Source: Oceanospirillaceae bacterium
GTDB taxonomy: Bacteria; Pseudomonadota; Gammaproteobacteria; Pseudomonadales; Litoribrevibacteraceae
Length of the DNA stretch: 64,000 nt
Assembly: GCA_015665455.1 (NCBI GenBank)
Contig: JADFAD010000001.1
Location: 496,001 to 560,000 of the forward strand
Direction of reading: 5' to 3'
The notes below the pieces were generated by a model, which was not told the DNA's origin, ran no database searches, and saw only the letters and a list, made by a program, of their open reading frames with translations. The translations under genes and the position numbers were made by a program. Of the stretch, positions 1 to 64,000 are shown in pieces; positions within the stretch are counted from its first letter, which is position 1, and every line of letters starts with the position of its first letter.

Positions 1-10
1 TCGTGGGCAA

Positions 11-2599
11 TTAAACCTCAACAGAAGCCGTTTCAGCTTTTGTCGTGTAGGCTTCCATCTGGTCAAAGTTCAAGTAGTTATAAACTTCGTCAGACTTAGA
101 TTCCAGCGATTTGGTGTGCTCAAAGTACTCAGCTGGTGTAGGCAGCTTACCAAGGATCGCACCAACCGACGCCAGTTCCGCAGACGTTAAGTAAACGTTT
201 GCAGCGTCACCCAGACGGTTAGGGAAGTTACGAGTAGAGGTCGACAGAACCGTGGTATTAGGTGCTACACGTGCTTGGTTCCCCATACATAGAGAACAGC
301 CAGGAACTTCAGTACGAACACCTGAAGTACCGAAGGTGTTGTAGTAGCCTTCTTCTAGCAACTGAGCGGCATCCATCTTAGTTGGAGGCGTCATCCAGAA
401 ACGTGTCTGTAGAGTCCCTTTGTGCTGAGACAGAAGTTGACCCGCAGCTCGGAAGTGACCGATGTTGGTCATACAGGAACCGATGAAGACTTCATCCACT
501 TTGTCGCCAGCGACTTCAGACAGCAACCTAGCGTCGTCGGGGTCGTTCGGGCAACATACGATAGGCTCTTTGATGTCGTTAAGATCGATTTCAAGCACGT
601 GCGCGTATTCGGCGTCAGCGTCAGCTTCCATAAGTTCTGGGTTTTGTAACCAAGCCTCCATCGCCTGAGCACGACGCTCAAGAGAACGTGGGTCGCCATA
701 ACCTTCAGCGATCATCCAACGTAACATCGTAATGTTAGAGGTTAGATATTCTTTCACCGATGATTCAGAGAGTTTAATTGTACAACCCGCAGCAGAACGC
801 TCAGCGGATGCGTCAGACAGTTCAAAAGCTTGCTCGGCCGTCAGGTGATCAAGACCTTCAATTTCGAGTATTCGGCCAGAGAATTCGTTGACCTTACTCG
901 CTTTTTCAACCGTTAATAGACCTTCTTTAATGCTGTAGTAAGGAATCGCGTGTACCAGGTCGCGTAGCGTGATGCCTGGCTGCATTTCACCTTTGAAGCG
1001 AACCAATACAGATTCAGGCATGTCCAAAGGCATAACCCCCGTTGCGGCTGCGAAAGCCACAAGGCCAGAACCCGCAGGGAAAGAAATACCCATTGGGAAA
1101 CGAGTATGAGAGTCACCACCTGTACCTACTGTGTCAGGAAGTAGCATACGGTTTAACCAAGAGTGGATTATGCCATCACCTGGACGCAGTGCCACACCAC
1201 CACGAGTTTTCATGAAGTCAGGCATAGTGTGCTGCATTTCAACGTCAACTGGCTTCGGGTATGCGGCAGTATGACAGAAAGACTGCATAACAAGATCGGC
1301 AGAAAAACCAAGACATGCAAGGTCCTTTAGCTCATCACGTGTCATTGGGCCAGAGGTATCCTGAGAACCTACTGTTGTCATCTTTGGTTCACAGTATTGA
1401 CCAGGGCGAACACCTTCAACACTACAGGCTTTACCAACCATCTTCTGTGCTAAGGAGAAGCCTTTGCCGCTGTCTGAAGGATCAACAGGTAGACGGAAAA
1501 TATCAGTAGCGCCTAGACCTAGAGCTTCACGTGCTTTGTCCGTTAGACCACGGCCGATGATTAGTGGAATACGTCCGCCAGCTTGGACTTCGTCAAGAAT
1601 GACGTCCGATTTGAACGCGAATTCAGAGATCGTTTCGCCGTTTTGGTTGGTTATTTTACCTTCGCGAGGGAAGATTTCGATCACGTCACCCATGTTCATT
1701 TTATCGACAGGGGCTTCAAATACGAGTGCTCCAGCGTCTTCCATCGTGTTGAAGAAGATAGGCGCCACTTTAGAACCGATACAAACACCACCAGAACGTT
1801 TGTTAGGGACACCCGGAATATCGTCGCCGAAGAACCAAAGTACTGAGTTAGCCGCAGACTTACGAGAAGACCCTGTACCTACCACGTCACCCACAAATGC
1901 CACGGGCAGACCTTTCGCTTTGATCTCTTCGATCTGAGCCATAGGGCCAGTTACACCGTGCTCTTCAGGCGTCAAACCGTCACGAGTCATTTTGTAGGTT
2001 GCGCGAGCATGAAGCGGGATGTCAGGGCGAGACCATGCATCTTGTGCTGGTGAAAGGTCATCGGTGTTTGTCTCACCTGTTACCTTAAACACAATCATCT
2101 TGATGCTTTCTGCGACTTTATTTTTCTTGGTGAACCACTCTGCATTTGCCCAAGATTCAACAACAGATTTAGCAACAGCATTACCTGCATCCATTTTTTC
2201 TTTAACGTCGTTGAATGCGTCGAACATAAGGAGGGTGTTCTTAAGTTGCTCACCTGCAAGCTCAGCAAGCTCAGCATCTTCAAGAAGCTCAACCAAAGTA
2301 GCTATGTTATAACCACCTTGCATCATGCCCAGTAATTCAACTGATTTTTCTTTATTGATTAGCGGAGATTCAGTGTCGCCTTTAGCAACCGCCGTTAAGA
2401 AAGCCGCTTTAACGTAAGCTGCTTCGTCAACACCAGGTGGAATACGGTTTTCAAAAAGATCAACGAGTGCTGCTTCTTCACCTGCAGGTGGATTTTTAAG
2501 TAGTTCAACAAGACCTGCTGTTTGTTCTGCATCTAGAGCTTTCGGTGGAACACCTTGCTCTGCACGTTCTGCAACGTGTGCGCGGTATGCTTCTAACAC
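11..2599 (-). CDS. acnB: Aconitate hydratase B / 2-methylisocitrate dehydratase
   Basis: Cytosolic TCA-cycle enzyme that interconverts citrate and isocitrate; AcnB enzymes also hydrate 2-methyl-cis-aconitate. The 862-residue length fits the B-type family. The Fe-S ligand cysteines are visible in GSCMTNIG (about residue 708) and CSLCMGN (about 766-772). The N-terminal HEAT-like and swivel domains precede the catalytic core, the B-type domain order. The start is GTG at 2599, chosen because the family begins with a LEAYRxHV block and a GAGGG sits about 10 bases upstream. It stands alone, divergent from the lipase gene. Only 10 bases of 3' sequence are in the window, so its terminator is not visible. 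Identification is near certain. Confidence 0.98.
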   Translation of the reverse strand: MLEAYRAHVAERAEQGVPPKALDAEQTAGLVELLKNPPAGEEAALVDLFENRIPPGVDEAAYVKAAFLTAVAKGDTESPLINKEKSVELLGMMQGGYNIATLVELLEDAELAELAGEQLKNTLLMFDAFNDVKEKMDAGNAVAKSVVESWANAEWFTKKNKVAESIKMIVFKVTGETNTDDLSPAQDAWSRPDIPLHARATYKMTRDGLTPEEHGVTGPMAQIEEIKAKGLPVAFVGDVVGTGSSRKSAANSVLWFFGDDIPGVPNKRSGGVCIGSKVAPIFFNTMEDAGALVFEAPVDKMNMGDVIEIFPREGKITNQNGETISEFAFKSDVILDEVQAGGRIPLIIGRGLTDKAREALGLGATDIFRLPVDPSDSGKGFSLAQKMVGKACSVEGVRPGQYCEPKMTTVGSQDTSGPMTRDELKDLACLGFSADLVMQSFCHTAAYPKPVDVEMQHTMPDFMKTRGGVALRPGDGIIHSWLNRMLLPDTVGTGGDSHTRFPMGISFPAGSGLVAFAAATGVMPLDMPESVLVRFKGEMQPGITLRDLVHAIPYYSIKEGLLTVEKASKVNEFSGRILEIEGLDHLTAEQAFELSDASAERSAAGCTIKLSESSVKEYLTSNITMLRWMIAEGYGDPRSLERRAQAMEAWLQNPELMEADADAEYAHVLEIDLNDIKEPIVCCPNDPDDARLLSEVAGDKVDEVFIGSCMTNIGHFRAAGQLLSQHKGTLQTRFWMTPPTKMDAAQLLEEGYYNTFGTSGVRTEVPGCSLCMGNQARVAPNTTVLSTSTRNFPNRLGDAANVYLTSAELASVGAILGKLPTPAEYFEHTKSLESKSDEVYNYLNFDQMEAYTTKAETASVEV

Positions 2600-2733
2600 G
2601 GTTCTTAACCCTCATCTGTTGAATTTTCTATGATTTATTTTTTGTAAAAAGAAACCATAGATGGTCGGTTTTGTTCCAGCGACCTTGAATTTGGCGTAAG
2701 AATTGTATTGAAATATCTACTGAAAGTTAAGAA

Positions 2734-2753
2734 AAACGCCATATTTGGCGTTT
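2734..2753. promoter_or_regulatory. Inverted repeat between acnB and the lipase gene
   Basis: AAACGCCA and TGGCGTTT form a perfect 8-bp inverted repeat around a 4-base spacer. It lies in the space between two divergent genes, so a transcription terminator is not expected there. It may be an operator or a structured leader. I cannot assign a regulator. Confidence 0.35.
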
Positions 2754-2825
2754 AAAGTGAAGTATGGCTTATGCTGCGTAGAAATTTCGTTAATGTTTAT
2801 GGATCTGACTTGAGAAACTTTTATT

Positions 2826-3737
2826 TTGAAATTTGATCACACTTGGCAAGCCTTACTAAGGCCCGACATTGGTTCGTATTATTTCCCTAACTTTCATCGT
2901 TGGGCTTTTGATTCGAAGAAGACCGCTTTCGACCCAATTAATGCGTTGTGGTTAAGTGAGTTGTCTCGTTGGGTTTATCGCTCCGATCGGGATCATCTGC
3001 GTTCTGCGTATAAAGCGAGTATGGTCCATCCTGAATTGGAAATGATTAACCTTAGAGAAATGTATTTTGTTGCGGAGCAGGGCATTCAAGCCAGCTTGTT
3101 GGTGTCAGTGAATAAACCTTACTGGGCTGTATTGGCGTTTAGAGGTTCGTCCGAGCCAACCAATTGGGTGCATAACTTTAATACCGGATTATCCCCTTGG
3201 TTTGGAGGGGGGTTGGTTCATCAGGGATTTTTAGAAGCGTTGATGAAAATTTGGGAACCAATAAGGCATCGGCTTCGCCGTTTAAAAATGCCCGTTTTCT
3301 TTTCGGGGCACAGTTTGGGCGGCGCGTTAGCTACCTTAGCCGCTGCAGATTTCTCTCCCTCTGCGTTGTATTTGTACGGCTCGCCTAGGGTGGGGGATAG
3401 AGACTTCTCATCAAGTCTATCGGGCGTGCCTGTTTATCGAGTCGTGAATAACTCCGATATGGTGTGCATGCTTCCTCCAACGGTTGCCCCGTTTCGTTTT
3501 CAGCATGTGGGTGAGCTTCATTATTACTCTTATTCAGGGAATAAATACGTTAATCCTGACACTCAATTCATCGAATACGATAGACGGGTTAGATTAGGCG
3601 GGAATAGAGCCGAGATGCATGAAAAGAGCTGGATGGACCCACCTAAGCGACTGTCGGATCATTCGCCGATTAATTACTCGGCGAATATTTACAAAGAAGT
3701 AATGCAGCATCCTCTCTATAAGAAGCAGCTTGATTGA
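2826..3737 (+). CDS. Class 3 (alpha/beta hydrolase) lipase family protein
   Basis: Predicted ester hydrolase of the lipase class 3 fold. The nucleophile elbow GHSLGG lies near residues 160-165, with the serine at about 162, and is followed by the small-residue run ALATLAAAD usual in this family. The later YGSPRVGD and NNSDMVCMLPP blocks match the region around the catalytic aspartate. No signal peptide is evident, so a cytoplasmic location is likely. The start is TTG at 2826; there is no ATG nearby and the RBS is weak, so the exact start is uncertain. Its last 68 bases overlap the 3' end of the convergent aminopeptidase gene. Substrate unknown. Confidence 0.85.
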   Translation: MKFDHTWQALLRPDIGSYYFPNFHRWAFDSKKTAFDPINALWLSELSRWVYRSDRDHLRSAYKASMVHPELEMINLREMYFVAEQGIQASLLVSVNKPYWAVLAFRGSSEPTNWVHNFNTGLSPWFGGGLVHQGFLEALMKIWEPIRHRLRRLKMPVFFSGHSLGGALATLAAADFSPSALYLYGSPRVGDRDFSSSLSGVPVYRVVNNSDMVCMLPPTVAPFRFQHVGELHYYSYSGNKYVNPDTQFIEYDRRVRLGGNRAEMHEKSWMDPPKRLSDHSPINYSANIYKEVMQHPLYKKQLD

Positions 3738-4827
3738 AACTGTTTAAGACTCGCTCTCTTTCTTCTTTCGGTTGTTTGGAGAGCAATGCGACGGATTCAT
3801 AGAACGCTGGGAAATTTGAGTCGCAAGCTAGAATCCACAGTTTAAAAGCAGGAACCCATTGACTGTACGTGTTTACTAAAGCGAGACGAGCGTTATTAAT
3901 TGGTTTTGAAAACCAATGGTCGTAACCTTTATAGTCGTCCCAATGTTTGATCTTTAGTTCGTTGTAGGCTTGTTTTAATTTATCTATGGCCACTTGTTTC
4001 TGGCGAAGTTTCTCGGCCTGATGGATGTCGCTGCTATAAATAGCCTCCAGATCGGCTCGACCATTTTCAAGGAGTTTTAAAAAGTCTTCTGATCTTTTTT
4101 GGCGAACCTTATAGGTCTTCAATTTATTTGGTTGATTCTTTAGCCACAATTCGACGCCTGCATCTTCAACCGCAGATGCAAAGCTTTCATTAAAGGTGCT
4201 GTCGCCTTTGAGATATAATACTTGATGCGCTAATTCATGAAACAGTAATGCATGTAGACCTATTTCGTCTCTGCGAAAAAAGGTAGAGAGTACTGGGTCA
4301 TCAAACCAGCCAAGTGTTGAGTAAGCATCGGCTCCTCCAACGTGGGTATCCATGTTGCCTTCTTGTTGTATTTTGAGTGCATAGTTTTCAGCATCCTGCT
4401 TAGCGTAGTACCCTCGATATGATGCACACCCGACAAATGGGTAGCACCATTGCCTTGGCGACAATGAATCATTTGGCGTAGCGACGACACTCCATATAGG
4501 ATATTTGCCGTCCAATTGAACAAAGCTTCGGTAGCTGGATAATGCTTGTGGCATACCAAGATTGTGTTCAGCAAATTTTAGTGCAGAATTCACTTCGTGG
4601 AGCCTATGCTTCAGCTTTGTTTCGGTCTCTGGCGCATCAATCAATTCTTGTATGTTTTCTTGCTTGGACATGATGGAAAGGTGACCCTTCACTGCTTGTC
4701 CGTAATATCCAATTTGTTCACATCCTTGTAGAAACACGACGCATATTGTTAAAACAGGAAGAGTAATTGCTCTAAATGCCAACCGGTTCGAAATTTCTGA
4801 AAATTGTCCAAGTCTTGATCGAATCAT
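3670..4827 (-). CDS. Predicted lipoprotein aminopeptidase (PF10023-type)
   Basis: Predicted zinc aminopeptidase anchored as a lipoprotein. The frame is open up to 4926, but the start is placed at ATG 4827 because it directly begins a lipoprotein signal: basic residues, a hydrophobic stretch, then the lipobox VVFLQGC. The metal-binding motif HELAH occurs about residue 195, followed by NESFASAVE, where the glutamate is the probable third ligand. This arrangement is characteristic of the uncharacterised aminopeptidase family PF10023. It is divergent from the acyl-CoA reductase gene and overlaps the lipase gene end-to-end by 68 bases. The natural substrate is not known. Confidence 0.85.
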   Translation of the reverse strand: MIRSRLGQFSEISNRLAFRAITLPVLTICVVFLQGCEQIGYYGQAVKGHLSIMSKQENIQELIDAPETETKLKHRLHEVNSALKFAEHNLGMPQALSSYRSFVQLDGKYPIWSVVATPNDSLSPRQWCYPFVGCASYRGYYAKQDAENYALKIQQEGNMDTHVGGADAYSTLGWFDDPVLSTFFRRDEIGLHALLFHELAHQVLYLKGDSTFNESFASAVEDAGVELWLKNQPNKLKTYKVRQKRSEDFLKLLENGRADLEAIYSSDIHQAEKLRQKQVAIDKLKQAYNELKIKHWDDYKGYDHWFSKPINNARLALVNTYSQWVPAFKLWILACDSNFPAFYESVALLSKQPKEERERVLNSFNQAASYREDAALLLCKYSPSN

Positions 4828-4913
4828 AGGTTTGTTCTGTTTTTCTGTGGTGTATGGTGTTATGAAATCTAGTGATTTATTACTAACAATAAAAATAATA
4901 AAGGAGTTGCGAC

Positions 4914-6386
4914 ATGAGCAGCCCATCTATTTTAACCGTTCAAAATGAATTGGCGGGAAAGCATATCTTAATTACCGGTACAACGGGCTTTCTAGGCAAA
5001 GTCGTTTTAGAGAAATTACTTAGAAAAGTACCGGATGTCTATCAAATTACATTACTAGCGCGTTCAAATAAGCATTATTCATCTGCGAAAGAACGAGTTT
5101 ATCAAGAAGTTATTACCAGTTCTGTTTTCAATGTATTAAAAGAAGAAATGGGCAGTCTGTTTGACGAGTTCATTGAAAGTAAGATTTCCGTGGTGGAGGG
5201 CGAATTAACGCAGTCGGGTTTTGGTATGGACGCCGCTTCGTTCAAAGCACTGGCAGAAGACATTGATTTAGTTATTAATTGCGCTGCGAGCGTTAACTTC
5301 AGAGAACCTTTAGACGATGCCATTCGTATTAATGCGCTGTCGGTTGAAGGGTTGGTTGAGCTTGTAAAAGCGGCGGGCGATATTCCCCTCGTTCAGGTGT
5401 CTACTTGTTATGTGAATGGTCACAATATAGGAAACATAAAAGAGACCATCCATTCCCCCAAGCATAATAAGTTAACTAAGTTTTCCGATGGCAGTTTTCA
5501 TGTGCGGCCTTTGATTGAAAAATATTTGTTAGAGTGTGAACGAATCAATCGTGCGTTCAAATCATCTGAATCGGCCGAGCAGGAGCGAATTCGTTTAGGT
5601 GTTAAAGTTGCGAGAGAGCATGGTTGGAATGATACCTACACTTTTACTAAGTGGATGGGAGAACAACTCTTAATCCAACAACTTAAGGGATCGGGGGTTT
5701 CTATTGTTAGGCCTTCTATCATCGAAAGCACTGTGCTTGAGCCTGTAGCAGGATGGCTAGAGGGGATTAAAGTGGCAGATGCGCTTATTTTTGCTTTTGC
5801 CCGAGGAAAGTTAAGTTTCTTTCCTGGTGACGATTCCGGCATTCTTGATGTGATTCCTGCTGACTTGGTTGCAAATAGTGTGATTCTGTCTGCGGCCGAA
5901 CAAGTAGCCTCACCAAAGAACTTCCGTATTTATCAGTGTTGCAGTGGCAGTGATAACCCAATTCAGTTAAGAGAGTTTGTTCAACATGTAATGAACGAAT
6001 CTCAACAGAATTATGAAAGCTATCCGAAATTATTTAAGCGTAAGCCCTCATCTAACTTTAAAACCGTCAGCGGGTTTGCTTTTCAGAGTGTAATGAGAGG
6101 GCTGCAAGTAGCTGCGTTTTGCCGAGGTATATTTCAGCCTTCTTTACGAAGAAAATTGGTTGAAAAGGTCAGTACGTCCAGAGAACTTGCTCAAATCTAT
6201 TCATTCTATACAGCACCTCAATATCAGTTTGATAATACGCAGCTTAAGCAATTGTGGCGTCAGTTTTCGACTGAGGACCAGAATACCTATGGTGTGAGTG
6301 CAAACTGCTACGATTGGAAAGATTATGTATCCAATATCCACATGGCAGGGCTGCATAAATATGTGCTGGAGGAGAGGGCAGCGTAA
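4914..6386 (+). CDS. Fatty acyl-CoA reductase (alcohol-forming type)
   Basis: Reduces fatty acyl-CoA, via the aldehyde, to fatty alcohol with NADPH; in marine bacteria this feeds wax-ester synthesis. The protein has the extended-SDR nucleotide-binding motif GTTGFLG (about residues 21-27), the active-site YTFTK (about 241-245), and a C-terminal sterile-domain segment ending in the HMAGLHKYVLEERA block. From memory it strongly resembles the Marinobacter FAR along its whole 490-residue length. RBS AAGGAG lies 7 bases before the ATG. No wax ester synthase gene is in the window. A hairpin terminator follows directly. Family call strong; in vivo product inferred. Confidence 0.9.
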   Translation: MSSPSILTVQNELAGKHILITGTTGFLGKVVLEKLLRKVPDVYQITLLARSNKHYSSAKERVYQEVITSSVFNVLKEEMGSLFDEFIESKISVVEGELTQSGFGMDAASFKALAEDIDLVINCAASVNFREPLDDAIRINALSVEGLVELVKAAGDIPLVQVSTCYVNGHNIGNIKETIHSPKHNKLTKFSDGSFHVRPLIEKYLLECERINRAFKSSESAEQERIRLGVKVAREHGWNDTYTFTKWMGEQLLIQQLKGSGVSIVRPSIIESTVLEPVAGWLEGIKVADALIFAFARGKLSFFPGDDSGILDVIPADLVANSVILSAAEQVASPKNFRIYQCCSGSDNPIQLREFVQHVMNESQQNYESYPKLFKRKPSSNFKTVSGFAFQSVMRGLQVAAFCRGIFQPSLRRKLVEKVSTSRELAQIYSFYTAPQYQFDNTQLKQLWRQFSTEDQNTYGVSANCYDWKDYVSNIHMAGLHKYVLEERAA

Positions 6387-6420
6387 CTGTTTATTCAGAA
6401 ATAGGAGTAAAGTACTGGAT

Positions 6421-6452
6421 ACTAAAAAAGGAGCTTAAGCTCCTTTTTTAGT
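6421..6452. terminator. Bidirectional intrinsic terminator
   Basis: A perfect palindrome centred on GGAGCTTAAGCTCC is flanked by an A-tract on one side and a T-tract on the other. It sits between the converging acyl-CoA reductase and arsM genes and can terminate both. Confidence 0.9.
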
Positions 6453-6463
6453 ATGGATGTTAC

Positions 6464-7516
6464 TTAGCAACAACCGCCGCCAGTATCTGTACTGATAACT
6501 TCTATGTCGTCGTAAGGTAAAGACGAACCGCAACCTTCAAAGATTCCGTAGTGTTTATCCCATGTGCCTAAAAACTCAAAGTGTTCTTTAAAGCGTGTGT
6601 CGTGAAGCATTTTCCATGTGTTGCCACATACAGGGAATACTTTTCCGGCTTCAATGAAGTGGTGTTTATCCAATTCAAACGCTTCTGGTTTTTCAGGTAT
6701 ATCGCCTTTGTAAATGACCGCTTGGCCGTAATCTTCACAAGCCGGCTCTAATTCAGGGAGTTTAAATAAACGATACGTTGCAGAGAAAAACTTAATGTTG
6801 CCCAGTTTTTGTTTGATTGCATTGTTGTTGATTGCCAGAGGCCTGTCTTCAACCAAGCGAGGGTCTAGGAAGCCGCATTTTTTAGCCAAGTTCTGGAAGT
6901 CGTTCCAGTATAACGCACCGCTTAGGCACTCACCGTAAAGCACTGGATCACTTAAAAGTTCTTTAGGAACTCGTTTATCCGAATAAACATCGGAGAAGTA
7001 AATCTCGCCACCTGGCTTGAGCAAATTGTAGGCTTGCTGAAGGACTGCTTCTTTGTCTTCACAAAGGTTGATGACGCAGTTGGAAACTATGATGTCGAAA
7101 CTGTTGGGTTCAAGACCTAAGTCTTCTAGGCTTTCTAAATACCCTTTTCTGAACTCAACATTTGATTTTGAGAATCCAAACTTATCGGCGTGAAAATCGA
7201 TGTGCTTATTGGCTACGTCGAGTTGTTCGTCGGTCATGTCTACGCCAACAACGTAGCCTTCTTCTCCAACCAATTGCGAGAGTACATAGCAATCACGACC
7301 TGAACCACTGCCCAGATCAAGAATGCGTGCGCCTTTTAATTTTTCAGGCGCGACTAGACCGCAACCATAATAGCGCGTTAAAACTTCATCATGAACCTTA
7401 CCAAGGGCTGTTTTGATATAGCGAGGTAGGTCTGTATCGGTACAGCATGCGTCGGTTTTTAGGTCATCACTGCTTTGCAGTGTTTTACCGTAATAATCTT
7501 GTACTTCCTGGCGCAT
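6464..7516 (-). CDS. arsM: Arsenite S-adenosylmethionine methyltransferase
   Basis: Methylates trivalent arsenic using SAM, a cytosolic detoxification step. SAM motif I is LDLGSGSGRD (about residues 67-76). The conserved ArsM cysteines are visible: the N-terminal DACC (about 23-24), SNCVINL in the middle, and FPVCGN towards the C terminus. The protein ends in GGGCC, an extra cysteine pair also seen in some ArsM proteins that may help bind As(III). The ATG has a GGAG about 7-9 bases upstream. No arsR, arsB or arsC gene is adjacent, so it is a stand-alone gene here, and no regulator site was recognised. Confidence 0.93.
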   Translation of the reverse strand: MRQEVQDYYGKTLQSSDDLKTDACCTDTDLPRYIKTALGKVHDEVLTRYYGCGLVAPEKLKGARILDLGSGSGRDCYVLSQLVGEEGYVVGVDMTDEQLDVANKHIDFHADKFGFSKSNVEFRKGYLESLEDLGLEPNSFDIIVSNCVINLCEDKEAVLQQAYNLLKPGGEIYFSDVYSDKRVPKELLSDPVLYGECLSGALYWNDFQNLAKKCGFLDPRLVEDRPLAINNNAIKQKLGNIKFFSATYRLFKLPELEPACEDYGQAVIYKGDIPEKPEAFELDKHHFIEAGKVFPVCGNTWKMLHDTRFKEHFEFLGTWDKHYGIFEGCGSSLPYDDIEVISTDTGGGCC

Positions 7517-7815
7517 TCAATACTCCGTAATAGGGATTAATTTAATAAGTCTTGGTGAGTTAGGACAACAGAACCGGTATTCGGTTCATTGGTTTACATG
7601 CCTTAACACCTTAATGTTTTTGAACAAGTCGCTTGGCTTAGGTAATATCTTCGTCATTTATAACAAAAATATCGATATATGAGTACTTTAGCTGCACTGG
7701 ATGCGTGTTATTTAGCTATATTTTAAAATTAATTTTAGTTATTCCGTTTATCTAGCCTGAATAGGGCGGTTATGTGCTCTGATTTGGTATGGGTTCTTAA
7801 TATGAAGGTTGTACT
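7517..7815. other. Intergenic region upstream of arsM and the sensor gene
   Basis: AT-rich 299-bp divergent spacer that must carry promoters for both flanking genes. I see no ORF, strong palindrome or recognised operator in it. Confidence 0.5.
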
Positions 7816-10800
7816 TTGACAGATTTTGCTTTTCCAAAAAGGGATGGGATCAGTTTTAAGACTTGGTGGGTTCCTTTGATTCTAAGTGCTGGGTTAATTC
7901 CTGTAAGCCAGTACTCACCCTTACTGTTTCATACATTAGTTGAATTTTTCTCCGTTACGATTGCGATCATTTCGCTTGTGGTTGCCTGGAATACATACTC
8001 TCTCTCGAAGAATCATTACTTGATGTGTTTGGGGTTGGGGTATTTCTGGGTTGGCATCTTGGATTTGGCGCATACGTTCACTTTCAAAGGTATGCCCTTT
8101 ATTAACCCTTTGGATGTGAATTCCACGATTAGTTTGTGGATTGTTACTCGCTACTTTGAAGCGGCTCTGCTTTTATCTGCGCCTTTCTTGTGTAATCGAA
8201 GTATCAATCGTGTTGCTTTCTTTATTGTCTTTGGTGTCATTAGTAGTTTCTTAATGTATTTAGTGGCTAAAGGCGCTTTCCCTGAGATGTTTTCGCCTAA
8301 AACAGGGCTCAGTGACATTAAAATTATTAATGAATGGATCATTATTTTAATTTTAATTGGCGCAGCTTGTTCGAACTATTATGCTCGGCAGATGCTGGAT
8401 AAACGAACGTTAGAACTGATTTTGATTTCTATTGGTTTAACGATTGCAGCAGAATTGATGTTTACCATGTACACCAATCTGTTCGGTTTAACGCTCATTG
8501 GTGGGCACTTTCTTAAGCTATTTTCATATTGGGCCATTTACATTGCATTGATTGAATCCAGCCTTAGAGAGCCCTTCAGAGCGTTGTCCCGTGGCGCAAA
8601 TACTTACGATGCAGTTCCTGATGAAACCGTTTTAGTTGATCGTGGCGGGATTGTTCGGCAAGTAAATAAAGCGGTTCGGCAGACGATGGGACTGACATCG
8701 TCCGATTGCATTGGGCGCAGTTGTCATAACTTACAGCACGCAAATAATGTTCATTCCAGTGATTGTGAAATTTGTTTGGCAATAAAAAGTAATCAGTCGA
8801 TTGAGAGTCACACCTTTTTTAATCCTGAGAATGAACAATGGTATGAGGTTACTTTAAGCCCGGTTTCTTATAACAATAGAAATGCAGGCATGGTGCATGT
8901 TCGCCGTAACATCACTGAGGCTAAAATCACTCAAGACCGATTTGTAACGTTGAATCGTCTGTATACGGTACTGAGTCATTCGAATAAAGCCATCATCGGT
9001 GCTGATTCACGTGAGGTCATGTTTCAACGGATTTGTGATATTGCCATTACTCATGGCGGCTTTTTAATGGCTTGGGTGGGGGTTATTCACGGCGACAGAG
9101 TATTGCCTCAATGTTCGGCAGGGGACGTTGATGGTTATCTGGAAGTCATGCGGATGATGATTGACGACTCTGATCTTGCAAATGGCCCCGTAGGGCGGTC
9201 GGCAAAATCAGGCGAGGTGAATTTTGTCAATGATACCGCCACAGACCCAACGTTTACGCCATGGAGAGAAGAAGCTCAGAAGCGAGGTTACCAAGCGTTA
9301 GTGGCTATACCGCTTAAGTTTAAAGGCGAAGTGTTCGGGATTTTTACCATTTATTCGACGTTACCGGATGTGTTTGATTCTCAAATGGTTGAACTGCTCA
9401 CAGGTTTGGGCATCGACTTAAGTCGTGCCATGTACATGATTGATAAAGAACAGCGTCGTTTGTCCATTGAGAAGAAACTTTATCAGCTGTCTCAAGCCGT
9501 TGAGCAAAGTGCTAACGCAATTATTATTACGGATATTGATGCGAAAATTGAGTATGTAAATCGGTCATTCACTCAATTAACGGGCTATACCTTAGAGGAT
9601 GCTTTGGGTGAAACCCCAAGCATGCTTCGAAGCGAGTTTACTGAGGAGGAGACGGTCAATGAGATCAAGAGTGCGTTGGCTGAAGGCCGTGAGTGGCATG
9701 GTAAAATTCAAAATCGACGTAAAGATGGCAGTGTCTATTGGTCACAGCAATCAATATTTATTGTTCGTGATGAGTTTGGTGAACCCATTCAATTTGTATC
9801 AACGTCGGATGACCATACGGAGCTGCATGAAGCTCAAGAAATGATTCAGCAGTTGGCGTTCTATGATCCTTTAACGCACTTGCCGAATCGTCGTTTATTA
9901 TCAGATCGATTTGAACAAGAAATAGGACGAATAGATCGAAATCCGAACTTGATTCTTGCCGTTATGGTTCTGGATTTAGACAACTTTAAAACCGTGAATG
10001 ATTCTTTGGGCCATAACGTGGGTGATAGCCTATTGAAGCACGTGGCTAGAGTACTGCAATCTTCAGTAAGGCAAGAGGATACAGTCGCTCGTTTGGGTGG
10101 TGATGAGTTTGCGATCATCATGAGTGGTGCGAAAGTGGGTCGCGTTGTGGATGTATCGGACCGCATCATTCGCGCATTTTCTGAGCCCCTTGAGATTGAT
10201 GGCAATAAAATTACCTATGGCGCAAGCATTGGCATCGCGATGTATCCGCAAGATGCTGAGGATACAGATACGTTGTTAAGAAATGCTGATTTGGCGATGT
10301 ACCATGCAAAATCAGAAGGTAAGAATAACTTCCAGTTTTATCGCGAAGACTTAAATGTAAAAGCACATGATCGTCTGTCGCTGGAAAATAAGATTCGAAG
10401 TGCCATTGAAAATGAGCATTTTCAACTGTTCTATCAGCCTCAAGTTGATGTCCGTACTGGCGAAATGATTGGCTTGGAAGCACTTATTCGCTGGATTGAT
10501 CCAGAGAAAGGCATCATACCGCCTATGGAGTTTATCCCGTTGGCTGAAGACACGGGGATGATAGGTAAAATTGGTGACTGGGTTATCCAGAAGGCCTGTG
10601 AAGAAGTGGGTTTGATGCACAAGCAGGGGTTGCCCAATGTCAAAGTTGCAGTGAATGTTTCGGCGCATCAATTCAGGCACGGAGATCATCTCTGTAATAC
10701 CATTGAAAATGCGCTGAAAGAATACGAACTGCCGTCCGAATTTCTTTCTCTTGAGTTAACCGAAAGTATTTTAATTGAGGATATTGAAGACACCATTCGA

Positions 10801-11154
10801 TCGTTAAACCAGTTGAAAGGCTTAAATATAACCTTGGCAATTGATGACTTTGGCACTGGGTATTCTTCGTTAAGTTATTTGAAAACATTCCCGATTGACG
10901 TACTTAAAATCGACCAAACGTTCATTCGAGATATTTTAACGGACGAAAGTGATAAGGCCATCGTGACGGCCATAATTGCAATGTCTAATCAGTTGGGGCT
11001 AGGTGTCTTGGCTGAAGGTGTTGAAACACAAGCGCATAATGACTTCTTGATCGATAAGGGCTGTAACTTTGCTCAAGGTTATTTCTATTGCAAGCCAAAA
11101 CCCATGAATGAGTTACTTGAATTCTGGCTAAATAAAGAAAAGGTGCCGAATTAG
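7816..11154 (+). CDS. MASE3-PAS-GAF-PAS-GGDEF-EAL cyclic-di-GMP signalling protein
   Basis: Membrane sensor that may make and/or degrade c-di-GMP. Residues about 1-250 form several membrane helices with the MASE3 signature FWVGILDLAHTFTFKGM. Then come a PAS domain (about 270-370) containing a CxxC-like pair of cysteines, a GAF domain (about 385-545), a second PAS (about 556-675), GGDEF (about 690-850, motif RLGGDEF near 761) and EAL (about 860-1105, motif EALIRW near 887, with DDFGTGYSSL). Both catalytic signatures are intact, so either activity is possible. The start is TTG at 7816, because the ATG at 7802 runs into a stop. Stand-alone gene; signal unknown. Confidence 0.93.
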   Translation: MTDFAFPKRDGISFKTWWVPLILSAGLIPVSQYSPLLFHTLVEFFSVTIAIISLVVAWNTYSLSKNHYLMCLGLGYFWVGILDLAHTFTFKGMPFINPLDVNSTISLWIVTRYFEAALLLSAPFLCNRSINRVAFFIVFGVISSFLMYLVAKGAFPEMFSPKTGLSDIKIINEWIIILILIGAACSNYYARQMLDKRTLELILISIGLTIAAELMFTMYTNLFGLTLIGGHFLKLFSYWAIYIALIESSLREPFRALSRGANTYDAVPDETVLVDRGGIVRQVNKAVRQTMGLTSSDCIGRSCHNLQHANNVHSSDCEICLAIKSNQSIESHTFFNPENEQWYEVTLSPVSYNNRNAGMVHVRRNITEAKITQDRFVTLNRLYTVLSHSNKAIIGADSREVMFQRICDIAITHGGFLMAWVGVIHGDRVLPQCSAGDVDGYLEVMRMMIDDSDLANGPVGRSAKSGEVNFVNDTATDPTFTPWREEAQKRGYQALVAIPLKFKGEVFGIFTIYSTLPDVFDSQMVELLTGLGIDLSRAMYMIDKEQRRLSIEKKLYQLSQAVEQSANAIIITDIDAKIEYVNRSFTQLTGYTLEDALGETPSMLRSEFTEEETVNEIKSALAEGREWHGKIQNRRKDGSVYWSQQSIFIVRDEFGEPIQFVSTSDDHTELHEAQEMIQQLAFYDPLTHLPNRRLLSDRFEQEIGRIDRNPNLILAVMVLDLDNFKTVNDSLGHNVGDSLLKHVARVLQSSVRQEDTVARLGGDEFAIIMSGAKVGRVVDVSDRIIRAFSEPLEIDGNKITYGASIGIAMYPQDAEDTDTLLRNADLAMYHAKSEGKNNFQFYREDLNVKAHDRLSLENKIRSAIENEHFQLFYQPQVDVRTGEMIGLEALIRWIDPEKGIIPPMEFIPLAEDTGMIGKIGDWVIQKACEEVGLMHKQGLPNVKVAVNVSAHQFRHGDHLCNTIENALKEYELPSEFLSLELTESILIEDIEDTIRSLNQLKGLNITLAIDDFGTGYSSLSYLKTFPIDVLKIDQTFIRDILTDESDKAIVTAIIAMSNQLGLGVLAEGVETQAHNDFLIDKGCNFAQGYFYCKPKPMNELLEFWLNKEKVPN

Positions 11155-11161
11155 GCACCTT
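11140..11161. terminator. Hairpin overlapping the stop codon of the c-di-GMP gene
   Basis: AAGGTGCC and GGCACCTT form an 8-bp stem with a 6-base loop. The TAG stop codon straddles the loop and right arm. The T-run after it is short, so termination is plausible but not certain. Confidence 0.55.
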
Positions 11162-11237
11162 AAATTATTACTTGAGTTTGTTTCGATGTATTAATTCAGA
11201 TGTATTAGTTTGGTTGTGTTAACTAGGATGTATGAGT

Positions 11238-11960
11238 TCAGATCTTTGGGATTTTCAAATCCGTTAAATTGATTTTATTGGGTTTGTAATCGTTTACTTT
11301 GTCTTCGGTTGGGTAACCCAATGCCAATCCGCAAACTAGCTTGTAATCTTTTGGAATTTTAAAGTGCTTATCGATAGGGGAACGCCAGATTCCCAATGCA
11401 CCTTGAGCACATGTCCCTAGACCTTTATTGGTTGCAGATAGCATGAGTGACTGCATGAAAATGCCTGCATCCAGCAACGCCGTATGTGTCATTCCTGGAT
11501 GAATAAAGACAAAGATAGCTACGGGTGCATCAAAGAAAGTGAAGTTTCTTGCCATCTGCTCATCTCGTGCTTTCTTGTCACTCCGTTCAATGCCTAAAAC
11601 CTTATAAAGACCTGCGCCTGTTGCTATTCTTCGCTCTTGAAATAGAGGAGGGTATTTACCAAGGATAGGTTTGAAATCGCTGTCAGGTAAGGCATCGCTC
11701 GTAATCGCTGAAAGCACTTTTAGCGGCAGTGGCTGTTTTTGGATCTTATTGGACGCGTTATATTTAGACAGTAACTCACTGCCTATTTTTTGGCAGACAT
11801 CCCCCGTGGCAATGGCTAGCTTATAAGGCTGAGTGTTGGAGCTGGAAGGTGACTCCAATGCTTCTTGTAGAATTTCATCAAGGACATCGCTTTCAACTTC
11901 TTTGTCAGAAAAAGCTCGTATGCTTCGTCGGCCATTCAGTACTTTTAGGAAATCCATCAT
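11238..11960 (-). CDS. Nitroreductase-family FMN oxidoreductase
   Basis: Predicted FMN-dependent NAD(P)H oxidoreductase of the nitroreductase superfamily. The N-terminal RRSIRAF motif (about residues 11-17) and the SPSSSNTQPYKL block (about 38-49) bind FMN phosphate and ribityl groups; LGTCAQGAL and the C-terminal GLALGYP are also typical. At 240 residues the length is normal. Two ATG codons are adjacent (11960 and 11957); the AGGA upstream is better spaced for the second. The gene is single, with a 7-bp repeat tract just upstream of its start. Natural substrate unknown. Confidence 0.9.
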   Translation of the reverse strand: MMDFLKVLNGRRSIRAFSDKEVESDVLDEILQEALESPSSSNTQPYKLAIATGDVCQKIGSELLSKYNASNKIQKQPLPLKVLSAITSDALPDSDFKPILGKYPPLFQERRIATGAGLYKVLGIERSDKKARDEQMARNFTFFDAPVAIFVFIHPGMTHTALLDAGIFMQSLMLSATNKGLGTCAQGALGIWRSPIDKHFKIPKDYKLVCGLALGYPTEDKVNDYKPNKINLTDLKIPKI

Positions 11961-11980
11961 CTGATCCTTTTGTGCGCTTT

Positions 11981-12002
11981 TATTATTTATTATTTATTAT
12001 TT
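11981..12002. repeat. Three-copy 7-bp tandem repeat upstream of the nitroreductase
   Basis: TATTATT is repeated three times head to tail about 20-40 bases upstream of the nitroreductase start. It is short and AT-rich, so it may be low-complexity promoter sequence rather than a phase-variable tract. Confidence 0.5.
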
Positions 12003-12226
12003 GCCTGTCGTTAGATCGATTGTCTGATTAAGACGATTGATATGTCAACTAAATTCTAATATGAGTTAGTAATCATGTCTTTAGGTGTGCTTTTGAGATC
12101 TGTGTCAAAAAACTGTCAAGATGTAGGTTAAATATTAGCGATTGTGAGTGATTAGGTAGGGGACTCTATTTGGCTTTGTTATAGTCGGCTCCATTGCTGA
12201 TATGGCTTTGGTAGGAACCAACGACA

Positions 12227-12841
12227 ATGGAATTAGTGGAAACTAAAACAAAAAGAACTCGCCTTGATCCAGAAAAGAGACACGCCCAATTACTTAATTG
12301 CGCGGTGGTTGCATTTGCGAATAAAGGCATTGGTAGAGCAGTTCATGCGGACGTAGCAGAACTTGCAGGTGTGTCGGTTCCAACGGTATTTAACTACTTT
12401 AGAACACGCGAAGATCTCGTCGATGCTGTACTAACGGAAGTTGAACGTTACTTTCTTGAGGTGGCTAATGCAGCTCATGGTGGTGGTTTTGATGCCATTG
12501 ATGCGTTGCATGAGCATGGTAATTATTTTGTAACAGCGGCCGTAGACCATCAGGAATATGTCAAAGTCTGGCTCGAATGGACTTCTTCGTTACGTGATGA
12601 TGTTTGGCCAAGGTATTTGTTATTGCATAATCGGGTGATTAGTCAGATTGCCCGCTCTATTCAACGCGGTATTGATAAAGGTGACGTTACTGTCAATCTT
12701 ACTGCCCGAGAACTGGCTATGATTTTTATGGGCAGTGCTCATACAGTGGCCATGATGGTGTATGCTCCGGAAAACACCGCTGATGGCATTCGTGCTTTCA
12801 TGCATCGTGCAGTGACGGTTTTGTTAGGTAAGCCACTCTAA
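12227..12841 (+). CDS. TetR-family regulator resembling HapR/LuxR/SmcR
   Basis: DNA-binding regulator of 204 residues. The N-terminal helix-turn-helix (about residues 30-70) contains GIGRAVHADVAELAGVSV followed by TVFNYFRTREDLVDAV. From memory these are almost the same as the Vibrio quorum-sensing master regulator HapR. The ligand-domain stretch KVWLEWTSSLRDDVWP also matches HapR's KVWFEWSASTRDEVWP. Most TetR proteins do not share that second block. It precedes the molybdenum hydroxylase genes by about 300 bp on the same strand, so it could regulate them, itself, or distant targets. Family assignment strong; a link to cell-density signalling is inference. Confidence 0.9.
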   Translation: MELVETKTKRTRLDPEKRHAQLLNCAVVAFANKGIGRAVHADVAELAGVSVPTVFNYFRTREDLVDAVLTEVERYFLEVANAAHGGGFDAIDALHEHGNYFVTAAVDHQEYVKVWLEWTSSLRDDVWPRYLLLHNRVISQIARSIQRGIDKGDVTVNLTARELAMIFMGSAHTVAMMVYAPENTADGIRAFMHRAVTVLLGKPL

Positions 12842-12848
12842 TTATTTC

Positions 12849-12880
12849 CTACGTGCGTATTAGCTATTTCTACGTGCGTA
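12849..12880. repeat. Direct repeat pair downstream of the TetR gene
   Basis: CTACGTGCGTA occurs twice, at 12849-12859 and 12870-12880, with a 21-base period. This equals two helical turns, as expected for paired protein-binding sites. The role is unknown. Confidence 0.4.
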
Positions 12881-13076
12881 AGTATTTATGATTGACGCTA
12901 GAAATCCCCATAAAGTCAGCTTTTCCTTCGACTAGGTCGAGCTGATTTTATTCACTTGAAACCCCGTTATTCCTTTTTTTTGGTACGTAATTTACATTGC
13001 AAGGCCACTTTACGGACCTTTCACATCAAAACTATTCATCCAAGTGTGAATATTAATCAGTTTAAATTTGTTAATT

Positions 13077-13090
13077 AGAGTTTAAACTCT
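13077..13090. promoter_or_regulatory. Palindromic candidate operator before the molybdenum hydroxylase genes
   Basis: AGAGTTTAAACTCT is a perfect 14-bp palindrome about 48 bases upstream of the Fe-S subunit start. Its size and place suit a TetR-type operator, and a TetR gene lies just upstream. It does not resemble the longer HapR consensus, so assignment to that regulator is inference. Confidence 0.4.
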
Positions 13091-13137
13091 ACTGACAATA
13101 ACAATAGCTCGATTAGTTTGTTCGTGAGAGAGAAGAT

Positions 13138-13659
13138 ATGATTGAATTTCGTGTGAACGGTAATGTTCAGCAAGTCGATGTTGAAGGGGATACTCCATTA
13201 CTTTGGGTTTTACGTGATGTTATCGCGTTAACCGGAACTAAGTTCGGATGCGGTATGGGTTTATGTGGCGCTTGTACTGTGCAGTTGAATGGCCAGCCGA
13301 TACGCGCTTGTATAACCCCCGTTTCTGCTATTACCGGTCAAGAAATTACAACGATTGAAGGGCTTGGGAGCATAAAAGATATTCATCCGGTACAACAAGC
13401 TTGGATCGATGAAAACGTACCTCAATGTGGCTATTGCCAGTCTGGCCAAATCATGTCGGCTTCGGCACTGTTGGCTCAAAACCCTAATCCATCCGATGAT
13501 GAAATTAAACAGTACATGTCTGGCAATATTTGTCGATGTGGCACTTATCCTAGAATTCAAAAAGCCATTAAGCGGGCTGCAAAATCTCTTCAAACAACAG
13601 GGTTTGCAGTTCACATTCAAGAATCGAACTTTGATCTGGCTACGGAGGTTCAGTCATGA
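13138..13659 (+). CDS. [2Fe-2S] small subunit of a molybdenum hydroxylase (IorA/CoxS type)
   Basis: Electron-transfer subunit for the following molybdenum enzyme. The N-terminal plant-type ferredoxin motif [13 protein letters not shown] (about residues 39-51) binds one [2Fe-2S] cluster. The C-terminal CGYCQSGQ and [12 protein letters not shown] binds the second, as in the xanthine oxidase family. At 173 residues it is normal in length with a slightly long tail. The ATG at 13138 follows a GAGAG tract. It overlaps the large-subunit gene by 4 bases (ATGA), which indicates translational coupling. No FAD-subunit gene is present, as in isoquinoline 1-oxidoreductase-like enzymes. Confidence 0.95.
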
Positions 13660-15863
13660 GTGATTTAACCTTATCTCGCCGCCAATTTTTTAAAATGTCT
13701 GCGGCGGCAAGCGGTGGCTTAGTGCTAGCGTCTGGTATCAGTGCATGCATGACTCAGACTCATTCTTCTGGGAACGAAGACTTATGGAAAGCGAATGCTT
13801 GGGTCACTTTGCACCCTGACGGACGAATTGAATTTGTATTAGATCGTGTCGAAATGGGGCAGGGGACATTAACCGGTTTAACAACGCTACTTGCAGAAGA
13901 AATGGACGTTAAACCCGAGTTGATTGAGATTAAGTTTGCACCTGCAGACCCCACTTATCGTAATCCTGATTACGGCCTACAGATTACTGGGGGCAGTAAC
14001 AGCTTGTCTTCAAGCTGGGAACAAATTCGAGAGTCTGGCGCCGTTATCCGCACCGTGATGAAACAAGCGGCTTCAAGGGTATGGAAGGTTGAACCATCAG
14101 AATGTGTGACTTCTGACAGCCAAGTTATGCACCCGCCCACCAATCAAGCGTTAAAGTATTCAGATCTTTATAAACTAGCAATTAATGAACGCATACCTAA
14201 TGACATTGAGCTTAAAGATCCTTCTGAATTTAAGTTGATTGGTAAGCACAATCAGCGTTTGGATGCACCGTTGAAATCTACTGGCGCTGCAAACTTTGGT
14301 ATCGATACCCAAATTGAGGGTATGGCTTATGCCGTGGTTGCCCGCAGTCCTGTCATTGGTGGAAAAGTGAAGCACTTCGATCCGTCATCGGTTATGGCCA
14401 TGACGGGGGTAAAGCAGGTGGTTCAGATTACGTCTGGGGTGGCTGTCGTTGCAGAACAGTATTGGCAAGCACGAAAAGCGTTAAATGCTTTAGCCATTGA
14501 ATGGAATGAAGGGCAAAATGCATCGTTATCTACAGACCGTGTTTTTGAACTCTATAAAAAAGCGGCGGATGACGATGAGGGTGATAAGCGTCGAGATGAT
14601 GGTGATATTGATGAAGCATTAGCAACGGCGGCTAAAATTGTTGATGTTGAATATCAAGCGCCATTTTTGGCTCACGCAACCATGGAACCTCAAAACTGTG
14701 TGGCTCATGTTCAGGAAGATCGTTGTGATGTCTGGGCACCGACCCAAGGGCCTGATGTTGCACAAGTTGCAGTAGCGAAAGTGACAGACCTATCGTTGGA
14801 TCAAATTTTTATTCATACAACGTTTATTGGTGGTGGCTTTGGTCGACGATTAACCCAAGATTTCACTGCAGAAGCTGCTGAAATTTCAGCTAAAACGAAG
14901 TTGCCAATAAAACTGATTTGGTCTCGAGAAGATGATACCAAACATGATCTATATCGACCTGCGTCTTATCATCGTTTAAAAGCGGGGCTTTCAAAAGACG
15001 GCCAGCTTATTGGTTGGCAGCACCAAATCGTGTGCTCTAAAATTTTAAGTTGGTACGTATGGGATGCGGCTCCAGCGCAGTTCCCATGGGCGCCGAAGTT
15101 TATGTACAACACGCTAGCGAACGTGGGGTTAGCCGGTGAAGGCGTGGTTGCTCCGGAGGATCATTCGCCGTTTGAAGGGGCAGACTCCTACCCTTACTCT
15201 GTGGCCAATATTGATGTGCGTTATACCCATGCGGATGCAGGTGTTCCTGTTACTTATTGGCGTTCGGTGGGGCATTCACAAAATGCTTTTGTGGTCGAAG
15301 GCTTCATGAACGAAATGGCCCATGCTGCAGAGCAAGATCCATACACCTTTAAGCGAGCGTTATTAAAAGACATACCGCAAGCGTTAGCGGTGCTTGATCA
15401 AGTGGCAAAGTCAGCTAACTGGGGTAACCCTAAAGCGGGTAGGCATCAAGGCTTAGCCATTCATAAAAGCTTCGGAACTTGGGTTGCTCAAGTCGTGGAA
15501 GTGAGCTTGAATGGAAACCAATATCAGGTTGAGAAAGTATACTGTGTCGTGGATTGTGGTTTAGCCGTTAACCCCGATGTTGTTCATTCTCAGATGGAAA
15601 GTGGTGTTGTCTTCGCTTTGACTGCTGCTAAATATGGGCAGATTGATATTGAAGATGGAAAAGTAAGGCAGAGTAACTTCCATGATTACCAGATGCTACG
15701 CATGAATGAATGCCCTGAGATCATTGTTGATATTATTCCAAGTGCAAATGCGCCTACTGGCGTAGGTGAACCCGGCGTTCCGCCTTTGGCACCCGCGTTG
15801 GCTGATGCTCTGTTCTCAGCCACAGGACAAAGACTTCGTTCATTGCCATTGACTTTAAACTAA
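13656..15863 (+). CDS. Molybdopterin-binding large subunit, Tat-exported (IorB/aldehyde dehydrogenase type)
   Basis: Catalytic subunit of a two-subunit molybdenum hydroxylase. The N terminus carries a twin-arginine signal (SRRQFFK, residues 7-13, followed by a small-residue hydrophobic core), so the complex is probably periplasmic or membrane-attached. The molybdopterin motif GGGFGRR lies about residue 391, and the active-site glutamate is in GVGEPGVPP near 703. The 735 residues are typical of the IorB group. With no FAD subunit, electrons probably pass to a cytochrome or quinone, but no cytochrome gene is adjacent. Substrate (aldehyde or N-heterocycle) cannot be read from sequence. Confidence 0.93.
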
Positions 15864-15882
15864 GGGTTTTAAGTTAATGATT

Positions 15883-15905
15883 TTAAGTTAATGGTGTTAA
15901 CTTAA
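15883..15905. promoter_or_regulatory. AT-rich inverted repeat after the molybdenum hydroxylase gene
   Basis: TTAAGTTAA and TTAACTTAA form a 9-bp stem with loop TGGTG, preceded by a further direct copy of TTTTAAGTTAATG. It has few G-C pairs and no T-tract. It might be a weak 3' structure or a binding site; there is no evidence to choose. Confidence 0.3.
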
Positions 15906-16041
15906 GGGCTGTGAGTAAAATGAGTTGAACGGAATAAATTTAAGCTGAACGCTTTGAAGAGAAATGCTACTAAGCTGTTGAGTTTGAGACCGTGTTTTAT
16001 TGCGAGTCTTTGGTCTTTAAATGGGTATTTAGAGAATAATT

Positions 16042-16674
16042 ATGAACAATAACGATGCGGTGGTCTCTTCAGGCGTTTTACTTCTCGCTGCTGGGCAATC
16101 TCGACGGTTTGGTAGCCAAAAGCTGATGCATCCACTTAAGGTGGATTCTCAGCGTGATGCCATGCCTATGATTGGCTGGACGATCGAGAATATTCTAGCA
16201 ACGACCGATCAGCTGGTGGTGGTCGTTGATCCTACTCAGAAACACTTGGTTGATTATTTGAAAACCTTAAAGGTTGATTATGTATTAAATGACCATGCCG
16301 AGTTGGGTTTAGGTGCGTCTTTATCTACGGGCATTCAGGCCGTAGCTGAACGATGGCAAGTTACTATGATTGCATTGGGTGATATGCCTTTCATTGAACC
16401 TGAAACTTACGGGGTACTGCTTTCTGAATGTCGAAACGATTCGATAACCGTGCCTGTTGTTGCTATTGATTCGGCTGAGGATACACGACGTGGAAATCCC
16501 GTGGTGTTTGGGGAGCGCTTTTACTCAGAGTTGAGCATGCTAAATGCTGATCAGGGAGGAAAAGACATCATTAAGCGTCATTCAACACAGGTTCAGGAGG
16601 TGTCCGTCCTTGATCAAGGAACACTCAGGGACATTGATCAGCCTGAAGACCTAATCAATTTACGGTCAGTTTGA
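16042..16674 (+). CDS. mocA: Molybdenum cofactor nucleotidyltransferase (MocA-like)
   Basis: Predicted to attach CMP to molybdopterin, giving the cofactor used by xanthine oxidase-family enzymes. The N-terminal LLAAGQSRRFGSQKL (about residues 12-26) is the nucleotide-binding loop of the MobA/MocA family. GDMPFIEPETY (about 114) holds the metal-binding aspartate, and RRGNPVVFG supplies the usual substrate loop. The 210-residue length is normal. It lies 178 bp after the hydroxylase large subunit on the same strand, consistent with maturing that enzyme. No XdhC-like chaperone gene is present in the window. Confidence 0.88.
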   Translation: MNNNDAVVSSGVLLLAAGQSRRFGSQKLMHPLKVDSQRDAMPMIGWTIENILATTDQLVVVVDPTQKHLVDYLKTLKVDYVLNDHAELGLGASLSTGIQAVAERWQVTMIALGDMPFIEPETYGVLLSECRNDSITVPVVAIDSAEDTRRGNPVVFGERFYSELSMLNADQGGKDIIKRHSTQVQEVSVLDQGTLRDIDQPEDLINLRSV

Positions 16675-16692
16675 TGTATTTATGTTACTTTC

Positions 16693-16717
16693 GGGTTAAT
16701 GGATCTAACCCAGTTTT
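16693..16717 (+). terminator. Intrinsic terminator after mocA
   Basis: GGGTTA and TAACCC form a stem with a 7-base loop, followed by AGTTTTT. It closes the plus-strand molybdenum hydroxylase group before the convergent selD fusion gene. Confidence 0.7.
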
Positions 16718-19011
16718 TAATTTAAGAGAGTAATCACGCCTTGGGTCGGCAACTCAGTGATCCGGCCGATAATGGCTGTATCTTGATAACCCGCTTCCTT
16801 TAACTGTTGAATAACCTCGTCCGCATCATTTTCGTTAATGCTTGCCAGCAAACCGCCACTGGTTTGTGGATCAAATATAACAGGGTATGTGAGATGATGT
16901 GCATGTTGGCTTTGGTTTGAAATAGCTCGTTTAAGGCGGACATTGTGTGGATGTAGGCTGCTGCTATGACCTTGCTCAAACAATGTCAGCGCACCATCAA
17001 GAACAGGCAAACTGCTTAAGTTTATTTCAGCACCAAGATCAGAACCTCTGAGCATTTCAACAAGATGGCCTAATAACCCAAATCCAGTCACATCTGTACA
17101 GGCCGAGATCTTCTTTTGAAACAGAATGTGAGAGGCTCGTTGATTACTGCGTAACATCGAATGAATGGCGTTTTCTACCCATAGCCCTTCTGATTGGTGT
17201 CGCATATCTGCAGCGAAGATGACCCCAGTGCCTAGAGCCTTTGTGGTAATCAGAACTTGATTGGATTGAACCCCTGTTTTCGTGAGTGCGTTATTTTTGG
17301 GGATCAGACCATTGATGTTAAATCCTAAGGAGGATTGATTACCTTCGGCGGTGTGGCCTCCGACCAATTGACAGTTTGCTCTGTTCAGCGCAAAGGTTGC
17401 GCCTGCCATAAGTTGTTCTAGCTCATTAATGGTTGATTGTTCAGCGCTGTAATTGACGGTTACTGAGGCTAGGGCTGAAACCGGATCTGCGCCCATAGCA
17501 AAACAGTCACTCATTGCGTGTTCTGCTGCGATTTGCCCAAATAAGTATGGATCATCAATGAAGGTACGAAATTGATCGATGGTTTGAACCAGCTGTTGGC
17601 CTTCCGGTACTTCAATGATGGCGGCATCATCCGGTGAATCAAGGCCGAGAATGACTTCTTCTCGGTTGACGGTTTCAATGCTTTGTAATGCTTGTTGAAG
17701 CACGTCTACGCCAACTTTTGCACCACAGCCACCGCATCGCATTGCCAGTTCTGATATGTCTTTGTGACTTTCTTTGGATAGCTGGTCTGCAAGGTTCTTG
17801 GGGAGAGGCTTTGCTGTCTGTTCTTTCATGTCTGTCGGCAATTGTTGCAACATCGACATGAACTTTTGATCAATTCTATCTTTCCATTGCCAGACCCAGC
17901 GACCACTGATGGTCAACCCTGAACGAGCACCAAGAGCGTATTTATTGCCACAAGCGAGTAGACTTAAAAAATCACCCTGAGGGTTATAGTTACCTAGTGG
18001 CTTTTCAAGAATGGAATTTCTGATGTTTGCAAAGAGTGTTTTGGCCATTCTCACGGCATAAACGCCAGCTTTTGGTAGCGGTGAGCTTTCAAAGTGGCAT
18101 ACATCGCCTGCTGCAAAGACATCATCAAATTCGACACTTTGGAGCGTGGATTTAACCCGAATAAATCCTTGGGGGCTTAATGGCAATTTTGTATCGATTA
18201 GCCAGCTAGCACCTTTTGCTTGGGTGCACCAAAAGGTGAAATCCGATTTAACGCGTTGCTGATCAGTAGAAATGATCTCGTTTTTGGTGATTTGATTTAC
18301 TTCAAAATTGGGTATAAACGTGATCTTTTTATCTTGAATGAGCTGGTGTAACTTGGATTGAAACCTTTTAGGGTATCCCGCAATGATTTGCTGGCCTCTG
18401 GCGATCAACTGAAATTGTATCTTTTCGCTTGAGCTAAAGCAATTGAGTCTATGTTGCATCGCCAAAATAAGTTCAACACCGCCAGCTCCGTTGCCTACCA
18501 CGGTGATTCTTTTGGTGGCTGTTGTGCTCGTTTCAGTTTTGTTTGTTTTAGAGCCGTCCGTCGGTGAACGCTCCAGTTGTTGAATCAGGGATGACCATTG
18601 AGAGTAGAACTGGTCGATTGGTTTCACCGGCGTAGTGAAGGCGCTTGCTCCCTTCACACTGAGATCAGGGGTGATTCCGGTATCAAAAGAGATCACGTCG
18701 TAATGCACTGAAGGTCGTTGCTCAAGCTTAAGTCGTTTATGCTGAGGTTCTAGCCCGCAAGCTCTGGATTGGATGAATCGAGCTTTGGCAAAGCGGCATA
18801 GTTTTACTAAGTCAATGTGGGTTTCTTCAAATTGGTAATACCCGGCGACCAAACCAGGAAGCATCCCTGAATACGGTGTCATTACTTGGGGAGAAACTAA
18901 CGTTACTCGAACCCCTGGAATCGTGTTCATTGACCACATATTAAGGAATAAAGCATGAGTGTGCCCGCCACCGACTAATAAGATTTCTTTGACGATAGGG
19001 GTATCTTGCAT
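16717..19011 (-). CDS. selD: Flavoprotein (NADH dehydrogenase-like)-selenophosphate synthetase fusion
   Basis: The C-terminal half (about residues 405-764) is SelD, which makes selenophosphate from selenide and ATP. It has the RCGGCGAK catalytic cysteine loop near 424-430, the LDSPDDAAI block and the GGHTAEG motif. The active-site position is cysteine, not selenocysteine. The N-terminal half (about 1-375) is a pyridine nucleotide-disulfide/NDH-2-like FAD domain with LVGGGHTHA at the start and a second GNGAGG nucleotide-binding motif near 170. This fusion is known in bacteria. The flavin part is usually supposed to supply reduced selenium, but this is not established. It belongs with selU and the transporter upstream. 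Confidence 0.93.
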   Translation of the reverse strand: MQDTPIVKEILLVGGGHTHALFLNMWSMNTIPGVRVTLVSPQVMTPYSGMLPGLVAGYYQFEETHIDLVKLCRFAKARFIQSRACGLEPQHKRLKLEQRPSVHYDVISFDTGITPDLSVKGASAFTTPVKPIDQFYSQWSSLIQQLERSPTDGSKTNKTETSTTATKRITVVGNGAGGVELILAMQHRLNCFSSSEKIQFQLIARGQQIIAGYPKRFQSKLHQLIQDKKITFIPNFEVNQITKNEIISTDQQRVKSDFTFWCTQAKGASWLIDTKLPLSPQGFIRVKSTLQSVEFDDVFAAGDVCHFESSPLPKAGVYAVRMAKTLFANIRNSILEKPLGNYNPQGDFLSLLACGNKYALGARSGLTISGRWVWQWKDRIDQKFMSMLQQLPTDMKEQTAKPLPKNLADQLSKESHKDISELAMRCGGCGAKVGVDVLQQALQSIETVNREEVILGLDSPDDAAIIEVPEGQQLVQTIDQFRTFIDDPYLFGQIAAEHAMSDCFAMGADPVSALASVTVNYSAEQSTINELEQLMAGATFALNRANCQLVGGHTAEGNQSSLGFNINGLIPKNNALTKTGVQSNQVLITTKALGTGVIFAADMRHQSEGLWVENAIHSMLRSNQRASHILFQKKISACTDVTGFGLLGHLVEMLRGSDLGAEINLSSLPVLDGALTLFEQGHSSSLHPHNVRLKRAISNQSQHAHHLTYPVIFDPQTSGGLLASINENDADEVIQQLKEAGYQDTAIIGRITELPTQGVITLLN

Positions 19012-19203
19012 GCGTTTGCCTTCATTGGAGTTTCGAGTGAAAAATTCAGTGACTTTTAGACGTAGACTCTACTACCTCTATATTTCTACTAAGGAGATAT
19101 TTTAAGTCTTGGGAACCGTTGAGGATTTTAACATGAATGAGTTGATTGCCTAGTCCTCTAAGATTGGATCTGTAGAGGACTATGACAAGAAAGGCACTGT
19201 ATA

Positions 19204-20655
19204 TTAACGTTGAAGGATGTTTTTTAAATCACTGGCGATGTTGGACAGCTCATCCCCAACACTGGTTAATTCATTAATGGTTCTGGATAATTCATTCGCA
19301 CTTCGTTCATTCGATTCGGTGACTTTTTGAACTTGGTGGCTGGCAGACTCTACGGTTTCAATGTATTGATTCGTTTCGGCCATGTTATGAGTTACTTCAT
19401 TGATTTGGCCCGACATGCTTTGAACGGATTCAATGATCGCGGTTAACGTCGATTCACTGTTTTGAACCACTTCGTAACCGTTATTCACGTCTTCAGTACT
19501 TTTAAGCAAGCAATCCTTAATTAGACTCGCTGACTCCGTGCTTCGTTGTGATAGGTTGCGTACTTCATCGGCGACTACGGCAAAACCTCTGCCTTGTTCA
19601 CCTGCTCTGGCTGCTTCAATGGCTGCATTCAATGCAAGTAGATTTGTTTGGTTGGCTATGTCGCTAATTACGCCAGTTGCTTGTTCAATGTTATCGTTGC
19701 TTTGCTTGATATCACTCATGGACTGATTTGTTTTCGTCATAGCCTCTGCACTTGTAGACGCTTGAGTGGCTGCTTGCTGTGAATTCTGTTGTACCGCTTT
19801 GATGGATTTTGTCGATTTAATGGTTAATTCGGAGGCTAATTCAATCTTGTTCGTAATTTCGGACGTTGCTGATGATTGTTCTATGACCCCAGCCTGAACG
19901 GCTTGGGCATGCGTAGCCATTGCTTGTAATTGTTGAGTTAGCAGCTCGCTTGCGTTTAATAACGCTTGAATGGTTGCTTCGCTTTGTTGAAATACCGCGT
20001 TTAAATGGTCGCTCGCTTCTTTAGCTTTTATGGAGGTTTCTTCGGCCTCAGTTTTAGCTAAAGTTGCTTCAGTAATCGCCTCCGTCGTTATTTTCTTACC
20101 AAAGAAGTTTGCTGCCCATAGACCGATCGGGGGTAAGAGAAGAGCGGAGTAATGTTCAACTTGCAAATCTTTGTCACTGATCTCCATAGTAGGAACGATG
20201 ATCCCCTTAGCATGTGCAATCACCATAATGACAAAAATACAAAGCATGAAGCATGACCATAACGTGGCTGCTTTTTGAGATGTTAATAAATACGCAAATG
20301 CAGAAATTGCAAGAACCCACATGATGGAGTGAGAGTCTGCACCACCGGTTTGATAGACAAGGTTAATCAGGTGGACGGAAACGCCGAACGTTGTAATGTT
20401 TGCAACGAAGCTGGGCGAGCTCCCTTTTTTAACAAAAACCAAAGAGGTTATGAACATAATGTTCATGATGGTGGCGGTCATAACAAGCGAATCAACGCCG
20501 AGTTTTGCCCACTTTATATCGCTGTACAAGCCTATGATGAAACCAATCAGAATAAAGTAAACTAGGGATCTTGCAGATGAAATATCATAGTTCTTTGGTC
20601 GTTGAGCATCGCTGGGAAGAGAAAGATTTTCATACGCCTGAAAAAAACTCGCCAT
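19204..20655 (-). CDS. Methyl-accepting chemotaxis protein with a polytopic membrane N terminus
   Basis: Chemoreceptor of 483 residues. Residues about 28-185 form five or six membrane helices with no sizeable periplasmic domain and no clear HAMP, so it probably senses membrane or internal state. The C-terminal signalling domain has the hairpin tip block [20 protein letters not shown], followed by [19 protein letters not shown]. An ATG with GAGG 8 bases upstream fixes the start. It lies between the putative selenium transporter (213-bp gap) and the SelD fusion (192-bp gap), all on the minus strand. Its own promoter is likely. Ligand unknown. Confidence 0.93.
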
Positions 20656-20868
20656 TTATACTACCTCGGAGATCGATACTTATGTCAAAAGAGGGTTGTT
20701 CGTTATTATTAATATGAATAATTTATCGCTTGTCTGGATAAAAACTTGATCTTATTTCTCGATTAATTTTTGTCTTGAGATGCCTAAGTTACAAGATGCA
20801 TACACTCGGAACGTTGTTTGAATTAATGTATGGAAAGATGTTTGGAATACTGTTGAATGGGAAGGATA

Positions 20869-22395
20869 TCAAAGAGAGCCAGGTCTCTGGTGTATGTGCA
20901 ACCGAGTCCGGCTCCAAGTGGCTATTTGATCGACCACAATGTTTAATAAGGCAGCCACTAAGATAAGGAGTAGGGCTCGATCAAAACGAATTTCTTCAAA
21001 TGCGGAATCAATATAAAAGCCCAGCGTGGGGATGCCCAAAATCCCAAGGATCGCGGTTTCTCGCATGATGACTTCCCAGCGGTAAAGTAGGAACGCAAGA
21101 AATTGTCGATAAATTCTAGGCAGCACTTCAAAGAAATAGCGGTTGATCCCGGTACTGGCATCGTCTCGCAATACAAGCACCTGACTGTATAAACCAATTA
21201 AGTGAGCAACAATGGCACCGTTATGAAGGGCTAAGGCAAGAATGCCTGGCAGCATGGACGGCCCAAAAATGAGTAGCCCTATAAAGGCTAACAGGTATTC
21301 GGGCGTTGACCTCATCACCACTAAAACGCTATGGCCAGTAAATCTCCCTGCTTTATTAAAAAATAGACTGGATACCCAAGGGAACAGAAGCAGTGCGATA
21401 AATCCGGTTGCAATCAACGATATTTGGCTAAGAATGAGCGTATTCAAAACCCCAGGTAGAATTTCATTATTCCATCGTTGGGTAAACCAGTCGGCGAAGA
21501 TAGCCGATTGTGAAAGTAAGTCACCTTGCGCGTACTTCAGTGGGCCAGGAACAATATCTTCGGTTATGAAGCGAGTGAAAAGAGACCAATCGCCATAACT
21601 TTGCCAAGGCAGAAACCAAATCGAAGCTAGAACGTAGATAGGCAGCAATAGGGGTTTTAACCAGAATCGGGCAGTGCCAATTAAGATGAAAAATACATAA
21701 AGGATGGCGGCTGCTTCTTCGTATTGACCTTGTTTGTAGTAAGTCTCCATGTGAAACCCCAACGTTGGTAAACCGATGAAGCCCAGTACAGCACTGGATC
21801 GGATACCGCACTCAAGTCGATAGCAGGTGTATGTTTTGATATGTTGCCAAGCCAAGGGCAAACGAATGAATAACGTTGAATTCAGCGTGTTCGATTGGCT
21901 TCCTATCGCATCAATAGGGCGGTGATCTACTTCATTCAGAAGTTCACCAAAGATCTTTGCAAAGATACCCGTGTAAGGAATAGCAATGGCTAAGATGCCA
22001 GTGGCAGAGCTAAGGCCCGTAATTTGAATGAAGATCAATGCCCAGAAAATTTCATGGATGGCGCGGATAAATGCGCTGAACTGCCTTATTACGGTTTTCT
22101 GATAAAACAAAGACAGAATGAGCCCACAGACACCCCCCAAAGCAACGCCTTGAAACGCGAACGCGAGCGTATTTAACAGCGCTTCAGTTAACGTTTGGTA
22201 GTTGCTGAAACTCGGCGCAAGAAAGCCTGCTCCAATGCGACTGAGTTCATCCCAAGGGTCCAGTGTGTTTATGCTTAAGTTTGCAAAGGGGAGGCAAATA
22301 AATAACGTGATTAAGAAAAGCAATGAGACGCGCCGATACGTTACTGCGCTATTCGTGGACGTGTTGATGGATGACGTTAGCGTGGCATCGGTCAT
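20869..22395 (-). CDS. PhnE-like ABC transporter permease, tandem-fused (putative selenium oxyanion uptake)
   Basis: Inner-membrane channel of the transporter whose ATPase and binding protein lie just upstream. The 508 residues contain two PhnE-type permease halves (about 1-260 and 290-500), each with several helices and an ABC-coupling loop. The two similar loops contain AVLGFIGLPTLGFHMET and TAILGILGIPTLGFYIDS. It therefore supplies both membrane subunits in one chain. The ATG is 1 base after the ATPase stop codon, so the two are co-translated. PhnE relatives usually serve phosphonate; the selU/selD context points instead to a selenium compound, an inference. Confidence 0.88.
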   Translation of the reverse strand: MTDATLTSSINTSTNSAVTYRRVSLLFLITLFICLPFANLSINTLDPWDELSRIGAGFLAPSFSNYQTLTEALLNTLAFAFQGVALGGVCGLILSLFYQKTVIRQFSAFIRAIHEIFWALIFIQITGLSSATGILAIAIPYTGIFAKIFGELLNEVDHRPIDAIGSQSNTLNSTLFIRLPLAWQHIKTYTCYRLECGIRSSAVLGFIGLPTLGFHMETYYKQGQYEEAAAILYVFFILIGTARFWLKPLLLPIYVLASIWFLPWQSYGDWSLFTRFITEDIVPGPLKYAQGDLLSQSAIFADWFTQRWNNEILPGVLNTLILSQISLIATGFIALLLFPWVSSLFFNKAGRFTGHSVLVVMRSTPEYLLAFIGLLIFGPSMLPGILALALHNGAIVAHLIGLYSQVLVLRDDASTGINRYFFEVLPRIYRQFLAFLLYRWEVIMRETAILGILGIPTLGFYIDSAFEEIRFDRALLLILVAALLNIVVDQIATWSRTRLHIHQRPGSL

Positions 22396-22396
22396 G

Positions 22397-23086
22397 TCAG
22401 TACAACGTTAATAAATCTTGCTGGGATACATTATCTGCTGAAACGTCCAGCTCAACGGCGCCGTCTTTGAGACCAATGATTCGGGTTGCAAACGCGCGTG
22501 CAAGGTCGATGTCGTGGAGTGCAATGATGACCGTACTGTGTTTGGCGATAATTTGGTTAATTAATCGGCGAGATTGAAGCTCATCAACGGCGGATACCGG
22601 TTCATCACCGATGAATACGTCTGCATTTTGATAGAAGGCGCGTGCCAAAGAAATCCGTTGTTGCTGGCCTCCAGATAATTGATCAACGGAACTGTTCAGT
22701 AAAGGTTCTATTTCAAGTGTTGAGGCAATAGAGCGAATGTCCGATTTTGTCTGAGCCTTGGGTATAATGAGGTTGATTAAGTTTTGTAACCAATGATGAT
22801 GATTCAACTGACCCATATAGATATTGTAAAAAGCACTTAGCATCGGAACCAAACTTGGCTCTTGAGGACACCATGCCACAGGCATCGAACTGCTTTGGCG
22901 TAAGTGTTTTAGCAACGTGGATTTACCACTGCCACTTTTTCCTACCAAAGCAATTTTTTCACCCGGAGCAATGGACAGGTTCAGATCAGAAAGCACGGAA
23001 TGTGCTTTCTTTCCTGAGACATAACCCAGTTGCTCGTTTTCTAACGAGACAATGGGCTGAAATTGCGTGTCTGTGATCGATGCCAT
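22397..23086 (-). CDS. PhnC-like ABC transporter ATPase (putative selenium oxyanion uptake)
   Basis: Energy-coupling subunit, 229 residues. Walker A is GKSGSGKST (about residues 49-57), the ABC signature is LSGGQQQR (about 139-146), Walker B with catalytic glutamate is VFIGDEP (about 158-164), and the switch histidine is in ALHD. It is somewhat shorter than classic PhnC. It sits 21 bases after the binding-protein gene and 1 base before the permease gene in a minus-strand operon that begins with selU. The family call is firm; substrate depends on context. Confidence 0.92.
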   Translation of the reverse strand: MASITDTQFQPIVSLENEQLGYVSGKKAHSVLSDLNLSIAPGEKIALVGKSGSGKSTLLKHLRQSSSMPVAWCPQEPSLVPMLSAFYNIYMGQLNHHHWLQNLINLIIPKAQTKSDIRSIASTLEIEPLLNSSVDQLSGGQQQRISLARAFYQNADVFIGDEPVSAVDELQSRRLINQIIAKHSTVIIALHDIDLARAFATRIIGLKDGAVELDVSADNVSQQDLLTLY

Positions 23087-23107
23087 ACGTTTGAATCCTG
23101 TGAAGGA

Positions 23108-23977
23108 TCAGTCCATTAGGCCAATGGATTTCGCCGTATTCTTGATTGGCTCGTAATCTTGGTTGGTCGCTGTGACGAACTTACTTCTAGGGAAGCTATC
23201 AAGCAGCGCTTTATCTTCCATTGTAAGCAAGGCTTCGGTGATTTTAGAGGTTAGGTCTTGGCCAAATTGTGCGTCAACGTCACCACGGATGGTCCACTGA
23301 TAGTCTGGGTAGGTCGGTGTTTTCCAAATGACTTTTACTTTTGATGGGTCAATCTTTCCCTGACTCAATTCTTTTTCCCAGACTTTAAAATTAACCGCAC
23401 CTACCTCGTATGAACCGGCTTGAACTAGAGCAATAGTACGGCTGTGATCACCACTGAATCCTACGTCAGAGAAAATTGCATTAGGCGCTTTTTTAAAGTT
23501 TTCACGAATGTGAAATTCAGGCATTAAGCGACCGGACGTTGAACCTTTAGAACCGAACGTGAAACGCTTCCCTTCGATGGCCATTGGAAACGCTTCGGAT
23601 GCGTTCAGTCCCGTAGATTGGTGAGCAATGAAATACGTTTCAAAGAATTGATCTTCGTAACCTTGCGCAATGGCTTTACTGTCAGAAACCAAGCTTCGAG
23701 CTTTTACACCAGACAAGCCGCCAAACCATGCAAGTTGCACTTGGTTGTTACGAAACGCAGTGACTGCCGCAGAGTAACTTTTAACCGGGATGTAGCTTAC
23801 TTCAATGCCCGTTTTTTCGGACAGATAATCTGCAATCTTTCCAAAGCGCTCTTTTAAGCGGCTTTCATCTTGATCTGGAATTGCAGTAAAGGTGAAGGTT
23901 TGTGCATTTACGGTTGCACTGAACAGAACAGACAGGGTCAGGCTTACGGCCACAGTCAATCGGCTAATGAGTCTCAT
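23108..23977 (-). CDS. PhnD-like periplasmic binding protein, putative selenate/selenium ABC transporter type
   Basis: Periplasmic substrate-binding protein of 289 residues with a cleavable signal peptide (hydrophobic core to about residue 22, ending VNAQ). The PhnD hallmarks are present: IPDQDESRLKERF near the start, NNQVQLAWFGGLSG, and FTFGSKGSTSGRLMP, where serine and threonine side chains bind the oxyanion group. As I recall, a TIGRFAM family of PhnD relatives found beside selD/selU is named putative selenate ABC transporter binding protein, and this protein looks like a member. It follows selU by 49 bases, so the genes are probably co-transcribed. Substrate has not been shown here. Confidence 0.88.
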   Translation of the reverse strand: MRLISRLTVAVSLTLSVLFSATVNAQTFTFTAIPDQDESRLKERFGKIADYLSEKTGIEVSYIPVKSYSAAVTAFRNNQVQLAWFGGLSGVKARSLVSDSKAIAQGYEDQFFETYFIAHQSTGLNASEAFPMAIEGKRFTFGSKGSTSGRLMPEFHIRENFKKAPNAIFSDVGFSGDHSRTIALVQAGSYEVGAVNFKVWEKELSQGKIDPSKVKVIWKTPTYPDYQWTIRGDVDAQFGQDLTSKITEALLTMEDKALLDSFPRSKFVTATNQDYEPIKNTAKSIGLMD

Positions 23978-24026
23978 GGTTCTCTCTTATTGTCGTCGTT
24001 AGTTAGGTTTTAAATTACTTAAGGTG

Positions 24027-25124
24027 CTACTTCAGGTTATGATTTGCCCAATCAATAACACTGTGTTTATCACCTTGGAAAAGCACTTTTCCTTCGCGTT
24101 TCGAAAACTGATATTCGTACATAGGGTCGTAATAATCAGTCAGCAAACGAGCAATCGGCGCTTCAAAATCTTTGGTTGAGTCTTGATTTTGCAGCGTGGC
24201 AATTGCCTGACTAAACTCGTAATGGAGTTCACCATAACGTTCGTTTCCTAAGCGTTTGCGAATTCGAGTTAAATTATGAAGCAGTGTGTCACCGTAACTT
24301 TGAACGGCCAGCTCTTCACCATGAAGCGCCTGATGCTTTGGAAGTAAATCCAATACATAGTCTTCGATGCCAATCTCAATACGCTCTTCGAGGGTCGTTT
24401 CAAGCTTAACCATCGGTGAGGATTGCTTCATTTTTAACTGCAAAGAATCGGGCAGGGCGACACGTCCAATCAAACGACCTTCGTCTTCTAGCATCAGCTG
24501 TTTAATGCCTTTATCCCGTTGCTTAAGGAACTGGATAGAGAGTTCATTTTCAAAACTGATTTGAGCCGGTTGTTCTTCTAGCGTGTGACCAAAACTGGAG
24601 CCTCGATGCTTTGCTAAACCTTCCAAGTCCACGTGTTGCGTGATTTGTTTTAATACTCGAGTTTTACCACTGCCGGTTTTTCCACTGAGCAGGACAAAAT
24701 CAAGTGCTTGAAGGTTTACTTCCAATTCATCTAATAAGAAACGTCGGAGTGCTTTGTAACCACCTTTAATAAGAGGGTATTGGATGCCTGCTTCGCTCAA
24801 CATTTTTTGTGTGAGTCGAGAGCGTAAACCGCCTCGGAAACAATACAAATAACCTTCCGGTTGAGCATCGGTAAATTCTTGCCAGTTGCTTACACGTTGG
24901 CGTTGAATTTCTTCCGTCGCAAGCTCCCAGCCTAATTCGATGGCAGAATCTTGGCCTTGCTCTTTGTAACGAGTACCAATAAGTTGGCGTTGTTCGTTAT
25001 CCAGAATAGGTTTGTTGATCGATGTAGGGAATGCGCCTTTATTGAATTCAATAGGGGCACGTACATCCATTAACGGGATGTCATTTAAGAATAAATAACG
25101 GAAATCGTCGGTGTCATTTCGCAC
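24027..25124 (-). CDS. selU: tRNA 2-selenouridine synthase
   Basis: Replaces sulfur by selenium in 2-thiouridine at the wobble position of certain tRNAs, using selenophosphate; also called MnmH or YbbB. The N-terminal rhodanese domain holds the catalytic cysteine in YLYCFRGGLRSR (about residue 95). A P-loop domain follows with LLSGKTGSGKT (about 143-153). At 365 residues the length is typical. The start is GTG at 25124, preceded by AGGAG at a 6-base spacing. It is the first gene of the minus-strand selenium operon. It explains the need for SelD in this genome even without visible selA, selB or selC. Confidence 0.96.
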   Translation of the reverse strand: MRNDTDDFRYLFLNDIPLMDVRAPIEFNKGAFPTSINKPILDNEQRQLIGTRYKEQGQDSAIELGWELATEEIQRQRVSNWQEFTDAQPEGYLYCFRGGLRSRLTQKMLSEAGIQYPLIKGGYKALRRFLLDELEVNLQALDFVLLSGKTGSGKTRVLKQITQHVDLEGLAKHRGSSFGHTLEEQPAQISFENELSIQFLKQRDKGIKQLMLEDEGRLIGRVALPDSLQLKMKQSSPMVKLETTLEERIEIGIEDYVLDLLPKHQALHGEELAVQSYGDTLLHNLTRIRKRLGNERYGELHYEFSQAIATLQNQDSTKDFEAPIARLLTDYYDPMYEYQFSKREGKVLFQGDKHSVIDWANHNLK

Positions 25125-25262
25125 CTGTCACTCCTGACGTTCAATAGGTCTAGGAAACGGTTTAGGGCGGCAAGTGTACAGATCATTGGCAAGGTATAAA
25201 AGAGTTGTGGCATTATTTATTCAGGAATGAACATAAACTAGAACGATTAGGATGAATACTTC

Positions 25263-25658
25263 ATGCTTCAACTTTCTGTCGCTCCGCGCTTTTGCGAAAC
25301 AGACGCGCTCGGTCATATTAATAATTCTGTCGTGCCTATGTGGTTTGAGCAAGCGCGTGAACCGATCTTTCAGTATTTTGTACCGAGTATGAAACCGGAA
25401 GACTGGAATTTGATTATTGCTCGTATCGAAGTGGATTTCGTCGCACAGATTGAATTTGCCAAGGAAGTCGAAATCAAAACTTGGTTAAGTAAGATCGGTA
25501 ATTCCTCGATGACAATATCCCAAGAGGCGTGGCAAGGAGGGAAGTGCTGTGCCAAAGGTAAGGCTGCGATGATTCATTTTGATTATAAGAAGAATGCGTC
25601 GCAACCAATACCGGCTGACATCCGAATGAAACTCGAAGCTTTGCTTATCGCTGAGTAA
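25263..25658 (+). CDS. Acyl-CoA thioesterase (4HBT hot-dog fold)
   Basis: Predicted to hydrolyse acyl-CoA thioesters. The 131-residue length and the ETDALGHINNSVVPMWFEQAR block (about residues 11-31) are those of the 4-hydroxybenzoyl-CoA thioesterase/YbgC-like family. The aspartate in this block is the usual catalytic residue. It has its own upstream spacer, is divergent from selU, and ends 1 base before the convergent nitrilase gene. Preferred acyl chain not predictable. Confidence 0.88.
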   Translation: MLQLSVAPRFCETDALGHINNSVVPMWFEQAREPIFQYFVPSMKPEDWNLIIARIEVDFVAQIEFAKEVEIKTWLSKIGNSSMTISQEAWQGGKCCAKGKAAMIHFDYKKNASQPIPADIRMKLEALLIAE

Positions 25659-25659
25659 A

Positions 25660-26475
25660 TTACAACCAATCCATTCTGTGTTGCAAACAGGGGATGCTGG
25701 CTCGAATGACGTCAGTTTCCTCGAGCGGTATGTCGCAGGTGATGACGCCTTCGCCTTGTTCTATTTCTCCCAATATTTTCCCCCAAGGGTCAATGATGCA
25801 GCTTTGTCCCCAAGTTCTTCGGGTGGGGGAGTGTTGGCCTCCTTGGTTGGAGGCCAAAATAAAACATTGATTTTCTATGGCTCTTGCTTGAAGTAAGGGC
25901 ATCCAATGGGCGGAGCCTGTTTGGTAGGTAAACGCAGATGGAATTGCAATGACCTTGGCGCCTCGTTGAACGAGATTTCTGAACAGTTCAGGGAACCGTA
26001 GGTCATAACAGATGGCCATTCCGAGCGTTCCTAACGGACTATCAGTTACACACGTTCGGCCACCTGCTTCGTAAAAGTTGGATTCACGATAAGCGCCTTG
26101 CTGATCGGCAACGTCTACATCAAAGAGATGAATCTTATCGTAACGCGCGTGTTCATCCCCGTGATTATCAACAATTAAAGCACTGGCCGAGGGTTTGGTT
26201 TGCAGTTCACTGTCGAGAACAGGCAATGTTCCTGCAATGATCCAAAGGTCCAGTTCTTTGCAAAGGGTTCTTAACCATGTGCGAATAGGGCCATCGGATT
26301 GTGTCCAATGTTTAGCAAACGACGACGCGTCTTTTTCGCCAAAGTGGGCAAACATTTCAGGCAATACCGCGAGATCAGACCCTTGTTCCTTCGCTCGTCT
26401 CAGTAACTTGGAAGCGTGGGCGAGGTTTTCATCTGTATTGGCGGTACTGACCATTTGAATAACAGAGGCTTTCAT
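25660..26475 (-). CDS. Carbon-nitrogen hydrolase of the Nit/omega-amidase class
   Basis: Cytosolic amidase of the nitrilase superfamily; the nearest functional classes are deaminated glutathione amidase and omega-amidase. The catalytic triad is visible: Glu in LPEMFAHFG, Lys in RYDKIHLFDVDV, and Cys in GMAICYDLRFPELFR. The frame is open to 26556, but ATG 26475 (MKASVIQMVS) is the family's usual start and has an upstream purine-rich AAGGAAAG. The 271-residue product is full length. The gene ends 1 base from the convergent thioesterase gene. Confidence 0.92.
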   Translation of the reverse strand: MKASVIQMVSTANTDENLAHASKLLRRAKEQGSDLAVLPEMFAHFGEKDASSFAKHWTQSDGPIRTWLRTLCKELDLWIIAGTLPVLDSELQTKPSASALIVDNHGDEHARYDKIHLFDVDVADQQGAYRESNFYEAGGRTCVTDSPLGTLGMAICYDLRFPELFRNLVQRGAKVIAIPSAFTYQTGSAHWMPLLQARAIENQCFILASNQGGQHSPTRRTWGQSCIIDPWGKILGEIEQGEGVITCDIPLEETDVIRASIPCLQHRMDWL

Positions 26476-26540
26476 TGAACTGATTCTTTCCTTAGGTGCT
26501 GAACTTACTAATAATTCTGAGCTTATTAATAATAAAGCAC

Positions 26541-26570
26541 AAAAAAGCCGAAACACTCAAGGTTCCGGCT
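26541..26570 (-). terminator. Intrinsic terminator after the DUF2789 gene
   Basis: Read on the minus strand, AGCCG and CGGCT arms with extra inner pairs are followed by six T residues. It lies downstream of the DUF2789 gene and upstream of the nitrilase gene. Confidence 0.7.
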
Positions 26571-26657
26571 CTGGAAGCTTACTTAAATGCCTTTCAAGTA
26601 AGGATACAAACGTCTATTTAATTTCTAAAAAACGTTTATGTTTTCACCTATGATCTG

Positions 26658-26891
26658 TCAATGACGAAGCTCGCTGTCCAAGAGATCAACGATTTCTGCC
26701 CAATCGGAATCTTCTTCTATCGCTTCTCGTAGAAACGTGGATTGTGATGCTGTCCAAAACGGTGCCTCATCCAATCGTATGCTGCCAGATAAATGATGAT
26801 TCTCAATAAAATCTTCAATGCTTCGTTTATCTGAATCTAAACCAAGTTGTGAGAATAATGTATTTATTTGGTAATGATTACTTAAGTCCAT
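26658..26891 (-). CDS. DUF2789 family protein
   Basis: Small 77-residue cytosolic protein. The stretch LDEAPFWTASQSTFLREA and the following EEDSDWAEIVDLLD match the uncharacterised DUF2789 family along its full length. No signal peptide or membrane segment. It is transcribed alone, with a terminator after it. The family has no established function. Confidence 0.88.
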   Translation of the reverse strand: MDLSNHYQINTLFSQLGLDSDKRSIEDFIENHHLSGSIRLDEAPFWTASQSTFLREAIEEDSDWAEIVDLLDSELRH

Positions 26892-27016
26892 CTCTGAAAC
26901 CCCTATTCTTCTTGTCTATTTCTCAATACAAGGATAGCCAGCAATCTAACTCGACCCTAGTTAGCTTGGTGCTGACTTTTGGGAAACATTGTTTCGCTTA
27001 GGTATGTTTTATCGTT

Positions 27017-28981
27017 TCATATAGTGAAACGTTTCATTGAATCCTGAATGTCGTCGGTGATTACGTTGAGCTCTTTGGCTTGAATAAGCGTTTGAGTTAC
27101 CGAATCGGCAGTTTCTTCCGACAAGTTACGAATAACGCCAATGTTATTATTGATGTCCGTTACAATGGCTGCTTGCTCTTCTGTGGTGGACGCAATATTA
27201 ATGTTGACGTCTCTGATTTTAATCACGGCCTCGGCAATTTCATTCAAGGCTTCAGATGCCGTAGCTGCACTCACTTGAGAGTATTCCGCTTTTGATACTT
27301 GATCGTGCATAGCGGTGACTGCACCAGCCGCTACCGATTGAAGGCTTTGAATGATGTGTTTAATTTCTTGTGTGGATTCTGATGTTCGATGTGAAAGTTT
27401 TCTAACTTCATCCGCAACCACAGAGAAACCTCTGCCGTGTTCTCCTGCTCTTGCCGCTTCAATTGCTGCGTTGAGTGCTAATAGATTGGTTTGTTCTGCG
27501 ATGCCTTCAATCACGACCAGTACTTGGTTGATGTTGCCTGTTTCCTGTTTTAAATGTTCAATGGTTGAGGCTGCACTGGTGACACCTTCGGTCATTTCTT
27601 TCACGTTTTGTTCGATGGCGATGAATTGATTTTTACCTTGTTCAACTGAATCGTTCGCGTCCATCGTCGCTTCCGCTGCGTGTGCTGCATTGGCGGCCAC
27701 TTCATGAAAGGTTTGATTGACTTCTGTCATAGCTGAATGAATTTTAGTTGCTTCATCCAGCTGTTGTTGGCTGTGTGTATTGATCTTTTCTGACGTTTTA
27801 TTAATGTTCTCACTTAATGCATCCAAAGAGACGGACTTGGTCCGCATTGATGTGAGCAACTCGATGATGTATTGACGTAATCGACCGGCAGAACGAATAA
27901 GGCTTTGTATTTCAGACGTGACTGCTTTGATCTTCATTTCTTTGACAAAATTACCACGGGAATATTGACTGAAATAAGGAGTGATTTCTTCAATCCTGCC
28001 TGCAACCCTACGTTGTATCTGGTCAACTAAAATGGCCACTAGGATGATTAGGGTAATAGTGACATACAGTTGAGTCTCAAACTCGCCCAATTCTTTCGTT
28101 AGGTAGCTTTCAAAAGAGCTGGATGTTTTGGACAATTGAGCGTCGATGTCGTTGAGGTATTGGTTTACTTGACGGTGACTGCTTTCAATCGCGTTTTTTT
28201 GGTTTGATGTGCGTTTTAATTCGTTCAGGTAACGGTTCAATAAATCATTCAACTCGTTTCTGTAGTCTTCGCTTTTGTTGTCTTCATCTTCTTCGTCGTC
28301 GAAAAAATCCAATTCATCATCCGATTCACTTGCTGGATTGGGGAGCAGTTCAAACGAAGACAGTTGTTTAGAAAGGTGTTTTAACTCACCGAGCTTTGAT
28401 TCAATGGCTTTAAGTGCGGCTTCTGAAGAATTGATAAAATAATTTCGTCTCAGAATACTTAACTGGATGAGTTCGTATTGGGCCTCAGCGGATGAACTCG
28501 ACCAGCGTTGTGCCAATTCAGGCGATTCAATTCGGTTGTCATCGGCAATGTCTTTCATTCCATCTAAGCTGTCTGCAATTTCCCGTTCGTTTTGGTCAAG
28601 AAGCAATTCGATGTTGCCAGACATCTTACCGGCAGCGCGTATGTCTGTTTTTAAGAGTGCTAGTAAATTTTCTGCTGTGTGAATGACATTCGTTACTGAA
28701 TCGCTGTCTTTATACTCGTTGCCATATTGAATGGTGCCTTCGATGGCAGAAGATACGGTTTCTTCTGCGGTGGATAAAAGGAGGGCGTCCCCAGTGTTGA
28801 GGTATTGGTTGATGATAGATCGTACATTGATGCGATAGTTCTCGGTTATGTGATTAAACGCTTTATTACTGTCGAACTGTCCGTTAATTGTCTGTAAACC
28901 AAAATGCGTGATGGTTGCCAATCCGATGGCAATAGCGGCCAAACAGCCGGTATTGAATAAAGTAAGAGTTCTGATCTGCAT
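27017..28981 (-). CDS. Methyl-accepting chemotaxis protein with an acidic periplasmic insert
   Basis: Two-membrane-helix chemoreceptor, 654 residues. TM1 is about residues 5-28 and TM2 about 305-325, enclosing a large helical sensor region. Within it, around residues 218-240, is a very acidic run rich in Asp and Glu ([18 protein letters not shown]). After TM2 is a HAMP-like linker and the signalling domain with [20 protein letters not shown] and [18 protein letters not shown]. The acidic run might bind cations, but this is inference. It lies downstream of the PilU-like gene on the same strand with a 183-bp gap, so co-transcription is unclear. Confidence 0.93.
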
Positions 28982-29164
28982 ACTGTACCTCGATGTTTTC
29001 AGCGACTAAGTGACGCTAAGGCTCGATCATGTTATCGAGCGACTCGAGGCAGAATTTATTTCATTGATGTTAAGATTTTATTACAACCCTTGTAATGATT
29101 ACACAAACACCACGTGTAATATTTTATTGACACGTTTTTCGTTAAAACGCGTTGTTATTTTGAA

Positions 29165-30247
29165 TTACATGGCTTTTTTCGTGCGTCGTTCATCAAGTAA
29201 TCTTAGTTGTACGGTCATGTTGTGTTTTGAGTCTGCATGATCAATGGCTGCTTCTTTTGAGATTCTACCCAAGCTGTAAAGTTCTATTAATGATGAATCG
29301 AAGGTGATGGCATCATCTTGATCACGTCGTGCAATGGCTTGTTGAATGCTATCAAAGTCACCGCGTTGAATCAGGTCCTGAATATACGGGCTGTTGGTTA
29401 ATAGTTCGATGGCGGGCCAAAGAATTTTCTGTCCTTTAATCAGGCGTTGGCAAACGACAGAGGATAGGTTTCTGGACAGGTCCATCAGCACTTGGTGGTG
29501 GCTTGATTCAGGGAAGAAGTTAAGCGCACGATCCAACGTTTCAATGCAATTACTGGCGTGAATGGTTGCAATACATAAATGTCCGGTTTCGGCAAAGGTG
29601 ATGGCACTTTTCATTGTGTCCATATCTCTGATTTCACCGATAGAAATGACATCGGGCGCTTCTCGAATGGCGTTTTTTAATGCATCGTTGTATGAGTGCG
29701 TATCAATGCCTAATTCTCGCTGGTTGACGATGCACTTCTTATAGCTGTGCAGGTACTCTAAGGGGTCTTCAATGGTAAGAATATGACCATGTTGTGATTC
29801 ATTTCGATGGTTGATCATAGCGGCCATAGTGGAGGATTTTCCCGAACATGTGGCACCGGCAATAAGAATGAGCCCTCTACGTTCGTTGACTTGGTCTTTG
29901 AGAATCAGGGGCAAATTGAGCTCTTCAACAGTGGGTGGTTGGGTGTGGATGAGGCGAATGACCATGGCGACTTCACTGCGTTGTTTTAAGAGGCTGACTC
30001 TGAATCGACCAATGTCTTCAATGGTAACGCCTGCGTTTAATTCATAAGACTTTTCAAATTTTTCTATGTGTTCCATGTTTAACATGGAGTAAGCCATGTC
30101 TTTCACTTCTTCTGCGGACAACACTTTATCTGGATTAATAGGGCGGCTTTCGTTGTGTACTTTAAGTAAGACGGGGGCATTTGGGGCAAAGAACAAATCC
30201 GAAGCGTCTTTCTCAACCATGTAGGAAAGGAAACGATTAATATCCAT
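29165..30247 (-). CDS. pilU: PilT/PilU-family twitching motility ATPase
   Basis: Retraction-type hexameric ATPase for type IV pili, 360 residues. It has Walker A GATCSGKSS (about residues 131-139), the aspartate box (LTIEDPLEYLH), the Walker B region ISIGEIRD and the His box ATIHASN. Overall it is closer to PilU than PilT by length and by the NERRGLILIAG lead-in. No pilT gene is beside it, whereas pilT and pilU are neighbours in many gammaproteobacteria, so this may be a stand-alone paralogue. The symbol is the best guess within the family. Confidence 0.85.
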   Translation of the reverse strand: MDINRFLSYMVEKDASDLFFAPNAPVLLKVHNESRPINPDKVLSAEEVKDMAYSMLNMEHIEKFEKSYELNAGVTIEDIGRFRVSLLKQRSEVAMVIRLIHTQPPTVEELNLPLILKDQVNERRGLILIAGATCSGKSSTMAAMINHRNESQHGHILTIEDPLEYLHSYKKCIVNQRELGIDTHSYNDALKNAIREAPDVISIGEIRDMDTMKSAITFAETGHLCIATIHASNCIETLDRALNFFPESSHHQVLMDLSRNLSSVVCQRLIKGQKILWPAIELLTNSPYIQDLIQRGDFDSIQQAIARRDQDDAITFDSSLIELYSLGRISKEAAIDHADSKHNMTVQLRLLDERRTKKAM

Positions 30248-30567
30248 TTGTAAGGCCTCATAATTACTGAGTGAATCAAGCCGTAAAGACGTAGATAAAG
30301 ACTGTTTGGCCCAATGATAAGAGTTCGATCAGTTCGGTTATTGCTTGTAAGACCAACTGTTTACAAGATGTTTATGATCAAGTTTAGAAAAGATGACGTT
30401 ATTACGATGAGATTTGGTGAGAATGAGCGCTTATATGATGACGAATAGGAGATTAAACTGCACAAAAATGAATACTTTCAAGAGGTAAGTGATGGGTTCC
30501 GTTTTATAGAAATCAGCGTGTTGATTATGAAATAGTAAGGGCGCGTTAATGCTTCCTTGTGTGGTAT
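30248..30567. other. Intergenic spacer between pilU-like and acyl-CoA dehydrogenase genes
   Basis: About 320 bases upstream of the minus-strand pilU-like gene. Must hold its promoter. I see no convincing ORF, repeat or recognised operator. Confidence 0.5.
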
Positions 30568-30597
30568 AAAGGGTGCGCCTTATCCGAAGGCACACCT
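30568..30597 (-). terminator. Stem-loop after the acyl-CoA dehydrogenase gene
   Basis: AAGGTGTGCCTT and AAGGCGCACCCTT (minus-strand reading) pair with one mismatch and one bulge. The following T-run is short, so it is a probable rather than certain terminator. Confidence 0.55.
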
Positions 30598-30626
30598 TAA
30601 CACTATCTCTAGATTCACATTTGCTT

Positions 30627-31763
30627 TTAGAGTGCTCTGGCAACGATTTCTTTCATGATTTCGTTGGTGCCTGCGTATATCTTTTGAACTCGGGCATCGG
30701 CCCACGCTCTGGCAATTGGGTATTCCCACATGTAGCCATAACCGCCAAACAACTGAAGGCACTCATCCATCACATTAAATTGGAGGTCTGTTGTCCACTG
30801 TTTCATTGCCGCAGCAGTAGGGACATCCAGTTTACCTTCTAGATGAAGTTCAAGGCATCGATCAATGAAGCATCGACCTGCCAGTGTGTCTGACGTAAGT
30901 TCAGCAAGCTTAAAGCGGGTGTTCTGAAATGACATGATGGGCTTTTTGAATGCTTTTCTGTCTTTGACATACTCAGTTGTCCATTCGAGTGCTGCTTCAG
31001 CAGATGCGACGGCAGTTAGACCAACTAATAGTCGCTCTTGAGGTAATTCTTGCATGAGATAAGCAAAGCCATGTCCCTCGCTGCCTAAGATATTCTCTTT
31101 AGGCACTTTGACATCCTGAAAAAACAGTTCTGAGGTGTCCTGTGCTTTCATGCCAATTTTTTCAAGATTTTGACCTTTTTCAAAACCTTCCAAATTGGTT
31201 TCTACGATGAATAAACTTGTGCCTTTCGCCCCTTCATTTGGATCGGTTTTAGCAACCACAACTACAACGTCAGCAAGCTGACCATTGGTAATGAATGTTT
31301 TGGAACCGTTCAGTAAGTAGTGGTCACCTTTATCTACGGCTGTTGTCTTTAGCCCTTGTAAGTCTGAACCCGCACCGGGTTCAGTCATTGCGATGGCTCC
31401 GATCATTTCACCGCTGATTAGCTTAGGAATGTATTTATGTTTTTGTTCTTCTGATCCGTAATGAAGGATATAAGGGCCAACAATGTCAGAGTGCAGGGGA
31501 AAACCGATACCAGAACACCCTGAGCGGGCAATTTCTTCCATCACAATGGCACTGTAACGATAATCACAGCCCAAACCGCCGTACTCTTCTGGTGCGGTTG
31601 GAAATAACATGCCCAGTTCACCGGCTTTGTTCCATAACTCACGATCAACTTGACCGTCCTTTTCCCACTGTTGATGATATGGAACTGCTTCTTTTTCAAG
31701 GAATTTTCGTACGGTATCTCTAAAGCTTTCATGGTCGGAGTCGAAAAGGTTACGTGGGATCAT
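30627..31763 (-). CDS. Acyl-CoA dehydrogenase
   Basis: FAD enzyme that introduces a 2,3 double bond into acyl-CoA and passes electrons to ETF. The family signatures [11 protein letters not shown] (about residues 126-136) and [13 protein letters not shown] (about 340) are present, with the base glutamate in [10 protein letters not shown] near the C terminus. An in-frame ATG exists at 31775, but GGAG within that short extension gives a 6-base spacing to ATG 31763. MIPRNLF is also the family's usual N terminus, so the latter is chosen. Single gene; chain-length preference unknown. Confidence 0.94.
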
Positions 31764-32029
31764 CAAATTCTCCATGGCTGATCGTCAATGTGTAATGTGA
31801 GCATTTATTTCATGGAAATAAAACGCACTCGAGCTCGAGGTTTGACGAACTCTGTTTTAGACAGTTTTACAAGCTTAGTAAAATTGAACAATTGCAGCGT
31901 TTCTCGATTTTATTGACCAAAATGAGCAGTAGTTTATTTCTTGGTGATTTATTTTCTAGGAATTAATTTTTCATTAATTAGTGTGGTCTATAGTTGTAAT
32001 GTACCTTCATAAAGGAGAAACCATCGGAG

Positions 32030-33370
32030 ATGGACTCAGAGAATAATAACCAGACATTTAAGGTTTTGGTCATTGAACCTTCTAAATCTTATCAGTTAAT
32101 TTTGTCAGAGCTTTTGAGTTCACATGGCTTCGATGCTTCATGTGTTAAAAGTGGAGAGCAGGCGATACAAGCCCTTGATAAAGAAGTTTTCAACCTGATC
32201 TGCGTGGCGATGGAATTGACGGATATGTCCGGCATTGAATTGTGTGAGCGAATACGTCGAATAGACGATACGTCGTGCAACTTACCTGTTGTGATGATTA
32301 CGTCTGAGGAAGATAAATCCACGTTGGTGGATGCTTTAAAAGCCGGAGCGACTCAGGTTTTTAAAAAGACGGACATTAATAATTTCTCCACCTTTTTACA
32401 TCAGTTTGCCTGGAATTATTCACAGCGAAGTGCGTTAACGGCCGAAATTCTTTATGTGGAAGACTCGCCAGCAGGGGCTGCAAGAGTGTGTGCTTTGTTG
32501 CAGAACTTGGGTATGAAGGTCGATCACTTTACAACGGCGGAAGATGCCTGTGATGCGTTTGAGCACAAAGATTACGATTTGATTCTGACCGATATATTCT
32601 TAGAAGGTGAAATGACGGGCTTTCAATTGGTACAGAAGTTCCGTATGGACCCTGAGAATGCCTCCATTCCTATTTTGGCCGTCTCAGGCATCAAAGATGA
32701 TTCGCGGCGAATTGAATTACTTCGATCCGGTGCGAATGATTACGTTGCAAAACCGGTATTAGATGAAGAGTTAATGGCCAGAGTTCAGAACTTGGTGAGG
32801 ACCAAGCAGTTGGTCGATCAAGTGAATGAACATAAGCGTTACTTGCAAGAAATTGCGATGAAGGATCAACTCACAGGGCTTTATAATCGTCATTTCTTGA
32901 TGGAAGTGGGGCCCAAAAAAGTTCAAGAAGCATTGCGTCATAAGAACGCACTTAGCTTGCTCGTGGTTGATTTAGACAAGTTCAAACTGATCAACGACAA
33001 TCACGGCCACAGTGTTGGTGACGAGGTATTAGAAGCCGTAGGTCGTTTGTTAACTAGCGTATCCAGAAAAGAAGACGTCGCGGCTCGCTTCGGAGGTGAA
33101 GAATTTGTTCTTATTCTCAGTCATTGTGATGCGGAAAATGCAGAAGCTAAAGCCGAAGAAATCCGTAAAGCTGTGCTTGAATTAAAACCCGCAGGGCTCG
33201 ATATAAGTGCAAGTTTTGGAGTGGCCACGTGCTCTCTTGATAGTTCTGAAACCATGGCTTCCTTATTTACGCGTGCAGATGAAGCGGTTTATAAATCCAA
33301 AGAGAACGGCCGTAATCAGGTAACTATTGCTGAAATGCCGAGTAACGACGACACAGAAATCACTCTTTGA
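32030..33370 (+). CDS. Double-receiver diguanylate cyclase (PleD-like)
   Basis: Soluble response regulator with c-di-GMP synthase output, 446 residues. REC1 (about 9-125) looks degenerate: the acidic pair is replaced (VIEPS) and the phospho-acceptor position reads CVAMELTD with alanine instead of aspartate. REC2 (about 140-255) is intact, with YVEDS, the acceptor in LTDIFLEG and a terminal lysine in VAKPV. GGDEF (about 270-435) has an active GGEEF site near 353. ATG 32030 follows AAAGGAG. No kinase gene is adjacent; a terminator follows. Confidence 0.94.
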   Translation: MDSENNNQTFKVLVIEPSKSYQLILSELLSSHGFDASCVKSGEQAIQALDKEVFNLICVAMELTDMSGIELCERIRRIDDTSCNLPVVMITSEEDKSTLVDALKAGATQVFKKTDINNFSTFLHQFAWNYSQRSALTAEILYVEDSPAGAARVCALLQNLGMKVDHFTTAEDACDAFEHKDYDLILTDIFLEGEMTGFQLVQKFRMDPENASIPILAVSGIKDDSRRIELLRSGANDYVAKPVLDEELMARVQNLVRTKQLVDQVNEHKRYLQEIAMKDQLTGLYNRHFLMEVGPKKVQEALRHKNALSLLVVDLDKFKLINDNHGHSVGDEVLEAVGRLLTSVSRKEDVAARFGGEEFVLILSHCDAENAEAKAEEIRKAVLELKPAGLDISASFGVATCSLDSSETMASLFTRADEAVYKSKENGRNQVTIAEMPSNDDTEITL

Positions 33371-33416
33371 CTTCTTTGCAGTTTGTAGTTTGTAGTTTCT
33401 AACTTGTATTAAGAGA

Positions 33417-33437
33417 AAGCCCTCATTTTGAGGGCTT
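33417..33437. terminator. Bidirectional intrinsic terminator
   Basis: AAGCCCTCA and TGAGGGCTT form a 9-bp stem with a 3-base loop, between the diguanylate cyclase gene and the convergent SDR gene. Confidence 0.85.
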
Positions 33438-33491
33438 ATTATTTAGTGGAACGTTCATTAACCGGATGTTAATCAATAGGGCTTGAATCAA

Positions 33492-34346
33492 TCAAGCTTT
33501 CGATGTTTTTCGTTCTCGCCACCAATTCGCCAGTTTCGTTCCTTGTACAAAAAATTGTTTGTATTTAGAAGGCAGAATTCGTTGGAAGATATCCATGGCG
33601 TAGGCATCAGGTCCGATTAATGCTCGCTCTTTATTCTTAAGAACTGCACTCAGTATGGCATTTGCTGCATCTTCTGCTGTGGTATGTGCGTACTTATCAA
33701 AACTGTCTCGGAGTTCATCTGCATGATAGGCATCAGGGGTATTGCCCATACGTCCATTTGCTGCAATGTTTGTTTTGATGCCACTAGGGAAGACACAGGT
33801 GCATTGAACATGAGACTCTTCAATACGAAGTTCTTCTTGCAGTGACTCAGTGAACCCTCTTACCGCGAACTTGGCTGCGTTATAGGCCGATTGCGTCGGA
33901 ACTGCATATAAGCCGAAGACACTGGATACATTTACAATGTGAGCGTCAGTGCTTTGCTTTAAATGAGGGAGGAATGCTTTCGTTCCGTAGACGACACCCC
34001 AAAAGTTAATGTTCATCAACCATTCGAAGTTTTTGTAGCTCATTTGATCAACGGTTTCTGCAAGAGCAACCCCTGCGTTGTTGATCACGAGGTTAATGCC
34101 TTTGTGTTGTTTCATCACGTTGGTGGCGAAGTTTTCTACGGCATTACGATTGGATACATCCAAAACGTGTTGTGAGATTTGAACGCCGGTATGCGCTAAA
34201 CGGTCGGCTACTTTTTGAAGGTCTTTTTCATTGATGTCTGCTAGGGCTAAATTACACCCTTTTCTAGCTAATGTTTCTGCTAAAGCAGCGCCAATTCCTG
34301 ATGCTGCACCTGTGATTGCAGCCACTTTGTTTTTAAAGTTTTCCAT
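33492..34346 (-). CDS. Short-chain dehydrogenase/reductase (intact copy)
   Basis: NAD(P)-dependent oxidoreductase, 284 residues. The nucleotide-binding TGAASGIG is at about residues 14-21, the NNAG motif near 90, the catalytic serine in VNVSSVFG (about 141-142) and the YNAAK active site near 156-160. Classic SDR with a C-terminal extension typical of the ~280-residue group. Its first 142 codons are repeated downstream at 39416-39841 as a broken fragment, and the two stretches differ by ten synonymous changes. It is divergent from the chemoreceptor gene. Substrate unknown. Confidence 0.92.
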   Translation of the reverse strand: MENFKNKVAAITGAASGIGAALAETLARKGCNLALADINEKDLQKVADRLAHTGVQISQHVLDVSNRNAVENFATNVMKQHKGINLVINNAGVALAETVDQMSYKNFEWLMNINFWGVVYGTKAFLPHLKQSTDAHIVNVSSVFGLYAVPTQSAYNAAKFAVRGFTESLQEELRIEESHVQCTCVFPSGIKTNIAANGRMGNTPDAYHADELRDSFDKYAHTTAEDAANAILSAVLKNKERALIGPDAYAMDIFQRILPSKYKQFFVQGTKLANWWRERKTSKA

Positions 34347-34448
34347 AATTACCTAAATATATTCAAGAAACTGCCGAATTAAAGAGTAAGTTGATATAAA
34401 GATACTAGACTAACCTTACATGGGTTCACAGTTTTATAGGGGTTGTTT

Positions 34449-36062
34449 ATGACGTGGTTTTACAAGCTCAGCGTTAAAATTAAGATTTATTGCATTGCTG
34501 CAGCAGCCATTCTTGGGTTTATTGTATATTTTGTTTCTAACTACACCATGTCCTCCTCCCAAGGGCAACTGGTCGGTCAGATTCAAACTAAGACGTTCCC
34601 CTTACTTCAAATTGCTGAACGATCCAAAGTTCGCCTCGAACGAATTCAGGAAATGTTAGCCAGTGCCGTTTCAGCGGATGAAATGGACATCCTGAACAAC
34701 GCAGATACGCAAAGATCTGAAATGCTGGATGATCTTAAGAAGGCCAGCGAGTTAGATCCCGAAGGATTAGCTAGCCAAGTGAGTTCATCATTCTCTGACT
34801 ACTATGGTATTGCGCACAGTATTTCAAAGTCGATGCTGGATGGTAGTGCAGATTTTTCGTCGTTGGGCTCTAAAACAGAGAAAATGACCGCTGCACTAGG
34901 AAATACCTCTGAGTTGTTAGAACAGTTTCGAGAAGAGAATAACAATACGTTTAACAATACAGTGATAGAAGCCAAAGCATTAAGTGACAAGATGCTGATT
35001 AATGGTATTACCATTGGCGCCATCATGTTCTTCTTCATTTTTGTGATTTCAGTGATTGTTTCAAGAACAATATGCCGCAGCATTGAAGAGGTCGTTCGCT
35101 CGTTAAAAGACATTGCGCAAGACAACGGTGACTTAACGGTACGTCTTGAAACGAGAGCGGAAGATGAAATCGGTGAATTGGTTTATTGGTTCAATGAATT
35201 TGTTGCTAAGTTACGCGGTGTTATTGGTAAAGTTGTTAATGCGGCAGGGCCGTTGGATGATTTATCCGGACAGTTAAACAATCTTATGGATCATGTGAAC
35301 TCTAATATCGAGTCTCAGCGTCTATCAGCAGAAACATCGAAAGACGCTGTGGATCGAATGCAAGAAAGTATGGATTCCATCGTTAGTGACGCCAGCGCGG
35401 CTGTAGACTGTGCGCAAGACGCAAACAGCGAAGCCGACCAAGGGCAATCCATTGTTGGCCAAACGGTTGATGCGATTAAGACGCTTTCAGGTGGCGTATC
35501 TGAGGCGGCAGAAGTGATTCGAAAGTTGGAATCCGACACCGATCAAGTCCGTTCTGTTTTGAGTGTCATTAAAGGCATTGCGGATCAAACGAATTTGTTG
35601 GCATTGAATGCGGCGATTGAGGCGGCTCGTGCAGGTGAGCAAGGCCGAGGGTTTGCGGTTGTAGCAGATGAAGTTCGATCATTAGCTTCAAAGACTCAGG
35701 AGTCGACCGAAGAAATTAACGTCACTATTAATACTTTGATCTCTGCGTCTCAAGAAGCCGTGACGGTAATGGAAAAAGGAACAGAACAAGCTCAAACCAG
35801 TGTTTCTAACTCTGAACAAGCGGGAGAGTCGTTGGTTAAGATTTCAGAAGTCGTGTCTTCAATTCATGAAATGAATAATCGTATTTCAGATGCGGTTTCG
35901 AGCCAACAGCGAGTGTCGAGTGAAATCGTTACTTCCGTGGGTGATATTTTAACTCAGACCCAAGAGACTGCGAATAAGTCAGCTTCTCTGGGTTCATTAG
36001 CGAATGAGCTTAATGAAGTAGCGAGTGAGATGGCACAGATAACTCAGCAATTTAAAATTTAA
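34449..36062 (+). CDS. Methyl-accepting chemotaxis protein (copy 1)
   Basis: Chemoreceptor of 537 residues from ATG 34449. A TTG two codons upstream is ignored because the AGGGG at 34437-34442 is properly spaced (6 bases) only from the ATG. TM1 is about residues 10-30 and TM2 about 180-203, enclosing a helical periplasmic sensor of roughly 150 residues. HAMP follows (about 205-255), then the signalling domain with [20 protein letters not shown]. It lies beside a porin/small binding-protein pair and was duplicated with it. I read no difference from the copy at 39944. Ligand unknown. Confidence 0.95.
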
Positions 36063-36165
36063 GGGTACAAACTTATTTCAGGAATTAAATTTAGTCCTTA
36101 AATTGAAGGATTCATACGAAGTTACTGAACCTCTTCTTTCTTAACGCTAGTCTGTAATACATCAA

Positions 36166-36197
36166 AAAGCCCGCTGGTTTTTCAATCAGCGGGCTTT
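36166..36197. terminator. Intrinsic terminator after chemoreceptor copy 1
   Basis: AAAGCCCGCTG and CAGCGGGCTTT form an 11-bp stem around a 10-base loop, between the chemoreceptor gene and the convergent small binding-protein gene. Confidence 0.9.
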
Positions 36198-36264
36198 CTT
36201 ATTGAGCCTTCAATCAACAACCATTTAAACTACGTCTGTTGACCTCATGAGTGCCTCGATCGTT

Positions 36265-36693
36265 TTAGTAGGAATAGACGACCTTTACAGACCCATCCAC
36301 CTCGCTTGCATCAATATAGCCAATGGTTGAAGGGTTTGAAGAAATTAATTCCTTAACCTCTGCAGACGAACCTACCTGCTTCGGTGGTGTGCCCTTGCCT
36401 GTAAAAATCCGTTTGGACCAGTAAGATTTCACCTGACTGGCGGACTTGCCCATGACAGAACTTAAAAACCCATTTCTAATGTCCGCTGAGTCACTCTGAT
36501 CGATCGGAATGACGGTAGACCCGCCAGGAAATTTCTTGGTTTTACCTAAATACATACGGCTAATTACTGAAGCATCAAGGGACGCGCTAGGGTTGTCAGG
36601 ATGAACAATCACCGCTGTGTCCGCTTGAGCTGTGGGCGTTAAAATAGCCGTTGTTAGTAATGAGGTAAGAAGAATCTTTTTGAAATGTCTCAT
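36265..36693 (-). CDS. Small periplasmic-binding-like (PstS-related) protein, type A, copy 1
   Basis: 142-residue exported protein with a signal peptide (cleavage about AQA-D, residue 24). The body resembles a single lobe of PstS-type phosphate-binding proteins (PBP superfamily): the VSRMYLGKTKKFPGG-like start, IPIDQSDSADIRNGF, then GTPPKQVGSSAEV and GYIDASEVDG. Half the usual size, so it may not bind ligand alone. It follows porin A by 12 bases on the same strand and has a well-placed AAGGGG. The strict pairing with a porin suggests joint action at the outer membrane, an inference. Identical protein at 41760. Confidence 0.85.
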   Translation of the reverse strand: MRHFKKILLTSLLTTAILTPTAQADTAVIVHPDNPSASLDASVISRMYLGKTKKFPGGSTVIPIDQSDSADIRNGFLSSVMGKSASQVKSYWSKRIFTGKGTPPKQVGSSAEVKELISSNPSTIGYIDASEVDGSVKVVYSY

Positions 36694-36705
36694 GGTCGAA
36701 TCCCC

Positions 36706-37788
36706 TTAGAAAATCATATCTACAGCAGCGCTGTATAGAAAACCGTCTTCACCATCAGCAGCTGAACGTGTTTTTTCATCACGATACTGTGCCTCAATTT
36801 TAAGCGCTACATTGGTTTCAATGTCGTACCTAAGCCCTGCAATGTAACTGGCGTATTCATTTTCTAAACCAGCAGCTTGTTGGAGTAGGCCTGTGGTGCC
36901 TGATTCCACATCGTCTTCTTCATATGCATAGGTTAAGTGTGGTGTAAATTGGTCCATTCTGCGAGCGTAGTGAATTAAATAGGCAATGTCGTCAGTTAAC
37001 GAAGCGGTATCATGATCAAGCGCGGTCAGCTCAATGACCACTTGGTTGTCACCGTCATCGTAGATAAATGCACTTTCCATAAAGGTAGTGACATCATCGT
37101 CTACGATAAAATCGTCGTTCAATGCCGCTGCGGTTGCGCTGAGGCTGGTTGAACTAAGGGCTGCGCGATGGTAGCTGAGCCTAAGTGCAAACGGGTCCAT
37201 CGATGCATTAAATACAACCCCTGCAAACTGAGTTAAATCAAAGTCATAATCTGTACCACCAATGGTGAGGTCTTCATTAAACCGACCGTAATAAAGTTGG
37301 ACGCTTGCATCGATGTCACCAAAATACAATTGATGAGTTACATCGACGCCGTCAATGGAGGAGAAACCAATGCGATAGACTTCGGTTGGAGGGCGAATCC
37401 AATTGTAGGCATAACCGACTTCAAGAAAATCAGAATAGTAGAAGAAAGGTGCACGTAAACGGCCAAATCGTACGGATGTCTCGTCACTGTGTTCATAGGT
37501 GGCGTAAGCCCAAGCGGCTTCCATATCAAAGTCGTCTGAACCTCTGGCAACCAATTGGCCTGTCAGTGAAAACTTACCTTGAATGTGCTTACTGACTTGT
37601 AAGCCGAGAACCGTATCCTGCTTAAACCCAGGGTCTTCATCGTAACCGTTGACTGCAATTTCATCAGTCGACAGTGCGCCAACCCCAGCACTTAGAAATC
37701 CATTGATCGTTAGGTCATCATCAGCCACAACATTACTGCTTGAAACGGCGAGAATAGCCAACATCAAGGGTGTTATTCGAGTTTTCAT
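36706..37788 (-). CDS. Outer-membrane porin-like protein, type A, copy 1
   Basis: 360-residue beta-barrel candidate with a signal peptide (cleavage about VVA-DD, residue 22) and a C-terminal phenylalanine (VDMIF), the usual BAM recognition signal. Many alternating strands; conserved block FGRLRAPFFYYSDFLEVGY followed by WIRPPTEVYR and SSIDGVD is shared with the type B porin nearby. First gene of a two-gene minus-strand operon with the small binding-like protein. AAGGGAA lies about 8 bases before the ATG. Its substrate is unknown. Identical copy at 42201. Confidence 0.87.
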   Translation of the reverse strand: MKTRITPLMLAILAVSSSNVVADDDLTINGFLSAGVGALSTDEIAVNGYDEDPGFKQDTVLGLQVSKHIQGKFSLTGQLVARGSDDFDMEAAWAYATYEHSDETSVRFGRLRAPFFYYSDFLEVGYAYNWIRPPTEVYRIGFSSIDGVDVTHQLYFGDIDASVQLYYGRFNEDLTIGGTDYDFDLTQFAGVVFNASMDPFALRLSYHRAALSSTSLSATAAALNDDFIVDDDVTTFMESAFIYDDGDNQVVIELTALDHDTASLTDDIAYLIHYARRMDQFTPHLTYAYEEDDVESGTTGLLQQAAGLENEYASYIAGLRYDIETNVALKIEAQYRDEKTRSAADGEDGFLYSAAVDMIF

Positions 37789-38308
37789 TCGTACATTCCC
37801 TTAACTATTGTTGATAGATAAACCCTAGCCGCAGTAAGAAATTTTTCAATAAATGAACGGGTTGCCTGCTGGATAGCAGTTATAAGCGATTTGGTGTTAC
37901 TTAATATTATGAAATGTTACGTAATGGTTAATGTTGTTGTTTTGTCGTTTTTAACTAGTGATAATTATATTAATAACAATAGGTTGGGCTTTTAACTATA
38001 AAAATAACATTAAGCTATTTGATGCACTTTTTATGACTGTTTCGGTTATGGAAAAGTGTATTCAGAGCAGGAATAGTTTTTGAAATAGAAGGTTATTTAT
38101 AGTGTTAATTACGCTTAATTGAATTGAAAAAGTCAGTTATTAGTCGTGTTTTCTCATAATTATAAATTTCTCATCTATAGTTTACGGATGCACTTTTCTT
38201 ATAGAAAAGAGGTGGATAGACCTTGCTTAAGAAAAGTGGAAGGAATAACACAACAAGGGATCAGCAGATTACTGCTGTTAATCTCGCTTATTATTCGAGG
38301 AATGAATT
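37789..38308. promoter_or_regulatory. Divergent promoter region between porin A and porin B, copy 1
   Basis: AT-rich 520-bp spacer between divergent porin genes; the short frames in it look spurious. It contains a hairpin pair near the porin B end (see 38191-38238) and a TATAGT at 38176-38181 that could be a -10 element for porin B. Repeated without visible change at 43284-43803. Confidence 0.55.
38191..38238 (+). promoter_or_regulatory. Competing inverted repeats in the porin B leader, copy 1
   Basis: CACTTTTCTTA (38191-38201) is the exact reverse complement of TAAGAAAAGTG (38228-38238). Its core CTTTTCT (38193-38199) also pairs perfectly with AGAAAAG at 38203-38209. The two hairpins exclude one another. 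They could form a leader switch or three half-sites for a protein. No known riboswitch recognised. Confidence 0.45.
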
Positions 38309-39457
38309 ATGCGGTTGAAGTCGCAAGCGTTAGCGATCGCAATATCAACGGTAGGGTTAGTGAATCCTGCAATGGCAGTGGAGTTAGACTTTAACGGGTT
38401 TATTTCTGTGGGTGGCGGTATTTCATCCAACGATGAGTTGAACTTAGATGTGGATTATGGAGAAGACGTTTCTTTTGACGAAGACTCCATCCTAGGGATT
38501 CAAACGACGGCTGCAATTAACGAAAAGATGTCTTTAACTGCACAGCTTGTTGCTCGAGGAAAAGACGATTACGACCTTGAAGCGGAGTGGGCGTTTGTTT
38601 CTTATGAAATGAACGATGAAACTTTTGGTCGTGCGGGTCGTTTACGTGTGCCTTTCTTTGCTTACTCTGAATCCATTGATGTTGGCTATTCTTACCACTG
38701 GATTCGTCCGCCATCAGAAGTGTATCGCTTGCCGTTTTCCTCCATTGATGGGGTTGATGCAAACTACACCACGTGGTTAACGGATGATTGGGAGCTTTCT
38801 ACACAGGCTTATTTCGGCACTTACAGTGATGAGGTGGATGTCTTTGGTGAAGAAAGTGAGCTGGATCTTAAAAATGGTACCGGTCTTGTTTTCACCGCGA
38901 ACTACGATTGGCTAACGCTTCGAAGCAGTGTTCACTTTGCGACGGTAACCGTGACCAATGATTCCATTAATACGCTTAATAGTGCGTTAACAGGCGCTGG
39001 TTTTGGCAGCGTAGCAGATGACATCGCCGTTGATGAAAACGATGTATTGTTTTACGAAGCGGCGATCTTAGCGGATTATGAAGATTACATCTTTGTGGCT
39101 GAGTGGACGATGCTGGATTATGACCGCAGTGCGATACCTGATGATACGGGTTGGATGATTTCTGTAGGTAAGCGCATTGGTGAGTTCACACCGCATTTGA
39201 CCTTTGCTAAGGAAGAAGACGACGGTGAAACGGGGTTCTCTGATCCGATTCCTTCGGGCGTAAGTCCTGCCTTGGATGCGTTGAAAGGTACTGTGGACGC
39301 TCTTGAATCTGAAGCGCTTCAAGAAAGCTGGATTGCAGGTGTTCGTTGGGATGTAATGCCGTCGGCTGCGTTGAAGTTTGAAGCGCAATATACGGATCGT
39401 AAACAACCCGAAGACACTGGATACATTCACAATGTGAGCGTCAGTGCTTTGCTTTAA
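38309..39457 (+). CDS. Porin type B with chimeric C terminus at the duplication joint
   Basis: 382-residue porin, same as the intact copy at 43804 up to ...KQPED, after which the joint replaces the last strand. The native tail DDTMIYSVVLDAVF becomes TGYIHNVSVSALL, read from the antisense of the SDR gene, and then a stop. The C-terminal phenylalanine needed for efficient barrel assembly is lost, but hydrophobic residues still alternate. It also lost its downstream partner gene, present only after copy 2. Signal peptide (cleavage about AMA-VE, residue 23) and RBS AGGA are intact. It may be expressed but poorly assembled. Confidence 0.88.
   Translation: MRLKSQALAIAISTVGLVNPAMAVELDFNGFISVGGGISSNDELNLDVDYGEDVSFDEDSILGIQTTAAINEKMSLTAQLVARGKDDYDLEAEWAFVSYEMNDETFGRAGRLRVPFFAYSESIDVGYSYHWIRPPSEVYRLPFSSIDGVDANYTTWLTDDWELSTQAYFGTYSDEVDVFGEESELDLKNGTGLVFTANYDWLTLRSSVHFATVTVTNDSINTLNSALTGAGFGSVADDIAVDENDVLFYEAAILADYEDYIFVAEWTMLDYDRSAIPDDTGWMISVGKRIGEFTPHLTFAKEEDDGETGFSDPIPSGVSPALDALKGTVDALESEALQESWIAGVRWDVMPSAALKFEAQYTDRKQPEDTGYIHNVSVSALL
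39408..39415. other. Duplication joint with 8-bp microhomology
   Basis: CCGAAGAC is shared by the porin B 3' end (as at 44903) and the SDR gene interior (as at 33913). Left of it the sequence is porin, right of it SDR. Such a short homology indicates RecA-independent joining rather than recombination between long repeats. Confidence 0.9.
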
Positions 39458-39841
39458 ATGAGGGAGGAATGCTTTCGTTCCGTAGACGACGCCCCAAAAG
39501 TTAATGTTCATTAACCATTCGAAGTTCTTGTAGCTCATTTGATCAACGGTTTCTGCCAGAGCAACCCCTGCGTTGTTGATCACGAGGTTAATGCCTTTGT
39601 GTTGTTTCATCACGTTGGTGGCGAAGTTTTCTACGGCATTACGATTGGAGACATCCAGAACGTGTTGAGAGATTTGAACGCCGGTATGCGCTAAACGGTC
39701 GGCCACTTTTTGAAGGTCTTTTTCATTGATGTCTGCTAGGGCTAAATTACACCCTTTTCTAGCTAATGTTTCTGCTAATGCAGCGCCAATTCCTGATGCT
39801 GCACCTGTGATTGCAGCCACTTTGTTTTTAAAGTTTTCCAT
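39416..39841 (-). pseudogene. 5' fragment of the SDR gene
   Basis: First 142 codons of the SDR at 33492-34346, with identical amino acids but ten silent base changes (nine third positions and one TTG/CTG leucine). The fragment keeps the nucleotide-binding TGAASGIG and NNAG but lacks the YxxxK active site, so it cannot be a working enzyme. The frame runs on through antisense porin sequence to a stop at 39068, which would give a 257-residue hybrid. Its original start and upstream region are kept, so it may still be transcribed. Confidence 0.9.
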
Positions 39842-39943
39842 AATTACCTAAATATATTCAAGAAACTGCCGAATTAAAGAGTAAGTTGATATAAAGATAC
39901 TAGACTAACCTTACATGGGTTCACAGTTTTATAGGGGTTGTTT

Positions 39944-41557
39944 ATGACGTGGTTTTACAAGCTCAGCGTTAAAATTAAGATTTATTGCATTGCTGCAGCA
40001 GCCATTCTTGGGTTTATTGTATATTTTGTTTCTAACTACACCATGTCCTCCTCCCAAGGGCAACTGGTCGGTCAGATTCAAACTAAGACGTTCCCCTTAC
40101 TTCAAATTGCTGAACGATCCAAAGTTCGCCTCGAACGAATTCAGGAAATGTTAGCCAGTGCCGTTTCAGCGGATGAAATGGACATCCTGAACAACGCAGA
40201 TACGCAAAGATCTGAAATGCTGGATGATCTTAAGAAGGCCAGCGAGTTAGATCCCGAAGGATTAGCTAGCCAAGTGAGTTCATCATTCTCTGACTACTAT
40301 GGTATTGCGCACAGTATTTCAAAGTCGATGCTGGATGGTAGTGCAGATTTTTCGTCGTTGGGCTCTAAAACAGAGAAAATGACCGCTGCACTAGGAAATA
40401 CCTCTGAGTTGTTAGAACAGTTTCGAGAAGAGAATAACAATACGTTTAACAATACAGTGATAGAAGCCAAAGCATTAAGTGACAAGATGCTGATTAATGG
40501 TATTACCATTGGCGCCATCATGTTCTTCTTCATTTTTGTGATTTCAGTGATTGTTTCAAGAACAATATGCCGCAGCATTGAAGAGGTCGTTCGCTCGTTA
40601 AAAGACATTGCGCAAGACAACGGTGACTTAACGGTACGTCTTGAAACGAGAGCGGAAGATGAAATCGGTGAATTGGTTTATTGGTTCAATGAATTTGTTG
40701 CTAAGTTACGCGGTGTTATTGGTAAAGTTGTTAATGCGGCAGGGCCGTTGGATGATTTATCCGGACAGTTAAACAATCTTATGGATCATGTGAACTCTAA
40801 TATCGAGTCTCAGCGTCTATCAGCAGAAACATCGAAAGACGCTGTGGATCGAATGCAAGAAAGTATGGATTCCATCGTTAGTGACGCCAGCGCGGCTGTA
40901 GACTGTGCGCAAGACGCAAACAGCGAAGCCGACCAAGGGCAATCCATTGTTGGCCAAACGGTTGATGCGATTAAGACGCTTTCAGGTGGCGTATCTGAGG
41001 CGGCAGAAGTGATTCGAAAGTTGGAATCCGACACCGATCAAGTCCGTTCTGTTTTGAGTGTCATTAAAGGCATTGCGGATCAAACGAATTTGTTGGCATT
41101 GAATGCGGCGATTGAGGCGGCTCGTGCAGGTGAGCAAGGCCGAGGGTTTGCGGTTGTAGCAGATGAAGTTCGATCATTAGCTTCAAAGACTCAGGAGTCG
41201 ACCGAAGAAATTAACGTCACTATTAATACTTTGATCTCTGCGTCTCAAGAAGCCGTGACGGTAATGGAAAAAGGAACAGAACAAGCTCAAACCAGTGTTT
41301 CTAACTCTGAACAAGCGGGAGAGTCGTTGGTTAAGATTTCAGAAGTCGTGTCTTCAATTCATGAAATGAATAATCGTATTTCAGATGCGGTTTCGAGCCA
41401 ACAGCGAGTGTCGAGTGAAATCGTTACTTCCGTGGGTGATATTTTAACTCAGACCCAAGAGACTGCGAATAAGTCAGCTTCTCTGGGTTCATTAGCGAAT
41501 GAGCTTAATGAAGTAGCGAGTGAGATGGCACAGATAACTCAGCAATTTAAAATTTAA
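39944..41557 (+). CDS. Methyl-accepting chemotaxis protein (copy 2)
   Basis: Same 537-residue protein as at 34449, with the same upstream 96 bases, RBS and ATG. Two membrane helices, a helical periplasmic sensor, HAMP and a full signalling domain. The absence of any seen difference over 1.6 kb indicates a very recent duplication. Its upstream neighbour here is the SDR fragment instead of the intact SDR gene. Two copies would raise the dose of this receptor. Confidence 0.95.
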
Positions 41558-41660
41558 GGGTACAAACTTATTTCAGGAATTAAATTTAGTCCTTAAATTG
41601 AAGGATTCATACGAAGTTACTGAACCTCTTCTTTCTTAACGCTAGTCTGTAATACATCAA

Positions 41661-41692
41661 AAAGCCCGCTGGTTTTTCAATCAGCGGGCTTT
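41661..41692. terminator. Intrinsic terminator after chemoreceptor copy 2
   Basis: Same 11-bp GC-rich stem as at 36166-36197, offset by 5,495 bases. Confidence 0.9.
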
Positions 41693-41759
41693 CTTATTGA
41701 GCCTTCAATCAACAACCATTTAAACTACGTCTGTTGACCTCATGAGTGCCTCGATCGTT

Positions 41760-42188
41760 TTAGTAGGAATAGACGACCTTTACAGACCCATCCACCTCGC
41801 TTGCATCAATATAGCCAATGGTTGAAGGGTTTGAAGAAATTAATTCCTTAACCTCTGCAGACGAACCTACCTGCTTCGGTGGTGTGCCCTTGCCTGTAAA
41901 AATCCGTTTGGACCAGTAAGATTTCACCTGACTGGCGGACTTGCCCATGACAGAACTTAAAAACCCATTTCTAATGTCCGCTGAGTCACTCTGATCGATC
42001 GGAATGACGGTAGACCCGCCAGGAAATTTCTTGGTTTTACCTAAATACATACGGCTAATTACTGAAGCATCAAGGGACGCGCTAGGGTTGTCAGGATGAA
42101 CAATCACCGCTGTGTCCGCTTGAGCTGTGGGCGTTAAAATAGCCGTTGTTAGTAATGAGGTAAGAAGAATCTTTTTGAAATGTCTCAT
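41760..42188 (-). CDS. Small periplasmic-binding-like protein, type A, copy 2
   Basis: Identical 142-residue product to that at 36265. Signal peptide and one PstS-like lobe. It follows porin A copy 2 by 12 bases in the same operon arrangement. Both copies look functional. Confidence 0.85.
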   Translation of the reverse strand: MRHFKKILLTSLLTTAILTPTAQADTAVIVHPDNPSASLDASVISRMYLGKTKKFPGGSTVIPIDQSDSADIRNGFLSSVMGKSASQVKSYWSKRIFTGKGTPPKQVGSSAEVKELISSNPSTIGYIDASEVDGSVKVVYSY

Positions 42189-42200
42189 GGTCGAATCCCC

Positions 42201-43283
42201 TTAGAAAATCATATCTACAGCAGCGCTGTATAGAAAACCGTCTTCACCATCAGCAGCTGAACGTGTTTTTTCATCACGATACTGTGCCTCAATTTTAAGC
42301 GCTACATTGGTTTCAATGTCGTACCTAAGCCCTGCAATGTAACTGGCGTATTCATTTTCTAAACCAGCAGCTTGTTGGAGTAGGCCTGTGGTGCCTGATT
42401 CCACATCGTCTTCTTCATATGCATAGGTTAAGTGTGGTGTAAATTGGTCCATTCTGCGAGCGTAGTGAATTAAATAGGCAATGTCGTCAGTTAACGAAGC
42501 GGTATCATGATCAAGCGCGGTCAGCTCAATGACCACTTGGTTGTCACCGTCATCGTAGATAAATGCACTTTCCATAAAGGTAGTGACATCATCGTCTACG
42601 ATAAAATCGTCGTTCAATGCCGCTGCGGTTGCGCTGAGGCTGGTTGAACTAAGGGCTGCGCGATGGTAGCTGAGCCTAAGTGCAAACGGGTCCATCGATG
42701 CATTAAATACAACCCCTGCAAACTGAGTTAAATCAAAGTCATAATCTGTACCACCAATGGTGAGGTCTTCATTAAACCGACCGTAATAAAGTTGGACGCT
42801 TGCATCGATGTCACCAAAATACAATTGATGAGTTACATCGACGCCGTCAATGGAGGAGAAACCAATGCGATAGACTTCGGTTGGAGGGCGAATCCAATTG
42901 TAGGCATAACCGACTTCAAGAAAATCAGAATAGTAGAAGAAAGGTGCACGTAAACGGCCAAATCGTACGGATGTCTCGTCACTGTGTTCATAGGTGGCGT
43001 AAGCCCAAGCGGCTTCCATATCAAAGTCGTCTGAACCTCTGGCAACCAATTGGCCTGTCAGTGAAAACTTACCTTGAATGTGCTTACTGACTTGTAAGCC
43101 GAGAACCGTATCCTGCTTAAACCCAGGGTCTTCATCGTAACCGTTGACTGCAATTTCATCAGTCGACAGTGCGCCAACCCCAGCACTTAGAAATCCATTG
43201 ATCGTTAGGTCATCATCAGCCACAACATTACTGCTTGAAACGGCGAGAATAGCCAACATCAAGGGTGTTATTCGAGTTTTCAT
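42201..43283 (-). CDS. Outer-membrane porin-like protein, type A, copy 2
   Basis: Identical 360-residue product to that at 36706, with intact signal peptide, the RLRAPFFYYS and WIRPPTEVYR blocks, and terminal phenylalanine. The upstream spacer is also unchanged, so regulation should be the same for both copies. Confidence 0.87.
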   Translation of the reverse strand: MKTRITPLMLAILAVSSSNVVADDDLTINGFLSAGVGALSTDEIAVNGYDEDPGFKQDTVLGLQVSKHIQGKFSLTGQLVARGSDDFDMEAAWAYATYEHSDETSVRFGRLRAPFFYYSDFLEVGYAYNWIRPPTEVYRIGFSSIDGVDVTHQLYFGDIDASVQLYYGRFNEDLTIGGTDYDFDLTQFAGVVFNASMDPFALRLSYHRAALSSTSLSATAAALNDDFIVDDDVTTFMESAFIYDDGDNQVVIELTALDHDTASLTDDIAYLIHYARRMDQFTPHLTYAYEEDDVESGTTGLLQQAAGLENEYASYIAGLRYDIETNVALKIEAQYRDEKTRSAADGEDGFLYSAAVDMIF

Positions 43284-43803
43284 TCGTACATTCCCTTAAC
43301 TATTGTTGATAGATAAACCCTAGCCGCAGTAAGAAATTTTTCAATAAATGAACGGGTTGCCTGCTGGATAGCAGTTATAAGCGATTTGGTGTTACTTAAT
43401 ATTATGAAATGTTACGTAATGGTTAATGTTGTTGTTTTGTCGTTTTTAACTAGTGATAATTATATTAATAACAATAGGTTGGGCTTTTAACTATAAAAAT
43501 AACATTAAGCTATTTGATGCACTTTTTATGACTGTTTCGGTTATGGAAAAGTGTATTCAGAGCAGGAATAGTTTTTGAAATAGAAGGTTATTTATAGTGT
43601 TAATTACGCTTAATTGAATTGAAAAAGTCAGTTATTAGTCGTGTTTTCTCATAATTATAAATTTCTCATCTATAGTTTACGGATGCACTTTTCTTATAGA
43701 AAAGAGGTGGATAGACCTTGCTTAAGAAAAGTGGAAGGAATAACACAACAAGGGATCAGCAGATTACTGCTGTTAATCTCGCTTATTATTCGAGGAATGA
43801 ATT
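43284..43803. promoter_or_regulatory. Divergent promoter region between porin A and porin B, copy 2
   Basis: Repeat of 37789-38308; it includes the competing inverted repeats at 43686-43733. I saw no substitutions. Confidence 0.55.
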
Positions 43804-44955
43804 ATGCGGTTGAAGTCGCAAGCGTTAGCGATCGCAATATCAACGGTAGGGTTAGTGAATCCTGCAATGGCAGTGGAGTTAGACTTTAACGGGTTTATTT
43901 CTGTGGGTGGCGGTATTTCATCCAACGATGAGTTGAACTTAGATGTGGATTATGGAGAAGACGTTTCTTTTGACGAAGACTCCATCCTAGGGATTCAAAC
44001 GACGGCTGCAATTAACGAAAAGATGTCTTTAACTGCACAGCTTGTTGCTCGAGGAAAAGACGATTACGACCTTGAAGCGGAGTGGGCGTTTGTTTCTTAT
44101 GAAATGAACGATGAAACTTTTGGTCGTGCGGGTCGTTTACGTGTGCCTTTCTTTGCTTACTCTGAATCCATTGATGTTGGCTATTCTTACCACTGGATTC
44201 GTCCGCCATCAGAAGTGTATCGCTTGCCGTTTTCCTCCATTGATGGGGTTGATGCAAACTACACCACGTGGTTAACGGATGATTGGGAGCTTTCTACACA
44301 GGCTTATTTCGGCACTTACAGTGATGAGGTGGATGTCTTTGGTGAAGAAAGTGAGCTGGATCTTAAAAATGGTACCGGTCTTGTTTTCACCGCGAACTAC
44401 GATTGGCTAACGCTTCGAAGCAGTGTTCACTTTGCGACGGTAACCGTGACCAATGATTCCATTAATACGCTTAATAGTGCGTTAACAGGCGCTGGTTTTG
44501 GCAGCGTAGCAGATGACATCGCCGTTGATGAAAACGATGTATTGTTTTACGAAGCGGCGATCTTAGCGGATTATGAAGATTACATCTTTGTGGCTGAGTG
44601 GACGATGCTGGATTATGACCGCAGTGCGATACCTGATGATACGGGTTGGATGATTTCTGTAGGTAAGCGCATTGGTGAGTTCACACCGCATTTGACCTTT
44701 GCTAAGGAAGAAGACGACGGTGAAACGGGGTTCTCTGATCCGATTCCTTCGGGCGTAAGTCCTGCCTTGGATGCGTTGAAAGGTACTGTGGACGCTCTTG
44801 AATCTGAAGCGCTTCAAGAAAGCTGGATTGCAGGTGTTCGTTGGGATGTAATGCCGTCGGCTGCGTTGAAGTTTGAAGCGCAATATACGGATCGTAAACA
44901 ACCCGAAGACGATGACACTATGATTTATAGTGTTGTTCTAGACGCTGTATTTTAG
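43804..44955 (+). CDS. Outer-membrane porin-like protein, type B (native C terminus)
   Basis: 383-residue porin with signal peptide (cleavage about residue 23) and native tail ending MIYSVVLDAVF. It is a clear paralogue of type A: both share RLRxPFFxYS, WIRPPxEVYR and SSIDGVD. The final 15 codons lie beyond the repeat and are unique. It is followed 9 bases later by its partner small binding-like gene, so this is the complete original operon. The type A and B operons face away from each other, an inverted paralogous arrangement older than the tandem duplication. Confidence 0.88.
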   Translation: MRLKSQALAIAISTVGLVNPAMAVELDFNGFISVGGGISSNDELNLDVDYGEDVSFDEDSILGIQTTAAINEKMSLTAQLVARGKDDYDLEAEWAFVSYEMNDETFGRAGRLRVPFFAYSESIDVGYSYHWIRPPSEVYRLPFSSIDGVDANYTTWLTDDWELSTQAYFGTYSDEVDVFGEESELDLKNGTGLVFTANYDWLTLRSSVHFATVTVTNDSINTLNSALTGAGFGSVADDIAVDENDVLFYEAAILADYEDYIFVAEWTMLDYDRSAIPDDTGWMISVGKRIGEFTPHLTFAKEEDDGETGFSDPIPSGVSPALDALKGTVDALESEALQESWIAGVRWDVMPSAALKFEAQYTDRKQPEDDDTMIYSVVLDAVF

Positions 44956-44964
44956 GAGAGCCAT

Positions 44965-45375
44965 ATGAAATTTATTTACGTAATGTTGCTTTCATTCGTT
45001 ACATCGTTGGCCCTAGCGGGGACTTCAGTCATTATTAATCCTGCAGACGCAGGTGCGGGTTTATCTCAAAGTGATGCGAAAAAGGTATTTCTTGGTAAAA
45101 AGAAATCTTTACCCTCTGGTGCCAAAGCTCAACCGGTTGATCAGTCTGCAGGGGCTGCTATTCGTGGTGCGTTCTTAGAAACCGTTGTCGGTAAGTCAGA
45201 AAGCCAATATAAGTCTTTTTGGGCTAAGAAAGTATTTACAGGCAAAGGTAAGCCGCCACCAGAAAAGGGAACGGATGCGGATGTTAAAGCATTCGTTGCA
45301 AGCACGCCTGGTGCTGTGGGGTACATCGATAGTTCAAGCGTTGATGGCACCGTAACGGAAGCGTTCGCTTTTTAA
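44965..45375 (+). CDS. Small periplasmic-binding-like (PstS-related) protein, type B
   Basis: 136-residue exported protein, signal peptide ending about ALA-GT (residue 19). Paralogue of the type A protein: VFLGKKKSLPSGAKAQPVDQS, FTGKGKPPPEKGTDADVKAF and GYIDSSSVDG align directly. AGGAGAGCC lies just before the ATG, 9 bases after porin B. It lies outside the repeat, so it is the only copy, while porin B exists twice. Role unknown; the pairing with a porin is the main clue. Confidence 0.85.
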   Translation: MKFIYVMLLSFVTSLALAGTSVIINPADAGAGLSQSDAKKVFLGKKKSLPSGAKAQPVDQSAGAAIRGAFLETVVGKSESQYKSFWAKKVFTGKGKPPPEKGTDADVKAFVASTPGAVGYIDSSSVDGTVTEAFAF

Positions 45376-45423
45376 ATTGTTCTTTTAGAGTAGATTTTTA
45401 ATTACTCTTTTGATGTTGATCTG

Positions 45424-45447
45424 AAGGCCTCACTCTGGTGAGGCCTT
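45424..45447 (+). terminator. Intrinsic terminator of the porin B operon
   Basis: AAGGCCTCAC and GTGAGGCCTT form a 10-bp stem with loop TCTG, followed by ATTTTTT. Confidence 0.92.
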
Positions 45448-45477
45448 TATTTTTTAAATGAGTGGTTAATAAAAGCG

Positions 45478-46536
45478 CTATTCTACAAATTTTATGGGTT
45501 GAGCGATTTGCTTAACGGTTTTATTTCCAATCTTTGATTCCTTTATCATCTTTCTTGCTTGTATATGCGGATGCTCAGACGCTTCTTTTAAGTTCAGAAC
45601 GGGTTCAACGCATACGTCTTCGTCTGCAAAAATGCTTTGCCATTCGGCCAACGTCTTTTCTAAGAAAATGGATTTGAGCGTCTGTTTAATTTCGGCTTGG
45701 ATTTCAGGAGACGGGTTCATTGATTTATGAGCAAGTGACGGTGTATCAACGATTTGAGCGAGTCTTTGAATGAACTTGGGCTCTAGGCTGCCGACTGACA
45801 AATAGCGGCCATCGGATGTCGGGTAATAGTCATAGAAAAAACCACCATTTAAAAGCTCTGTTTGATAGCTTGGTGTTACCCCGCCTGCGAGCATAGGTGC
45901 GCCGCTGATGACGTTCATGCTGAATGCGCAGTCAGTCATGCTGATATCAATACATTGCCCTTGATGGGTTGTATTTCGTTGAATAACCGCAGCTAAAATG
46001 CCGATGACTGCATGGTGAGAGCCGCCTGCGATATCGGCAACTTGAATGCCTGAAAGGCTAGGGCCTTGTTGCTTAGTTCCGCTGTAGCTGGCGATGCCCG
46101 AAATGGCGAGATAATTAATGTCGTGGCCAGCTCGCTCTGCATAAGGGCCTGTTTGACCGTAACCGGTTATTGAACAGTATATAAGTTTGGGGTTGATTGC
46201 TTTCAAGTTGTCATAATCTAACCCTAGGCTTTTCATTACCCCAGGTCGAAACTGTTCAACGATGACATCATATTCCTGAATTAACGATGTTATTTTTTTA
46301 ATCGATTCAGGCGTTTTTAAATCAAGCTTCAGTGTTTCTTTGTTACCAGTCAGTTGAGCATGCAGAGCTGATACGCCATTAATGATCGGAGGCAACGCTT
46401 CCGTAAGGTCTGGCTTGGTGGGATGAGCAATTCTTAACACTTCGGCGCCCATGTCGGCCATCAGTTTCGTCGCGTATGGCCCCGGTAATAACGTACTGAA
46501 ATCCAAAACTTTAAGACCGGAAAGGGGTTGAGCCAT
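45478..46536 (-). CDS. Family III CoA-transferase fold protein, probable alpha-methylacyl-CoA racemase
   Basis: 352 residues from ATG 46536 (MAQPLSGL). The longer open frame to 46566 lacks a good RBS, while AAAGGCG precedes 46536. It belongs to the CaiB/BaiF fold. GHDINYLAISG (His and Asp), the aspartate in QVADIAGGS and the glutamate in GSLEPKF match the catalytic set of alpha-methylacyl-CoA racemases rather than CoA-transferases. The enzyme would epimerise 2-methylacyl-CoA for beta-oxidation of branched chains. It is divergent from an AraC-type regulator gene whose promoter must overlap its own. Confidence 0.85.
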   Translation of the reverse strand: MAQPLSGLKVLDFSTLLPGPYATKLMADMGAEVLRIAHPTKPDLTEALPPIINGVSALHAQLTGNKETLKLDLKTPESIKKITSLIQEYDVIVEQFRPGVMKSLGLDYDNLKAINPKLIYCSITGYGQTGPYAERAGHDINYLAISGIASYSGTKQQGPSLSGIQVADIAGGSHHAVIGILAAVIQRNTTHQGQCIDISMTDCAFSMNVISGAPMLAGGVTPSYQTELLNGGFFYDYYPTSDGRYLSVGSLEPKFIQRLAQIVDTPSLAHKSMNPSPEIQAEIKQTLKSIFLEKTLAEWQSIFADEDVCVEPVLNLKEASEHPHIQARKMIKESKIGNKTVKQIAQPIKFVE

Positions 46537-46644
46537 AAGAGTCGCCTTTAATGTTGTGTTATGCAATGCGAAAACTATAGACTACCGATCAATCACCTTT
46601 CTGAACATGACCCTTATGGTCATATTAATTGGCATAAATGCATT

Positions 46645-47649
46645 ATGAATAATCATACAATTCCCAGAAACTTTGTTATGGCGCCTTTGCAAGGGGCGGT
46701 GAAACAGGGCGTAGATATTCATAAGTTGCTGGCTGAAGCGAATATTTCTGAGGATGTGCTAACGGAACCGAATTACCGGGTTAATGCAGCTCAATACGCT
46801 GTTTTATTAAGATCCCTTTGGGTGGTGATGGAAGATGAATACATGGGACTGGCCCCTGTGAAAGGTGTGATAGGCAGTTTCTCCATGATGTGCCTGTCCG
46901 TCATTCATTGTCATAATTTAGAACACGTTTTACGTAGGGCGTCTGAGTTCTATAGTCTGTTTCATGGCGGTGGAACGCACGAAATTCGGATGGAAAAACA
47001 AAACGTTATTCTTGAATTCAAGCTTTCATTACAGCATGACCCAAATCGATTTCTTCATGAAAGTATGCTGGTTATTTGGCATCGTTTTTCAAGTTGGTTG
47101 GTGGATCGAAGAATCCCTCTCAAAGAAGTTCGTTTAAATTATTCAGCGCCAGAACATGAAAAACAATACTGGCAACTGTTCGCTTGTCCAATTAAGTTTG
47201 ATTCCAAGGAGACGGCGTTGGTATTTGATCGGCAATTTCTTGAATTACCAATCATGCAAACTGAACCGGTTTTGAAAGAATTTCTAAAAATATCTCCCGC
47301 TGATTTACTGGCGCGTCCAGAAGATAGAAATACTATGACCGCTCATATCCGAGGATTGCTAGGGCGTGACTTTAGTAATGATTTTCCTGAGTTTGATTGG
47401 CTCGCGGAGCAAGTTCATTTAGCGCCGCAGTCTTTACGAAGAAAGCTTCGTGAAGAAGGCACGAACTTTCAGGAAATTAAAGACTCGCTACGCAGAGATA
47501 CCGCCATTGGCTTATTGAGTCGACCAGAATTGAGTGTTCATGATATTGCTGAGAAGATGGGTTTTTCTGAAGCGAGTACGTTTCATCGGGCATTTAAAAA
47601 ATGGACGGGGTTAACCCCAGGCGATTATCGAAAGGGCCGGGCGCGCTAG
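46645..47649 (+). CDS. AraC-family transcriptional regulator
   Basis: 334 residues from ATG 46645. The open frame begins at 46561, but the added 28 residues look like translated promoter. The N-terminal part is the ligand-binding domain found in OruR/ArgR-like AraC members. The C-terminal double helix-turn-helix (about residues 235-330) contains VHDIAEKMGFSEASTFHRAFKKW. It is divergent from the racemase gene with about 108 bases between starts, so it probably controls that gene. Inducer unknown. Confidence 0.92.
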   Translation: MNNHTIPRNFVMAPLQGAVKQGVDIHKLLAEANISEDVLTEPNYRVNAAQYAVLLRSLWVVMEDEYMGLAPVKGVIGSFSMMCLSVIHCHNLEHVLRRASEFYSLFHGGGTHEIRMEKQNVILEFKLSLQHDPNRFLHESMLVIWHRFSSWLVDRRIPLKEVRLNYSAPEHEKQYWQLFACPIKFDSKETALVFDRQFLELPIMQTEPVLKEFLKISPADLLARPEDRNTMTAHIRGLLGRDFSNDFPEFDWLAEQVHLAPQSLRRKLREEGTNFQEIKDSLRRDTAIGLLSRPELSVHDIAEKMGFSEASTFHRAFKKWTGLTPGDYRKGRAR

Positions 47650-47674
47650 AGCGTTCAGTGTATTTGGCGATGAT

Positions 47675-48823
47675 TTAGCCTTTAGGTTCTAGGAAGAGCA
47701 GATTTTTTTCCTGATCAATTTCGAACCTAAATTGGCCTAAAAAATTCATTCCTAACAGTCCGTCTGTTTGGCTGTTCTCTCCCATATTGACTTCCAGTAC
47801 GGGTATGTCATTCAAGCTTGCGTAATCGATCGCTAAGGATGACAAAGTAAAGACTCTGGCGGTGGTTGAGCCGTTCGCGGTATTTACTCTAAGCTGTCGT
47901 TGGTTTGAGCTGATGGCGTTTGTTTGGTTCATCAATCGGCTAATGGCATCCATGCTAAGCGATGTGTAGCTTGCACCAGTATCTATCAGTAACTGTAAAT
48001 CCATTTCGTTGCCTATATTAACGGATACCCAAAATTGACTGCCGTGTTTGATGAGGGGGATACCTTGTTGGTTTCTGGTATCTTGCGCGAGTTCGGTAGC
48101 TAGTATTCGTTGTAAGTCTTCCACTGCCGAGGTGTGTTGCTCGTCGTAAGGCAGGTTATTAAGTTCATCTTGCGCTTGTTTCAGCTGGTTGGATTGTCTG
48201 TAAAGTTGGGCCAAGGCCAAGCTGGTGGGGATATACTCTAACTCTTGCTGTTTTGCGAATTGAAGAAATGACTCGATCACCTGCTTTGAAATTAAGTGAC
48301 TACCGCTAAAAAACTCCTCTGAAACGAAATTAATCAGTGAGTGAATTTCTCTATTTATTTTTGACTGTTCCTGTTCGGTTTGTGCCAACGCATTAGCGGA
48401 GAACAGGGTTTCTAACGCAGTAAGAAACTGCCCTTTTGCAGCATACGACTGCGCTTGAAGTTGATAATAAAGAGCATTCACTAGGCTGGTGGCATTCAGC
48501 TCGATGAGCCATGCATCTAGGGTGTGCCACTGTTTATCGTTACTTAACTGTATCAAGTGTTTAGTTAGATGGCTTTGAATGTTTTCTGTTTCCGATGCTG
48601 GCAGTTCACTGTAAAGAAGGGCGTTGATAACGGTGTCTATTTGATTGTCTTTAATGGCTTTCAAGTGAACGTTTGATGTTAATGCTGTCGTTTCAGTCGG
48701 AAAGATGAGCGGAGTTGTACTTGGTACTGATTTAGATGCGTCCTCTAAAATACTGTTCGGTGCATTGAGTCCAATGACTAAACCGATAAAAATGCCAAAA
48801 ATTAAAACAGCTAAGTATTTCAT
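47675..48823 (-). CDS. Membrane-anchored retropepsin-like aspartic protease with a helical-repeat region
   Basis: 382 residues from ATG 48823; a TTG three codons upstream is less likely. An N-terminal hydrophobic helix (about residues 3-22) anchors or exports it. Residues about 50-240 are helical and TPR-like. The C-terminal domain has LLIDTGASYTSLS (catalytic Asp about 282) and GLLGMNFLGQF, as in retropepsin-like (TIGR02281/DUF4124-adjacent) proteases, which act as dimers. Substrate unknown. Confidence 0.82.
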   Translation of the reverse strand: MKYLAVLIFGIFIGLVIGLNAPNSILEDASKSVPSTTPLIFPTETTALTSNVHLKAIKDNQIDTVINALLYSELPASETENIQSHLTKHLIQLSNDKQWHTLDAWLIELNATSLVNALYYQLQAQSYAAKGQFLTALETLFSANALAQTEQEQSKINREIHSLINFVSEEFFSGSHLISKQVIESFLQFAKQQELEYIPTSLALAQLYRQSNQLKQAQDELNNLPYDEQHTSAVEDLQRILATELAQDTRNQQGIPLIKHGSQFWVSVNIGNEMDLQLLIDTGASYTSLSMDAISRLMNQTNAISSNQRQLRVNTANGSTTARVFTLSSLAIDYASLNDIPVLEVNMGENSQTDGLLGMNFLGQFRFEIDQEKNLLFLEPKG

Positions 48824-48943
48824 AGGGATCAATGAACCGACGGGTGAGGGCTTGTTCTACAGAATTGTAAGTGGAATGGATGAGCGTTGCACTTGGAATC
48901 TGAGTATCAAGTGCTTTAGCTTGGGGTATTGGTTGAAAAATGA

Positions 48944-48977
48944 AAAAGGGAACACTAAATTACAGGCGTTCCCTTTT
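48944..48977 (-). terminator. Intrinsic terminator of the beta-oxidation operon
   Basis: AAAAGGGAAC and GTTCCCTTTT form a 10-bp stem about 40 bases past the multifunctional enzyme gene, with T-runs on both sides. Confidence 0.85.
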
Positions 48978-49018
48978 GTTTTTAGTCCAGTTTGTTTTCT
49001 TAAATTAAAGGAGCTTTC

Positions 49019-51178
49019 TTAGACTAACGGTGCATTGCTTTCAGCCAGTGCTTCTAAAGACTCTGTGGGTGTGAAACGCTTACCGAATCGTTGAGTCAGT
49101 TCACGGGCGCGTTCAGTGTATTTACGGCTGCCGACGTGGTTTATGAATTGCAGTGCGCCGCCTGTCCACGGAGAAAAGCCGAGCCCAAAGATGCTTCCGA
49201 TATTGCCATCGGCAATGGACGTTAAAACGTTTTCGTCCAAGCAGCGAAGCGTTTCAATGGATTGCATATAAAGCAGGCGATCGCGAATATCCTCATTTGA
49301 GGTGACGTCATCGACCTCTTTATTAAAGAAATGGTTTTTGAGTTCGCTCCATAAAACCTTTTGGCCCTTGACGGAGTAGTCATAAAAACCTGCCCCTGCC
49401 GCTCTGCCTTTGCGATCAAAATCATTAATCATTGCATCCAGCACTTTAAAGCCAGGATGGTTCGTATCAATGTGATTATCATTATTGCCTGCTTCCGCAT
49501 CGGCTTTGGCTTGATTGCGGATGTTTTGCATGAGAGTGAGGCTAACTTCATCTGTGACGCTCAGAGGGCCTACTGGCATACCTGCTTTGCGAGCTTCCAT
49601 TTCAATTCGTGCTGGATTTATGCCTTCACCAAGCATTGCGATGCCTTCGGTCGTGTAGGTCGCAAATACGCGTGATGTAAAGAAACCTCGACTGTCATTA
49701 ACAACAATGGGGGTTTTCTTAATTTGTTGCACGAAGTCGAATGCATGGGCCAATGTTTCATCACTGGTTTCTTTACCGCGTATAATTTCAACCAACGGCA
49801 TTTTATCTACGGGTGAAAAGAAGTGAAGACCGACAAATTTAGCTGCATCGTCAACGGCTGTGGCCAAACCCGTAATCGGCAGTGTTGATGTATTCGATGA
49901 AATAATTGTCCCTTTAGTAACCGTGTTAGCCGCCTCTTGAGTGACTTTTGCTTTCAGTTCTCTGTTTTCAAATACGGCTTCAATGATTAGATCGCAACCT
50001 TCGAAATCAGCGTTATCGCCCGTTGGATGAATACGATTTAATATTGCATCCATTTCTTCTTGGGTTTTACGTTTTCTACTCACTTGCTTTTTAAGTAGTT
50101 TCTCAGAGTACGCTTTGCCTTTCTCTGCTGATTCTGTGGATACGTCTTTGAGCACCACATCAATCCCTCGAATTGCAGACGAATAAGCAATACCTGCGCC
50201 CATCATTCCTGCACCAATAACCCCAACCTTTTTGAATTGAGTTCGTTGAATGCCTTCTGGTCTGGATTTACCTGCATTGACATCGTTCAACTGGAACCAG
50301 AACGTGTTGATCATGTTCTTTGATACTTGGCCTTTTGCAAGCTGAGTAAAGTATCGGCTTTCAATGGTGCAAGCGGTGTCAAAATCAACCAGTGTGCCTT
50401 CTGCAGCAGCAGATAAAATGGCTTCTGGTGCTGGGTAACAGCCTTTGGTTTTGTCGGCCACCATAGAGGGGGCAATGGCCAGCATTTGTGCTGTTTTGGG
50501 TGTGTTTGCGTTTCCGCCGGGGATTTTAAACCCTTTCACGTCCCACGGTTGCTGACTTTTCGGATTTGCTTTGATCCAAGCTTTGGCTTTAAGGATTAAT
50601 TCTTCAATGGAATTTGCTGTGTCGTCAAGAATCCCTGCTTTGAGGGCAGCGGAAGGGCGAAGCTTTTTCCCTTCAATCAACAACGGAAAGGCTTTTTCCA
50701 ATCCTAGCATTCGTACGGTTCGGACAATTCCGCCACCGCCAGGAAGTAAGCCCAGAGTTACTTCTGGTAGGCCGAGTTGAATGCGTTCATCGGCTAAACA
50801 AATGCGATGGTGGCAGGCTAGGGCAATTTCCCAGCCCCCACCAAGCGCGGCACCGTTAATGGCCGCGACAACGGGTTTGCCTAAGGTTTCAATGGCTCTC
50901 AGTTGAGCTTTTAACCCCTGAACCATGTTATAAAACTCAGGCGCTAACTCATCGGATACCTGAGACATTTCGTTAAGGTCTGCCCCAGCGAAAAATGTTT
51001 TCTTTGCTGATGTAACAATAATACCGCTGATGTTTTCTTGTTCTTTTAATAAACGTTCTACTGTCTCGTCCATGGATGCTCGGTAGGTCGCGTTCATGGT
51101 GTTGGCCGATTGGCCTGGCATATCCATAGTCAGGGTGACGATGTTGTTTTCGTCGATGTCATATCGAATCGCAGTCAT
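49019..51178 (-). CDS. Fatty acid oxidation multifunctional enzyme (enoyl-CoA hydratase / 3-hydroxyacyl-CoA dehydrogenase)
   Basis: 719 residues from ATG 51178, chosen because AAGGAG lies 4 bases upstream; the longer frame to 51196 would include that RBS. The N-terminal crotonase domain has both hydratase glutamates, in GGGWEIALACH and LGLPEVTLGLLPGGGG. The NAD domain begins VGVIGAGMMGAGIAY (about residue 320), with the catalytic histidine in GLHFFSPVDKMP. It follows the thiolase gene by 23 bases in one operon. The thiolase-first order resembles fadI-fadJ more than fadB-fadA, but I do not assign a symbol. Confidence 0.95.
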   Translation of the reverse strand: MTAIRYDIDENNIVTLTMDMPGQSANTMNATYRASMDETVERLLKEQENISGIIVTSAKKTFFAGADLNEMSQVSDELAPEFYNMVQGLKAQLRAIETLGKPVVAAINGAALGGGWEIALACHHRICLADERIQLGLPEVTLGLLPGGGGIVRTVRMLGLEKAFPLLIEGKKLRPSAALKAGILDDTANSIEELILKAKAWIKANPKSQQPWDVKGFKIPGGNANTPKTAQMLAIAPSMVADKTKGCYPAPEAILSAAAEGTLVDFDTACTIESRYFTQLAKGQVSKNMINTFWFQLNDVNAGKSRPEGIQRTQFKKVGVIGAGMMGAGIAYSSAIRGIDVVLKDVSTESAEKGKAYSEKLLKKQVSRKRKTQEEMDAILNRIHPTGDNADFEGCDLIIEAVFENRELKAKVTQEAANTVTKGTIISSNTSTLPITGLATAVDDAAKFVGLHFFSPVDKMPLVEIIRGKETSDETLAHAFDFVQQIKKTPIVVNDSRGFFTSRVFATYTTEGIAMLGEGINPARIEMEARKAGMPVGPLSVTDEVSLTLMQNIRNQAKADAEAGNNDNHIDTNHPGFKVLDAMINDFDRKGRAAGAGFYDYSVKGQKVLWSELKNHFFNKEVDDVTSNEDIRDRLLYMQSIETLRCLDENVLTSIADGNIGSIFGLGFSPWTGGALQFINHVGSRKYTERARELTQRFGKRFTPTESLEALAESNAPLV

Positions 51179-51201
51179 TGTGTTCTCCTTCGTCACGTCG
51201 G

Positions 51202-52455
51202 TTATTTGGTTTCAGCGCGGTTAGCAGCACTGTTAACAACGGTGCAGTTTATGTTCTCTACGATGGTGGCAATGCCCATCCCTCCGCCAACGCATAAAGT
51301 ACATAAGCCATAACGTTGGTCTCGGCGTTCAAGCTCATCCAATACTATGCCGATGATGATGGCACCGGTTGCACCTAGAGGATGGCCCATGGCGATGGAG
51401 CCACCGTTCACGTTGACTTTTTCATCGGGCACGCCCAAGTCTTTTTGGAATTTCATAACAACGGCGGCAAATGCTTCATTAACCTCAAAGAGGTCAATTT
51501 GATCTACTGTCATGTTGGCTTTTTCTAGTACCTTCAATGTGGAAGGGGTCGGGCCTGTAAGCATGGTGGTTGGGTCGGTGCTGGTAACGGCTGTGGCAAC
51601 TATTCTGCCGCGAGCGGTCAAGCCAAGTTCTTCCCCTTTTGCTTGGTTGCCCATCAGTATGGCCGTTGCACCATCAACAATACCGGATGAGTTACCGGGA
51701 GTATGAATATGGTTGATGCGTTCCAAGTGGGAATATTTACGAAGTGCAGTACTGTCAAATCCCATTTGCCCCATGGCAGCAAACGAAGGCTTTAAGGCGG
51801 ATAAGGCTTCAATGGACGCATCTGGACGAACCAACTCATCTTTCTCCAAGAGTACGACACCGTTTTGATCCTTTACAGGAACGACGGACTTCTCAAACGC
51901 GTTATTTGTCCACGCTTCTGCTGCTTTTCGTTGTGAGTTTAGAGCGAAGTTATCAACGTCTTCGCGACTGAAGCCTTCCATGGTCGCGATGGTATCTGCG
52001 CCTATGCCTTGAGGAACAAAGTACGTACCGAAGCTGGTTTCTGGGTCCATCGCCATGGGACCGCCATCAGACCCCATTGGAACGCGGGACATGACTTCAA
52101 CGCCACCGGCAACGACAAGATCTTCCCAACCGGAAGCAATTTTTTGAGCCGCAATGTTTACGGCTTCTAAACCAGAAGCACAGAAACGGTTGATTTGCAT
52201 GCCAGCTGGTCGCTCCGACCAGTCCGCCAATAAAGCCGCTGTCTTCGCTATGTTTGCACCTTGTTCTCCCACTGGCGTTACACAGCCTAGAACAATGTCA
52301 TCGACATGATCTGTGTCCAGATTATTTCGTTCCTTGAGACTATTAAGTACGTTTGCCATCAATGCCACAGGCTTCATTGAATATAAGGCACCGCCTTTTT
52401 TTCCTTTACCTCGAGGCGTACGAATCGCATCGTAAATGTATACAGACTCGGTCAT
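51202..52455 (-). CDS. Acetyl-CoA C-acyltransferase (thiolase)
   Basis: 417 residues. The nucleophilic cysteine is in [12 protein letters not shown] (about residue 90), the histidine in [10 protein letters not shown] (about 366-375), and the second cysteine in [11 protein letters not shown] near the C terminus. AAGGAAC lies about 7 bases before the ATG. First gene of the operon with the multifunctional enzyme; together they complete the last three steps of beta-oxidation. Acyl-CoA dehydrogenase and racemase genes elsewhere in the window fit the same pathway. Confidence 0.95.
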
Positions 52456-52731
52456 AACGGTTCCTTTTCAGATGTGTTTTGGCGTTTTTATTCATTTCTT
52501 ACAGTTGTCTCTGATGGCCACAGAGTAGCGTAGCAAGGCTCAAAGGCAAAATGGCAAAGGTGCGCCTCTTGGGTGGCGAGAGTGAGCATGAATAGAGCCT
52601 TTGTGTCGTATCTAATTTTTGATTTGATTAAAGTATTACTGTTTTACAGGAAATAACGGTATATCTTAGTTTTTCTTTCTTGGTTATTAGTCCAGTGATA
52701 TTTTCTATCTTTCAGCATCAGAGATGACGTT

Positions 52732-53457
52732 ATGAGTGCCTCGGTTTTATCCATTTCTAATTTCGGTTTAATGTTAGCCTTCATTCCTGCTGCCATTGTT
52801 ATTGGCATCATGTTTCGCTGGAAGGCCAACCCAAACAGTGCAATGTATGCAACGGTACGGATGTTCATTCAGTTAATGGCCATTGGCTATGTGCTGATTT
52901 ACATCTTTGAGTCGGATAATTACTGGGTGATTTTGGCGGTACTTACCGTCATGTTAACGGCGGCCAGTTGGATTGCTATTCGTCCTATTAAACCCAAAAA
53001 ACCAGCGACTTATCGAAATGCATTGATCTCGATTACCGTTGGGGGCGTGCCTATTTTGGTGTTGGTCAGTCAGGGGGTGATCAATGTGGAGCCTTGGTTC
53101 AGCCCGCGTTATCTTGTGCCTTTGGCTGGGATGATTTTTGCTGGGTCGATGAATGCAGTGAGTTTGGCTGCGGAACGTTTTCAATCTGAATGCAGTCGAG
53201 GGTTAACCTATGAAGACGCTCGAAGAGTCGCGCTTCAAGCGGCATTGATTCCGACCATAAATTCTCTATTTGCTGTCGGGTTGGTGTCTTTACCTGGGAT
53301 GATGACAGGCCAGATTCTTTCAGGGGTGTCTCCTTTAGTTGCTGCAAAATATCAAATGGTGGTCATGACCATGCTATTTGGTGCTACGGGTATTTCAGCC
53401 GCTACGTATTTGATGTTAAATAAAACACCATCCCATATAATCTCAAACCGTCTTTAA
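52732..53457 (+). CDS. fetB: FetB-type ABC transporter permease (iron export family)
   Basis: 241-residue polytopic membrane protein. VRMFIQLMAIGYVL near residue 43, SMNAVSLAAERF and LPGMMTGQILSGVSPLVAAKYQ near the C terminus match the FetB/YbbM family, which works with the ATPase FetA. No fetA gene is next to it: upstream is a divergent thiolase and downstream an RNase H gene. The ATPase must be elsewhere, or the protein acts differently. The RBS is weak. Confidence 0.87.
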   Translation: MSASVLSISNFGLMLAFIPAAIVIGIMFRWKANPNSAMYATVRMFIQLMAIGYVLIYIFESDNYWVILAVLTVMLTAASWIAIRPIKPKKPATYRNALISITVGGVPILVLVSQGVINVEPWFSPRYLVPLAGMIFAGSMNAVSLAAERFQSECSRGLTYEDARRVALQAALIPTINSLFAVGLVSLPGMMTGQILSGVSPLVAAKYQMVVMTMLFGATGISAATYLMLNKTPSHIISNRL

Positions 53458-53481
53458 TTACTTAGATAGATTATTTATCCC

Positions 53482-54267
53482 ATGGCTTCAAAATTTTATG
53501 TTGTTTGGCAAGGTCGAGAACCTGGCATATACACCGATTGGAACTCTTGTAAAAAGCAGGTTGATAAGTTTGCTGGAGCAAAGTACAAATCTTTTAAAAC
53601 AGAAGCCGAAGCAAAAGCGGCTTTCAGTGGCAGCAGTACTTCTGCAACGCGTTCGTCTTCAGCGTCAAAGTCGTCTGGTTCCGCATCTAAAGCAGGTGTT
53701 AAAAAAGCTGGAGTAAAGACTTATACCGCAGCAGAAATTGCCAGCATGGCAATAGACACCAAGATTTATACCGATGGTGGATGCGAGCCCAACCCGGGTG
53801 AAGCGGGTTCTGGGGTTGCTGTCTACCGGAACGAAACAATCGATGAGCTCTGGTACGGTCTATATAACCCCATGGGGACCAATAACACGGCTGAACTGAA
53901 TGCACTCCATCAAGCATTGATCATGTCAGAGCAAGAATTAGAGAAAGGGCGAACGGTTGCCATTTTCTGCGATTCTAAATACGCCATTCAATGCATAACC
54001 CAGTGGGCCGTTGGATGGGAAAAGAAAGGGTGGAAGAAGTCCGGCGGAGAGATTAAAAATCTTGAATTAATAAAAGTGATGTTTGCGCTACACCAGAAGT
54101 TAAAAGATAAAATTCAGGTGCTTCATGTAAACGGCCACGTAGGGGTTGAAGGCAATGAATTGGCAGATCGGATGTCCATTTATGCCATGGAGCGTAAAGA
54201 TCCTGCGTTCTTGAAATACCAAGAGCCTATCGATCTCGCGGCGATTCTTTCAATGCGAGCGGGCTGA
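53482..54267 (+). CDS. Ribonuclease H with N-terminal viroplasmin (hybrid-binding) domain
   Basis: 261 residues. Residues about 4-47 (FYVVWQGREPGIYTDW, then KYKSFKTEAEAKAAF) form the caulimovirus viroplasmin/HBD domain known from eukaryotic RNase H1. A serine/alanine-rich linker (about 50-85) joins it to an RNase H fold with the four acidic residues in IYTDGG (about 95), NTAELNAL, FCDSKYA and GNELAD. It removes RNA from RNA-DNA hybrids in the cytosol. It starts 24 bases after fetB. Confidence 0.93.
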   Translation: MASKFYVVWQGREPGIYTDWNSCKKQVDKFAGAKYKSFKTEAEAKAAFSGSSTSATRSSSASKSSGSASKAGVKKAGVKTYTAAEIASMAIDTKIYTDGGCEPNPGEAGSGVAVYRNETIDELWYGLYNPMGTNNTAELNALHQALIMSEQELEKGRTVAIFCDSKYAIQCITQWAVGWEKKGWKKSGGEIKNLELIKVMFALHQKLKDKIQVLHVNGHVGVEGNELADRMSIYAMERKDPAFLKYQEPIDLAAILSMRAG

Positions 54268-54444
54268 GTGGTACGTTGTAAAGGTCGTACTTTTCTAATA
54301 CCTAAGATTTAAATCCCTGAGCACAATGGAGGATTAGCTGATTAAAGGCATCCTCCGCACCTTGTTTTGATCTTCGGCTTTGTATAGCCTTAGACCCATA
54401 CCCTTAAGTAATAATTATAAAAACCAAAAGAATAAGAGTTGATC

Positions 54445-55152
54445 ATGAAAGACAAGTATAAATACATTGGCCCTCTATACGATTTCCTAAGCAGCATTTA
54501 TGGTGGTGAATCCATCCATAATTGTAAGCGCGCAATGTTGACCTCTGAGAATGTGAAAGCAGGCGATAAGATTCTTATTGCTGGCGCAGGTCACGGTAAA
54601 GACGCAATACGTGCAGCAGAGCTAGGTGCAGATGTTACCGTGGTTGATCTTTCAGAAACCATGCTGATTAAGTTGCAGCAGGCGTTTGATAAGCACCCTA
54701 AAGATTTAAAAGTAAATGTTGTTCACGCAGACATTCTTAAAGTCGAAGAGTATGAGCACTACGACATGGTCATAGCTAACTTCTTCTTGAACGTATTTGA
54801 TGCGGACTTCATGGAGACTATCCTAAACCATCTGATCAAGTGTACTAAGAAAGGTGGTAAGTTTGTTATTGGTGACTTTGCATTCCCAAGTGGTAATCCT
54901 GTCAGCAAAACCATTCAGAAAGGGTATTGGTATACCGCAGCACTGATCTTCTACTTTACTTCAGACAATGCGATACATGAGATCTATAACTACACCGAGC
55001 TGATGAAGTCCAAAGGCATAGAAATCGATGATACTAAGCATTACCGTTACTTAGGTATGAACTGCTATACCTCGGTCATGGGGACTAAATTGGTCGCAAG
55101 TGATCTTGCTACAACCTCAAGTACTAAGAAAACAGAAGAAGCGACGGCGTAA
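54445..55152 (+). CDS. Class I SAM-dependent methyltransferase, function unknown
   Basis: 235 residues from ATG 54445; a TTG two codons upstream is ignored. Motif I is ILIAGAGHGKDAIRAAELGAD (about residues 44-64), followed by the acidic VVDLSETML and the motif IV region YDMVIANFFLN. The N-terminal YKYIGPLYDFLSSIYGG block recalls UbiE/quinone methyltransferases, and it neighbours ubiT, but this is not enough to assign a substrate. A strong terminator follows. Confidence 0.82.
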   Translation: MKDKYKYIGPLYDFLSSIYGGESIHNCKRAMLTSENVKAGDKILIAGAGHGKDAIRAAELGADVTVVDLSETMLIKLQQAFDKHPKDLKVNVVHADILKVEEYEHYDMVIANFFLNVFDADFMETILNHLIKCTKKGGKFVIGDFAFPSGNPVSKTIQKGYWYTAALIFYFTSDNAIHEIYNYTELMKSKGIEIDDTKHYRYLGMNCYTSVMGTKLVASDLATTSSTKKTEEATA

Positions 55153-55199
55153 TTTAAGTGTGTAAATTAAGCGTATAAAATCGCAACGTTATCGCTTCA

Positions 55200-55231
55200 A
55201 AAACCGAGTTGTCCTTTGATAACTCGGTTTT
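55200..55231. terminator. Bidirectional intrinsic terminator
   Basis: AAAACCGAGTT and AACTCGGTTTT form an 11-bp stem, followed by further T residues, between the methyltransferase gene and convergent ubiT. Confidence 0.9.
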
Positions 55232-55266
55232 TTTGTTTTTAAGAGGGTTATGGTTCTAAGAGTGCG

Positions 55267-55902
55267 TTAATCCATCAGAGATTCTTGGTAGTTGATTGCT
55301 TCTGAGACCGAAACCGCAGAACGCTTAGTCCAACGCTGTAACTTAGACAGCCTTGGCAACAATTGATCTTGCAGAAACTGAACGGCTTTAGGCATTTGCT
55401 TCGGGTCAATCGCATCCAATAAATTCTTCACCTCATGACCAAGTTCTGTATCTCCTAGAATCAGGAGTTGCCTTTGAAAGAACAGGGTGTCTGGGTCCAT
55501 TTCTCTTGATAAAATTTGAATTAAGGCTGCGCTGTTGCCCCGGATCTCTGTATCCGATTCTTGATCGTTTGATATTCGAAGTTTACGTTGTTCGTTTAGC
55601 CCCAAACACCAACTGATCTGTGCATCGCTTATGGTGATCTTTACCTTTCGGTTGATCAGCGCGTCAAACTCTCCCTCGTCAATGGCTTCTTTTAATACTT
55701 CACTCAGTACCTTCTGAATGGCCATCTGTTGCAATGCTTGAGGGGAGTATCTTACGGGCAATGCAGCGTAATAAGCAGGTCGTTTCATGACATCCAAAGG
55801 CGTTGGCAAATGTTTCAATACATTTGAAGGTGAGAGCGTAGCGGATAGATTCTTTAGGGACGAAGGCAGCATGACTGAAAGGCTCTTAGACATTTGCTTC
55901 AT
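55267..55902 (-). CDS. ubiT: Ubiquinone biosynthesis accessory factor UbiT (SCP2 domain)
   Basis: Lipid-binding factor needed for oxygen-independent ubiquinone synthesis. The C-terminal SCP2 region contains DPDTLFFQRQLLILGDTELG, then VKNLLDAIDPKQMPKAV, nearly as in E. coli YhbT/UbiT. The 211 residues include an N-terminal extension of about 30 residues relative to E. coli. Start codons at 55902, 55893 and 55872 are all possible. It is divergent from ubiU, and a perfect FNR/Anr box lies 27 bases upstream of 55902, which fits anaerobic induction. Confidence 0.93.
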   Translation of the reverse strand: MKQMSKSLSVMLPSSLKNLSATLSPSNVLKHLPTPLDVMKRPAYYAALPVRYSPQALQQMAIQKVLSEVLKEAIDEGEFDALINRKVKITISDAQISWCLGLNEQRKLRISNDQESDTEIRGNSAALIQILSREMDPDTLFFQRQLLILGDTELGHEVKNLLDAIDPKQMPKAVQFLQDQLLPRLSKLQRWTKRSAVSVSEAINYQESLMD

Positions 55903-55906
55903 TAGA
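55901..55906 (-). promoter_or_regulatory. Possible -10 element for ubiT
   Basis: TCTAAT on the minus strand, five of six matches to TATAAT, is centred 32 bases from the FNR-box centre. That is class II activator geometry. Transcription would then begin at about 55894, next to the ATG at 55893. Confidence 0.4.
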
Positions 55907-55928
55907 ACGAAAATGAGGCCGCCAGGTG

Positions 55929-55942
55929 TTGATGTGTATCAA
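55929..55942. promoter_or_regulatory. Perfect FNR/Anr box between ubiT and ubiU
   Basis: TTGATGTGTATCAA matches the FNR consensus TTGAT-N4-ATCAA at every defined position. The location between two divergent anaerobic ubiquinone genes supports function on both sides. TAAGGT at 55965-55970 is at class II spacing for ubiU. Confidence 0.85.
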
Positions 55943-56087
55943 TGGGATGATCAGGTTTCTGGAGTAAGGTGCGTGCAACCCTATAGTAGTTGAACGTTTT
56001 ACTCGGAAAAGTGATTTCTATTGGTCTACATGTAATGAGCTAATGAAATCGGTATATCTGAAGCGCCTTTAAAAGTGAGAGGATACA

Positions 56088-57083
56088 ATGGAATTGGTAT
56101 GCCCAGCAGGCAGTTTACCTGCCTTTCAACAAGCCGTAGATAATGGTGCAGATGCGGTTTATATCGGATTTAAAGATAACACCAATGCTCGGCACTTTGC
56201 TGGGTTGAATTTTGATGATCGCAAAGCCAGAAAAGCATTGGATTACGCTCGCTCAAAAGGCGTTAAGTTGTTCGTCGCCATCAACACCTATGCCCAAGAA
56301 GCCAATTGGCAGCGCTGGCAAGACTCGGTAAATAAAGCCGTCGACTTTGGTGCCAATGCACTGATTGCTGCCGACGTCAGCGTGATGGATTACGCGTGCG
56401 AACATCATCCGGATTTAAACCTGCACCTATCCGTTCAGGGCTCGGCAACCAATTACGCTGCACTTGAATTCTATGTGGATCGATTCAATATCAAACGCGC
56501 CGTATTACCTCGCGTTTTATCTCTTAAGCAAGTACAACAAGTGGCTGCATCTCATAAAGTCGATGTGGAAGTTTTTGGTTTTGGCAGCCTTTGTATCATG
56601 GCAGAAGGCCGATGCTATTTATCCTCTTACATGACGGGGGAATCACCCAATACCGAAGGCGTTTGTTCACCTGCAAAGTTTGTTGAATGGAAACAAGAAG
56701 GGGAGGTATTGGAATCCCGCTTGAACGATGTCTTGATTGATCGTTATCAACCGGATGAAAAAGCCTGTTATCCAACGCTATGCAAAGGCCGCTTTGAAAC
56801 CGCAGGCAAAACCTACCATGTGTTGGAAGAACCAACCAGCCTAAATACACTGAACATCTTACCTGAATTGCAAAAGGCAGGCGTTAAAGCCATCAAAATT
56901 GAAGGCAGACAACGCAGCCCAGCCTACGTGGCCAAGGTCGTTTCTATTTGGCGGCAGGCGATAGACAAAATGAACGCTAACCCAGAACAGTTCGAGACAG
57001 AAGCACAGTGGATGAAGGAACTGAATGGTTTCTCTGAAGGCTCAAAAACCACGCTCGGCGCGTATTCAAGACCTTGGCAATAG
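56088..57083 (+). CDS. ubiU: UbiU, [4Fe-4S] O2-independent ubiquinone hydroxylation protein (U32 family)
   Basis: 331-residue U32-family protein that works as a heterodimer with UbiV to hydroxylate ubiquinone precursors without oxygen. The four cluster cysteines are visible in GSLCIMAEGRCYLS, TEGVCSPA and the CYPTLCKGRF stretch. MELVCPAGSLPAFQQAVDNGADAVYIG at the start is the U32 signature. GAGAGG lies just before the ATG. It is followed 20 bases later by ubiV in the same operon, downstream of an FNR box. Confidence 0.95.
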   Translation: MELVCPAGSLPAFQQAVDNGADAVYIGFKDNTNARHFAGLNFDDRKARKALDYARSKGVKLFVAINTYAQEANWQRWQDSVNKAVDFGANALIAADVSVMDYACEHHPDLNLHLSVQGSATNYAALEFYVDRFNIKRAVLPRVLSLKQVQQVAASHKVDVEVFGFGSLCIMAEGRCYLSSYMTGESPNTEGVCSPAKFVEWKQEGEVLESRLNDVLIDRYQPDEKACYPTLCKGRFETAGKTYHVLEEPTSLNTLNILPELQKAGVKAIKIEGRQRSPAYVAKVVSIWRQAIDKMNANPEQFETEAQWMKELNGFSEGSKTTLGAYSRPWQ

Positions 57084-57103
57084 AATAAAAGCAGGTGGAA
57101 ACA

Positions 57104-58006
57104 ATGAAAATATCATTAGCGCCCATTGGTTACTTTTGGGGAAAAAAAGCCGTGTACGAGTTTTATGAGGCAGCGGCAGAATCGGATGCGGACATCATCT
57201 ATCTAGGCGAAACGGTTTGTTCAAAGCGACGTCAGCTTAAGTTAGATGATTGGTTTGAGATAGCAGCCAAGCTTCAAGACAGAGGCAAAGAAGTGGTGCT
57301 TTCAACGTTAGCCTTGATTGAAGCTGAATCAGAATTGCATGCACTGAAGCAATTGTGTCACAAGGCAGCAGATCAAGGTTATCTGGTTGAAGCCAATGAC
57401 ATGGCAGCCATTAAGTTTCTGAGCGACCTTAAGCACCCTTTTGTGGCAGGTGCTGCGCTCAATATCTATAACGCACGGAGCTTAAAAGTCATTGCGGAGG
57501 CAGGGGCTGTACGTTGGCAACCACCATTGGAGTTATCCGCTGAATCTTTGAGTGATATTTTGGGCGGTTATAGCAACTTGGGTGAATCTGAAAAACACCC
57601 CATGGAAACCGAAATACTGGGTTACGGTCATATGACTTTGGCGTATTCGGCTCGATGTTACACTGCGAGAGCCTATGATTACCCGAAAGACCAATGCAAG
57701 TTCATTTGTTTAGACCACCCTCAAGGCATGAAAACCAAAAGCCAAGATGGGTTGGATATTTTCACCCTCAACGGGATCCAAACTCAATCCGGCAAATGCC
57801 AGAATTTGTTGAACCAATGGCAAGATGCCCGCAAACGAGGTGTGGATGTTATTCGAATCACGCCAGAAAATGATGAATGCTTGAACATCGTTCAACAACT
57901 CAGTAACGCCATTAAAGCGGGGACTTCGTCTGTATTGCCCATCACTGAACAGCACTGCAACGGTTATTGGAATCGAATCCCAGGTATGGAAATCGCGGAG
58001 GTTTAG
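57104..58006 (+). CDS. ubiV: UbiV, partner of UbiU (U32 family)
   Basis: 300 residues from ATG 57104; a GTG three codons upstream is less likely because AGGTGG precedes the ATG. Cluster cysteines lie in GETVCSKRRQL (near residue 40) and in YSARCYTAR and KDQCKFIC, the UbiV spacing. It forms the complex with UbiU, and its gene is co-transcribed with ubiU. Confidence 0.95.
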   Translation: MKISLAPIGYFWGKKAVYEFYEAAAESDADIIYLGETVCSKRRQLKLDDWFEIAAKLQDRGKEVVLSTLALIEAESELHALKQLCHKAADQGYLVEANDMAAIKFLSDLKHPFVAGAALNIYNARSLKVIAEAGAVRWQPPLELSAESLSDILGGYSNLGESEKHPMETEILGYGHMTLAYSARCYTARAYDYPKDQCKFICLDHPQGMKTKSQDGLDIFTLNGIQTQSGKCQNLLNQWQDARKRGVDVIRITPENDECLNIVQQLSNAIKAGTSSVLPITEQHCNGYWNRIPGMEIAEV

Positions 58007-58109
58007 GTCTTCACTTCTTTTGGCGAATGCTGTGAACTTGTAGGGATTAAGCCGTTTCTATGACTTTCAAACTATTAAATTAGATCAGTTCCACAGAGTG
58101 ACCTGAGTT

Positions 58110-58134
58110 GCCGAGCTGTATGGAATAGCTCGGC
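58110..58134. terminator. Stem-loop between ubiV and lemA
   Basis: GCCGAGCT and AGCTCGGC form a perfect 8-bp stem with a 9-base loop between convergent genes. There is no T-tract on either side, so it may be a 3' stabilising structure rather than a terminator. Confidence 0.5.
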
Positions 58135-58162
58135 TAAAGAAACTCAGATCTGAAGCGCAGAA

Positions 58163-58726
58163 CTAAAAGTTTGGCTTGTATTCAAAACCGCTTTCGGCTT
58201 CAGAATCCGAGAACGGTGCGATTTTTTCTTTCTTGTTGAGCAGTCCATTAACCAACGAGTTGGGAAACACTTGAATACCGTCGTTAAAGTCTTTGGCGTT
58301 GCCGTTAAAAATACGAAGGCCTGCGCCAATGTTTTCGTTCTGCTCCGTAATTTCTCGCATCAATTGAGTGTAACTCTCGGAGGCTTTTAATTCGGGGTAG
58401 TTTTCTACCAAAGCGTTGATGCCTTTCATCATTTGAGCCGACTTGGTATGCGCGGTTTCAAGGCTTTTGGTGTCTACTTTGTTGCTTGACAGCTTGTCTA
58501 ATGCCGATCTCAGTTCGGTAATTTGAGTCATTACACCCGATTCATAATCTTGATATTGATTTACCAGTTTTTCTAGTTCAGGCAAGATTTTATTCTTTTG
58601 TCGTTCAAGACTGATTACGTTGGACCACGCTTCTTCCACTGAGTTAAAACGACGGATAATACCGTTATAAATTATGATAATGCTTACGATTGAGAGAATA
58701 ATGGCGAGACCTAAGAAAAGTTCCAT
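58163..58726 (-). CDS. lemA: LemA family protein
   Basis: 187 residues with one N-terminal membrane helix (about 3-22) and a helical body: IIRRFNSVEEAWSNV (LemA signature start), ELRSALDKL, and the C-terminal FNGNAKDFNDGIQVFPNSLV. LemA proteins are membrane-anchored with a mostly helical soluble domain and no settled function. It follows the DUF3137 gene by 6 bases in one operon, a pairing seen in other bacteria. Confidence 0.93.
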   Translation of the reverse strand: MELFLGLAIILSIVSIIIIYNGIIRRFNSVEEAWSNVISLERQKNKILPELEKLVNQYQDYESGVMTQITELRSALDKLSSNKVDTKSLETAHTKSAQMMKGINALVENYPELKASESYTQLMREITEQNENIGAGLRIFNGNAKDFNDGIQVFPNSLVNGLLNKKEKIAPFSDSEAESGFEYKPNF

Positions 58727-58732
58727 TTTGTA

Positions 58733-59782
58733 TTAGTCCTTAAAGTTATTGTCAGAATATTTAAAAAGCTTATGAAGGCTTTCCGTGAGCAGTTTCAGTT
58801 TAGGTAAGTCTGTAAACCCTGAGATTTCCTGTTTGAATTCCGCCAACTGATTGATCCCGAATTGACGGTTGGATTTCAGCACGTTGGAATCATGAAAAGA
58901 AACACAAAGCTGGCCTGAGTCACTGAACTCAAGATTTAATGTTCTCAATGCCGAGGCTAGCGATTCCAGTTCAAGTACAATCACGGGCTTTAGGAAGCGA
59001 GCAGCGTCCATAGGGTCGTTGCAGTAAACTTTAAACTGTTTATTGAAGTTGTTTGAGGCGACCTTGTATCGCTCGTCGTACATCTTTTTCCCTCTGCTTT
59101 TTACAATCTCCAAAGACTTTGCAAGCTGAAAATCAATTAACATACCGTATCGATCATAGTGATCGTATCGGGTTCTTCTTACCCTACGAGTGCCGCCGTT
59201 ACCATCCGAGGTGGTTTCATAATAGGTAACTTTATTGACGTAGTGAAATTGGTAGTATCGGTATGTAAACGTGTGCTCTTCACCCGTATGTTTCCCTTCT
59301 ACCAGGGAACGTATTTCACGCGAATGATTACCACGATGAAATTCGCCAAAAGATTCTCCCAGTTCTCTTGCATAGGATTTAGCGTTCACCTTTATAGGCG
59401 ACAGTTCGTTATCAGCGTAGATGTCTTTGGTAAATATGAGATTCGAAATGGCGTTGATCTGATTTTTACGGAATTGAATAATTGCCAATGCGATGAGTGC
59501 TGCAACACCTGAAGCAATTGCGGCTAGAAGATACGTGTCATGGTTGAAGGGTAAATAAGAGCGGACATAGTAACCCGAGCTGTAAAAAAAAAGGCTGATG
59601 AGCCCTAATGTTGCGAATACTATTGCGTAAATTATAGAGTTCTTGTTTTCAAATTTAATTTCTAGATTAGATGCTTCCAAGGTATCAATGCAGCTTAAGA
59701 GCTCATCTTCACTATGAGCGAGCTCCACTTGGTTGGATACTTCTACTAAAAGGTTTTTGAGTTTTTCGTTGTGTGATGCCAT
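58733..59782 (-). CDS. DUF3137 membrane protein
   Basis: 349 residues. Two membrane helices (about 46-68 and 80-105) and a large cytosolic or periplasmic part with a tyrosine-rich HTFTYRYYQFHYVNKVTYYE stretch and an RRVRRTRYDHYDRYG segment. The family (DUF3137) has no known function; the gene pairs with lemA downstream. Confidence 0.82.
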   Translation of the reverse strand: MASHNEKLKNLLVEVSNQVELAHSEDELLSCIDTLEASNLEIKFENKNSIIYAIVFATLGLISLFFYSSGYYVRSYLPFNHDTYLLAAIASGVAALIALAIIQFRKNQINAISNLIFTKDIYADNELSPIKVNAKSYARELGESFGEFHRGNHSREIRSLVEGKHTGEEHTFTYRYYQFHYVNKVTYYETTSDGNGGTRRVRRTRYDHYDRYGMLIDFQLAKSLEIVKSRGKKMYDERYKVASNNFNKQFKVYCNDPMDAARFLKPVIVLELESLASALRTLNLEFSDSGQLCVSFHDSNVLKSNRQFGINQLAEFKQEISGFTDLPKLKLLTESLHKLFKYSDNNFKD

Positions 59783-60184
59783 AAATTTCGTTGCCTTAAC
59801 GACGACCTTGTCTGTTAGAACTGACGATTGATATTAAGCGTTCTGTATATCTGAAAGGCTTATTCAAAGAGAGCCAGAAATAATACTGGGCTAAGTTCCT
59901 GTTATTGATGGGCCTTCTTGATGTTGAAAAAACGTTCGTTAGTTGATGGTTTTATACCGACTATAAAACGCCTTGGCAAATATTTCAGGTTAGACGAAAT
60001 CAAAATGATCTATGTTAACCCTGCTCATGCCGAATGTTATTAACTAAGTAAGAGAATTGGGCGTGCAGAGGAATGTTTGGAGTGTTGGATGATGTATAGG
60101 AATAGAAGGAACGCGGTCCGCTTTTGGGCGTATGTAATGCTGACAGTTATTCAATCTAGAGCAGGGAAGCAGCGGAGGCGTAGT
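59783..60184. other. Intergenic spacer upstream of the DUF3137/lemA operon
   Basis: About 400 bases, holding the promoter for the DUF3137 gene. No convincing ORF or RNA gene. It ends at the direct repeat described next. Confidence 0.45.
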
Positions 60185-60256
60185 TCTGATATTTAGAAAA
60201 CTAGCTCCGCTGTTTAGGCGTTATGCTCTGATATTTAGAAAACTAGCTCCGCTGTT
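60185..60256. repeat. 30-bp direct repeat with a 42-bp period
   Basis: A 30-base segment beginning TCTGATATTTAG and ending CCGCTGTT occurs at 60185-60214 and 60227-60256. The upstream AGGCGT segments also match, so the full period is repeated with small changes. An inverted GCAGCGGAGG lies just before copy 1 and could pair with CTCCGCTG. Confidence 0.85.
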
Positions 60257-60266
60257 CTAATACGTC

Positions 60267-61919
60267 CTAGGCTTCTTTTTCCGTGGTTTTGCCAAGAATT
60301 GATTCAGCCTTGTTAAGTGGATTGAGAATCATATCCGCCGCCTTTTCGGCGATGACAATTACGGGGGCGTTAGTGTTACCACTCACAAGCGTTGGCATCA
60401 CGGAGGCATCGATAACGCGTAATTTTTCCACACCATGAACTCTTAACTCGCTGTCGACAACGGCCATAGGGTCATTCCCCATTTTACATGTTCCCACTGG
60501 GTGATAGACGAGGCCAAGTTTGTCTTTGCATTTTTGCAGCAAAGCTTCGTCGGATTCAACGTCTTTACCTGGGTGGATTTCTTCCCCTCGATGCTCATCA
60601 AAGGCTTCAGTGGCTAATATCTTTCGGGCGACTCGAATACCGTTGAGCATTACTGTTGCGTCTTCTGGGTGAGAGAAAAAGTTGAAGTCGATTTTGATCG
60701 GTTCTCTTGGGTTAGCCGACTTTAAACTCAGTTTACCGCGACTTTTAGGACGTAAAACACACACGTGTAATGAGTATCCATGACGAGACAGTAAGCCTAG
60801 ATCTCGTCCACAGTCATCAAATAATAACGGAACAAAATGCATTTGGATGTCCGGTACTTCGACCTCGGGGCTGGATTTTAGAAACGCACCCGCTTGGGTA
60901 AGGGAATTGGCTAGATTGCCTTTTTTAGACGTCAGGTATTTAAGTGTGTCAGGTAATGTTTTTAGCAACCCTGAAGGGCTGATAGTGAAACCATCTTTTT
61001 TCCGGCTTTCCACTAACACGCAAGCATCTACGTGTTCTTGCAGATTCTTGCCTACGCCGGGCAGGTTAGCTACTACATCAATGCCATGTTGTTCCAGCTC
61101 TTCTTTGGCGCCAATGCCCGATAGCATCAGTGTTTGGGGGGAGTTGAACGCACCACCGCACAAGATGACTTCATCGTTTGCTTTTGCATAGTGGGTTTGG
61201 CCGTTTTGTACGTACTCGACGCCTTGGGCTACTTTGTTATCAAAAATAATCCGGTTCACAAAAGCTTCGCATTCGACGACCAAGCTAGGTCGGGTCATCG
61301 CAGGTTTCAGAAAGGCTCGTGAAACACCGCAGCGTTCACCGTCTTGAATAGTAAATTGAAAATAGCCAGCGCCTTCAAACTGGGCTCCGTTGAAGTCCTC
61401 AGAGATTGGATAACCCGCCTGTTGACTGGCACTAAGAAAACACGCATTTAAAGGGTACGTGTTGTGGGTGTTTGAGACGTAGAGTGGGCCTTTGTCTCCA
61501 TGGTATTGGTCTGCGCCTCGTTCGTTGGTTTCTGATTTCTTAAAGTAGGGGAGCATTTGATTGTAGCCCCAGCCTTCGTTACCAAGGGCTTCCCAATGGT
61601 CGTAGTCTGATTGATGGCCGCGAATGTATACCATTGCATTGATGGCACTGCTGCCGCCAAGGGTTTTTCCGCGAGGACAAAACATAGTCTCTCCATTTCG
61701 AATGTCCGAAACGGGTTCTGCTTCATATCGCCAATTATATTTTTTGCTGTACATAAAGTACGCAAATGCGCCCGGAATCTTAATCATAGGGCTTTTGTCG
61801 GCGGGGCCCGCTTCGAGCAGGAGCACAGATTTTCCAGAGTCTTCCGAGAGTCGATTTGCCATTACACTGCCTGCTGAACCGGCCCCAATGATGATGTAGT
61901 CAAAACTCTGTGTGCTCAT
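60267..61919 (-). CDS. GMC-family FAD alcohol/choline dehydrogenase
   Basis: 550-residue flavoprotein oxidising an alcohol to an aldehyde. FAD motif DYIIIGAGSAGSVMANRL is at residues 7-24, GMC signature 1 is PRGKTLGGSSAINAMVYIRG (about 83-102), signature 2 lies near GGAFNSPQTLMLSG, and the active-site histidine is in YHPVGTCKMG. Length and features resemble choline dehydrogenase (BetA) and alkane-linked alcohol dehydrogenase (AlkJ). Neighbours do not include betaine genes, and an AraC gene is divergent. Substrate unassigned. Confidence 0.92.
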   Translation of the reverse strand: MSTQSFDYIIIGAGSAGSVMANRLSEDSGKSVLLLEAGPADKSPMIKIPGAFAYFMYSKKYNWRYEAEPVSDIRNGETMFCPRGKTLGGSSAINAMVYIRGHQSDYDHWEALGNEGWGYNQMLPYFKKSETNERGADQYHGDKGPLYVSNTHNTYPLNACFLSASQQAGYPISEDFNGAQFEGAGYFQFTIQDGERCGVSRAFLKPAMTRPSLVVECEAFVNRIIFDNKVAQGVEYVQNGQTHYAKANDEVILCGGAFNSPQTLMLSGIGAKEELEQHGIDVVANLPGVGKNLQEHVDACVLVESRKKDGFTISPSGLLKTLPDTLKYLTSKKGNLANSLTQAGAFLKSSPEVEVPDIQMHFVPLLFDDCGRDLGLLSRHGYSLHVCVLRPKSRGKLSLKSANPREPIKIDFNFFSHPEDATVMLNGIRVARKILATEAFDEHRGEEIHPGKDVESDEALLQKCKDKLGLVYHPVGTCKMGNDPMAVVDSELRVHGVEKLRVIDASVMPTLVSGNTNAPVIVIAEKAADMILNPLNKAESILGKTTEKEA

Positions 61920-62076
61920 GGTGTAAGCCTCTTATTATTGTGTCTAATGTGTTTAAGTTAACCGCTAATATTAGAGTGGTCGATCGGGCAGGGACATGTT
62001 GAAAACGGAGAGCTTGTTTGTTAATTTCGGACATGGCGTTTTAAGTCTTTGAAGTGTAGTTATATAAAAATAGGTT

Positions 62077-63072
62077 ATGTATATGGGAATCCGTCACTCC
62101 ATTGTTGGGCTGCTCGAAATCTTGAACTGGATGGAAGGTAAAGGGCATTCGCGGCAGGCGCTTTTGCATGGTACACAGATTGATGACGCACGTTTAACTG
62201 ACCCAAAAGCCACATTACTGCCAGAAGAAGAACTGCAGTTCTACCGCAATCTACTTAAGGTAAGTGGTGATACAAACATTTTTCTTGAATCGGGTTTTAA
62301 TCTTAAATTAGCAACCTACGGTGTTTGGGGATTAGCGTTAATCAGCAGCCCTACATTTGGAAAAGCGATTGAACTAGGTATACAGTACATCGATTTTACC
62401 TACACCTATAATGACATATCCTTCTTCGAGGATGGCTCGCAAGCAGGCATACGAATTAGCAAGTCCGCTGAATTGGGGGATCTTCAGAAATCGATGATCG
62501 AGCGTGACATATCTGCCACATTTGTATTACTTCAAACCTTATTACAACAAGATCGACCCGCACAAGAGATTCGTTTTTCATGGGATAACTCGGCACCTCT
62601 CGCTTATTATGAAACGTTATTTGGTTGCCGAATCTGCTTTAATCAACCTGAAACTGAAGTTCGATTTGATCAAGAGTATCTTGCTCATGAGCTGCCCCAG
62701 CACAATGTCTTGGCCATGCAGTTGTGTACTGAACAACTTGAGAAAATACGGCCACAACTTTTTGTGGCGCAAGGGTTAGTTGAATGGGTACAAGAATACC
62801 TTTTGAGCACGCCCCTTTATCGAGTTAGCATGGAAGCGTGTGCCAAAGAACTCAACATGAGCTCTAGAAATCTTCGCCGTAAACTGAAAGAAGAGGGCTC
62901 TTCTTATAAAGATATTCTGGACGAGTTTCGATTTGCCCTATCGCAAAAGTACCTTCGTAATACGCGCATGACACTCGAAGAAATAGCCGATCGTTTGGGC
63001 TACAGTGATGCTGCTAACTTTAGCCACGCTTATAAGCGTTGGTCTGGTGAAGCGCCAAGGCAGAGCCATTAA
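62077..63072 (+). CDS. AraC-family transcriptional regulator
   Basis: 331 residues with an N-terminal ligand-binding domain of the OruR/Arabinose-binding-like type and a C-terminal double helix-turn-helix (MSSRNLRRKLKEEGSSYKDI, then LEEIADRLGYSDAANFSHAYKRW). ATG 62077 and ATG 62083 are both in frame; the RBS is weak. Divergent from the GMC oxidoreductase gene, the likely target. It resembles in layout the regulator at 46645. Confidence 0.92.
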   Translation: MYMGIRHSIVGLLEILNWMEGKGHSRQALLHGTQIDDARLTDPKATLLPEEELQFYRNLLKVSGDTNIFLESGFNLKLATYGVWGLALISSPTFGKAIELGIQYIDFTYTYNDISFFEDGSQAGIRISKSAELGDLQKSMIERDISATFVLLQTLLQQDRPAQEIRFSWDNSAPLAYYETLFGCRICFNQPETEVRFDQEYLAHELPQHNVLAMQLCTEQLEKIRPQLFVAQGLVEWVQEYLLSTPLYRVSMEACAKELNMSSRNLRRKLKEEGSSYKDILDEFRFALSQKYLRNTRMTLEEIADRLGYSDAANFSHAYKRWSGEAPRQSH

Positions 63073-63117
63073 ATGGTTAGGCGTTATCCTTCGTTATCTT
63101 TTAATTCGCACGGTCTT

Positions 63118-64000
63118 TTAACCCGCATTGTCTTTTAGAAAGGCAATGAACTGATCTTCTTGAACTGGCCTAGAAATGAAGTAACCTTGGCCGATGTCGC
63201 ATTTCATTTCATCTAATAAATTGATGGTGTCTTCATCTTCAATTCCCTCTGCGACCACTCTCATGCCAAGTTTATGTGCGATGGCCAGTGTAGTACTCAC
63301 GATGAATTGATCGTCTTGATTATTGACCATATCTCGAACAAAAGAGCGATCAATCTTTAGCTCATGCACGGGGAGCTTCTTAAGGTATTCGAGCGAGGAG
63401 TAACCGGTTCCAAAATCATCGATGGCCAGTTGAACACCGATGTCTTTAAGTCGGTTTAGTGTTGATAACGTTAGATCGATGTCTTCAACCATGGCCGACT
63501 CCACCATTTCCAAAACCAATTTGTTGGGGGCCAATTGATAGCGTTTCAGTAAGGCCTTAACGTTATCAACGAAATCCTCTTCCAATAGGTTCCGTACAGA
63601 TACATTAACCGCAACGCTTAAGTCGATTCCCATCCCTTCCAGGCGTTTAGTAAACTTGATGCTGTGCTCCAGCACCCATTGGGTAAGAGCATGAATTACG
63701 ACGGTTCTTTCCGCAAAGTTGATGAATTTATCAGGCCCTAATAAGCCATGTTCTGGGTGGTTCCACCGAATTAACGCTTCCATGCTGATGACTGTTTTAT
63801 CTTTGAAAGAGACTTTGGGTTGATAGAACAACACCAATTGATTTTCTTTAATGGCCGTCCCCAATTCAGCCATAAGGGACAATCGTTGGGGGCTGTATTT
63901 ATCGATGCTGTCTTCATAAACTTGATAAGCGCGACCTGCAGACTGTGCCGTTCGCATGGCGATCATGGCTTTTCGTAGCAGTGTCTCCGGTACATCACCG
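63118..64000 (-). CDS. GGDEF-EAL protein, C-terminal part (cut by window end)
   Basis: The frame is open to the right edge, so the start lies outside. The first visible residues, LLRKAMIAMRTAQSAGRAYQVY, are the end of a GGDEF domain that looks degenerate (MIAMRTAQ in place of the usual DxAMYxAK). A full EAL domain follows, with EALIRWNHP and DDFGTGYSSLEYL and NVSVRNL. c-di-GMP phosphodiesterase activity is likely. Confidence 0.9.
   Translation of the reverse strand, partial: GDVPETLLRKAMIAMRTAQSAGRAYQVYEDSIDKYSPQRLSLMAELGTAIKENQLVLFYQPKVSFKDKTVISMEALIRWNHPEHGLLGPDKFINFAERTVVIHALTQWVLEHSIKFTKRLEGMGIDLSVAVNVSVRNLLEEDFVDNVKALLKRYQLAPNKLVLEMVESAMVEDIDLTLSTLNRLKDIGVQLAIDDFGTGYSSLEYLKKLPVHELKIDRSFVRDMVNNQDDQFIVSTTLAIAHKLGMRVVAEGIEDEDTINLLDEMKCDIGQGYFISRPVQEDQFIAFLKDNAG

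Follow-up and report, generated by a model that had tools for sequence, protein, structure and literature searches.

Two adjacent copies of a 5.5-kb stretch are identical in this genome except at one end, where ten differences fall within part of a short-chain dehydrogenase (SDR) gene. The question that this locus raises is how two alleles of one gene came to stand side by side on a single contig. A self-comparison of the window (the whole 64-kb stretch of DNA that was analysed) at an offset of 5,495 revealed a direct tandem duplication, whose unit comprises the 5′ part of the SDR gene, a chemotaxis receptor gene, a gene encoding a small PstS-like protein, a porin gene, and most of a second porin-like gene (Table 1). 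The intact SDR gene is present only in copy 1, and the intact second porin-like gene only in copy 2; the SDR fragment retained in copy 2 lacks the C-terminal half of the enzyme. When the junction sequences were compared, the sequence CCGAAGAC, with G or C at five of its eight bases, was found at the novel junction and also at both original ends (33913-33920 and 44903-44910). Head-to-tail copies that share a short sequence between the junction and both original ends are characteristic of a microhomology-mediated tandem duplication, and from this we infer that the duplication arose by illegitimate recombination at these 8 bp. In a genome from another genus of the same family (G001), the neighbouring genes are single, keep their order and show no duplication, indicating that the duplication is derived, so far as one relative can show. 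A mobile element was also considered as the cause and rejected, since no transposase or phage protein was detected among the proteins from the unit and its neighbours that were scanned (nine with Pfam, seven with NCBIfam).

Table 1. Coordinates of the features of the duplicated locus, given as positions in the window.
Feature	Start	End	Strand	Remarks
Tandem duplication, copy 1	33913	39415	.	5,503 bp; run of identity at offset 5,495
Tandem duplication, copy 2	39408	44910	.	Identity at offset 5,495
Microhomology at the novel junction	39408	39415	.	8 bp, CCGAAGAC
Intact SDR gene	33492	34346	-	284 aa; Pfam adh_short, E 4e-50
Truncated SDR	39068	39841	-	Gene start to base 434 (144 codons plus two bases), continuing into antisense porin sequence; 257-aa ORF
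Diverged tract, allele A	33933	34284	.	Ten silent differences, in the intact SDR gene
Diverged tract, allele B	39428	39779	.	Same ten sites, in the truncated SDR fragment adjoining the junction
Putative recombination endpoint	34285	34395	.	Copy 2 equivalent 39780-39890
Methyl-accepting chemotaxis protein, copy 1	34443	36062	+	Copy 2 at 39938-41557, identical
PstS-like small protein, copy 1	36265	36693	-	Copy 2 at 41760-42188
Porin (Pfam Porin_4), copy 1	36706	37788	-	Copy 2 at 42201-43283
Second porin-like gene, copy 1	38309	39457	+	Junction fusion, 382 aa
Second porin-like gene, copy 2	43804	44955	+	Intact, 383 aa

A sequence-only reading of this DNA had listed ten sites that differ from their partners 5,495 bases downstream, all of them silent, next to about 5.1 kb free of differences. 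Our comparison returned exactly these mismatches (33933, 33996, 34017, 34032, 34062, 34155, 34163, 34173, 34209 and 34284) and no other. Nine are third-codon positions and one is a first-position TTG/CTG leucine, so that all ten are indeed silent; by hand count they comprise six transitions and four transversions. Scattered divergence was looked for in the remaining 5,131 bp of the repeat, and 0 mismatches were found, whereas 138 would be expected at the rate of the tract. The probability that ten uniformly distributed sites fall within a span of 352 bp or less is approximately 1.7e-10, and the probability that ten changes with this transition/transversion composition are all silent in an unconstrained copy is approximately 9e-7. 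Across codons 21 to 144, ten changes in 78.7 silent sites correspond to a silent divergence of 0.127 observed and 0.139 corrected. Assuming that mutation after the duplication proceeded at equal rates in both copies, about 19 non-silent changes would be expected in the truncated fragment, and none was observed (P ~8e-9). The clustering and the missing non-silent changes argue strongly against divergence by mutation after the duplication and indicate that each allele evolved in a working SDR gene before recombination brought the two together. The core inference of the sequence-only reading, that one allele evolved in a working gene elsewhere, is thereby supported.

The tract occupies the left end of the repeat unit, adjoining the novel junction in copy 2 and unique DNA in copy 1, and no divergence is seen at the opposite, right-hand end. 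Mosaic genes are the product of homologous recombination that imports DNA between strains. The present tract resembles such imports in being short and several percent diverged, with an abrupt end in an otherwise identical background, and in carrying silent changes only, both parents being working genes. The abrupt edge is visible on the right side, given that the left end of the tract falls outside the repeat, and the silence of ten out of ten differences indicates that both alleles were under purifying selection before they met. Unlike the imports usually described, this one can be seen within one genome, because the young tandem duplicate supplies a reference for comparison. At a density of ten differences in 372 bp, the endpoint has 95% of its weight within 111 bp to the right of the last difference, most likely around the beginning of the SDR gene and the spacer that separates it from the chemotaxis gene.

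We consider it likely that two alleles with separate working-gene histories are present in real DNA of the chromosome, by whichever of two routes they came together. The route that we favour, by a modest degree of confidence, is a duplication followed by a homologous import into copy 1, its mirror image included. Illegitimate recombination at the 8 bp would have made the duplication, and DNA from a relative (with a silent divergence of ~0.13-0.14 per site) would then have been imported homologously into copy 1, replacing the DNA from some point in the unique sequence to the left of 33913 up to ~34285-34395, while the fragment in copy 2 would keep the older allele. In the mirror image, the segment bearing the duplication would have been imported, with the left crossover at the same place. 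In favour of an import, ten of ten differences, all silent, lie in the terminal 372 of 5,503 bp, and the tract extends as far as the repeat boundary, where incoming DNA with its anchor in the unique sequence would enter. Both ComEC and DprA are encoded in this genome, above the curated cut-offs, which makes the uptake and integration of foreign DNA plausible, albeit weakly, since these families also score in 12 and 10 of 14 control genomes, E. coli included. Import relies on a common process, yet it requires a second event in a duplication that looks young, as judged by the lack of any difference in 5,131 bp. A separate later import into such a duplication would be a coincidence, and this favours a single step as the alternative. 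The weights that we give to import, to a single step and to an artefact are matters of judgement and were not computed.

Regarding the age of the duplication, the consulted part of one study, which quotes other work, gives a typical loss of tandem duplications without selection of 0.01-0.15 per cell per generation, with one value of 0.003 (PMC4432121). Taken together with the zero differences in 5,131 bp, these rates point to a duplication that is either recent or selected.

As an alternative that we regard as unlikely, the DNA of a diverged relative could itself have made the duplication, in which case allele B would be donor DNA. A homologous crossover just upstream of the SDR gene, to the right of the tract, would have been accompanied at the other end by a joint at the 8 bp, through which the broken end of the donor DNA would be connected to the porin gene on the sister chromosome. 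Allele B would then adjoin the novel junction by necessity, and divergence is in fact found only at the junction end of the repeat; the geometry of allele B, from 39408 to ~39780-39890, appears to fit such an event. A single event would replace two, with no other difference having accumulated since then, and the 8-bp microhomology, in which 5/8 bases are G or C, would provide the joint. ComEC and DprA add potential at most. Against this, events that pair homologously at one end and join illegitimately at the other are rare relative to homologous import. Moreover, G001 does not mark allele B as foreign: of the ten sites it shares one with A and three with B and matches neither allele at the remaining six, being only 75% identical.

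A partial precedent for a duplication made by donor DNA exists in Streptococcus pneumoniae, where, in the consulted part of the report on merodiploidy by alternative pairing, transformation generates tandem duplications because donor DNA can bridge sister chromatids through long repeats, leaving the copies separated by a hybrid repeat (PMC3784515). In that system, however, the repeats are long (IS861 copies) and the duplications extend over ~100-900 kb, whereas here the junction has 8 bp and the unit 5.5 kb (PMC3784515).

Comparison with other genomes bears on which allele is the foreign one. A search of 56 genomes gave 11 with a match, the source genome included, the best of the others being G001 with 75% identity; at the family level the search covered two genomes (the source and G001), and at the genus level the source alone. 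A scan of genome contigs confirmed 304 of 314 stretches, and the best amino-acid identity among the top 80 loci was 59%, in a collection from which records very near the source genome may be left out. Viral contigs searched with the SDR and the first porin yielded no confirmed relative, and the matches in plasmids (4 records) and phages (2 records) were only 67.9-70.3% identical over 15-19% of the query. Third-position identity of the SDR gene to G001 falls from 0.60 at the 5′ end to 0.33-0.47 in the 3′ half, and GC3 is 0.43 in the repeat part of allele A, 0.465 in allele B and 0.355 in the unique 3′ half of the SDR gene. Neither measure shows a clear step at the edge of the duplication. Both were set aside, since they drift without such a step; the third positions are also near saturation. 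Codon usage, compared with ten genes of the window, gave a log-ratio sum of 1.27 towards A, too weak to be used.

An assembly artefact seems to us improbable. In that case a contig put together from the reads of two strains, or with a chimeric read, would show two alleles and a spurious junction. A mixture of strains would indeed bring together two alleles that each evolved in a working gene, and the length of the microhomology also deserves caution. In the consulted part of a study of Salmonella, 5/8 tested duplication junctions were verified, all with at least 11 bp of microhomology, while junctions of 7 and 9 bp, and one of 17 bp, failed verification (PMC3411829). The 8 bp found here fall below the verified range, and by this pattern an 8-bp junction alone is no proof of a real event, although the same part of the study indicates that junctions from 7-9 bp upwards are already commoner than in simulated chimeric reads (PMC3411829). 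A mixture of strains should also scatter differences over the whole 5.5 kb and not at the junction end alone. The assembly (4.85 Mb in 17 contigs) has a completeness of 100 and a contamination of 0.46, and among the matches found it contains no near-identical second copy of the 38,891 bp of flanking DNA, a search that left out window positions 1-13999. The flank of 19,901 bp gave 28 matches, 27 of them non-self, with 40 of 58 first-look candidates scored, and the flank of 18,990 bp gave 5, of which 4 were non-self; the non-self matches had identities of 64-83% and did not exceed 374 bp. By inference, the present order would also be the only path through the assembly graph with these pieces. 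The sequence-only reading had offered three explanations, namely overwriting of the intact gene by DNA from a relative after the duplication, a duplication that joined two diverged chromosomes, and an assembly of two mixed strains. This list still holds, with its third member weakened by the absence of second flank copies.

Mutation after the duplication is very improbable, whether it is attributed to weakened selection on a dead fragment, to a shower of mutations where the breakpoint lies, or to gene conversion that homogenised everything except the repeat end. The differences do adjoin the breakpoint, where error-prone repair could act, but all ten are silent (9e-7 for an unconstrained copy), the ~19 expected non-silent changes are missing from the truncated fragment and the right end of the repeat lacks divergence; the shower in particular was rejected, since an error burst would not pick silent sites.

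With its 5.5-kb unit and 8-bp junction, the locus is otherwise like a spontaneous microhomology-mediated tandem duplication, and 9-bp microhomology borders have been used to direct tandem duplications in bacteria, according to the consulted part of one report (PMC11111574). It differs from an ordinary spontaneous duplication, in which the copies are identical at the start, by its diverged end. Among the literature matches listed, neither the titles nor the opening lines of the abstracts describe a tandem duplicate with a diverged tract at its end. As a tandem duplicate with one mosaic end, the locus provides a clean natural marker for the endpoint of recombination, and it is of a kind already known; the duplicate acts as an internal reference that exposes the endpoint in a single genome without strain collections. 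If donor DNA made the duplication in one step, the allele stranded at the junction would be a natural record of homology-facilitated illegitimate recombination producing a tandem duplication. One could then search for young tandem duplicates whose junction-side end is diverged, as a signature of this process, and screening junctions across genomes could be used to ask how often incoming DNA, and not replication slippage, causes duplication. If that reading is wrong, the locus is one more mosaic gene.

The junction also altered the second porin-like gene, for which no match was found in Pfam or NCBIfam and whose label rests on its own sequence and on 127 bp of DNA that match the first porin (75% identity, opposite strands). 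The gene in copy 1 has lost its last 14 codons and reads instead through 13 codons of antisense SDR. The new tail is hydrophobic at positions -1, -3, -5 and -7, like the C-terminus of the intact gene, but it ends with Leu instead of Phe and has His instead of Tyr at -9. Site 39428 is the only allele difference within this tail, encoding His with allele B, where allele A at the junction would have given Tyr. By a test devised after the tail had been seen, 9 of the 855 start positions in the antisense SDR stretch yield a tail of 8-20 aa that passes the strict version and 78 pass a looser one (4/5 positions); over the whole window (63,800 positions), the corresponding numbers are 801 and 2,457. 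These features are no more than a hint that assembly of the fusion porin may remain possible.

In G001, the chemotaxis gene and the second porin have neither the first porin nor its PstS-like neighbour (36265-37788) between them. Both small PstS-like proteins match TIGR02136 weakly and below the cut-off, the one listed in Table 1 with 19.6 bits against 206.6. The first porin and its PstS-like partner may represent a paralogous copy, older and inverted, of the pair formed by the second porin and its PstS-like gene (intact copy 43804-45375), and the locus may thus have had an earlier history of duplication.
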